From Singulisphaera sp. GP187 (lineage in GTDB: Bacteria > Planctomycetota > Phycisphaerae > Phycisphaerales > SM1A02): 36,464 nucleotides of DNA. Numbering within the stretch: the first letter of the stretch is position 1; every line of letters starts with the position of its first letter. Below, one piece after another: positions 1 through 36,464 of the stretch. The DNA lies in the NCBI GenBank assembly GCA_945862215.1, contig CAMAXY010000026.1, forward strand, positions 1-36,464, in the 5' to 3' direction. A program made the translations under genes and the position numbers. The notes under the pieces were generated by a model. It was not told where the DNA came from. It made no database searches and was given only the letters and a program-made list of their open reading frames with translations.

Positions 1-245
1 GCTCGATCAACATGAATGAGCGCGCGCTTCTTTGCATCGTGATCGGGAACTTCAACGCCACGAGAAACGAGTGCGACTTGCGCTTTGCAATCCTTCCATA
101 GACGCGCATAATTTGCATCTGAAATGAAAGTTGCGTCGGATTCTTTCGATCCTCGCAAGTCGCCAAGACCGTGAACGACGATTCCACTTGGACCGTCGAG
201 TTCACCGCCGACTTTCGTCGCTATCTCTTGAGCGGTGAGTTTCAT
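1..245 (-). CDS. lpxD: LpxD, UDP-3-O-acylglucosamine N-acyltransferase (N-terminal part, cut by window edge)
   Basis: Only the first 81 or so residues are in the window; the gene continues past the left edge. The protein begins MKLTAQEIATKVGGELDG and continues with a VHGLGDLRGSKESDATFISDANY stretch split over the typical LpxD N-terminal uridine-binding domain (GD...I.G...L..A....ISF.....Y). LpxD adds the N-linked 3-hydroxyacyl chain in lipid A synthesis in the cytoplasm. The ATG lies 3 bases after the stop of the upstream ompH gene, so it is in the same operon. The order bamA, ompH, lpxD is the classic Gram-negative envelope cluster, which supports the call. The catalytic hexapeptide-repeat domain is outside the window and cannot be checked. 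Confidence 0.85.
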   Translation of the reverse strand, partial: MKLTAQEIATKVGGELDGPSGIVVHGLGDLRGSKESDATFISDANYARLWKDCKAQVALVSRGVEVPDHDAKKRALIHVDR

Positions 246-248
246 CAA

Positions 249-944
249 TCAACTCTTGCCAGCAGGAATTGTTGTCGTAGTAGCTGGAGTCGCAGCTGGA
301 GTCGCAGCAGGCGTCGCATTTGGAGTCACGGCTGGAGTCGCAGCTGGAGTGGTCATCACTGGATTTGCTGCGCGAAAATCCGAGTTCAGTCGTTCGATCA
401 GAGCATCAGTTATGTCGAGCGCTGGATTGCTGTACAGCATTCTTCTGCCATTGATCTGTTGCATTGTCCCCTCTAGGTTCGTTGGGTTGATCCCAGGGAC
501 CGTATCGTCGATGAAGACGAAGTCGATTTTCTGTTCCTTCGCCAAGAGTCCGCACGTACTACGAATCGAAACATATGTTTCACGAATGGAATTGGCTTGT
601 TCGGATTCCATTTTTAACTTTGCGAAACTCTGCAGCGCGCTCAGGTCGCCAGCCTTCAAAATAGCCTTATTCATAGCGTCATTATGCGCAGGTGTCCCCA
701 CTTGATAACTGTCCAGATCTTCCTGCATGCTCTTGACGGCGTCGGTCATCGTAGCGAGTCGTTTTTCTAATTCGCCACGGAGTTTTACAGAACGTGATTC
801 AGCGGCTTTCAGTTGATCAAGTGAACGATAGATCTTTTCGATATCGACTGAAGCGACGATGGTCGGCGCAGTTGGAAATCCTGCAGCAATGAGCAGTGCA
901 CCTAGGACAAGGGCGACTGGAAGAAGAATTTGATTTGTTCGCAT
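249..944 (-). CDS. OmpH/Skp family periplasmic chaperone, copy 2, with Thr/Ala/Pro repeat tail
   Basis: About 231 residues. A hydrophobic N-terminal segment (ILLPVALVLGALLIAAG) acts as signal peptide or anchor. It is followed by the family's opening motif (IVASVDIEKIY), a long charged helical region that fits the Skp coiled-coil arms, and a core segment IDFVFIDD that matches the family strand. The last 35 or so residues are low-complexity TPAATPA-type repeats not seen in Skp. I chose the ATG at 944 over an upstream TTG at 956 because a GGAG ribosome site lies 6 bases before it. Skp-like proteins hold unfolded outer-membrane proteins on the way to BamA, and bamA lies upstream in the same operon. 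The gene ends 3 bases before lpxD. Confidence 0.8.
   Translation of the reverse strand: MRTNQILLPVALVLGALLIAAGFPTAPTIVASVDIEKIYRSLDQLKAAESRSVKLRGELEKRLATMTDAVKSMQEDLDSYQVGTPAHNDAMNKAILKAGDLSALQSFAKLKMESEQANSIRETYVSIRSTCGLLAKEQKIDFVFIDDTVPGINPTNLEGTMQQINGRRMLYSNPALDITDALIERLNSDFRAANPVMTTPAATPAVTPNATPAATPAATPATTTTIPAGKS
282..350 (-). repeat. Short tandem repeats coding the Thr/Ala/Pro tail of OmpH copy 2
   Basis: On the plus strand the unit GCTGGAGTCGCA recurs with small changes (GTCGCAGCAGGC, TTTGGAGTCACG). It encodes TPAATPAVTPNATPA on the minus strand. The repeat lies inside the reading frame and keeps it open. The units are imperfect, so this is likely an old or slowly drifting repeat. Confidence 0.7.
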
Positions 945-950
945 TGTGGT

Positions 951-954
951 CTCC
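951..954 (-). promoter_or_regulatory. Ribosome binding site GGAG that sets the ompH copy 2 start
   Basis: GGAG on the minus strand is 6 bases before the ATG at 944. The longer reading frame from the TTG at 956 would start at this site itself, so the ATG is favoured. Confidence 0.6.
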
Positions 955-985
955 AACAGGTTGATATTCAGTGGCGAAAAGAGTT

Positions 986-1639
986 TTATGGCTTGGCAAT
1001 TGGCGCAACGGCAGCACTCGGAGTTGAGCGAGCATTGTTCATACGTAGGATGAGTTTTTCAGTCAGATCATCTGCCTTTGCGGCATAGAGAACTCTGCGC
1101 CGCGAAATCTGTTCGACGACTTGCTGGGCGAGAGGCACTTGATTGCGGCGATCACGTTGAAAATCTGCAGTGCCGTCATACACCAAGACATACTGATATC
1201 CCTCGGATTGCGCTAATTTATCCGCTTCGCTGACAATTGTTCGATAGAGACCTTCCCAGCGAAGTGCCTGTTCGCGATCCGTTTCCATCTGCTTGGTCGT
1301 TGCCCATTCCTTCAATTGCAATTGTTCCAAAGCGAGTCCATCTCGTAGGCTTCCACGCTCTTGCGGATCAGTAACGGCGTCAGACTCGCGCGCACGAACT
1401 TCGATTTGCTCTTTACGTGTTTTGAGTTCCAATTCAAATCGATTTGCCATTTGAGTCAATTCTATTTCCATCTCGCCGCGCTGTTGGATTTTGTCCAAGA
1501 TTCTGCGGATGTCAACATTGGCGACAGCCGAAGGTTGGGCGCTCAATCTGCCGACGGTATATGCAGCACTTCCCGCAACACATGATGTTGCAATCAGAAC
1601 CGCGACGATAAATGATGTCTTTCGTATGCGCTTCTCCAT
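986..1639 (-). CDS. OmpH/Skp family periplasmic chaperone, copy 1
   Basis: 217 residues. It has an N-terminal hydrophobic segment (about residues 8-30), then VANVDIRRILDKIQQRGEME, the start of an Skp-like fold, a long charged helical stretch with EL-rich heptads, and the conserved core YQYVLVYDG. The C-terminal part QQVVEQISRRRVLYAAKADDLTEKLI closely parallels the matching stretch of the neighbouring copy (RRMLYSNPALDITDALI), so the two are tandem paralogues that have diverged. It lies 39 bases after bamA and 41 before the next copy in one operon. The role is inferred as a periplasmic chaperone for outer-membrane proteins. No substrate can be read from the sequence. Confidence 0.8.
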   Translation of the reverse strand: MEKRIRKTSFIVAVLIATSCVAGSAAYTVGRLSAQPSAVANVDIRRILDKIQQRGEMEIELTQMANRFELELKTRKEQIEVRARESDAVTDPQERGSLRDGLALEQLQLKEWATTKQMETDREQALRWEGLYRTIVSEADKLAQSEGYQYVLVYDGTADFQRDRRNQVPLAQQVVEQISRRRVLYAAKADDLTEKLILRMNNARSTPSAAVAPIAKP

Positions 1640-1678
1640 ATGGGTAAAGAGTGTAGTGCAGAACGCCCCAAAACTGAA

Positions 1679-4126
1679 CTAGAATGGGAGTTCCGCAGTG
1701 AAACTGAAGGTTTGCGTTGAATCGGTTTCGTATTTCACGACGGGCACAGCGAAATCGAATGCCAAGGGAGCTTGACCCAACTGAGGAATGTAAAGGCGAA
1801 CACCGCAACCAATCGAGACTCGATATGGAGTGAGGTTGAAGCTGTCGGTGACCGTTCCCGAGTCTGAAAAGACCACCCCGGAGATGAACTTGTCGAAAAT
1901 TGGCACTTCATATTGAGCGCCAGCAAAGAATCGAAATGTTCCACCGATGGGTTGTCCATCTGGCAGGCCATTTTCGTTGACGGTTGGTGTCAGAGATGCG
2001 GGCGTCGGCGGATCGGCTCCAATTTCCTCAGCACTCAGCGGACTGATCGCTCGGAACTCGAATCCTCGAAGAGAGCGACCACCAAGATAGAAGCGTTCTG
2101 AAACTGGAGCGCTGCTTCCAAAAATATAACCCGAACTTGTGTTCAGTTTCAGAACACTCTTGCGCCCGAAGAAATCTTCACTCAGCGGAAACCATGTTGT
2201 GAAACTGCCTGCTACCAATGGGTACGTGTACCCCCCGCCGAGTGCGCCGAAGTATGCGAGTTCCCCTTCGAATCGAGAGCCTCGACTTGGTCGCATTGGA
2301 TTATCCAAATTCGTTCGAGCGAAAGTCACTCCAACGGAATTGATGAATAAAGGGCCGCGATCGTTGTAGACCTCGATGGGCGTGCTCCCGTCAAAGTCCG
2401 TCATGGTGACATCTTGAAGTGAGACACGAACCGAACCTTGCCACATATCACCAAAGGCGCGGCCAAGACTGAAACTTGATGCAATACGCTCTTCAGTGAA
2501 TGTGTTGTAAATCCGATTGCGATAGAGCAAACTGGTTCCAAATCCGTAATCACTTTCGAGAAAGTTCGGATCACTGAAACTGATTGAATAGTTGCTGACT
2601 TCAAGACCTGGAGAAATTGCAATGCCGAAACTTTGGCCAGCACCTCGGAAGGCACGACCGCTGACGAATTCGTCGAGAGTTTGGGGCGTATCAGCGATGT
2701 CGAAATTCTGCTGATTGAGCGCGATATTTCCAGCCAATCCAGTATCTGTTCCCGCGCCGACTCCAAAGCTGATGCTTCCTGTGTTTTTCTCTTTTACTTC
2801 AACCAAAACATCACGAACATCTGGAGTCTTTGGGTCTGCAGTTTGCGGCGTTATCGTGGCTGAGGAGAAAAGCCCCGAACCTTCAAGACGACGCTTTGCA
2901 ACTTCAATTTCGTGTCCATCGAGCGGACGGCCTGGTTGGATTCGGACGCGCCGCCGAACGACACTGTCCTTTGTCAGATAGTTGCCTTGAATCCGCACTA
3001 AACCTGCGATGAATGGCGATGTCTCACGAATCGTCACGACCATGTCGACCTCGGCTTCTTCGCCAAGTCGAATCCAAGTTTGATCAACTCGGGCATCAAT
3101 GTACCCCATCGTTTGGTATGCCTCAGTCACGGCTTTCGTCGATGCATCAACTTTATCAAGAGTATAAAAATCTCCAGGACGAATTTTCATTAGTCCAAGA
3201 ACTTGTTCTGGTCGCATCACTCGAGTGGTGTCGCGAGGCCCGCCATCTGCGGATTCGAAGACCACAGACCGAAGGCGATACTGGCGCCCTTCACTGATTA
3301 CGAAAACCACTCGTGCTTCTTTTCCTGTTGCTGAAATCTCGACGCGCTTGTCCACGCGAACATCAAGAAAACCTCGATCTTTATAAAACTTATCGAGAGT
3401 GGCAACATCGTCAATCAACATATCTTGATCGAGATTTCCCAGCGAAAAGATAAAAACCCAAGGCTTGGTTTTGATCTGTGCGCCAAGTTGGTTTGTTGTG
3501 AATCGGTCATTTCCAGAGAAAACGATTTCGCGGATTCGAACACGAGGCCCTTCGACAATTCGGAAAATGAGAATGCCCGTATCGAGCAGGCGAGTTTCGT
3601 CCGCCTCGACTTCGATCATGTAATTGCCTTTGGCGCGATAGAGATTTTTGATCTTTTCAATGGCTCTTTCAAGAAGAAAATCGTCGCGCGGACTTCCTGC
3701 ATAGAGACCGATCACCGCTCGAAGTTCCTGATCTGAAGCGACTTTATTTCCCACGACCTGAACATCTTTAATGATGGGCTGCTCGATGAGGATGTATCGC
3801 ACACGCACAGTGCCGTCGGGGAGAAGTTCCGCGTCGGCAGTCACAGAATCAAAGTGCCCGAGTCGATACAGAGTCGTCACATCGTCTTTGATTGACTTTG
3901 ACTCGAAGGGTTGGCCCGTTGCGATTCGCAGGTTATTGCGTATTTCTTGTTCAGTCACTCGGCCGAGTCCTTGAATGAGAACCTCCGAGATCGGCCGATC
4001 TGCAAGGGCTTCGTCATCAATATTGGTCGTCACGGTGGAAAAAGCACTTGCGGAAACTGCAATCGAAGTGAAGCAGATGGCCAGAGAGACCAAGCGAAGA
4101 ATTGATCTCGTGATCTGAGCCATCAT
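1679..4126 (-). CDS. bamA: BamA, outer membrane protein assembly factor (Omp85 family)
   Basis: 815 residues, the usual size for BamA. A signal peptide (residues 1 to about 28, hydrophobic, ending SASAFS) precedes POTRA repeats, seen for example as ISEVLIQGLGRVTEQEI, IKDVQVVGNKVASDQEL and IREIVFSGNDRFTTNQL. The Omp85 beta-barrel fills the second half, with SERFYLGGRSLRGFE as the conserved L6-type RGF motif (VRGF in many members; here LRGF) and a C-terminal phenylalanine typical of outer-membrane barrels. BamA inserts barrel proteins into the outer membrane. The gene is first in the bamA-ompH-ompH-lpxD operon, and gcvT is transcribed divergently 76 bases away. ATG ATG at the start leaves a 3-base uncertainty. 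Confidence 0.95.
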   Translation of the reverse strand: MMAQITRSILRLVSLAICFTSIAVSASAFSTVTTNIDDEALADRPISEVLIQGLGRVTEQEIRNNLRIATGQPFESKSIKDDVTTLYRLGHFDSVTADAELLPDGTVRVRYILIEQPIIKDVQVVGNKVASDQELRAVIGLYAGSPRDDFLLERAIEKIKNLYRAKGNYMIEVEADETRLLDTGILIFRIVEGPRVRIREIVFSGNDRFTTNQLGAQIKTKPWVFIFSLGNLDQDMLIDDVATLDKFYKDRGFLDVRVDKRVEISATGKEARVVFVISEGRQYRLRSVVFESADGGPRDTTRVMRPEQVLGLMKIRPGDFYTLDKVDASTKAVTEAYQTMGYIDARVDQTWIRLGEEAEVDMVVTIRETSPFIAGLVRIQGNYLTKDSVVRRRVRIQPGRPLDGHEIEVAKRRLEGSGLFSSATITPQTADPKTPDVRDVLVEVKEKNTGSISFGVGAGTDTGLAGNIALNQQNFDIADTPQTLDEFVSGRAFRGAGQSFGIAISPGLEVSNYSISFSDPNFLESDYGFGTSLLYRNRIYNTFTEERIASSFSLGRAFGDMWQGSVRVSLQDVTMTDFDGSTPIEVYNDRGPLFINSVGVTFARTNLDNPMRPSRGSRFEGELAYFGALGGGYTYPLVAGSFTTWFPLSEDFFGRKSVLKLNTSSGYIFGSSAPVSERFYLGGRSLRGFEFRAISPLSAEEIGADPPTPASLTPTVNENGLPDGQPIGGTFRFFAGAQYEVPIFDKFISGVVFSDSGTVTDSFNLTPYRVSIGCGVRLYIPQLGQAPLAFDFAVPVVKYETDSTQTFSFTAELPF

Positions 4127-4202
4127 GAGTTGTCAAGGTTACCCTTCAAGTACATCTCGCGCCGTCCTGCCTGAAGCTTCGCCTTACGCTAGGCTTTCTC
4201 TC

Positions 4203-5333
4203 ATGAGTACAAATCTGCTGCGGACTTCCTTTTATGATTTCCACGTCGAGCACGGAGGAAAGATGGTGGATTTTGCTGGCTGGGAGATGCCGCTTCTTTA
4301 CACCTCGATTTTGGAAGAGCATCGCCATTGTCGCTCGGCGGCGGGTTTCTTTGATGTCTCACATATGGGGCGACTTCGATTCAGTGGACGGCATGCGCGA
4401 AAATTTCTTGATTCTGTATGCACGCGCCAGATTTTTGGGATGCAAGTTGGTCAATGCCGTTATGGAATCATCTGCAACGAGCAGGGCGGATGCTTGGATG
4501 ATGTCATTATCTATTGCTTTGATGAGTCAGAGTATTTGATGGTGTGCAATGCATCGAATCGTCTGAAGTTGCTGGCCCACTTTGCCGCGGTGAAAGGCGA
4601 CATGAGTTTCAAGCTCGAGGATCAGACTGAATCCACTGCGATGATTGCGCTGCAAGGACCCAAAGCGATTGAAATTGTCGGAGCATTGTCGCGCGAAATT
4701 CCCACGCTGAAGCGATATCGATTCGTGCAAAAAAGTTTGATCGTCGTGAAACTGATCGTCAGTCGCACGGGATATACCGGCGAAGATGGCGTCGAAGTGA
4801 TTCTGGGATCTTCGATGGCTCGTGCAGCGATGGGCATGTTCTTGAAGGATGTGAAAAGCGGACAGAGTCCCATTCGGCCGATTGGACTTGCTGCGCGAGA
4901 CACGCTTCGGATGGAAGCGGGAATGCCACTGTATGGTCATGAAATTGATGAAAACACAGATCCACTTTCGGCTGGACTTGGATTCGCAGTCAAAGTCGAC
5001 AAGGGTTCAGATGACGAAAAAATTGGTCGATTTATTGGGCAAAATGCACTGGAAAAAATTGCGAAAGAAGGTTGCCAACGCAAACTTGTTGGCCTTGGAT
5101 TGGAAGGTCGCCGCAGTGCACGCCAAGGTATGGAAGTTCGTCAAGGATCGAAGGTTGTGGGCAGAGTGACGAGCGGTTGCCTCTCTCCAACTTTCGATCG
5201 GCCGATTGCGATGGCATTCGTTGATTCAAATTTGATCGACGTGGGGACGAATCTTGAAGTCGATCTGCGAGGAACTGCAGTTGGTGCCGTCGTGGAACCA
5301 CTGCCGTTTCTGCGCGCTGTGCCAAAAGTCTGA
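4203..5333 (+). CDS. gcvT: Glycine cleavage system T protein (aminomethyltransferase)
   Basis: 376 residues, normal for GcvT. It opens with LLRTSFYDFHVEHGGKMVDFAGWEMP, the family signature, and has CNEQGGCLDDVIIY (residues 91-104), which holds the folate-site aspartate pair. Later motifs ARDTLRMEAGMPLYGHE and VTSGCLSPTFDRPIAMAFV are typical of the tetrahydrofolate-binding and C-terminal domains. The enzyme moves the aminomethyl group from the lipoyl H protein to tetrahydrofolate, releasing ammonia. I chose the ATG at 4203 rather than the longer frame from 4125, which would overlap the bamA start and adds no family sequence. An AGG ribosome site precedes it. No gcvH or gcvP is in the window. 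It converges with the sigma factor gene 50 bases away. Confidence 0.95.
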   Translation: MSTNLLRTSFYDFHVEHGGKMVDFAGWEMPLLYTSILEEHRHCRSAAGFFDVSHMGRLRFSGRHARKFLDSVCTRQIFGMQVGQCRYGIICNEQGGCLDDVIIYCFDESEYLMVCNASNRLKLLAHFAAVKGDMSFKLEDQTESTAMIALQGPKAIEIVGALSREIPTLKRYRFVQKSLIVVKLIVSRTGYTGEDGVEVILGSSMARAAMGMFLKDVKSGQSPIRPIGLAARDTLRMEAGMPLYGHEIDENTDPLSAGLGFAVKVDKGSDDEKIGRFIGQNALEKIAKEGCQRKLVGLGLEGRRSARQGMEVRQGSKVVGRVTSGCLSPTFDRPIAMAFVDSNLIDVGTNLEVDLRGTAVGAVVEPLPFLRAVPKV

Positions 5334-5383
5334 TTTTAAATATCGATTGTTGAAATCAAAGTTCCTCGAGGCAATGCCCAGCG

Positions 5384-6391
5384 TTAATTCCCGCTTTGCT
5401 TTGGCCGAGGATTTTTCGAATACTTGGTCTGATGCTTGGAAGAAAGCAACTCAGTCAGGGGCGATGAGGCCTCGCCTTGTTTGAATTTTTGTTTGGATTT
5501 TTGGGAAGGCAGTTTTTCGTCGCTCTCTTCCGAATCAGTACGAAAGAGCAGAGCAAGCGATTGGTTGCTGCCGAGTTGCCGTCCAAGTCTTTCGAGGGTT
5601 TCAACTTCAATCTGTCGAACGCGTTCACGAGTCAAGCCGACTCTAATACCCACTTCATGAAGTGTCAGCGGTTCGGTTCCATTGAGGCCGAATCGCATGC
5701 GAAGGACCTGGGCTTCGCGAATATCAATCGTGTCAAGAAGTCCGACAATAACTTTTAAGATTTCATTTTCTTCAATGACGACCGTTGGGTTCTTCGTCAT
5801 CGTGTCTTCGAATACATCGGCAAGATCTGCAACATCGCTGTCTGGATTATTCGAGACAACTTGATTTGGCGAACTATACGCGCGGAGGGCGCGACGAATG
5901 ACTTGTAGCTTGCGAAGCGGAACTTGCATTTCACGAGCGAGTTCTGACATAGATGGAGGATGGTTTAATTTTTCCTCAAGCATCTTCGACGCTGCTTTGC
6001 AGCGACCAATCAATTCGATCATGTACGCAGGAATATGAATCGGCTGAGTCGCATTGAGCAGCGTTCGCTTGATGGACTGTTTGATCCACCACGAGGCATA
6101 TGTGGAGAATCGCGCGCCTTGCGCAGGATCGAAACCTTCAACTGCGCGGATGAGACCAACATTACCTTCTTCGATCAGGTCCGGTAGGGAGATCCCTCTA
6201 TTCATATATCCCTTGGCAATCGCAATGACCAATCTGAGATTGGCAGTGATCATCCGATCTTTCGCCGCGGCATCATTGTCGTTGATGATCTGCCAACCGA
6301 GTTGACGTTCCTCGAGTGGAGTCAACAATGCAACGAGACTTATCTCGCGCACATACATTTGGATTTCAGTTTTTATTTCAGACTTCGCCAC
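5384..6391 (-). CDS. RNA polymerase sigma factor, RpoD/sigma-70 family
   Basis: 335 residues. It shows region 1.2 (about 8-35), region 2 ([14 protein letters not shown]-type stretch, then [18 protein letters not shown] and [15 protein letters not shown]), region 3 ([15 protein letters not shown]) and region 4 with the helix-turn-helix [21 protein letters not shown]. Region 1.1 is absent and the protein is short, so it may be a group 2 factor or the main factor of a lineage with a compact form; the window cannot tell. After region 4 there is a tail of about 55 residues rich in Ser, Lys and Gln that sigma factors usually lack. The start is GTG with a strong GAGAGG site just upstream. Confidence 0.93.
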
Positions 6392-6396
6392 GCGAA

Positions 6397-6402
6397 CCTC
6401 TC
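6397..6402 (-). promoter_or_regulatory. Ribosome binding site GAGAGG of the sigma factor gene
   Basis: GAGAGG on the minus strand lies 5 bases before the GTG at 6391. It supports the GTG as start; no in-frame ATG is near. Confidence 0.6.
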
Positions 6403-6491
6403 ATGGTAAGTTGGAAGGATACCCAAATGCCAGACTATTTTTCGATGACTTGCGCCACATTTGATTCTGCCATCCCGAGAACGATAGCCAA

Positions 6492-7226
6492 TTGACCCAA
6501 TCCCAAGGCAACCACGAGGACGATATTTCCCTAATTCTTGGGCGGTGGGAATTTTCGGATGGCACTCCCAGAGTGCGATATTTAGATGGAATCGGAGAAA
6601 ATCGACGTATTCAGATTCGTTTGGAGGCCGGAATTATTCAGTTTGAGTTGCAAGGGCGCCCGGACGGCAAACATCCCGAGGGAGCGGAGTCTTGGTTGGA
6701 ATTCTGGGGGGCAAGTACAGAGAAATTAGCGCAAAATGAATGCGAGATATTGCGCGGGGAGGTCCTTTTGTATCACCAACGGGCAGCCGCATTTCTGATG
6801 CTGGAGGATTTCGCTTCGGTCGTGCGCGACTGCGACCGAAATTTATTCGCGTTCGACTTTGTACGGAGTCGTGCCACTCGTGGAGCAGACCTGCAGCCAT
6901 TCGATGCGATTCGCATTACAACTGTGTTGTTGCGAACGCGTGCAGAAGCATCAATGTGTATCCGTATTCGCGATACGCAAGGAGCACTTGCAGCGATTGA
7001 CCGTGGCTTGGCAAATTTGCACGGGGGAGCAGGGTCATCGCACCGATTGGCAGAAGATGATTCTTCGGAGGCGTCGATGCTTCGTGCAATGCGTGACACG
7101 TTGGTTCCAAAATTGCCGTCGAGTCAACGAGTTGATCTTGAATCAAGACTGAAGCACGCGCTGCGGATGGAAAATTATGAACTCGCTGCGATCCTTCGCA
7201 ATGAGTTGCGTCAGATTGGCTATTAG
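6492..7226 (+). CDS. Hypothetical protein with C-terminal UVR (UvrB/UvrC) motif
   Basis: 244 residues with a TTG start; an in-frame TGA at 6462 limits any extension, and no ATG occurs until well inside. The final 32 residues (LESRLKHALRMENYELAAILRNELRQI) match the UVR motif that binds partner proteins in UvrB, UvrC, ClpC and McsA-type proteins. The middle (about 80-200) is helical with alanine-rich pairs that look TPR-like (LRGEVLLYHQRAAAFLMLEDFASVVRDCD). I do not recognise the N-terminal 70 residues. It is divergent from the sigma factor gene and overlaps the stop of the gene from the other side by 4 bases. A role in protein-protein contact is the most that can be said. Confidence 0.7.
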   Translation: MTQSQGNHEDDISLILGRWEFSDGTPRVRYLDGIGENRRIQIRLEAGIIQFELQGRPDGKHPEGAESWLEFWGASTEKLAQNECEILRGEVLLYHQRAAAFLMLEDFASVVRDCDRNLFAFDFVRSRATRGADLQPFDAIRITTVLLRTRAEASMCIRIRDTQGALAAIDRGLANLHGGAGSSHRLAEDDSSEASMLRAMRDTLVPKLPSSQRVDLESRLKHALRMENYELAAILRNELRQIGY

Positions 7227-9766
7227 GGCGATCCGCTTGGGGGACTTGCTATTGAAGAAAACTTTTCGAGTGCGCTTCGATGCGGTTCGCCGCCAAGCGC
7301 GGGATCTAGCGCGCGCAACCTCGCAAGTCGAGCTTGGACACTTTCGCCGCCGCGTCCTGATTCCTGTGCGATTCGCATTTGAATCACTTGAGAGATCCAC
7401 CATTCTTTCGATCCTTGTGCGACACGCCCAGCAAGGTCACGTGCGCTTGCCATTGCACGCGTCCGCAGCGCATCGCGGAGTATTGTATTTTTTGTGCTAT
7501 TCGCAGCGATTTCCGCAGATGAAAGTGCCTCGGTCAATCGCCGAAAGTCGTCGATTGTCGCCCAATGTTTCGCGGCGATGGCATCCGAGCGAGCAACTGC
7601 AGAATCCCAGGAGTTTTCATAAATGGCCGCATCTGCGGCAAGTCGCGCGAATGATTCCGTGAGGGCGGAGGTGGAGTGCGTTTCGAGAAATGGGAAAAGA
7701 TTTTCCCAAGCCTCAAGTGCGTCGAGGGCGCGTTGAGCCGCAATGATGGAATTCGCATTGTCTGTCGCACTCATCGAGGCTGCAAGATCGACCTGTCGCT
7801 TTGCAAAATCCACGATGCAAGTCAGCGCCATTGGATTTTCTGCTGTCATAAAACTTGCGGGAAGTCCTGCGAGTTCTTTGTCAAGTGCATGTCGCGGAGG
7901 TGTTCCGTGACGCGCGGCGCGTTCAAGTCGAAGTCGCAAAATTCTTTGCGCGTCGTAAATTGTCCAAGCATTCCACGCAGCGATGGTTGGGATTTCAACG
8001 GTGCGCATTGCCTCCTCGTGGGATGACGAGAGAAAATCTGCAGCAACTCGAGCGGCATATGCGGTTGCAGTCACTCTGGATCCTGGGTCAAGTCTCGCAC
8101 TGCGCGCAGCGCGGTCAAGATCATCAATTCTCGCCGCCGCCTGCGAGAGCGCAGCAATTTGATCGGCGCTTGGAGCAGTCGATTGCGCTAGAAAGTCTTG
8201 AATCATGCGTCGCGCTTTGAGAGCCTCCCACTGCGCAACCGTACTTGGCCGCGAGGGAAGTTCAGCAAAGCGTGTTGATGCAAGAGCAAGTGTTCGTTCG
8301 AGATTCGCTTCACGTCCGTTGGGATTTGCTCGATCAAGTGCAAGTTCAATATCCAAGGCCGTCTGCATCGAAGTCAGTGCCATTGGTTCCTGTGGAGCGC
8401 ACTCTGCGAATCGACGATAATCATCAGCAGCAGCGGGCCAGTCGCTCTTACTGGAATGGATTTCCGCAAGTACTTCGAGTGCTGAGGATTGTGCTTCTAT
8501 ATCGATGGACTGATTGGAGAAGCTATTCAGCGTTGCAAATTCTGCGGGAGAGTTTGGATTCTGCAGCAAATTATCTCGAGCGATTGCGATCATTGCCAAC
8601 GGCTGCAGCTCTGTATCAATGCGGACGCCACGCAAAACTCCTGCAAGGCGCTCCAAGACTGCTTTGCGAACTCCGGCACGCTCTGATGGTTGTGATGCGC
8701 GGAGTGTCATAATCCATGGACTGAGAGATTGTTCGGTGGTCGCAGACTTTCCCGCAAAGACGCGGGACCGAACGAGCGCATCGGCGGTCAACAATCGCAA
8801 AGCGGTCGGTAAATTTGGTGTGACGAGAAGTGCTGAAAGTTGCTTGAGAGCATCGATGCCGTGTCCGTCATTCATAAGAGATTCAGCAGCCAATATTTTT
8901 GTAAGTACTGTCAGCATCGGATCACCCACCAACATCACGCGTGTAGCTCCAAAGCGTGCGATGTCTGATTGCATCGCGACGGATGCCGCCGCGACTTCTG
9001 CCAGGTCTGCTTCGGGTCTCAACCGCGGTGGAATTTGATTGCGAAGCTGGGTGATTGTCTTCAGCAGCAACGCAGCTTTCGCTTGGCGATCGCGCTGTTG
9101 CTCTGCAGATTGCGTTGATCGATCGATCGCAAGTCGAAACGCCTTCACTGCCGCTGCAAGCATCGGACGTCGGCCATTTGCATCATCTTCCAATCGCTGG
9201 GCAAGCAGAGTCCCTGCAGCAATTGCTGTTTTCGTAATGGTTTTTTCAGCGGCCGATGCGAAATCGAGTTGTTGCTCGATGCGGTCCAGCGATGCATTTG
9301 CTCGGGGCAAGATCTCTGCCACCGGCGCTCCAGCGATCGCTTCAACTCCGCCGTCGATTCCAAGAAAGCCAAGAACAAATTCATCTTCCGCTGCATCAGT
9401 GAACCAAAGAATTGAGCGTGGGTCATTCGCATACGCTTTGATAAGTGATTTGCGTGTGTTTCGCAGTTGCTCGAATGCAATCACTCGATCTGGCAAGAGA
9501 GTTGATGGACTTGTCAGAATCAATCGCGAAAGTGCCATGGATCGAAGCCGAGTCGTTGTTCGATCTGCTGCGGCAGTTGATGGCTCAATGCGCTCGAGGT
9601 CCTCGAGTGCGCGGGCAAGACCCAAGTCGCTGATGCCACGCAGGAAATCTTCTTCCAGGATTTGGGTACGCGTTGGATCGGGAACTTCCTGCGCAACTGC
9701 AACCTGCGCCGTGAAGCCAGAGATGGACAGCGCGCAGAGCAAAATGTTGATGCGCAGATTCGTCAT
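7223..9766 (-). CDS. Large secreted alpha-helical protein of unknown function, last gene of the ExbBD/VWA operon
   Basis: 847 residues from the ATG at 9766. It opens with a clear signal peptide (MTNLRINILLCALSISGFTA, then AVA before QE at residue 26), so the mature protein is periplasmic or envelope-bound. The rest is almost wholly helical, rich in Ala, Leu and Arg, with repeated LARALEDLERI and AALSQAAARIDDLDRAAR type segments that look like TPR or similar solenoid repeats. I see no catalytic motif and do not recognise the family. The frame stays open upstream to 10186, but that part overlaps exbD and lacks a signal peptide. It begins 34 bases after the second exbD, so it is co-transcribed. 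It may be the periplasmic partner that the ExbBD motor acts on, which is inference. Confidence 0.75.
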   Translation of the reverse strand: MTNLRINILLCALSISGFTAQVAVAQEVPDPTRTQILEEDFLRGISDLGLARALEDLERIEPSTAAADRTTTRLRSMALSRLILTSPSTLLPDRVIAFEQLRNTRKSLIKAYANDPRSILWFTDAAEDEFVLGFLGIDGGVEAIAGAPVAEILPRANASLDRIEQQLDFASAAEKTITKTAIAAGTLLAQRLEDDANGRRPMLAAAVKAFRLAIDRSTQSAEQQRDRQAKAALLLKTITQLRNQIPPRLRPEADLAEVAAASVAMQSDIARFGATRVMLVGDPMLTVLTKILAAESLMNDGHGIDALKQLSALLVTPNLPTALRLLTADALVRSRVFAGKSATTEQSLSPWIMTLRASQPSERAGVRKAVLERLAGVLRGVRIDTELQPLAMIAIARDNLLQNPNSPAEFATLNSFSNQSIDIEAQSSALEVLAEIHSSKSDWPAAADDYRRFAECAPQEPMALTSMQTALDIELALDRANPNGREANLERTLALASTRFAELPSRPSTVAQWEALKARRMIQDFLAQSTAPSADQIAALSQAAARIDDLDRAARSARLDPGSRVTATAYAARVAADFLSSSHEEAMRTVEIPTIAAWNAWTIYDAQRILRLRLERAARHGTPPRHALDKELAGLPASFMTAENPMALTCIVDFAKRQVDLAASMSATDNANSIIAAQRALDALEAWENLFPFLETHSTSALTESFARLAADAAIYENSWDSAVARSDAIAAKHWATIDDFRRLTEALSSAEIAANSTKNTILRDALRTRAMASARDLAGRVAQGSKEWWISQVIQMRIAQESGRGGESVQARLARLRALDPALGGEPHRSALEKFSSIASPPSGSP

Positions 9767-9800
9767 GGTTGGAGCGATTGGGTTTGGTGCGTGTGAGTGT

Positions 9801-10265
9801 TCACCGTTTGGACTCCGCAAATCCGATGTTTGCATATCCCGCGCGGACAGCTGCGTTGAATCCATCCACTGCGTCTTGCCACTGTGAACCAGCAGCGGGA
9901 ACAACCAGAATGGGATGTGACGATTCAAAGAGGCCATCTGTAACGCCTGGCCGACGGCGCAATTGCTCCATCGCTGTGGCGAGTGTGTCGAAGTTTTCTG
10001 CAGTTCGTCGTACGCCATCGGCACGAAGTTCGATGGAGCATCGATCGCCATCGCGAATTCCCACGATGATTTGCAGCGGAGAATCTTGAAGCGCCAGCGG
10101 ATCCGCCGTTGTCCCGCGGGATGGAAGATCGAGGCGATAGACCTTTTCATTGCGCTCAAATCGAACCGTACAAACAAAGAAAACAAGCAAGAGAAAGACG
10201 ACGTCGATCATCGGAGTCATCGCCAGTTGCAGTTTGAATCCTTGGGCTGCGCGGTTTCTATTCAT
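9801..10265 (-). CDS. ExbD/TolR family protein, second copy
   Basis: 154 residues. One transmembrane helix (MTPMIDVVFLLLVFFV, residues 16-31) carries the essential aspartate of the family at position 21. The remainder is the small periplasmic ExbD domain. ExbD works with ExbB to turn proton flow into mechanical work on a partner protein. The frame is open up to 10310 with other ATGs, but the ATG at 10265 has an AGAAGG site 6 bases upstream and overlaps the preceding exbD stop by only 8 bases (ATGAATAG), a usual coupling pattern. The two ExbD proteins are quite different outside the membrane helix. Confidence 0.88.
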   Translation of the reverse strand: MNRNRAAQGFKLQLAMTPMIDVVFLLLVFFVCTVRFERNEKVYRLDLPSRGTTADPLALQDSPLQIIVGIRDGDRCSIELRADGVRRTAENFDTLATAMEQLRRRPGVTDGLFESSHPILVVPAAGSQWQDAVDGFNAAVRAGYANIGFAESKR

Positions 10266-10746
10266 GTTTCGCCTTCTGTTCATGAATCGCCGATTGTTGT
10301 TCAAGCGCACAAACTCGAATCGTCACGCCCTGCGCTCCTGCTTGAGATGCCGCTTGCGCAATGGCGCGCAGTGCAGGTTCGACCTTGTCATATCGCAGCG
10401 AACGATCTGCACGAATATCCACGGGCAATGTTGGATCGCGACGAATGCGCTGCGTAATCGCATCGGCCAAAGCACGACGACCCGAATCGTCGTCAGAAAA
10501 TTTCTTCGCCCCTAGTGAAAGAATCGTTTGATCGCCGTTGGCAATAACATTCACTGCCAATCGAGGTCGAGATCCTGCCGAAGTCGTGGCAGCATGACGA
10601 GGTTCTGGAAGTGACACAGGAGGCAATTGCTCGCCGCCCATTCGAGCAACCAAGATAAAAAAGACGATCAGTAAGAACGCCAAATCAATCAGTGGCGTCA
10701 TGTTCGCGTCGATTCGAGCAGGTCCTCGTGCATGCAACAGACTCAC
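10258..10746 (-). CDS. ExbD/TolR family protein, first copy
   Basis: 162 residues with a GTG start that overlaps the exbB stop by four bases (GTGA), and an AGAGG site about 10 bases upstream. The segment ANMTPLIDLAFLLIVFFIL (residues 15-33) is the ExbD membrane helix with the key aspartate at 21. The periplasmic part ends VTIRVCALEQQS and follows the ExbD fold (LPVDIRADRSLRYDKVEPAL). Two ExbD genes after one exbB is a layout known for several ExbB-type motors. It needs exbB next door to act. Confidence 0.9.
   Translation of the reverse strand: MSLLHARGPARIDANMTPLIDLAFLLIVFFILVARMGGEQLPPVSLPEPRHAATTSAGSRPRLAVNVIANGDQTILSLGAKKFSDDDSGRRALADAITQRIRRDPTLPVDIRADRSLRYDKVEPALRAIAQAASQAGAQGVTIRVCALEQQSAIHEQKAKHE
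10272..10277 (-). promoter_or_regulatory. Ribosome binding site AGAAGG that sets the second exbD start
   Basis: It lies inside the end of the first exbD reading frame, 6 bases before the ATG at 10265. The two more upstream ATGs in the open frame have no comparable site. Confidence 0.55.
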
Positions 10747-11453
10747 GAATGCGATCCTCTTTCTGATGTGTGTGACGCGGCTTGAGCCGTGCCGCGCAAT
10801 GTGACTTCCAAAGCTTCCGCCATGAGCGCGTCAATCCAATTGCGAACCATCGCATATGCCAACAATGCGGGAATCGCCACGATGAGTCCCCAAAAAGTTG
10901 TGACAAGCGCTGTGCCGATACCGCCAGCAAGAAGAGCTGGATCCGCCTGACCGCCGGATGCGGAGACGGTTTGAAACGCAACAATCATTCCATAGACAGT
11001 GCCGAAAAGTCCGATCATCGGACTGATTTGCGCAAGCACATTCAAACTTTCAATTGAACGGAAACGACGGGCGGCACACTCTTCTGCAGTTTGTTCTGCC
11101 GCATCGACAGCGCCGGATCGACCCAGCGGAAGCGTGTCAATCGCGGCCTTCGCCATGCGTGCGAAGTCGCTGCCATCGGCGGCAACAACCGAGCGTGCCT
11201 CGTTCGTCGAGCCTGTGGAACTTGCGCGCAGAAATGCGTCAGCGGTTGCTGCAGGCATGATGATCTTGCGACGATGAGAAATCAGCGCAGCGGTAATCAA
11301 ACCGATACTGATCATGCTCATTGCGATGAGCAACCAAATGATCAGACTTCCAAGCCACTCGATTTGTGTCGAGCCGTCTGGAAGTGTGCTGGAAGAAACG
11401 AAAAAAATACTGGCTGCGTCGAGAGTCGATGAAAATTCGGTTGGTGTGTTCAT
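10743..11453 (-). CDS. MotA/TolQ/ExbB family proton channel protein
   Basis: 236 residues. Three membrane helices are visible at about 34-58, 140-163 and 178-202. The family motif between the loop and helix 2 is SPMIGLFGTVYGMIVAFQ (residues 145-161), and helix 3 contains GGIGTALVTTFWGLIVAIPA, both diagnostic for ExbB/TolQ. The protein forms the ring of an inner-membrane motor with ExbD. I chose the ATG at 11453 because the open frame further up, to 11624, overlaps the VWA gene and encodes non-family sequence. It lies 28 bases after the VWA gene and overlaps the next exbD by 4 bases. It is about the length of TolQ, with no long cytoplasmic tail of the kind seen in ZorA. Confidence 0.92.
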   Translation of the reverse strand: MNTPTEFSSTLDAASIFFVSSSTLPDGSTQIEWLGSLIIWLLIAMSMISIGLITAALISHRRKIIMPAATADAFLRASSTGSTNEARSVVAADGSDFARMAKAAIDTLPLGRSGAVDAAEQTAEECAARRFRSIESLNVLAQISPMIGLFGTVYGMIVAFQTVSASGGQADPALLAGGIGTALVTTFWGLIVAIPALLAYAMVRNWIDALMAEALEVTLRGTAQAASHTSERGSHS

Positions 11454-11481
11454 ATGTATTGATTCTTGTTGATGATGGTTT

Positions 11482-12753
11482 TTATGGATTCTGGCTGGTG
11501 GTGATCGGTGATTTTTGGGACGCACGAATGACGGTTTCTGCACGTGCCGCGGTGGTCTCGAGGCCGAATGATTGCGCTCCGCGCAGTGCAGCACCAGCAA
11601 GTCGAACGGCAGTGCGTGGATCACGGTCGTTGAGCAGGCTGATTTCCGCAGCGCTCACAAGCGCAACAGGAGAGGAGCGGTGGAGGGGTTCTGTGATGCC
11701 AATGCGTAAGAATGCGATACGAGCAGATGGAATATCGCCAGACTTCAGCAGTGCGATCGCTTGATCGAGTCGATGCGTGGTTTCATCAGCAGGTTCTGTC
11801 GAAGTTGCTTCATCGCTTGCACGAAGATCTGCCATACGCCGAACGAATCGATATGCACTTGATCCACCATGTTCTCGAGCGATCGCTTCGAGAGCGCCAA
11901 GAGGCTCTGCCTCCATCAGATGGATGCATGCAATTTGCGCCTTTCGCCGCCCAGTTTGCGCATCTTTTGGATTGAGCGCATCAAGATCCGCCAAGAGCGA
12001 GTCGCGATCAGTCGGTTGATCAGCCGCACCCATCAAGCCAGCGCTGACAATCACAATGGTGTCGGGACGCAACGCTATTGCGACGCGCAGTGCTTTGCGC
12101 ACATCACTATTTCTGCCGGGAGTGATTTCATCAAGCAACCAACTCTTGAGCGTTTCGATTCCTTGCTGGCCAATGGTTGGGCCGGCTCTTCTCATCTGTA
12201 CGTCTTGTGCAAGAAACGCTTCGCCTCCTTGAAAAGCGACGACCGCAAATTGTTGCTCTTCGCTCAATCGTGTAATCGAGTTGATCACTTCTTGTACGGC
12301 GGTTGGATATGCACCAATCATCGATCCCGATGCGTCGAGCAGATAGACGATGCGATTGGCAGAAGTTTGACGAAGGCCTGAGACAGTGACGATGCTGCGT
12401 GGACTTGCCATTGGCCGCAATGAGCGTTCAAGTGCGCCGATCAGTGCGTCTCGATTTTGTTCAGTAAATGCAAGTATTTCACGCGATGCATCTTGTGCTG
12501 CAGTCATCGCAATCGCCGTGTTGGCGACATTTTCGCGAACTGGAATCGCCGCAGAGACTGGAGCATTTTGCACAATTGGTGGTGAATCACTTGGTGCGGC
12601 TTCAAACGAAAATGTCGCACCGTCTGCGAGTGCAGGATCCGTTTGTTCACGCCAATCACTCATGACGAAGACTCCAACTGTCATGAGGAGCAAAGCAAGA
12701 CATCCGTGGACGACGGCAGAAAGAATCCACGGAATCAACCGCCGTGCGCGCAT
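11482..12753 (-). CDS. VWA-domain protein with a TonB-like membrane anchor
   Basis: 423 residues. The N-terminus reads RRLIPWILSAVVHGCLALLL: a basic start, then one membrane helix with Ser12-x3-His16-Gly, which matches the SxxxH motif that E. coli TonB (RRFPWPTLLSVCIHG) uses to couple with ExbB/ExbD. A linker (about 35-130) leads to a von Willebrand A domain with the MIDAS motif DASGSM at 140-145 and NSDVRKAL at about 215-222; the third metal position, usually an Asp in an S/T-D-G turn, reads SAG, so the metal site may be incomplete. The C-terminal 100 residues look like TPR helices. It sits directly before exbB and two exbD genes, which supports the energy-coupled reading. The family as a whole is not one I can name. 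Confidence 0.85.
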   Translation of the reverse strand: MRARRLIPWILSAVVHGCLALLLMTVGVFVMSDWREQTDPALADGATFSFEAAPSDSPPIVQNAPVSAAIPVRENVANTAIAMTAAQDASREILAFTEQNRDALIGALERSLRPMASPRSIVTVSGLRQTSANRIVYLLDASGSMIGAYPTAVQEVINSITRLSEEQQFAVVAFQGGEAFLAQDVQMRRAGPTIGQQGIETLKSWLLDEITPGRNSDVRKALRVAIALRPDTIVIVSAGLMGAADQPTDRDSLLADLDALNPKDAQTGRRKAQIACIHLMEAEPLGALEAIAREHGGSSAYRFVRRMADLRASDEATSTEPADETTHRLDQAIALLKSGDIPSARIAFLRIGITEPLHRSSPVALVSAAEISLLNDRDPRTAVRLAGAALRGAQSFGLETTAARAETVIRASQKSPITTSQNP

Positions 12754-12756
12754 GAG

Positions 12757-13422
12757 TTAAATCGACTCTTTTCGTGCAGGTTTCTCGCCGCCGACTGCGC
12801 CACCCTTGGACTTCTTCGGAGCTGCTCCCATCAGTCCGTCGACGCTAAAAAAACCAGGGCCGACTAGCACGATGTTGAGTGCAAGGAGAAAGAGCGAGAC
12901 TTGCGCGATCGCTTGCAGGCGGCTTGTTTCTGGAATTGTCCACCATCCGCTTTCTGCAACTGCTCCCCAACTTGTCATCCAAAATGCGCCAGCCATAACT
13001 GATGCAATACCGAAGGCGGAGATTCGAGTGAATGCTCCTGTCAAAAGCAGAATTGATCCACCGAGTTCTGCCAACCCAACCAACCAGCTCGCGATTGCGG
13101 GATATGGAAAGCCTGCATGATCAGCGGTCAATGCAATTTTATAAAGACTTCGTGCAGATCGGGGCGGTGTCTTCGCCGTTGATTGCGAATCTGTCGATTG
13201 CGCTGCGCCCGAAGATTTTGATCCAAATCCTGTCGATTGAATCCGTTGCCAATCCAATCCTTCTGCTGAAACTCCCATAGATAGAAGCTGATTCGCTTCG
13301 ACGACCGAGAATTCGGTCGTGTTCATTATTTTATGCCACCCCGCGGGTAGGAAGATGGCGCACAGCACCAATCTGATAACCAACGGAAGGAACTTGACTG
13401 CGCATGTGTCGCTGAATGCCAT
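12757..13422 (-). CDS. DoxX family membrane protein
   Basis: 221 residues, longer than usual for DoxX (about 130-160). The first helix with FLPAGWHKI (about 11-33) is the family signature; a further group of helices runs from about 108 to 195 (GLAELGGSILLLTGAFTRISAFGIA). Between them lies a polar insert of about 70 residues rich in Ser, Gln and Thr, which explains the extra length. The end is Lys/Gly-rich. DoxX proteins are inner-membrane proteins linked loosely to redox chemistry; the biochemical role is not settled. The stop is 3 bases from the ATG of the VWA gene, so it appears to be the first gene of that operon. A tRNA gene is transcribed the other way 30 bases off. Confidence 0.8.
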   Translation of the reverse strand: MAFSDTCAVKFLPLVIRLVLCAIFLPAGWHKIMNTTEFSVVEANQLLSMGVSAEGLDWQRIQSTGFGSKSSGAAQSTDSQSTAKTPPRSARSLYKIALTADHAGFPYPAIASWLVGLAELGGSILLLTGAFTRISAFGIASVMAGAFWMTSWGAVAESGWWTIPETSRLQAIAQVSLFLLALNIVLVGPGFFSVDGLMGAAPKKSKGGAVGGEKPARKESI

Positions 13423-13452
13423 TGGGTATCATCGTACGGAGTCGTGCAAATG

Positions 13453-13533
<81 letters not shown>

Positions 13534-13557
13534 TTGTTCGCCGATACTCTTGACCAT

Positions 13558-14910
13558 ATGAGTAAATGGTCGCCCGATTCTTGGCGTTCTCGAAGTGCAA
13601 GTCAGCAGGCTGTATGGCCAGATGCGCTCGAGGCTCGGCGCGTGATTGCGGAGATTAAAGAATTGCCGCCGCTTGTCACGAGTGGCGAAGTCGCTGCGCT
13701 GAAGTCTCAATTGGCTGAAGCCGCTCGAGGCGAACGATTCGTTTTACATGGTGGCGATTGTGCAGAGAGCTTTGCGGATTGCCGATCGTCGGCGATCACG
13801 AATCAATTGAAGATTTTATTGCAAATGAGTTTGGTGCTCACCCACGCTTCGCGAAAGAGAGTTGTTCGAATTGGTCGCTTCGCAGGGCAATATGCAAAGC
13901 CGCGATCGACGGATCAAGAAGTACGTGGCGGTGTTTCGCTGCCGTCTTTTCGTGGAGATAATGTCAATTGTCCAGAATTCACTCTTGCTGCACGCACGCC
14001 AAATCCGCAGTTGTTGCTGCGTGGATATGAACGATCTGCGCTCACTCTCAATTTTATTCGCGCACTTGTTGATGGTGGATTCGCAGATTTGCATCATCCC
14101 GAACAGTGGGACTTGGACTGGGTCGTTCATTCTCCTCTTGCAGGCGAATACAAACGAATGGTCGAAGCAATCGGTGAAGGTCTTCGATTTATGGAAACGC
14201 TCGCGGGAGTACGCGTCCATCAAATGCAGCGTGTTGACTTTTTCACAAGTCACGAGTGTCTCTTGCTTGATCTTGAAGAAGCGCAGACCAGAACTGTTCC
14301 TCGACGCGAAGGATGGTGGAATCTTTCGACGCATTTTCCATGGCTCGGCGCGCGCACTGGGCAAATTGATGGGGCGCATGTTGAATATCTCAGAGGAATC
14401 GCAAATCCCATCGGAATCAAAGTCAGTGGTGATCGCTCGCCTCGCGAATTGGTCGAACTTTGCGAGGCGCTGAATCCTCTGCGTGAAGAGGGACGGATCA
14501 CTCTCATTCACAGATTCGGCGCACGGAATATTGCCGAGTTGCTCCCCAAGTTCATCGATGCAATTGTCACGGCGAAGATTCCTGCACTGTGGGTTTGCGA
14601 TCCAATGCACGGCAATACCGATACAGTGATGGTGCAACCGATTTCTGGCCCGCCATTACCAGTGAAGACGCGCAAGTTTGGGCACATTCTTGCGGAATTG
14701 GAGCAGGCTTTCGAAGTGCATGCGATGAAAGGTTCAATTCTCGGCGGCGTTCACTTCGAATTGACTGGAGAAAACGTGACGGAGTGCACCGGCGGAGCAA
14801 GAGGATTGGTCGATTCCGATTTGTCGCGCGCATATCAAACAACCCTTGATCCAAGATTGAATTATGAGCAGGCTCTCGAAATGGCACTCTTAGTTGCTCG
14901 GCGCATGTGA
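13558..14910 (+). CDS. Class II 3-deoxy-7-phosphoheptulonate (DAHP) synthase
   Basis: 450 residues, as expected for the plant-like class II (AroAII) enzyme. Hallmarks are HGGDCAESF (64-72), which includes the metal-binding cysteine, IGRFAGQYAKPRS (105-117) for phosphoenolpyruvate binding, and late motifs LIHRFGARN, VCDPMHGNT and GGVHFELTGENVTEC with the other metal ligands. It condenses phosphoenolpyruvate with erythrose 4-phosphate as the first step of the shikimate pathway in the cytosol. The open frame extends upstream into the tRNA, so the ATG at 13558 is the real start. The ketosynthase pair follows 44 bases later; class II DAHP synthases are sometimes part of secondary-metabolite loci, but ordinary aromatic amino acid supply is also possible. 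Confidence 0.95.
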   Translation: MSKWSPDSWRSRSASQQAVWPDALEARRVIAEIKELPPLVTSGEVAALKSQLAEAARGERFVLHGGDCAESFADCRSSAITNQLKILLQMSLVLTHASRKRVVRIGRFAGQYAKPRSTDQEVRGGVSLPSFRGDNVNCPEFTLAARTPNPQLLLRGYERSALTLNFIRALVDGGFADLHHPEQWDLDWVVHSPLAGEYKRMVEAIGEGLRFMETLAGVRVHQMQRVDFFTSHECLLLDLEEAQTRTVPRREGWWNLSTHFPWLGARTGQIDGAHVEYLRGIANPIGIKVSGDRSPRELVELCEALNPLREEGRITLIHRFGARNIAELLPKFIDAIVTAKIPALWVCDPMHGNTDTVMVQPISGPPLPVKTRKFGHILAELEQAFEVHAMKGSILGGVHFELTGENVTECTGGARGLVDSDLSRAYQTTLDPRLNYEQALEMALLVARRM

Positions 14911-14954
14911 CCAACATTCATCCGAGCGAGTTTTCGATATTCTCATCCCTTCAA

Positions 14955-16295
14955 ATGTCAAAGCCAATGCGACGCATCGTGATTACTGGAGTCGGTCCCA
15001 TGTCGGGGTTCGGCATTGGTATGGATCCGCTTTGGGCGGGACTGTGCAGCGGAGCATCTGCGATTCGTCCGATCACTGCATTTGATCCATCTGGTTTCAT
15101 GACGACTGTTGCGGCGACGATTCTGCCAGAGCAGCTTGATATTCGAAGTATCGTTCCGAAAAATTATCGCAAGGCGACAAAGGTGATGGCTCGTGATATC
15201 GAAATTGCCGTCGCCGCCGCTGCTGCCGCTGTGACTTCTGCAGGTTTGACAACGCGCGGAACTGCTGAAGGTGTTACTCCGACGATTGCCCCTGAGCGAG
15301 TTGGTTGTCATATCGGAGCGGGACTTATTCCTGCAGATTCCGACGAACTCGCAAGCGCGATGTTGAACTGCCGAGATGCTGATGGTGGATTCGATCCAGG
15401 CGAGTGGGGAAGAACGGGGATGAATAATCTCACGCCGCTTTGGCTGCTGAAGTATCTGCCAAACATGCTGGCATGTCACGTCACGATTATTCACGATTGT
15501 CAAGGACCTTCCAACACGCTGACATGCGGGGAATCTTCTGGAGCACTTTCGATTGGCGAGTCGATGCGTGTCATACGCCGCGGTGATGCTGATGCGTGCC
15601 TCTCTGGTGGTGGCGAAAGCAAAGTCAGTTATATGGGCTTGATTCGCCAAACATTTGCAAATCGTTTGGCAGCAGTCCCTGTTGGCGCGGATGGCATCGC
15701 AGCAGTTCGTCCATTTGATCCGCGTGCAACTGGAACTGTTCTAGGCGAAGGTGGTGCGATCTTGATTACAGAAGGATTTGATAGCGCACAAAGTCGTGGC
15801 GTGAAGGTATTCGCAGAACTCGCAGGATTTGCTGCGAGTCAATGCTCTTGCATCGATACTGTTGGGGTGGATCTTTCGGATGCTGCTCCAGACATTGCAG
15901 CGGCAATCGAAAATGCTCTTGAAAATGCGAAAATGAACGCAAGTGAGATCGACGCAATCATTCCATTCGGCAGCGGGATTCTCAATGTTGACGCTGCCGA
16001 AGCAAAGGCTCTGCGATTGGTCTTTGGTGATCGTTTGCCGAAGATTCCCTTGATCACGCTTGCCCCGCAGATCGGAATTTGTGGCGCGGGTTCGAGTGCG
16101 CTTGCCGCAGCCGTCGCAGCACAGTGCATTCACGAACAAAAACTTCCTGCACGACTTACAACTTCTGGATCCGCTGCACTTGGTGTCGATGCTGATGCGC
16201 GTCCATCCTGCAGTGCGAATATCCGAAGCGTGCTTGTCACATCCACGGGCATGGGCGGTCAGAGTGCAGCGATCATTCTTCGGAGACCAGTATGA
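14955..16295 (+). CDS. Ketosynthase-like protein lacking catalytic residues (chain-length-factor-like)
   Basis: 446 residues with a thiolase fold typical of beta-ketoacyl-ACP synthases (MRRIVITGVGPMSGFGIG at the start; FDPRATGTVLGEGGAILI in the middle). Aligned by eye with the next gene, the active-site Cys is Glu193 (GPSNTLTCGESSGALSIG against GPAYNCLTACAASTQAIG), the first His is Phe338 (PFGSG in place of AHGTG), the Lys is Ala370 and the second His is Ile375. A cysteine two residues before the active site (191) is not at the catalytic position. This pattern is that of chain-length factors that pair with an active ketosynthase. I chose the ATG at 14955; a GTG at 14907 overlapping the previous stop would add 16 residues. 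The stop overlaps the next start (ATGA). Confidence 0.85.
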   Translation: MSKPMRRIVITGVGPMSGFGIGMDPLWAGLCSGASAIRPITAFDPSGFMTTVAATILPEQLDIRSIVPKNYRKATKVMARDIEIAVAAAAAAVTSAGLTTRGTAEGVTPTIAPERVGCHIGAGLIPADSDELASAMLNCRDADGGFDPGEWGRTGMNNLTPLWLLKYLPNMLACHVTIIHDCQGPSNTLTCGESSGALSIGESMRVIRRGDADACLSGGGESKVSYMGLIRQTFANRLAAVPVGADGIAAVRPFDPRATGTVLGEGGAILITEGFDSAQSRGVKVFAELAGFAASQCSCIDTVGVDLSDAAPDIAAAIENALENAKMNASEIDAIIPFGSGILNVDAAEAKALRLVFGDRLPKIPLITLAPQIGICGAGSSALAAAVAAQCIHEQKLPARLTTSGSAALGVDADARPSCSANIRSVLVTSTGMGGQSAAIILRRPV

Positions 16296-17632
16296 GCGCA
16301 CGAAGCGATCGATCTCCCAGCGAACGAGTTGTCGTCAGTGGAATGGGCTGGGTCACGCCGCTCGGTCACGATCTTGAAACTGTTTGGTCTGCATTGATGC
16401 GTGGAGCTTCTGGCATGGCGCCGATCACTCGCTTTGATGCGCGCACATTTCCCACTTCATTTGCTGCAGAAGTGAAAAACTTTGATGTGAATCCACTCTT
16501 GAAAAACCCTACGCTTCATGCAAGTGCAGGAATCAATTCACAGTTCGCTCTTGGCGCTGCTGCGCAAGCGTGGCGTCAGGCGGGTCTGGATGTCAAGCCC
16601 GCACGCAACATGCGACGCGTTGGCATGTATCTCGGCGCAGGCGAGGGCGTGATCGATACTCCAAATTATCTTGCGGCGAATTTGAAAGCGTGGGATGCGC
16701 AAACGGGGAAGACTGATGGAGCGAAGTGGGCGGAAATCGGACTTCGAATTTTGAATGCCGCTGGAGAAATTGAACAAGAACCGAACATGCCTCTTGCGCA
16801 CATCGCTCGAGAATTTGGCGCGCGCGGTCCTGCGTACAACTGTTTGACGGCTTGCGCTGCAAGCACCCAGGCAATTGGCGAAGCAGCGAGCATTCTGAGA
16901 CTCGGCGAGGCTGATGTGATGATCGCAGGTGGTGCTCACACCATGATTCATGTTCTTGGTGTGACAGGATTCAATCGTCTGACTGCTCTCAGTACCAGCA
17001 CAGATGATCCATCCAAGGCGAGCCGTCCTTTCGATCTCACGCGCGGTGGATTTGTGATGGGTGAAGGCGCAGGCATGGTCATTCTTGAAACGCTCGAGCA
17101 TGCGCGTGCGCGTGGCGTGAAGCCGCTTGCAGAATTGATTGGGTTTGGTTCGAGCGCAGATTCGTATCGCATCACGGATATTGAACCGACTGGTCGCGGC
17201 GCCGCAGCAGCGATGTTGCAAGCTCTTTCGCAAGCGGGAATTGATCCGCGTGCGCGCGGTGCAGATGGTCGGCCGTTGGTGGATTACATCTCTGCACATG
17301 GAACTGGAACAAAAGAAAACGATTCGATCGAAACGCTTGCCGTCAAGCGAGTCTTCGGCGATCTCGCTCGGGATGTCCCGATGAGTTCGGTCAAAAGTAT
17401 GCTTGGGCATTTGATTGCCGCTGCAGGTGCAGTCGAATTCATCACATCCGTGATGGCGATTCACCGTGGAATGCTGCCGCCAACAATCAATTACTCCAAT
17501 CCCGATCCAGAATGCGATTTGGATTATGTTGCCAATACGCCACGCGCCGCTCGCGTGCGCACATGCCTATCCAACTCCTTCGGCTTCGGAGGTCAGAACG
17601 ACACCCTGTGTGTCACGGCATTCGATGAGTGA
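16292..17632 (+). CDS. Beta-ketoacyl-ACP synthase (FabF/KAS II type), catalytically intact
   Basis: 446 residues. The catalytic set is complete: Cys188 in CLTACAASTQ, His336 in AHGTGTKEND, and Lys368 and His373 in VKSMLGHLIAAAG. The enzyme condenses an acyl thioester with malonyl-ACP. It starts with an ATGA overlap on the previous, degenerate ketosynthase, so the two are made in equal amounts and probably form a heterodimer as in KS-CLF systems; this is inference. No acyl carrier protein, ketoreductase or acyltransferase gene lies in the window, so the product cannot be guessed. Ordinary fatty acid synthesis is the other option, though it would not need the inactive partner. Confidence 0.93.
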   Translation: MSARSDRSPSERVVVSGMGWVTPLGHDLETVWSALMRGASGMAPITRFDARTFPTSFAAEVKNFDVNPLLKNPTLHASAGINSQFALGAAAQAWRQAGLDVKPARNMRRVGMYLGAGEGVIDTPNYLAANLKAWDAQTGKTDGAKWAEIGLRILNAAGEIEQEPNMPLAHIAREFGARGPAYNCLTACAASTQAIGEAASILRLGEADVMIAGGAHTMIHVLGVTGFNRLTALSTSTDDPSKASRPFDLTRGGFVMGEGAGMVILETLEHARARGVKPLAELIGFGSSADSYRITDIEPTGRGAAAAMLQALSQAGIDPRARGADGRPLVDYISAHGTGTKENDSIETLAVKRVFGDLARDVPMSSVKSMLGHLIAAAGAVEFITSVMAIHRGMLPPTINYSNPDPECDLDYVANTPRAARVRTCLSNSFGFGGQNDTLCVTAFDE

Positions 17633-18275
17633 GCAGGTGAGTGAGCAGGTGAGAGCTATCAACCGTTCGAGTCGAACCGCTTTATGGATCGTTGCGTCGC
17701 TGGTGATTCTCTCTGTTGTCGGATGGGGGCTTTCGGCGAGTGCTCCGTTCACATGGCTCGATCCCAACACGCTTGCAGCAGATCCTGAAAGTGATCGGCG
17801 TGGACGCGAGCTCGAACAGAATCTCGCATCCGCAATCGCGCGCATTCGACCTGTTGGAGAACCGTGGGCAATTCGCATTCACGACATCGATATCAATTCG
17901 TGGATCGCACGTCGACTTCCGCAGTGGACCGAGCATGACCCAACTTTGGCGTGGCCGATCGAAGGGGCGAAGGCTCAAGTTCACTTTGATGAGCAGTTGG
18001 CGACGATCAGCATCGCATTGAAGGATCGAATCTGGAGCGGTTCGTTTACGGCACAGGTTGAGGCCGAGCAAATCAGACTTGTGCCCGGATGGGGGGCGAT
18101 TGGCTTGCTCCCAGTTCCTGCTGGGGCGCAATTCGCGACGGATTTGTTGGAAGGGGATGGGGCAAATACGCTGGTTCTGCCGAAGATTTTTAAGTTGGGC
18201 GATGGTCGGCAAGTCGAGATTCGACGGATCGATTTGGTTCCCGGCGCGGTCGAAATCGAATTCGTCACGCGTTGA
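17625..18275 (+). CDS. Small membrane-anchored protein of unknown function
   Basis: 216 residues. After a short charged start there is one hydrophobic helix (about 19-38, TALWIVASLVILSVVGWGL), then a soluble domain of about 175 residues that probably lies outside the inner membrane. The domain alternates beta-like stretches (AQVHFDEQLATISIAL, RQVEIRRIDLVPGAVEIEFV). I do not recognise the family. The start ATG overlaps the ketosynthase stop by 8 bases, so it is co-translated with that pair and may work with it. A 12-base tandem duplication in the first codons gives the repeated peptide SEQVSEQV. Confidence 0.7.
   Translation: MSEQVSEQVRAINRSSRTALWIVASLVILSVVGWGLSASAPFTWLDPNTLAADPESDRRGRELEQNLASAIARIRPVGEPWAIRIHDIDINSWIARRLPQWTEHDPTLAWPIEGAKAQVHFDEQLATISIALKDRIWSGSFTAQVEAEQIRLVPGWGAIGLLPVPAGAQFATDLLEGDGANTLVLPKIFKLGDGRQVEIRRIDLVPGAVEIEFVTR
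17627..17650 (+). repeat. Perfect 12-base tandem duplication across a stop/start overlap
   Basis: GAGTGAGCAGGT occurs twice in a row. It contains the stop of the ketosynthase gene and the second to ninth codons of the next gene, and it keeps the reading frame. Confidence 0.85.
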
Positions 18276-18330
18276 TCTAATCGTCGTTCTCCCGCTAGGA
18301 TGTTGCCCCGCGCACAGTGCGTTTTCTCCA

Positions 18331-20013
18331 ATGCCAAAACTGACTATTAACGGCGTCCTTCTTGATTTCGAAAAAGGTCAATCGATCATCGATGTTGCGT
18401 TGAAGAACGAAATCGAGATTCCGCATTATTGCTATCACCCAGGATTGTCGGTGCCAGCCAACTGCCGCATCTGCCTCGCAGAAATCTGGCAGCCGAATGC
18501 GAAGACAGGTCAGCTTGAGGCGATTCCAAAGTTGATGCCGACATGTCATACGCCAGCTGGCGAAGGCATGATCGTTTATACCGATAGCCCCAAGGCGATC
18601 ACCAATCAGAAGGCAGTGATGGAGTATTTACTGATCAACCATCCAGTTGATTGCGCGGTCTGCGATCAGGCTGGTGAATGCCATCTTCAGGATTACTCAT
18701 ATCAATATGGTCGAAGTCAATCGCGCTTTGAAGAAGACAAGATCAAGAATCCCAAGAAGGATGTTGGCGAACACGTTCTTCTTTATAGCGATCGATGCAT
18801 CATGTGCACGCGCTGCGTGCGATTCACCAAGGAAGTCACTCAGACTCACGAGTTGATGGTCGAGGGTCGTGGCGGAACTGAAATGATCGATGTTTTCCCT
18901 GGAATACCACTGAATAATGAACTTTCAGGAAATGTGGTCGACCTCTGCCCAGTTGGCGCTCTCTTGGACAAAGATTTCCTCTTTCAACAGCGCGTGTGGT
19001 TCCTGAAGAAGACGCCTTCAATTGATGGCATCACCGCAAGTGGCGACAATATTTCTATCGAACACAATGAAGGCGTTGTCTATCGCTTGAAGCCTCGAGA
19101 AAATCTGGAGGTGAATCAATGGTGGATCACGGATGAAGTTCGTTATGGTTGGAAATTTGTTCATAGCGAAAGTCGTTTGACGATGCCCGCTGTTCGCGGC
19201 ACCGCAGAATTTGATCGCGCAGATCCTGAAGCAGCATGGAACACAGCAATGGATCGCGCAGTTGAAGTCTTGCAAACTGGCGCACGAAATGGCCGGATCG
19301 CGTTGTTGGTCAGCCCGATGCTCTCCTGCGAAGATGCGTACTTGCTCGGACGAACTGTGCTTGCCATCGATCCATCTGCAGTGCTTGGTGTTGGTCCAGT
19401 TCCAAAGTCTGGGGAAGATCGCACTCTTGCTGGTGGATATACGATTCACTCGGAAAAAGCGCCAAATGCTCGGGGAGTTCGCCGCGTTCTTGCTGCGCTC
19501 GCTGCTGCCGAACCTGCGCGACGCATTGCTGCTGGAAGTCCGACTGTGTGTGACGCCACTGAATTTCTTGCAGCATTGACAACTGCTGGCGCTGGAGTTG
19601 CGTTGATCACTGGAAATTATCCAAGTGAGTGGTCCACAGAGTCATTTGTTCGCGCACTTTCGACGCGACGTTTCGTCTTGCTGGACACTCTGGAAAATCG
19701 GCTGACAGCAGTTGCGGAAAGTTTCTTGCCCGTTGCCACATGGATTGAAAAAGCAGGATGCTTCGAGAACGCAAAGGGTCGTTTGCAATCATTCGAGCGA
19801 GCCATTCAGCCAATCGATTTTGCAAAGTGCGAAGGTCAGATTGCGCTCGATCTCGCAATGCGTCTTTCGGGTGGAAAGACAGCCGTCTATGACGCGGATC
19901 AGGTTCGAAGTCAAATGGCTTTGGTTCCAGGGTTGGCGATGTTTTGTGATCAGGTTCATCATCCGCCAGCTTCGCTTTCACGCGAGAGCGATATGGTGAC
20001 CATCGACCTGTGA
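18331..20013 (+). CDS. nuoG: NADH-quinone oxidoreductase subunit G-like protein (short form)
   Basis: 560 residues. The N-terminal 2Fe-2S ferredoxin ligands are Cys34, Cys45, Cys48 and Cys72. The His-Cys 4Fe-4S site is His104, Cys108, Cys111 and Cys117. The next cluster has Cys156, Cys159, Cys162 and Cys206 (CIMCTRC and LCPVGAL). After residue 220 comes the start of the molybdopterin-oxidoreductase-like domain, then a weakly conserved tail, shorter than the 700-900 residues of many NuoG. It carries electrons from NADH to quinone within complex I in the membrane arm's cytoplasmic part. No other nuo gene is within the window, which is unusual. The ATG at 18331 is chosen because the frame above it has no family sequence. 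Confidence 0.9.
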   Translation: MPKLTINGVLLDFEKGQSIIDVALKNEIEIPHYCYHPGLSVPANCRICLAEIWQPNAKTGQLEAIPKLMPTCHTPAGEGMIVYTDSPKAITNQKAVMEYLLINHPVDCAVCDQAGECHLQDYSYQYGRSQSRFEEDKIKNPKKDVGEHVLLYSDRCIMCTRCVRFTKEVTQTHELMVEGRGGTEMIDVFPGIPLNNELSGNVVDLCPVGALLDKDFLFQQRVWFLKKTPSIDGITASGDNISIEHNEGVVYRLKPRENLEVNQWWITDEVRYGWKFVHSESRLTMPAVRGTAEFDRADPEAAWNTAMDRAVEVLQTGARNGRIALLVSPMLSCEDAYLLGRTVLAIDPSAVLGVGPVPKSGEDRTLAGGYTIHSEKAPNARGVRRVLAALAAAEPARRIAAGSPTVCDATEFLAALTTAGAGVALITGNYPSEWSTESFVRALSTRRFVLLDTLENRLTAVAESFLPVATWIEKAGCFENAKGRLQSFERAIQPIDFAKCEGQIALDLAMRLSGGKTAVYDADQVRSQMALVPGLAMFCDQVHHPPASLSRESDMVTIDL

Positions 20014-20058
20014 TTGCAGAGTTTTTTCTCCAAAGTCATCGACTGAAAAAGATCGCTT

Positions 20059-21513
20059 ATGCCAATTCATAAAGTCAAGACCGCAGTTCGCTCAGCGAGC
20101 GAAGTGTGGTCGCTTGCATGGCCGACGGTCATCACGATGACCAGTTACACGCTGATGCAATTCGTGGACAGCATCATGGTCGCGCAACTTGGACCGCTTG
20201 AACTTGCAGCGCAAGGCAATGGTGGCGTCTGGTCGTGGACGATCATCGCATTCCTTGTTGGCGCCATCAGTCTCGTCAACACATTCGTTTCGCAGAGTGT
20301 TGGCGCAGGGGAGCCCACGAGAGCGGCGCGATATGCATGGTCGGGCATTTGGCTTGCGATGCTGTCGTGGATTGTCATTCTTCTTCCGGCAGGTTTTCTG
20401 TTGATTCCTATTGGTTTCTCGTGGATGCATCATGAGCCTCGGCTTGAATTGCTCGAGACTCAATATGCGCAGTTGATGATGGCGGGTGGTTGCTTCACTC
20501 TCGTTGGCAAAGCGATGAGCAACTATTTCTTTGGCATTGCTCGGCCAAAGATTGTGACGCTTGCTGCGATCCTTGGAAATGTCGTCAACATCGTGATGAA
20601 TTATGCGTTGATTTACGGCGATGTTGGCTTGCCGCAATTTGGATTGCCGCCACTTGGAATTCCAGGCGTGCCGTGGTTTGCACCGATGGGTGTCGCCGGC
20701 GCGGGTATCGCAACGGTGATGGGTGTTGCTGTGGAATGTCTTCTGCCTCTAGCGATTTTTCTTGGCCCAAAAATGGCGCGCGAATTTCATACGCGTACTT
20801 CATGGAAGCCCGATTGGGGTGCGATTCGCGATTTAGTGCGCGTCGGATGGCCAGCAAGTGTTCAGTTTGGAAATGAAATGTTTTGCTGGTCGGTTTTTAT
20901 GACAATTTTGGTCGGGGAATTTGGCACGGATCATTTGGCCGCGGGATGGATCGTGCTGCGATACATGCATCTCTCATTCATGCCTGCAGTTGGATTCAGC
21001 ATTGCAACCACAACACTCGTTGGTCGATCAATCGGCGCGAATAAACCGGAACTCGCCGAGCGATATGCACGGACCGCGCTTTGGATGAGCGTGCTCTATA
21101 TGGCAACGTGGGGAATATTGATGATGATCTTCCGCGAACCGATGGTCCGACTCTTCACAACTTCTGCAGCAGATAATGGCGCAGCTGCGCAGCATGTAGT
21201 GGAGCTTGGAAGTCGCATCATGATTTGCGCTGCGATCTTTCAAGCATTCGATGCGGTTGGAATTGTCTACACAGGAGCGCTTCGCGGAGCGGGCGATACT
21301 TTCTGGCCGGGCGTGATCACGGTCACGCTGAGCTGGTCTTTGATCGTGGGCGTCGGAGCGTGGATCGCGCACGCATATCCGCAGTTAGGATCACTCGGAC
21401 CGTGGATTGGATCGACGGTTTACATCATTGTTCTTGGTGCAGCGATGACATGGCGCTTCGAGCGGGGTCCATGGCGTACTCATCGACTTGTTTTGCATGC
21501 GGCAAAGGTGTGA
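20059..21513 (+). CDS. MATE family multidrug/cation efflux transporter
   Basis: 484 residues with about 12 hydrophobic segments. The start EVWSLAWPTVITMTSYTLMQFVDSIMVAQLG is the typical first MATE unit, with a second similar unit after about residue 255 (LVRVGWPASVQFGNEMFCWSVFMTILVGEFG). NYFFGIARPKIVTLAAILGNVVNIVMNYALIYG and GAGIATVMG match family loops. MATE proteins expel organic cations or drugs in exchange for sodium or protons at the inner membrane. The gene is 45 bases after the nuoG-like gene on the same strand. No substrate can be told from the sequence. Confidence 0.93.
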   Translation: MPIHKVKTAVRSASEVWSLAWPTVITMTSYTLMQFVDSIMVAQLGPLELAAQGNGGVWSWTIIAFLVGAISLVNTFVSQSVGAGEPTRAARYAWSGIWLAMLSWIVILLPAGFLLIPIGFSWMHHEPRLELLETQYAQLMMAGGCFTLVGKAMSNYFFGIARPKIVTLAAILGNVVNIVMNYALIYGDVGLPQFGLPPLGIPGVPWFAPMGVAGAGIATVMGVAVECLLPLAIFLGPKMAREFHTRTSWKPDWGAIRDLVRVGWPASVQFGNEMFCWSVFMTILVGEFGTDHLAAGWIVLRYMHLSFMPAVGFSIATTTLVGRSIGANKPELAERYARTALWMSVLYMATWGILMMIFREPMVRLFTTSAADNGAAAQHVVELGSRIMICAAIFQAFDAVGIVYTGALRGAGDTFWPGVITVTLSWSLIVGVGAWIAHAYPQLGSLGPWIGSTVYIIVLGAAMTWRFERGPWRTHRLVLHAAKV

Positions 21514-21672
21514 ATTGGTCGAATTATGCGACTTGGGAAACTTTGTTGAACATGGGCAGTTGGATGTATGCTTCTCGACCCCCCAAGAAATGCTCGGCGC
21601 AGATTTTGGTTGTTCGTACATTTTTCTAGTACAGAGTTTTCACAAGTTCTATCCCAACGAGGTTTTATACGA
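21514..21672 (+). promoter_or_regulatory. 159-base intergenic stretch, probable promoter of the TPR/alpha-CTD gene
   Basis: A candidate promoter is TTGTTG, 18 bases, TATGCT in the first half of the gap. The match is weak and the sigma specificity of this organism is unknown. No hairpin terminator for the MATE gene was seen. Confidence 0.25.
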
Positions 21673-22590
21673 ATGAGTAACGCAACAATCAAGCATGTCA
21701 ATCCAGCGAATCCAACAGCAGCCAAGCCACACATCGATCTCGCAGTTCGTCACGCGAATGAAGGTCGTCGCGAAGAAGCGGTTGCGTCATATCGAACGGC
21801 TCTCGAGTCTGATCGTTCGGTCGCCACTCTTTTCGCATTTGCAAAGTTGCTTGATCGAATGGGGCATGATGAAGAGGCAATCGATTTGTACGAAGAGATC
21901 TGCTATCTCCCAACGCCACCAGTCAATGCGATGATCAATCTTGCTGTGCTGTATGAGGACATGGGAGAACTCGTACGGGCAGAGCGATGCTTGCGCCGTG
22001 TGCTGACTCTGTATCCAAACAACGGTCATGCGCGCATGTATGTCAAAGATGTTTGCGCTGTCAAGACAATGTCGTATGACGCGAATGCTGAACAGCAAAC
22101 TGCGCGACGCAATGCAATTCTTGATACGCCGATCACGGACTTCGAACTTTCTGCTCGTGCGCGAAACTGCCTGAAAAAGGTGGAAATTCGTACGCTTGGA
22201 GATCTCTTGCGCGTCACTGAAGCAGAGTTGATGGCATTCAAAAACTTTGGCGAAACCAGTATCAACGAGATCAAGGCGATGCTCAATTCTCGCGGACTGC
22301 GCTTAGGTCAAGGCCTTGAAGGCGGATTCGAAGAGTCCTATCGTCGCGAATATCTCGATCAATTGCGCACGCAAGTTGCTCCTGAGTTGTTGGAGCAACC
22401 AATCAGCGCACTCGAATTGACGATCCGTGCGAAGAAGGCGGTTCAACTGCTTGAAGTGCGAACGCTTGGCGAACTTGCGTGCCGCACTGAGGCAGAATTG
22501 ATGGGCATGAAGAACTTCGGTTCGACCAGCCTCGACGAAATCAAGGCTCAGCTCGCAACGCACGGACTTTCGCTTCGCGTGATGGAGTGA
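21673..22590 (+). CDS. TPR protein fused to two RNA polymerase alpha C-terminal-like domains
   Basis: 305 residues. Residues 20-120 form about three TPR helices pairs (HANEGRREEAVASYRTAL; DEEAIDLYEEICYLP; RAERCLRRVLTLYPNN). Two copies of the alpha-CTD fold follow, at about 151-212 and 242-303. In copy 1 the E. coli DNA-contact residues Arg265, Asn268 and Cys269 are retained as Arg162, Asn165 and Cys166 (RARNCLKKVEIRTLGDLL), with Gly193 and Ser196 matching Gly296 and Ser299. In copy 2 the Arg is kept (252) but the Asn and Cys positions are Lys255 and Ala256. There is no alpha N-terminal domain, so it is not RpoA. It could bind UP-element-type DNA or RNA polymerase as a regulator; this is inference. 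A strong terminator follows. Confidence 0.88.
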   Translation: MSNATIKHVNPANPTAAKPHIDLAVRHANEGRREEAVASYRTALESDRSVATLFAFAKLLDRMGHDEEAIDLYEEICYLPTPPVNAMINLAVLYEDMGELVRAERCLRRVLTLYPNNGHARMYVKDVCAVKTMSYDANAEQQTARRNAILDTPITDFELSARARNCLKKVEIRTLGDLLRVTEAELMAFKNFGETSINEIKAMLNSRGLRLGQGLEGGFEESYRREYLDQLRTQVAPELLEQPISALELTIRAKKAVQLLEVRTLGELACRTEAELMGMKNFGSTSLDEIKAQLATHGLSLRVME

Positions 22591-22642
22591 ACGCGATTCG
22601 AACGTGTTTCTCGACCTTTCTTTTTCAACAAGTGATTCATTC

Positions 22643-22674
22643 AAACCCCTGCAAATTGCGGGGGTTTTTCTTTT
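22643..22674 (+). terminator. Intrinsic terminator after the TPR/alpha-CTD gene
   Basis: AAACCCCTGC and GCGGGGGTTT form a 10-pair stem (one T-G pair) around the loop AAATT, followed by a T-rich run (TTCTTTT). It lies 52 bases after the stop codon. It would also shield the convergent multicopper oxidase gene, but in that direction the tail of T is shorter. Confidence 0.92.
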
Positions 22675-22743
22675 GGTTGTTTCTTTGGATGTTGGAATGC
22701 TTGAGAGGGATCAGCCAGCCTCAGCCAGAAAAGCCAAGACCAA

Positions 22744-24354
22744 TCAGAGTCCTGATTTTTCCGATGGCACTTCTTCAGGATGCCAATGTGGAGTCTCGAC
22801 GCCTTCGTACTTCAGCATGGTGCACATTCCAGAATCCGCGTGGTATGGAATGTGGCAGTGGAATGGCCAGATGCCTGGGTTGTCGGCATCAAATGCGATC
22901 TTGATAATTGAATGTGGCGGAACCTCAATCGTGTCGCGCTGGGCGCCGGAGATTGGCTTGCCATCAATTTCAATAACTTGAAATGCGCCATCATGCAGAT
23001 GCATCGGATGACCCATGGGAGTCTTGTTGGTCAACACCATCTCGACACGCTCGCCGAGTTTGACGGTGAGGACGTCTCGAGTTGGATACTTGATCCCATT
23101 GATAAACCATTGATATCCGTCCATGGTTCCACTCAATACAGCAGGCAGCGTGCGATCGATCTTTTTCGTGGCAAGCGGCGCCGTGGCGCGGAGGCGCATT
23201 TCTTGCGTGTTGTCGAGTGCTGCGGTGGTCATCGAGGCTGTTTTTGGAAGCGCAGACATTGCAGCGCTGTCACTTGTTGATCCAGTCGTTAAAACAACTC
23301 CGCAGGTGAGCGTTGTGCCTTCTCCTTGCATCGTGATTGGGAAGACGGCTCCATCACTGGATGTCGTGTTGGAAATCGCTTTGGGTATGGTCACTCGCAG
23401 GTCGATTCGCTGCGCAATTGCCAATTGAAAAAAATTTCCGCTTAGAGGCTGGATCGGCTGACCGTCAACAGCAAGAAGTTCCGCATCAAGGGAACCTGTA
23501 TCGATAAAGAAATCGGTTTCACACGATGCCGCAATGATGCGTAGCAAGACGGTGTCTCCAGGATTCACTTTCATGACATCCGGATCGTCCACTGTGCGGC
23601 GATTTGCGAGCAGTGCATCATATTTGACATCAGTGTTTGCAATTGGAGCATTCACCATGGCGCGAACAAATTGACTGTTCGCTTCGTCCCATTGTTGGGC
23701 GATCACTTGCGGCTGGGTTGCGGTTGGCATTTCTTGCATTCCAGGCATTTCTTTCATTTCCGGCATTGGCTTCGAGCCAGTTTTCATATCCATCGCGGGC
23801 GCGTTGCGAAGACCTTGAAGAATCGCCTCAGGAGATGTGAAAGAAAAATCTGTGAGCGTGATGACGAATTGCTTGTCAGCTTTCGCACGCTCCGCATCGC
23901 TCCAAATGATCATTGGTGCGGAGACAAGGTATTGCTCTTGGAGCGCATAGTGAGAGTGCATCCAATATGTTCCAGTTTCCTTTAGAGGAAAGTCGTATGA
24001 AAAAGTATTGCCAGGCGCAATTGGTTCTTGTGTGACGAATGCAACTCCATCCATCGAGTTTGGCAGCGAAAGTCCATGCCAGTGAATGCTTGTCGGCACA
24101 TTCAGCTGATTGATCACATCAACGTGCATTCCGTCGGCTTGATTGGGGGAATATCCCTGCGTGCCATCAGCTTGCACGACACTTCCCATCATGATGGTCT
24201 TGCCGTTGACAGTCAGTGGAGTTTCGCGAACAAAGAGTTGCACTCGTTTGACATCATCCGGAGACACTTTCGCTGTTGCGGTCGAAGCATTTGCCAAGCA
24301 AAGAAGTGATGTGGTGACAAAAGAAAAGGAAATAAAAGCAGATGTGAAGTGCAT
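22744..24354 (-). CDS. Multicopper oxidase with methionine-rich loop (CueO/laccase type)
   Basis: 536 residues with a signal peptide (residues 1 to about 28), so it acts in the periplasm. All copper motifs are present: HWHG (91-94), HSHY (133-136), HPMHLH (449-454) and HCHIPYHADSGM (499-510), giving type 1 ligands Cys500, His505 and Met510. Residues 188-209 are very rich in Met (MDMKTGSKPMPEMKEMPGM), like the extra copper-binding segment of CueO. Such enzymes oxidise Cu(I) or phenols while reducing oxygen to water. A role in copper tolerance is suggested by the Met-rich loop. It is 93 bases downstream of uricase on the same strand but probably has its own promoter, since a palindrome lies in the gap. 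Confidence 0.93.
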   Translation of the reverse strand: MHFTSAFISFSFVTTSLLCLANASTATAKVSPDDVKRVQLFVRETPLTVNGKTIMMGSVVQADGTQGYSPNQADGMHVDVINQLNVPTSIHWHGLSLPNSMDGVAFVTQEPIAPGNTFSYDFPLKETGTYWMHSHYALQEQYLVSAPMIIWSDAERAKADKQFVITLTDFSFTSPEAILQGLRNAPAMDMKTGSKPMPEMKEMPGMQEMPTATQPQVIAQQWDEANSQFVRAMVNAPIANTDVKYDALLANRRTVDDPDVMKVNPGDTVLLRIIAASCETDFFIDTGSLDAELLAVDGQPIQPLSGNFFQLAIAQRIDLRVTIPKAISNTTSSDGAVFPITMQGEGTTLTCGVVLTTGSTSDSAAMSALPKTASMTTAALDNTQEMRLRATAPLATKKIDRTLPAVLSGTMDGYQWFINGIKYPTRDVLTVKLGERVEMVLTNKTPMGHPMHLHDGAFQVIEIDGKPISGAQRDTIEVPPHSIIKIAFDADNPGIWPFHCHIPYHADSGMCTMLKYEGVETPHWHPEEVPSEKSGL

Positions 24355-24395
24355 ATAAAATAATAGTCAAACGAGTTTGCTTGCAACTCATCGAT

Positions 24396-24410
24396 AAAGC
24401 AATTTGCTTT
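24396..24410. promoter_or_regulatory. Perfect 7-base inverted repeat upstream of the multicopper oxidase
   Basis: AAAGCAA-T-TTGCTTT lies in the 93-base gap before the oxidase start. It could be an operator, or a weak hairpin after uricase. It does not look like the CueR-type copper operator known from E. coli. A looser GAGTT/AACTC repeat lies at 24373-24389. Confidence 0.35.
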
Positions 24411-24447
24411 TGCGGAAAGGTTTAAAATGTTTCTGAACTCGAGCGAA

Positions 24448-25383
24448 TCACCACGCTGGCCAAGTGTGCGTCGGAGCAGGCGCCGATGATGCAGAAGTTG
24501 TCTTCGCATCATCCCGCTCAATGACAGCTTCGATCAACCCGTATGGTCTGTCCGCGGCGATGAAAACTTCGTTGTGGTTCTCGCGGTCGAAAGCCGAAAG
24601 ATCGACTGCGAAGTGATGCTTGTTTGGAAGTGAGAGTCGAATGGCAGCAATTTCAGGCTGATTGGACAGAACGCGCTCGCCCATCAAGAAAAGAGTTTGC
24701 TGCAATGAAAGACTGTGATGTTCGGCGAAAGCGCCCAGCATCGTGTCGACCGTGTCACGAAAGTTTTTTGCCCAATCAATGCGGTCAAACTTCAATGATT
24801 CTGAAGCAGAAATCCTCCAACGCGCACAGACTTCCGTTGCCATGATTCGGTCGGTGGTTTGGGCAAGAGTTGTATATTTATCACGTAGAAATCCACCAAA
24901 TTCGCTCTTGCTTGTCTTCAGGATCACCAAATCATCAAGTCCGCAGACAATAAAATCTTTCGTCTGTGCACCATCTCGGCAGACGAGCGCAGTCGCCGTT
25001 CGTGTCATCGATCCATTTCTTCGAAACGCGCTGGGATGTGGCTTGCCCTTGGAAATGATTCGGTCCCAATCAAACTTTTCAATGCGGACTTCAGCTTTCA
25101 AGACATGCGATTGCGCTGCAACAAAATGTCGTGCCAGCAACAAGCCGAAGGCTTCCGGCTCCATTGCGCCGTACTCATGGGAAAAAACGAACACGGTGTT
25201 TTTCATCGCATCGGTGGTGAGCACTTGCGTGTTGTCGCCAGTCAAGTGTGTCGCCGAGAAATCACCGCTCAATAAAACAGTCACATTCAGGTCTAGGACT
25301 TCATGCGTATCGCCGCTTCGCGTGACTCGAAAAACCCTGATTTCTGCTTTGCCATATCGATTTTCGCCAAGGATGATCGCCAT
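24448..25383 (-). CDS. Urate oxidase (uricase)
   Basis: 311 residues, normal for the cofactor-free enzyme. The catalytic lysine is Lys12 in NRYGKAEIRVF, and the partner Thr is Thr57 in VLTTDAMKNTVF. NKHHFAVDL near residue 255 holds the active-site His, and SEFGGFLRDKYTTL and NQPEIAAIRLSLPNKHH are family signatures. It oxidises urate with oxygen to 5-hydroxyisourate and makes hydrogen peroxide. The C-terminal 20 residues (TSASSAPAPTHTWPAW) are a low-complexity tail. The ATG at 25383 follows a GAGG site by 9 bases and lies 2 bases after the HIU hydrolase stop; a TTG at 25389 is a less likely start. It takes the next step after xanthine dehydrogenase, which is encoded 5 kb away. Confidence 0.96.
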   Translation of the reverse strand: MAIILGENRYGKAEIRVFRVTRSGDTHEVLDLNVTVLLSGDFSATHLTGDNTQVLTTDAMKNTVFVFSHEYGAMEPEAFGLLLARHFVAAQSHVLKAEVRIEKFDWDRIISKGKPHPSAFRRNGSMTRTATALVCRDGAQTKDFIVCGLDDLVILKTSKSEFGGFLRDKYTTLAQTTDRIMATEVCARWRISASESLKFDRIDWAKNFRDTVDTMLGAFAEHHSLSLQQTLFLMGERVLSNQPEIAAIRLSLPNKHHFAVDLSAFDRENHNEVFIAADRPYGLIEAVIERDDAKTTSASSAPAPTHTWPAW

Positions 25384-25385
25384 GT

Positions 25386-25754
25386 TCAACTGCCTCGATA
25401 GGTTGAATATCCAAACGGGCTGAGCAGCAGTGGCACGTGGTGATGTCGATTTGAATCACTTGCCTTAAATTCGATCGTCACTTGGGGGAAGAAACAATCT
25501 TGGCCGCGTTGGGCGAACCATGAGCCAGCGTCAAAGATCAGTCGAAAATTTCCTGCGCTGAGTGGTCCCTTGGAAAATCCATGCGCGCGCCCGTCTGCAT
25601 CAGTGCGGGATTCGTGTCGGTCGATCCAGACGCCACCTTCAAGTGATTGAAATCGTACGTTCATATCCGCTGCAGGATCGCCAGTTGCTGTGTTCAAGAC
25701 ATGAGTTGAAAGTCCAAGTGCGGCGAGAGGTGTCACGCAGTCAGAATAAATCAT
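25386..25754 (-). CDS. 5-hydroxyisourate hydrolase (transthyretin-like)
   Basis: 122 residues, right for the family. LSTHVLNTATGDPA (about 16-29) holds the catalytic His18, TDADGRAHG carries the conserved Arg, and the C-terminus is YSTYRGS, the family end signature. It hydrolyses 5-hydroxyisourate, the uricase product, to OHCU. OHCU is the substrate of the second domain of the divergent fusion protein. The gene is the first of the uricase operon and is 55 bases from the start of the fusion gene. Confidence 0.96.
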   Translation of the reverse strand: MIYSDCVTPLAALGLSTHVLNTATGDPAADMNVRFQSLEGGVWIDRHESRTDADGRAHGFSKGPLSAGNFRLIFDAGSWFAQRGQDCFFPQVTIEFKASDSNRHHHVPLLLSPFGYSTYRGS

Positions 25755-25786
25755 TCTGTCGTGCGGGTCAACGCTGCGCCGAGTTG

Positions 25787-25809
25787 CGAAGCACGGGTAT
25801 CGTGCTTCG
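25787..25809. promoter_or_regulatory. Perfect 8-base inverted repeat in the divergent purine promoter region
   Basis: CGAAGCAC, a 7-base spacer and GTGCTTCG form a perfect inverted repeat. The right arm ends one base before the ATG of the fusion gene, inside the 55-base gap to the HIU hydrolase gene. It may be an operator for a urate- or allantoin-sensing repressor shared by both operons. It could instead form a hairpin at the start of the fusion mRNA that blocks ribosome access, since no ribosome site is visible. Confidence 0.55.
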
Positions 25810-27849
25810 ATGAGCGGATGCGGAGTCGTGGATTGCGCAGAGATTCCAACGTACCGAGATTTTATTTCGCGTGAATTGCTGATCTATCTTGCCGATCAAC
25901 TGAAACCAGTTGAAGGCGTGGCGGATATGTGGCAAGTTGGCGCAAGTGGGGGATTGGAAAGTACCGAATCGCTGCAGTTTCTCTGCGAACTCTATCAAGT
26001 TATAAAACCACATTTGCGGGAAGTCTTGCAACAGCGAGTCGCCGACCGAGCATTCATCGACGAACGCACTCAAGCATGCTTCGAACTGAACTCTTCACTG
26101 AACATTGCATTTCACGATCCCAATTACCGAACCGTCCTCGGTCAAGAAGATGCTGAGGGAAAAGTTGTCGTCGGTCCGCTGAGCGAATTCTTTTGTCGAT
26201 CAGGCGGCGGGAAGCCCATTGCTTTGGTTCCAGAATTTTTGCGTGGGGAGCATGTGACTCTCTTTGGTCCGCCGGATGATGCAAAGCTTTCGATCAACGC
26301 AATGAATGCATTTCATCGCAAGCTTGATGGCGAGCCAGCGATTGTTGAAGAGTTGCTAAAGAACTTCAGCGGCTGCGCAAAGTGGGGAGCGGACGACGAA
26401 GATTCCAAGACGCCGTTGCGTCGCGACTTGATCTTGGCGGGCGAGAATTTGACGGGCTGTCTGCAACGGACGATCTCATATGTTGATGCGCGTACTGGCA
26501 AGGATTATCGAGTGGCGTCATCGCAAATTTCCTTGCCAATCAAGCGTTTTCCAGGACTTGCGATGCCCTGTCCATTTCTATTTCTGGGTGACAATCCATT
26601 GCCTCTGCATCTGTATGACTTCGCACTTCATCTGTTTGCGAATTGGAATAATCCTCAGGCGCTTGTGTTCTATGTTCCAAAGTTGGAGACACAAGAAGAG
26701 GCTGCATACATCCGCATGATGATCGAGAACGCAGAGCGAATGATTTGCGCCAGACATTCTCAGTACAAGATCGGCACAATTCGAGTGATGGTCGTCCTTG
26801 AAAATCCGCGTGCAGTCTTTCGGATGAACGAGATCATGGACGAGTTGCATCCATACTTTGCTGGCGCATCGCTTGGCTGGCACGATTTTCTTGCATCGAC
26901 TGCACGCTTGATGAAGAATGATGGCAACTATCGAATTCCAGTCAAGGCTGATCCGAACATAGTCATCAACAACATCAAGGCATCTCATGATTTGCTCGCC
27001 GAAGTTGTAGGTTCTCGCGGTGGCATCAAAGTAGGCGGTATGTATGGAGTGCTTCCATCAGATGGTGATATGCGGAGTGCTTCTTTCCAAGTTGCTATCA
27101 AAGGATTCATCAAAGATGTGATCACGCAGATGAAGCGGAATCTGGATGGATTTTGGGTCGCGCATCCAGATTTTGTGCGGCTTGGAATTGCACTTGTTGA
27201 AGCATGGAAACACTCGGTGCAAGGGGAAGGCGCGGTGCTTGATGACTTGATACGCGCGTTGCTGATTCCAGAACATCAACGCGAGGTGTTGGATTTCATT
27301 CATGGACCCGATGTGCGTGGACTTGATCGAGAAGATCCTCTGTACGCGCGTTCGATTCTGGTTGCGGATGGGCGTGGATCTGGAACTGTCGTCAATAACG
27401 ACCCAGAAGAGATTCGGTACAACATTTTTCAGTCGTTGCAATATCTGACTGATTGGCTCTGCGGAAATGGATGCGTTGCGCTTCCAGCAAGCATCGATGG
27501 CATACCTGTGCGAGTGATGGATGATCTGGCAACGGCAGAGCGATCACGATGGGAAGTCTGGCACGAACTCCATTATGGCCGCTTTCATTCTGAGGACTTT
27601 GTGCGTATCACACACGAGGAATTGCATTTCATTCGCAAGAATCTTTCTGCTGGCAGCAAGATCGTGCAAGTGAAGTGGGATGATCGGACGCGCAAGTGGT
27701 ATCGCGTTGCGATGAACATCATGATGCAGTTGATGGCAAGCGACGCACCCGTCGAATTCGCCACCGAATTGTTGTTGCCATTTACACTCGAAACCATTCG
27801 CCGTGAAGATGATCCTTGGGTCGCCGCACAAACAATCGAGCCGAAGAAG
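25810..27849 (+). other. Domain 1 of the fusion: malate synthase A
   Basis: Residues 1-680 follow E. coli malate synthase A through YDFALHLF (269-276), VPKLETQEEA, GTIRVMVVLENPRA with Arg325 and the metal ligand Glu331, Asp359 in GWHDF, DGFWVAHPDF (446-455), and NGCVALPA. Asp572 in MDDLATAERSRWEVW aligns with the catalytic base Asp of MEDAATAEISR. The region is about 150 residues longer than the usual enzyme, with a short insert at about 560-567 and longer N-terminal part. Confidence 0.93.
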
Positions 27850-30576
27850 TATCAAATCCCCAAGCGAGTCGCACGATTGCATGCATTCTTTTCCGTGTGT
27901 GCAAGCCGAAGATTTGCAGCGCAGATGGCGCTTGACTCGGTTGTCAATCTGCGTTCGGCGGAAGATTTGGTGCGAAGTTTCACCCTTGATGAGATCAACG
28001 AAGCAGCTTGTTTTCATGGTGATATTGGTGAGTCTGCGCAGTCACTCGATGCAACCGCTGCACAAGAGCAAGCGCGCGTGCTTCAGAAGTCTGCGGGCGC
28101 CGTTGGTCAGGGGGAGGAACTTCTCGCCCTTGGTCGCACGTATCGAGAGCGATTTAGTTTCAAGTTCTTGATCGCAGCAAAGGGGCGATCGGGATCGGAA
28201 CTTCTTGATGCGCTCAAAGAGCGAATGAATCACACGCAGAGCGAGGAAATCGAAAACGCACGCGAAGCACTTTGGCAGATCACGAAAGGTCGTTTGGAGT
28301 CGGCGCCGTTGGATACTGTCCAGCGCGACCTTGCAGATGCCCTCGCGAAACATGGCGTGCATGGTGCGTCGATCAGCATAACGCAAGATGGAAAGCACAT
28401 TCAAGAATTGCAATTCGGTCATCGTGATGCGCTAAATCCTGTGACTGGACAAACACTTTTCGAGATTGCATCGCTCAGCAAGAGCATCGGTACATGTTTC
28501 GCTATGGAATATTTTCGTTTGTCGGAAACGCCACTTTCAACTCCAGTCAACACGCTCTTCGGCAAGACTGCGTCTACGTTTCGAATTCGATCGCTCGATG
28601 CAAATCACCCAGAGTGGGCAGATCAAGTGACCATCGCACATCTGTTGTCGCATCAGGCGTTGAATATGCACTATGTCAACGGCATCCCCGCCAACGAAAT
28701 GATGCCGCCGATTGGGGAATTGCTCGTCGGCAACTCGCGATATGGATATGAGCCAATCGGGGTGATCAATGCGCCGGGCACGAAATTCCAATATTCAGGC
28801 GGGGGATTTTTGGCGCTTCAGCATTTGATCGAAAGCATCGAGCACGCGCCGATCCATAAAGTGATGGATGGATTCCTGCGCAAACTTGCGATGAATTCGT
28901 GTTCGTTCGAGGAATCTTCACTTGGTGAAAGAGAATGTGCGAGCGGATTTCTTGATTCTGGAAAAGTAGTCCAAGGAACACGAAAGATTTTTCCTGCGCT
29001 TGCTGCTGGTGCTGTTTCGAACGCATCAGATGTCTTGCGATTTCTGACTGCACTTGCTCGCGCCCGTCATGATCTCGGTGGATGCGGCCCGATTTCTCAT
29101 GACACTGCAGTGCGAATGCTGCATGGAATCGATAAGGGGTCTCGAGAGTTCATGGGATGCATAATGGGTCTTGGAATTTTTATTGCCGAAGCCGGATCAA
29201 ATCGACTTTCGATTCATCAAGGATCGAACGATGGGTTCCGTGCGCTGTTTATTCATTGCCACGCTGGTCCCGATGCGGGAAAAGGATTTGTTGTGCTTTG
29301 TAATAGCGATGATGCGGGGATGCGTTTCAATGCCAAGGCCGCGCAAATCATCTTAAAACATTTTGCAATGCAAGGCGTTTCCTGCGAACGATTTCAGAGT
29401 GATATTGCAGGAGGTAACGCGCGTACTCTGGAAAGCATTGAGCAAGTGCAGCGAGTGAATGTTGGATATCGAGAACTTGTTTTCGCTGCATTTGAACAGG
29501 ACCTTCCCGAAGAAATCGTCGATCGCGGTCCTCGTGATCCCCTTTCGGATTTTAATCTTGCTGTTGGGGCACAGGTTCTGTCTGCTTCAAATCAGCGATT
29601 TGCACGAGCAGAAAACTTGATCTCGCCAAATCTGCCAACATTCGAACCAGCACTCTTTGGTAAGCAAGGGAAAATCATGGATAGTTGGGAGACGGTTCGT
29701 CACAATCCTCTTGGAGGTGATTGGATGATTTTCGAGATGGCTTCGCAGTCGGCGATCGACTGCGCTGCGATCTCAACACAGTTTCATCTTGGAAATCATG
29801 CGGAGGAATTTGATCTCGAAGGTTTGGATTCGTTGTCTGGTGAATGGCAGGCAATCGTTCCTCGAATGCAATTGTTTGGTCACTCACAGCATGCAGTCAA
29901 GACTGTGTGTGGCGATAAAAAGTTTCGTCGCCTACGAGTGCGGATATATCCAGATGGCGGATTGACGCGCTTGGCTCTGTATGGGAAAAATTTGCCCGTT
30001 CAAGAGAAAGAAAAACTTTTTATTCAGCCGATTCGTCAATATCCTGCATTCGACTCCCAGACTCGAAAACCAATGACTCCAAAGTATGTGGCGAATGTCG
30101 CAGAGATTGATGCCAACTTTGCTGCAAACAGATCACAGCATCGTGGTGGAGAAGTGGATATCGCAAGCGCTGCCTTCGGCGGTCGTGTGATCTCTGCATC
30201 GAATGAACACTATTCGCCTGCTGTCCAAGTCATCTCGCCCTATCCGCCGCTGAATATGGTCGATGGTCTGGAATCTGCCCGCACTCGAGTGGCTGGGCAC
30301 AGCGAAAATGTGGTGGTCGCACTTGGTCGCACTGCGAAAATCGCACGAATCGAACTTGATTTCACGCGATTTGTGAACAATAATCCGCAGGAGATTTCAG
30401 TGGATGGTTTGTGCGCAGGGAAGTGGGTCACGCTTGTTGTACGAACGAATGTCAAAGCATTCGCAGGCAACGCTATCGCCTTTGCTGTCGAGAGCAGTGA
30501 GCAGTGCGAGCAAGTCCGCGTGACCGTGTTCCCAGATGGCGGAATCAACCGTGTTCGCGTCCTTTCTGCAGTATGA
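25810..30576 (+). CDS. Four-domain ureide-catabolism fusion: malate synthase, OHCU decarboxylase, serine hydrolase, allantoicase
   Basis: 1588 residues in one uninterrupted frame. The order is malate synthase A (about 1-680), OHCU decarboxylase (about 685-830), a beta-lactamase/class C-type serine hydrolase (about 835-1195) and allantoicase with both internal repeats (about 1220-1588). Catalytic residues of each part are kept, as listed in the domain entries. OHCU decarboxylase yields S-allantoin, allantoicase turns allantoate into ureidoglycolate and urea, and malate synthase uses glyoxylate plus acetyl-CoA. No signal peptide or membrane helix is present, so it acts in the cytosol. It is first of the operon with xdhA, xdhB and xdhC and is divergent from uricase and HIU hydrolase. 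A sequencing error joining separate genes is unlikely over four domain borders. The ATG at 25810 is the first start codon in the frame. Confidence 0.95.
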   Translation: MSGCGVVDCAEIPTYRDFISRELLIYLADQLKPVEGVADMWQVGASGGLESTESLQFLCELYQVIKPHLREVLQQRVADRAFIDERTQACFELNSSLNIAFHDPNYRTVLGQEDAEGKVVVGPLSEFFCRSGGGKPIALVPEFLRGEHVTLFGPPDDAKLSINAMNAFHRKLDGEPAIVEELLKNFSGCAKWGADDEDSKTPLRRDLILAGENLTGCLQRTISYVDARTGKDYRVASSQISLPIKRFPGLAMPCPFLFLGDNPLPLHLYDFALHLFANWNNPQALVFYVPKLETQEEAAYIRMMIENAERMICARHSQYKIGTIRVMVVLENPRAVFRMNEIMDELHPYFAGASLGWHDFLASTARLMKNDGNYRIPVKADPNIVINNIKASHDLLAEVVGSRGGIKVGGMYGVLPSDGDMRSASFQVAIKGFIKDVITQMKRNLDGFWVAHPDFVRLGIALVEAWKHSVQGEGAVLDDLIRALLIPEHQREVLDFIHGPDVRGLDREDPLYARSILVADGRGSGTVVNNDPEEIRYNIFQSLQYLTDWLCGNGCVALPASIDGIPVRVMDDLATAERSRWEVWHELHYGRFHSEDFVRITHEELHFIRKNLSAGSKIVQVKWDDRTRKWYRVAMNIMMQLMASDAPVEFATELLLPFTLETIRREDDPWVAAQTIEPKKYQIPKRVARLHAFFSVCASRRFAAQMALDSVVNLRSAEDLVRSFTLDEINEAACFHGDIGESAQSLDATAAQEQARVLQKSAGAVGQGEELLALGRTYRERFSFKFLIAAKGRSGSELLDALKERMNHTQSEEIENAREALWQITKGRLESAPLDTVQRDLADALAKHGVHGASISITQDGKHIQELQFGHRDALNPVTGQTLFEIASLSKSIGTCFAMEYFRLSETPLSTPVNTLFGKTASTFRIRSLDANHPEWADQVTIAHLLSHQALNMHYVNGIPANEMMPPIGELLVGNSRYGYEPIGVINAPGTKFQYSGGGFLALQHLIESIEHAPIHKVMDGFLRKLAMNSCSFEESSLGERECASGFLDSGKVVQGTRKIFPALAAGAVSNASDVLRFLTALARARHDLGGCGPISHDTAVRMLHGIDKGSREFMGCIMGLGIFIAEAGSNRLSIHQGSNDGFRALFIHCHAGPDAGKGFVVLCNSDDAGMRFNAKAAQIILKHFAMQGVSCERFQSDIAGGNARTLESIEQVQRVNVGYRELVFAAFEQDLPEEIVDRGPRDPLSDFNLAVGAQVLSASNQRFARAENLISPNLPTFEPALFGKQGKIMDSWETVRHNPLGGDWMIFEMASQSAIDCAAISTQFHLGNHAEEFDLEGLDSLSGEWQAIVPRMQLFGHSQHAVKTVCGDKKFRRLRVRIYPDGGLTRLALYGKNLPVQEKEKLFIQPIRQYPAFDSQTRKPMTPKYVANVAEIDANFAANRSQHRGGEVDIASAAFGGRVISASNEHYSPAVQVISPYPPLNMVDGLESARTRVAGHSENVVVALGRTAKIARIELDFTRFVNNNPQEISVDGLCAGKWVTLVVRTNVKAFAGNAIAFAVESSEQCEQVRVTVFPDGGINRVRVLSAV
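27862..28299 (+). other. Domain 2 of the fusion: OHCU decarboxylase
   Basis: Residues 685-830. His736 in FHGDIG stands for the HP-x-IG catalytic His, with Pro replaced by Gly. Glu753-Gln754 in AQEQARV match the SxxEQ pair, and FKFLIAAKGRS (785-794) is the substrate loop. The domain is of normal length for the family. Confidence 0.9.
28312..29394 (+). other. Domain 3 of the fusion: serine beta-lactamase-fold hydrolase
   Basis: Residues 835-1195. The SxxK nucleophile pair is Ser888 and Lys891 (IASLSKS). The second motif is Tyr995 in QYSGGG, with the usual Asn of YxN replaced by Gly. The third is HQG (1136-1138) in place of KTG/HxG. The fold class hydrolyses amides and esters. No domain of this type is part of the known purine pathway. 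Confidence 0.88.
29467..30573 (+). other. Domain 4 of the fusion: allantoicase
   Basis: Residues 1220-1588. Two related halves are seen: GAQVLSASNQRFARAENLIS with DSWETVRHN, FHLGNHAEEFDLEG and RVRIYPDGGLTRLALYG, then GGRVISASNEHYSPAVQVISP with DGLESAR and RVTVFPDGGINRVRV. Both are the repeats of allantoicase, which cuts allantoate to ureidoglycolate and urea. Confidence 0.93.
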
Positions 30577-30630
30577 ATTTTGCGGTTCGATTTTGGTGCA
30601 GTGCAACCACTCGGTGCTACGATCGCCACG

Positions 30631-32112
30631 ATGCGTGATTTCGCACTAATCCATCTGAATGGCGTGCGCCGAGAGATTCGCGGTCGTGAAGCATTGATGA
30701 TGCTTGCAGAATGGTTGCGAAAAGAAGCGGGATTGAGTGGAACGAAGATCGTTTGCGCTGAAGGCGATTGTGGTGCATGCACCGTGCTTCGGGCTTCTTG
30801 CCATCCGAGTTCTCACTCTGATCAATATCTGAATTTCGAGGCGATGAATTCCTGCATCGCAACAGTTGCTCAAATGGATGGGACGCACATCGTCACCGTA
30901 GAGGGGATGCAGTGCGGCGATCACTTATCGCCCGCACAAGAAGCGATGCGTACATGTCATGCATCGCAGTGTGGGTATTGCACTCCAGGATTCGTGATGG
31001 CGATCAGCGCAATGTTGGAACGGCACGATCAAGCAGATGCACGCACTGCATCCAATTATCTCACGGGAAATCTCTGCCGATGCACTGGATATGCACCGAT
31101 TGTTGAAGCTGCTCTCACGGTACGAGCAACCGAGAAGCATTCAGTCGCGCGTCGATATTCGGATCCGCATTCAATTTCAGAGTCAGTTTCGTCCACGAAG
31201 TTATCGATGTTGGTCGAGTATGACGGCACGAAACTTTTCGCCCCCGTTTCGCTGCGAGAGGCGGTCACATTTTCTGCGACACATCCTGGGACGCGTGTGC
31301 TTGGTGCCGCAACTGATCTTGGCGTGCAAGTGAACAAGGGAAAGCCTCTTCCGACTTCACTCTTAAGCCTTCACTTGATCCCCGAACTTTACGAAACAAA
31401 ATTGACGCGCAGTCGAGTGACATTTGGATCGCGTGTCACGCTTGCCGAAGTACGACGAATCAGCGAAGATGTAGCGCCAGAGTTTGCGCGATTCCTGAAT
31501 CTCTTTGCGTCGCCGCAAATCAAGAATGTGGCAACGCTCGTTGGCAACATCGCCAACGGATCTCCCATTGGCGATACGTTGCCATTTCTTCTGATCGCCG
31601 GCGGCGAAGTGCATGTTGCAAGTAGACCTGGTGCCAAGGGCGTGGTCCGCAAGCGCAAAATCCCGATGACCGAGTTGTATGTTGGCTATAAAAAACTTGC
31701 TCTCGAGATTGGGGAAATCATCACCCATATCAGCTTCGATCGAACTTCTGCAAAGGAAGTGATGAGTCTTTGCAAAGTCACGCAACGCAAAGATCTTGAT
31801 ATTAGCGCAGTGAGCGGCGCATTTTCGCTCACTCTGAAATCGAGCCTCAAAGCAAGTCGCAATGGAAAAACTGCGCCGCATGTTGTCTGTGCACGAATCG
31901 CATACGGCGGCGTTGCTGCGACGCCACTACGTATGCCAGAAGTCGAGCTTGCACTTTGCGGCGAATTGACTGCTGAGCGGATTGAATCTGTTTCGCAAAT
32001 GATTGCTCGTTCTATCAAGCCGATTTCAGATGTACGAGGCAGCGCGTCCTATCGACGAGTGGCAGCCGCAAATCTTTTTCGCCGATTTGGCAATGAGGTC
32101 CTTCATGGCTGA
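30631..32112 (+). CDS. xdhA: Xanthine dehydrogenase small subunit (2Fe-2S and FAD)
   Basis: 493 residues. The first 2Fe-2S site has Cys42, Cys47, Cys50 and Cys75, the second has Cys114, Cys117, Cys149 and Cys151 (QCGYCTPG and LCRCTGY). From about 200 onward comes the FAD domain with ATDLGVQV and VGNIANGSPIGD. The subunit passes electrons from the molybdenum site to NAD. The ATG at 30631 fits the family start MRDFALIHLNG; the open frame to a TTG at 30580 would add 17 residues. It lies 54 bases after the fusion gene and overlaps xdhB by 8 bases, so all are co-transcribed. Using hypoxanthine/xanthine is supported by the uricase neighbourhood. Confidence 0.95.
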   Translation: MRDFALIHLNGVRREIRGREALMMLAEWLRKEAGLSGTKIVCAEGDCGACTVLRASCHPSSHSDQYLNFEAMNSCIATVAQMDGTHIVTVEGMQCGDHLSPAQEAMRTCHASQCGYCTPGFVMAISAMLERHDQADARTASNYLTGNLCRCTGYAPIVEAALTVRATEKHSVARRYSDPHSISESVSSTKLSMLVEYDGTKLFAPVSLREAVTFSATHPGTRVLGAATDLGVQVNKGKPLPTSLLSLHLIPELYETKLTRSRVTFGSRVTLAEVRRISEDVAPEFARFLNLFASPQIKNVATLVGNIANGSPIGDTLPFLLIAGGEVHVASRPGAKGVVRKRKIPMTELYVGYKKLALEIGEIITHISFDRTSAKEVMSLCKVTQRKDLDISAVSGAFSLTLKSSLKASRNGKTAPHVVCARIAYGGVAATPLRMPEVELALCGELTAERIESVSQMIARSIKPISDVRGSASYRRVAAANLFRRFGNEVLHG

Positions 32113-34585
32113 TCAGACGCGAACGCCTGTTCCAATGTCGACGCTGATTAGCGATCACGGTTCCCCATCGCATGATTCTTCGATCACGCATGTCACGGGA
32201 AAGTCGGAGTATGTCGACGACCGGCCGATGATCAAAGGCGAACTTCACTGCGGGTTGGTCTATAGCCCATATGCGCATGCTCGAGTTGTTCGCCTTGAAA
32301 CTGCGCCTGCGTTAAAAATTCCTGGAGTGATCTGTGCTGTCACTGCAAGTGATGTTGTGCATAATTTGTGGGGAAGCATTTTTCAAGATCAGCCAATCAT
32401 CGCTGCAGGCGAGGTTCATTATGTTGGCGAGGTTGTTGCCGTGGTCGGAGCAGAAACCAAGGAAGCGTTAGTAAAGGGATTGGCTGCTGTCATTGTCGAG
32501 TGGGAGAAACTTGCAGATATTCGCTCGATTTCGCAGGCAGTTGCCGCGAATAGTTTTATTGGTTCGCTGCGCACTATTTCAACTGGCGATATGGAGGGCG
32601 CGCTCGCAAGCGCCACTCACCGAATTTCTGGCACGCTTGAAATCGGCGGTGCGGATCATTTTTATCTTGAGAGTCAAGCGGTTGTTGTTTATCCAAAGGA
32701 AGATGGTCAACTTGAAGTGCACTCTTCGACGCAGCATCCGACTGAGACCCAACATGTCGTTGCTGAGGCGTGTGGTCTACGTTTCAGTGATGTGGTCTGC
32801 ATTGCAAAGCGTCTTGGCGGCGCTTTTGGCGGCAAAGAATCGCAGGCGTCACCAATCGCCGCATACGCCGCACTCATTGCCAAGCGAAGTGGTCGACCTG
32901 CGCGCTTGGCACTAACGAAGGATGATGACATGATCATCACTGGAAAGCGAAATCCATTTCAAATTGATTATCGTTGCGGCTTCGATGGCAAAGGAAAGAT
33001 TCTTGCGCTTGATGCGATGTTGCACTCTGACGGCGGCGCTTATGCCGATCTTTCAACTGCGATCATGGAGCGCGCTCTCTTGCACTGCGATAACGCGTAT
33101 TCAATTGCGAACATGCGCGTGCGTGGTCAAGTCTGTCGTACGAATTTTCATCCACACACAGCATTTCGCGGATTCGGCGGGCCCAAAGGTGTTGCCATGA
33201 TCGAGTCAATCATTGAAGACATCGCTCGTGTTGTTGGCCGCGATGCGCTGGATGTTCGCACGCTCAATTGCTATGGCCAGACTCAGGACATCACTCATTA
33301 TGGCCAGCGCGTAGAGAACAATCATCTGCCTGCGCTCTTTGCATCACTCGAGAATCGCTGCGAGTATCGAAAAAGGCGTGAAGATATTCGTGTTTGGAAC
33401 GCGGAGCGATTGCATGAAAACAACGCGCCCGTGCGCGGTCTCTCGATGACAGCGGTCAAGTTTGGCATTTCATTCACCACACGTTTTCTCAATCAAGGGA
33501 ATGCCCTTGTGAATGTCCACCGCGATGGGACGGTGCAAGTTTCGACGGGTGCCGTCGAGATGGGGCAAGGTGTGAATTCACGCATTGCGTCAATTGTTGC
33601 GCAGCAGTTTGGGTTACAGGTGTCGAGCGTGCGCATGATGCCGACATCGACAGAAAAAAACGCCAATACATCTCCGACCGCTGCATCGACTGGAACGGAT
33701 ATCAATGGCGCTGCGGCAGCGAAAGCCTGTGAATCGATTTGCAGTCGACTTGCGGCATTGGCGATTCAACTCCGATCAATTCCAGCAGAACTGTGGGCGA
33801 CGAAGACGGCGGGTTTGGGCACAATGCCAGAGATCATTGTTGGCGATGGCGTCGGTCCAAATGGAACGGATGATCAACGCGTGGAATTCACTGGTGGCCA
33901 TGTCACCGTGACGGATCGATCTGGCGCAGTGTTTGCAATTGGCTTTGCAGATTTAATCCGCGATGCGTATCGCAATCGGATCTCCCTGAGTGACTATGGC
34001 TATTACACAACTCCAAATCTTGGCTTTGACAAAGTGCAAGGCAAGGGCAATGCGTTTTTGTATTTCGCGCAAGGCGTCGCAGCAAGTGAAGTCGAGCTTG
34101 ACCCAGACACTGGCGAAGTGAAGGTTCGGCGCGTTGACATATTGATGGACTTGGGCAGACCAGTGAATCACGCGCTTGATATGGGGCAAGTGATGGGTGG
34201 ATTTATTCAGGGGATGGGATGGGTCACAACTGAACATCTTGTATATGACAATAATGGCAAGTTGCTTTCTCATTCGCCAAGCACGTACAAGATTCCAAAT
34301 GTGCAAGACACTCCCCGCGTTTTCAACGCTGATTTGATTTTCAACGAGGGCAATACACAGAACATCCGAGGATCGAAAGCCTCGGGCGAGCCACCATTGC
34401 TCCTGTCGCTTTCAGTGTGGACCGCAATTCGCGATGCAATTATGTCGGCGCGCAATCATTCAACAACAGGAAAAGTGCAGCTTGTCCCACTGGCAATTCC
34501 AGCAACAGCAGAGCGAGTGTTGCGCGGACTCTCACCAGAATCATTCGCCATCTGGGATGCGCAAGAAGCAAGTGGTGTCCATTGA
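32105..34585 (+). CDS. xdhB: Xanthine dehydrogenase large (molybdopterin) subunit
   Basis: 826 residues, normal for XdhB. GGADHFYLESQ, FGGKESQA, TAFRGFGGPKG, VEMGQGVN and KASGEPPLLLS are molybdenum-cofactor and substrate motifs; the catalytic Glu is residue 762. It hydroxylates hypoxanthine and xanthine to urate. Start ATG overlaps the xdhA stop by 8 bases. The next gene is the maturation factor xdhC, and moaB and moaC lie just beyond, so enzyme and cofactor genes are grouped. Confidence 0.96.
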   Translation: MADQTRTPVPMSTLISDHGSPSHDSSITHVTGKSEYVDDRPMIKGELHCGLVYSPYAHARVVRLETAPALKIPGVICAVTASDVVHNLWGSIFQDQPIIAAGEVHYVGEVVAVVGAETKEALVKGLAAVIVEWEKLADIRSISQAVAANSFIGSLRTISTGDMEGALASATHRISGTLEIGGADHFYLESQAVVVYPKEDGQLEVHSSTQHPTETQHVVAEACGLRFSDVVCIAKRLGGAFGGKESQASPIAAYAALIAKRSGRPARLALTKDDDMIITGKRNPFQIDYRCGFDGKGKILALDAMLHSDGGAYADLSTAIMERALLHCDNAYSIANMRVRGQVCRTNFHPHTAFRGFGGPKGVAMIESIIEDIARVVGRDALDVRTLNCYGQTQDITHYGQRVENNHLPALFASLENRCEYRKRREDIRVWNAERLHENNAPVRGLSMTAVKFGISFTTRFLNQGNALVNVHRDGTVQVSTGAVEMGQGVNSRIASIVAQQFGLQVSSVRMMPTSTEKNANTSPTAASTGTDINGAAAAKACESICSRLAALAIQLRSIPAELWATKTAGLGTMPEIIVGDGVGPNGTDDQRVEFTGGHVTVTDRSGAVFAIGFADLIRDAYRNRISLSDYGYYTTPNLGFDKVQGKGNAFLYFAQGVAASEVELDPDTGEVKVRRVDILMDLGRPVNHALDMGQVMGGFIQGMGWVTTEHLVYDNNGKLLSHSPSTYKIPNVQDTPRVFNADLIFNEGNTQNIRGSKASGEPPLLLSLSVWTAIRDAIMSARNHSTTGKVQLVPLAIPATAERVLRGLSPESFAIWDAQEASGVH

Positions 34586-34590
34586 CAATC

Positions 34591-34595
34591 GGGAG
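34591..34595 (+). promoter_or_regulatory. Ribosome binding site GGGAG of xdhC
   Basis: It is 6 bases before the ATG at 34602 and fixes this start against the longer open frame from 34434, which overlaps xdhB. Confidence 0.6.
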
Positions 34596-34601
34596 TACAC
34601 A

Positions 34602-35423
34602 ATGAGTTGTTCGATGCGTGAATATCTTCAACATGCAAGCGCACTCGTCGAGCGAGGCGCAGTCTTTGTCACCGTCACGCTTGTTGAGCCTGAAGGACAC
34701 GTTCCGCAAGATATTGGTGCAAAAGCGATCATCACTGCGAGTGGACTTGCATGGGGAACTGTCGGCGGCGGTCGGCTTGAGGCGCGCGCAATTACCCATG
34801 GGCAAGCGATGATCTCTCGCCAAGTTGCGGGAGCAATTCCTGCTGCTGCGGTCCAATCAGAAATTGTTCGATATGAACTTCTTCGCGACTTGAATATGGT
34901 TTGTGGCGGAGCTGCAACTTTGTTTTATGAAATCTCTGCGCTACCGAATTGGAATATCGCACTCTTCGGTGCGGGGCATGTTGCGCAAGCGACACTTTCG
35001 CTTCTTTGCACATTCGAGTGCAGTTTGACCTGCATTGATCCACGCGATGAATGGCTCGCAAAAATTGCCTCGCGGCCCAATGTGTGCAAGATGCTTGTCG
35101 GAGAACCTGCGGAGTATGTTTCGAAGTTGCCTGCAGGAACATTTTATCTTTGTATGTCGCAAGGTCATGCAACCGACTTGCCGATCGTGCGCGAAATTCT
35201 CCGGCGAGGTGACGCCGCATTCATCGGCGTCATCGGCAGCGAGCCAAAGTCACGAACGCTGCGCAGCACGCTTCTCAAAGAGGGATTTGATGAATTGATG
35301 GTTGGGAGAATTCATTGCCCGATCGGTCTGCCAATTGGATCAAATTCCCCGCCAGAAATCGCAGTCAGCATCGCCGCACAACTCTTGCAAGAGCGCGACG
35401 TGATCAGGAAAAGTGTCGTTTGA
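34602..35423 (+). CDS. xdhC: XdhC, xanthine dehydrogenase molybdenum cofactor maturation protein
   Basis: 273 residues. TVGGGRLE (53-60), MVCGG (99-103), and the Rossmann-type ALFGAGHVAQ (120-129) with a later GVIGSEPKSR are XdhC signatures. XdhC binds the molybdenum cofactor, aids its sulfuration and inserts it into XdhB; it acts in the cytosol. It begins 16 bases after xdhB. The last gene of this operon ends before a short spacer and the convergent moaB. Confidence 0.94.
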   Translation: MSCSMREYLQHASALVERGAVFVTVTLVEPEGHVPQDIGAKAIITASGLAWGTVGGGRLEARAITHGQAMISRQVAGAIPAAAVQSEIVRYELLRDLNMVCGGAATLFYEISALPNWNIALFGAGHVAQATLSLLCTFECSLTCIDPRDEWLAKIASRPNVCKMLVGEPAEYVSKLPAGTFYLCMSQGHATDLPIVREILRRGDAAFIGVIGSEPKSRTLRSTLLKEGFDELMVGRIHCPIGLPIGSNSPPEIAVSIAAQLLQERDVIRKSVV

Positions 35424-35634
35424 TATCGACCCACTACCCGTCGTAGTGCCGGCGCGAATCGTTGAATTTCCAGTGGAAAAGCTAGCGCACTTTCAGTCAT
35501 TGGTGGCACGCGTGCGTTTCGCAGCAAATCCAATTTCAGTTTGTGTCTGCGAAATGATTTGGAAAGGGGGAGCGTGCGCGAAACAGGCGCGATCAATCCT
35601 TGTGATGGATGATTCGCCCCACTCCCGAACCTGA
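35413..35634 (+). CDS. Possible small protein, low confidence
   Basis: 73 residues from a GTG that overlaps the xdhC stop by 11 bases. It overlaps the end of the convergent moaB by 42 bases. I see no known domain. It contains cysteines (SVCVCEMIW, GACAKQ) and might be only an open stretch in a 169-base gap. Confidence 0.2.
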   Translation: MSFDIDPLPVVVPARIVEFPVEKLAHFQSLVARVRFAANPISVCVCEMIWKGGACAKQARSILVMDDSPHSRT

Positions 35635-36171
35635 ACCTGATCCATCTTGCCCGGTTGCATCCAACTCTGGCCGGCCATCATCTTTGACATCGCCACGCAG
35701 CGTCTCAATCGCATGTGGAAGAATGTCTGCGATCGCCTCAAACATTTCGGTGGACCCGCGCGGCGAACCAGGAAGGGTGATGACCAAAGTTTGATGGATC
35801 GTTGCAGCAATCCCACGTGACAGAAAAGTCCGAGGCGTTTTCTGCAAGCAGCGCAGTCGCGAAAGGTCCATCAAGCCAGCATGTTCGCGGTGCATCACGG
35901 CGCGTAGCGCTTCGGGAGTGATGTCGCGCGGCGCGAGACCAGTGCCGCCAGTACTCAGTATCACATCAACCGAATGTGCTGGCTGTGACCAATTGACAAA
36001 AAACTTTGAGAGTGCAGAGAGATCGTCTGGCAAACATTCCTTGTGAACGATTTCGGCGTGCAGGTGTTTGATTGCAAGTGATTCCAGCGTTGGTCCCGAT
36101 GTGTCGACAGCATCGCCACGAGAGCAGCGATCACTGACAGTCAAGATGACGGCACGGATCGCGCCGGTCAT
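35593..36171 (-). CDS. MogA/MoaB-type molybdopterin adenylyltransferase
   Basis: 192 residues. The motifs ILTVSDRCSRG (9-19), STGGTGLAPRDITPEA (73-88) and LPGSPRGSTEMF are the family's nucleotide and molybdopterin site. It adenylates molybdopterin before molybdate is inserted. The C-terminal end is Gly/Ser-rich (TGQDGSGSGSGVG). It overlaps the upstream moaC stop by 4 bases (ATGA). It converges on xdhABC, whose enzyme needs this cofactor. Confidence 0.93.
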   Translation of the reverse strand: MTGAIRAVILTVSDRCSRGDAVDTSGPTLESLAIKHLHAEIVHKECLPDDLSALSKFFVNWSQPAHSVDVILSTGGTGLAPRDITPEALRAVMHREHAGLMDLSRLRCLQKTPRTFLSRGIAATIHQTLVITLPGSPRGSTEMFEAIADILPHAIETLRGDVKDDGRPELDATGQDGSGSGSGVGRIIHHKD

Positions 36172-36464
36172 GCGCGCACCCGCTTTCGTGAAGTCTTTGT
36201 GGCGGTGGCTGCGCGGAAATGCCCGCTTCGCCCGCCTTCTTTTTCAAGCATGCGCATTCCTTCGATCGTCATTGATCGATCAATAGATTTTCCCATATCA
36301 ATCACTGTCAACGCCGCAACGGCAACAGCGAGCAACGCTTCCATTTCGACGCCAGTTTTCGCAGTCACTTTAGCCTCGGCCCAGACATACACATGGTCGC
36401 GGCGAAGTTCAACGCGAACATCGATCGAATCAAGTGGCAATGAATGACAGAGTGGAATGAGCTC
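36168..36464 (-). CDS. moaC: MoaC, cyclic pyranopterin monophosphate synthase (C-terminal part, cut by window edge)
   Basis: About 98 C-terminal residues are in the window; the gene begins beyond the right edge. It contains ELIPLCHSLPLD, TGVEMEALLAVAVAALTVIDMGKSIDRSM and EKEGGRSG, the MoaC motifs; the last of these usually reads KxGGKSG. The enzyme acts in the first step of molybdenum cofactor synthesis with MoaA. It shares an operon with the moaB-like gene downstream. Confidence 0.95.
   Translation of the reverse strand, partial: ELIPLCHSLPLDSIDVRVELRRDHVYVWAEAKVTAKTGVEMEALLAVAVAALTVIDMGKSIDRSMTIEGMRMLEKEGGRSGHFRAATATKTSRKRVRA

Follow-up and report, generated by a model that had tools for sequence, protein, structure and literature searches.

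A malate synthase, OHCU decarboxylase, serine hydrolase and allantoicase chain at a planctomycete urate locus, and its candidate allantoinase domain

The fused gene and its urate locus

The window, i.e., the whole stretch of 36,464 nucleotides analyzed here, contains an open reading frame of 1588 codons without any internal stop (Table 1). Pfam gave matches above the curated cut-offs to MS_TIM-barrel (residues 259-460, E 2.9e-20) and MS_C (residues 533-652, E 1.7e-10) of malate synthase, to the Beta-lactamase family (PF00144, E 1.2e-25) and, in two stretches, to Allantoicase (E 3.4e-53); an OHCU decarboxylase domain was found as well. Frame and Pfam matches agree with a first-pass annotation of this DNA, which had described a single 1588-residue protein composed of these four enzyme domains.

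Table 1. The fused gene, its parts and neighboring genes in the window
Feature	Position	Strand	Basis or remark
Whole fused gene	25810..30576	+	Open frame from ATG to stop, 1588 aa
Malate synthase part, residues 1 to about 663	25810..27798	+	Pfam, 3cuz alignment, conservation
OHCU decarboxylase domain, residues 692-830	27883..28299	+	Pfam OHCU_decarbox E 1.1e-20, 5uou alignment
Beta-lactamase/PBP-type serine hydrolase, residues 839-1180; candidate allantoinase	28324..29349	+	Pfam, PDB profile search
Allantoicase repeat 1, residues 1253-1393	29566..29988	+	PF03561
Allantoicase repeat 2	30178..30570	+	PF03561
5-Hydroxyisourate (HIU) hydrolase, transthyretin family	25386..25754	-	PF00576 E 1.3e-33; divergent from the fusion
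Uricase	24448..25389	-	PF01014 E 1.6e-54
Xanthine dehydrogenase small chain, 2Fe-2S and FAD domains	30580..32112	+	Family deduced from its domains and the locus
Xanthine dehydrogenase molybdopterin chain, start codon uncertain	32003..34585	+	
XdhC-type protein, start codon uncertain	34434..35423	+	
Molybdopterin-binding (MoaB/Mog-type) protein	35593..36171	-	PF00994

The fused domains are divergent members of their families, since NCBIfam equivalog models matched the same parts below their cut-offs. The malate synthase part was recognized by PF01274 and PF20659 above cut-off, while it gained 137 of the 594.5 bits set for TIGR01344. Upon alignment with malate synthase A (3cuz), its residues R246, E331, D359 and D572 were found opposite the matching residues, Asp572 being paired with the MED-motif Asp, and all four were invariant in 22 distinct rows. 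We take them to be the Arg, the Mg-binding Glu/Asp and the catalytic Asp of the enzyme. The OHCU decarboxylase domain scored 75.2 bits with PF09349 (cut-off 24) and 69.5 of 139.4 bits with TIGR03180. In the alignment with OHCU decarboxylase 5uou, His736 fell on the HPRIG-motif His, and Glu753 had its counterpart as well. Both residues, presumably the catalytic His and Glu, were the same in all 21 distinct sequences; exceptions concerned Glu741, which was replaced in four of the 21, and residue 793, an Arg or Lys that is Phe in G013. The serine hydrolase domain obtained 90.8 bits with PF00144 (cut-off 27). Its residues S888-x-x-K891, the presumed serine-hydrolase motif, as well as Y995 and H1136-x-G1138 were invariant in all 21 distinct sequences and correspond to SxxK, Tyr and K/HxG, which we take to be the catalytic motifs of the PF00144 superfamily. 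In the allantoicase part (197.2 of 277.9 bits with TIGR02961) the DxWE/RH and PDGG motifs could be aligned with 1sg3 and were invariant in the sequences covering them; His1330 was Gln or Glu in four of 21. Conservation was judged on 22 rows in the case of the malate synthase part and on 21 in that of the remaining domains, four duplicates being uncounted, G508 being left out and G507 stopping before the OHCU decarboxylase. Asp572, His736, Ser888/Lys891 and both allantoicase repeats, which the first-pass annotation had pointed out, were all recovered in this way. Two AlphaFold models had mean pLDDT values of 38.1 and 40.8, too poor for inspection of active sites; the value of 38.1 is the one bearing on the fold membership of the serine hydrolase.

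The fused gene is embedded in a urate-pathway neighborhood. HIU hydrolase was the divergent neighbor at all 21 fusion loci whose 5' side was in hand, and uricase adjoined it at 12 of these 21, while XdhA directly followed the fusion at 12 of the 20 loci with the 3' side in hand; the counts derive from stretches of 1.8 kb to several kb, with uricase and XdhA judged by adjacency only (g41 genomes; XdhA in G569). Among the 19 genomes of the genus (g1), uricase occurred in exactly the same five as the fusion (p 8.6e-5, ignoring shared descent). The tie of the chain to urate breakdown, which had been proposed at first sight of the domains, was therefore borne out by its uricase, HIU hydrolase and xanthine dehydrogenase neighbors. 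The locus is predicted to encode the route from xanthine via urate, HIU and OHCU to allantoin, and further on the conversions of allantoate to ureidoglycolate and of glyoxylate to malate.

Some other genes at these loci should be mentioned. In three g41 loci the fusion is followed by a PF00383 deaminase (L113, 13058-13534; L114, 11991-12467; L029, 9870-10376), plausibly a guanine deaminase that may feed xanthine into the pathway. A multicopper oxidase gene (22744-24354, minus strand) adjoins uricase in the window and had no homologue in the stretches around the other fusion loci. At locus L119 of genus g38, oligopeptide-type ABC transporter genes lie beside uricase, and a gene for a DUF3891 protein follows XdhC (1763-5920 and 16884-17795). 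The patchy occurrence of uricase and allantoicase within genus g1 (G000-G018), in the same five of 19 genomes, points to repeated loss or transfer.

Distribution of the chain and selection on its domains

The fusion is conserved among relatives. When the 181 genomes of the family were searched with an alignment of the chain (A1), it was found, whole or in part, in 23 genomes belonging to four genera (five in g1, 13 in g41, four in g38 and one in g42). All of these genomes are drafts, 67-98% complete. Near-full-length chains were present in 18 of them; of the five partial ones, those of G559, G501, G507 and G508 stop at contig ends, the contigs of G507 and G508 holding only the malate synthase part, and that of G506 is in two pieces, one of which begins at a contig end (L033). 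Seventeen of the 18 near-full-length rows were devoid of stop codons, and the sole TAG, in G005, marked the end of the match and is the gene's own end. A tblastn search against 61 genomes (the own genome and 60 relatives) detected the chain in four further members of the genus, with identities of 83, 65, 52 and 49%. A scan of GTDB contigs yielded six loci, four of them assigned to Planctomycetia and two to an uncultured bacterium; one (L028) is the same contig as in G016. An A1 search among 392 genomes of the phylum disclosed one further fusion genome, G405.

The first-pass annotation had named the presence of the parts as separate genes in related genomes as a finding that would speak against the fusion. 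This turned out negative, as allantoicase occurred in five of the 19 genus genomes and always within the fused frame. An assembly error or frameshift merging separate genes is rejected for practical purposes, since the chain recurs in relatives as one open frame, with 18 near-full-length copies across four genera; no support for such an artefact was found.

All domains are under purifying selection. For five sequence pairs, dN/dS ratios (Nei-Gojobori) of 0.04-0.18 were determined for both allantoicase repeats and for each of the three enzyme domains preceding them, with values up to 0.67 for the linker at residues 1398-1448. Pairwise distances of the four domains correlated with each other (r 0.93-0.97, 18 sequences), as expected of one unit that is inherited together. 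It is very likely that the fusion genomes descend from a single fusion event.

Several matches did not represent fusions. Five other hits of the phylum search at E <= 1e-30 proved to be separate malate synthases (three) or serine hydrolases (two), and the stretches around these five genes contained no other homologue of the urate-pathway proteins of the window. A 1553-codon open frame in G040 was rejected as a related fusion: it encodes a malate synthase-isocitrate lyase protein of 1552 aa adjoining AceK (L027, 3836-8494, minus strand; other family, same order). In a plasmid collection searched by tblastn, 204 records matched, but in no record did a single place account for 80% of the query; among the 40 that were listed, all matches lay within residues 45-722, mostly in the malate synthase part. 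Viral contigs gave no match. The five fusion genomes of the genus each yielded one tblastn match with the fused protein and hence no second malate synthase, though a malate synthase G could escape this search.

The step from allantoin to allantoate

OHCU decarboxylase yields allantoin, while allantoicase needs allantoate. Without an allantoinase, the chain would therefore skip a step. The interpretation given in the first-pass annotation stands with regard to a genuine four-domain chain, its tie to urate and malate synthase as a sink, but it had overlooked this gap between allantoin and allantoate.

The allantoinase search covered the AllB and PuuE models. AllB (TIGR03178) was not found above cut-off in any of 11 distinct fusion genomes (six plus six tested, one of them shared because L028 equals G016), the best matches all lying below, nor in any of the 19 genomes of the genus. 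A PuuE-type allantoinase was not found in any of the five fusion genomes tested. As a control we used genomes with a separate allantoicase. Allantoicase exceeded its cut-off in 12 of 392 genomes of the phylum, of which ten are not fusions; G334, whose allantoicase match was below cut-off, was left out of these ten. AllB scored above cut-off in nine of the ten, always beside allantoicase. The one genome without it, G065, has a completeness of 66% and gave only a partial AllB match of 169.7 bits, and two of the nine AllB matches (G124, G103) contain one TGA. The contrast between fusion genomes and genomes with separate allantoicase had a Fisher p of 3.4e-5, but it is close to one observation, a single evolutionary replacement, because a common ancestor with the fused gene is very likely for the fusion genomes.

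The surroundings of separate allantoicase genes were examined in 11 stretches of 6-19 kb, and neither the malate synthase nor the serine hydrolase of the fusion had a homologue there. Four of the 11 contained allantoicase and OHCU decarboxylase in one frame, which was confirmed by Pfam for L124. This presumably is the protein that NCBIfam names bifunctional allantoicase/OHCU decarboxylase (NF010371/PRK13797). It shares two domains with the chain and likewise lies in a urate cluster, together with AllB and HIU hydrolase. It differs, however, by having the allantoicase first, by a length of about 500 aa, by the lack of malate synthase and serine hydrolase and by the adjoining AllB. With NF010371, the 1588-aa chain achieved 165 of 814 bits.

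Fusions among enzymes of purine catabolism are known from other organisms as well. According to an excerpt of PMC3646786, Cryptococcus neoformans possesses a fusion of allantoicase and ureidoglycolate hydrolase, likewise a fused ureide-catabolic enzyme with allantoicase; as described there, it combines consecutive steps only and is devoid of malate synthase, OHCU decarboxylase and serine hydrolase. Malate synthase-isocitrate lyase fusions, as in G040, have been reported from nematodes, Euglena and Anaeromyxobacter (excerpt of PMC1630690). In them, as in the chain, malate synthase is joined to its supplier of glyoxylate, but they serve the glyoxylate cycle, whereas the chain belongs to purine breakdown. 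The first-pass annotation had let malate synthase use up the glyoxylate formed in urate breakdown. Such a sink makes sense, and it has been proposed in print for yeast Dal7, which is attributed to purine degradation but encoded by a separate gene (excerpt of PMC3743077), and for animal malate synthase (excerpt of PMC8919083). Among the open-licence literature matches listed, no title or beginning of an abstract mentioned the four-domain combination or an allantoinase of beta-lactamase fold.

Possible roles of the serine hydrolase domain

As AllB did not reach its cut-off in the tested fusion genomes and stood beside the separate allantoicases, the serine hydrolase became a candidate for the allantoinase step. 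It is the only domain without an assigned step, it directly precedes allantoicase, its motifs are kept in 21 of 21 sequences, and its chemistry would fit a hydantoin ring. By elimination, the domain may be a non-homologous allantoinase of beta-lactamase fold, for which we consider the chances about even.

We propose the following route. OHCU would be supplied by the products of the flanking genes (xanthine dehydrogenase, uricase and HIU hydrolase) and turned into (S)-allantoin by the OHCU decarboxylase domain. The serine hydrolase would then open the hydantoin ring to allantoate via an acyl-enzyme, as beta-lactamases do with a cyclic amide, a chemistry that should suit this ring, and would replace the metal-dependent AllB. 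Allantoicase would split allantoate into urea and ureidoglycolate, from which glyoxylate and urea would arise either by the same allantoicase domain or by spontaneous decay, and malate synthase would finally combine glyoxylate with acetyl-CoA to malate. All catalytic activities of the chain, above all the allantoinase role, are inferred. That one polypeptide covers the later steps of urate breakdown and also disposes of the product, with the serine hydrolase as allantoinase, seems to us a matter that could fall either way. The fuller claim, a single chain leading from OHCU to malate whose embedded domain is a metal-independent allantoinase and a third non-homologous solution beside AllB and PuuE, probably has slightly less than an equal chance of being correct. 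Channeling along the chain, as put forward in the first-pass annotation, is possible; the order of the domains differs from that of the reactions.

The PF00144 beta-lactamase family comprises esterases, peptidases and amidases. With class C beta-lactamases, DD-peptidases and EstB-type enzymes of this family the fused domain has SxxK, Tyr and HxG in common, and its PDB profile matches were chains named beta-lactamase and D-Ala-D-Ala carboxypeptidase. It differs from these relatives in being embedded in a metabolic chain and in showing no signal sequence by eye. With the beta-lactamase models that matched it, the domain remained far below the cut-offs (at best 33.4 of 415 bits, with the class C model NF033085), so that the label of a resistance gene would be wrong for it. 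AllB shares the proposed reaction and the neighboring allantoicase with the fused domain but belongs to another Pfam family (PF01979), and its chemistry is metal-dependent according to an excerpt of PMC9863593. Fusions in purine catabolism are known; the serine hydrolase domain may represent a new enzyme class.

Given the breadth of PF00144, the domain might instead be an esterase, amidase or peptidase acting on an unrelated substrate, the ring being opened spontaneously or by an allantoinase that escaped recognition in incomplete drafts, for which the AllB and PuuE models were the only ones searched. We consider this rather unlikely, because purifying selection acts on the domain as it does on its neighbors, the motifs are retained in each of 21 sequences, and allantoicase comes directly after it.

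Another amidohydrolase encoded elsewhere could take over the step. Genes scoring 263-281 bits with the AllB model were present in 11 of the 19 genus genomes, including four of the five with the fusion, and in eight of 11 fusion genomes overall. Those of G000, G004, G005 and G011, the last without fusion, reached 520-530 bits with the dihydropyrimidinase model (cut-off 393) and were rejected as AllB, being dihydropyrimidinases by NCBIfam, while the other genes of this level were assigned by similar score alone. A fragment at a contig edge in G000 is also dihydropyrimidinase-like; a G000 gene of about 200 bits was likewise rejected as AllB, being a dihydroorotase by NCBIfam, and the best match in G405 had 215 bits. 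A real urate-catabolic fusion in which such a dihydropyrimidinase opens allantoin and the serine hydrolase acts otherwise is nevertheless unlikely. The gene occurs also in seven genus genomes without uricase or allantoicase, and the fusion genomes G013 (95% complete) and G573 gave only matches of about 200 bits and none at the dihydropyrimidinase level; the fusion protein of G573 is identical to that of G509, so that both presumably are the same genome, 95% complete. In G000, the dihydropyrimidinase gene lies near genes for methylmalonate-semialdehyde dehydrogenase and PreA, both above their cut-offs, and the dihydropyrimidinase PA0441 of P. aeruginosa does not hydrolyze allantoin (Table 3 in an excerpt of PMC4437985). 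In G005 the gene is followed by an NCS1 nucleobase transporter that did not reach the allantoin permease models. As the NCS1 family includes allantoin permeases, this link is ambiguous and counts somewhat in favor of the dihydropyrimidinase.

It is quite improbable that the serine hydrolase serves the following step instead, with ureidoglycolate or a related ureide as its substrate. The five fusion genomes tested gave no match to ureidoglycolate lyase (PF04115) at E <= 1, which would be in line with such a role; but allantoin ring opening would then be left without an enzyme, ureidoglycolate is labile, and the title of a 1970 paper by Gravenmade et al. reportedly calls it an allantoicase substrate. 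Finally, a domain that is idle, as a spacer or oligomerization platform, or that cleaves the chain into separate enzymes is highly improbable: although the chain is long and its sequence would be compatible with processing, none of the 21 sequences departs from Ser, Lys, Tyr and HxG, while the identity of the domain falls to 41% (18 sequences), and self-cleavage is not known from the PF00144 family.

If the serine hydrolase indeed acts as allantoinase, the chain would be a natural multi-enzyme protein coupling the salvage of purine nitrogen directly to central carbon metabolism, and serine-hydrolase allantoinases would form a new enzyme class, a prediction that is easily assayed. A genome without any recognizable allantoinase might then still hold a complete urate pathway, and the annotation of an intracellular 'beta-lactamase' might conceal an enzyme of purine catabolism.

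Elsewhere in the window, a 987-aa frame (7223-10186, minus strand) had no Pfam match at E <= 0.001, a NuoG-like iron-sulfur protein is encoded at 18058-20013 (plus strand), and the gene at 21568-22590 (plus strand) combines two stretches of the RNA polymerase alpha C-terminal domain with TPR repeats, an odd pairing. Two adjacent ketosynthase genes (14907-16295 and 16292-17632, plus strand), the first being the weaker match, directly follow a class II DAHP synthase gene (13495-14910) and may form a small biosynthetic cluster with it.
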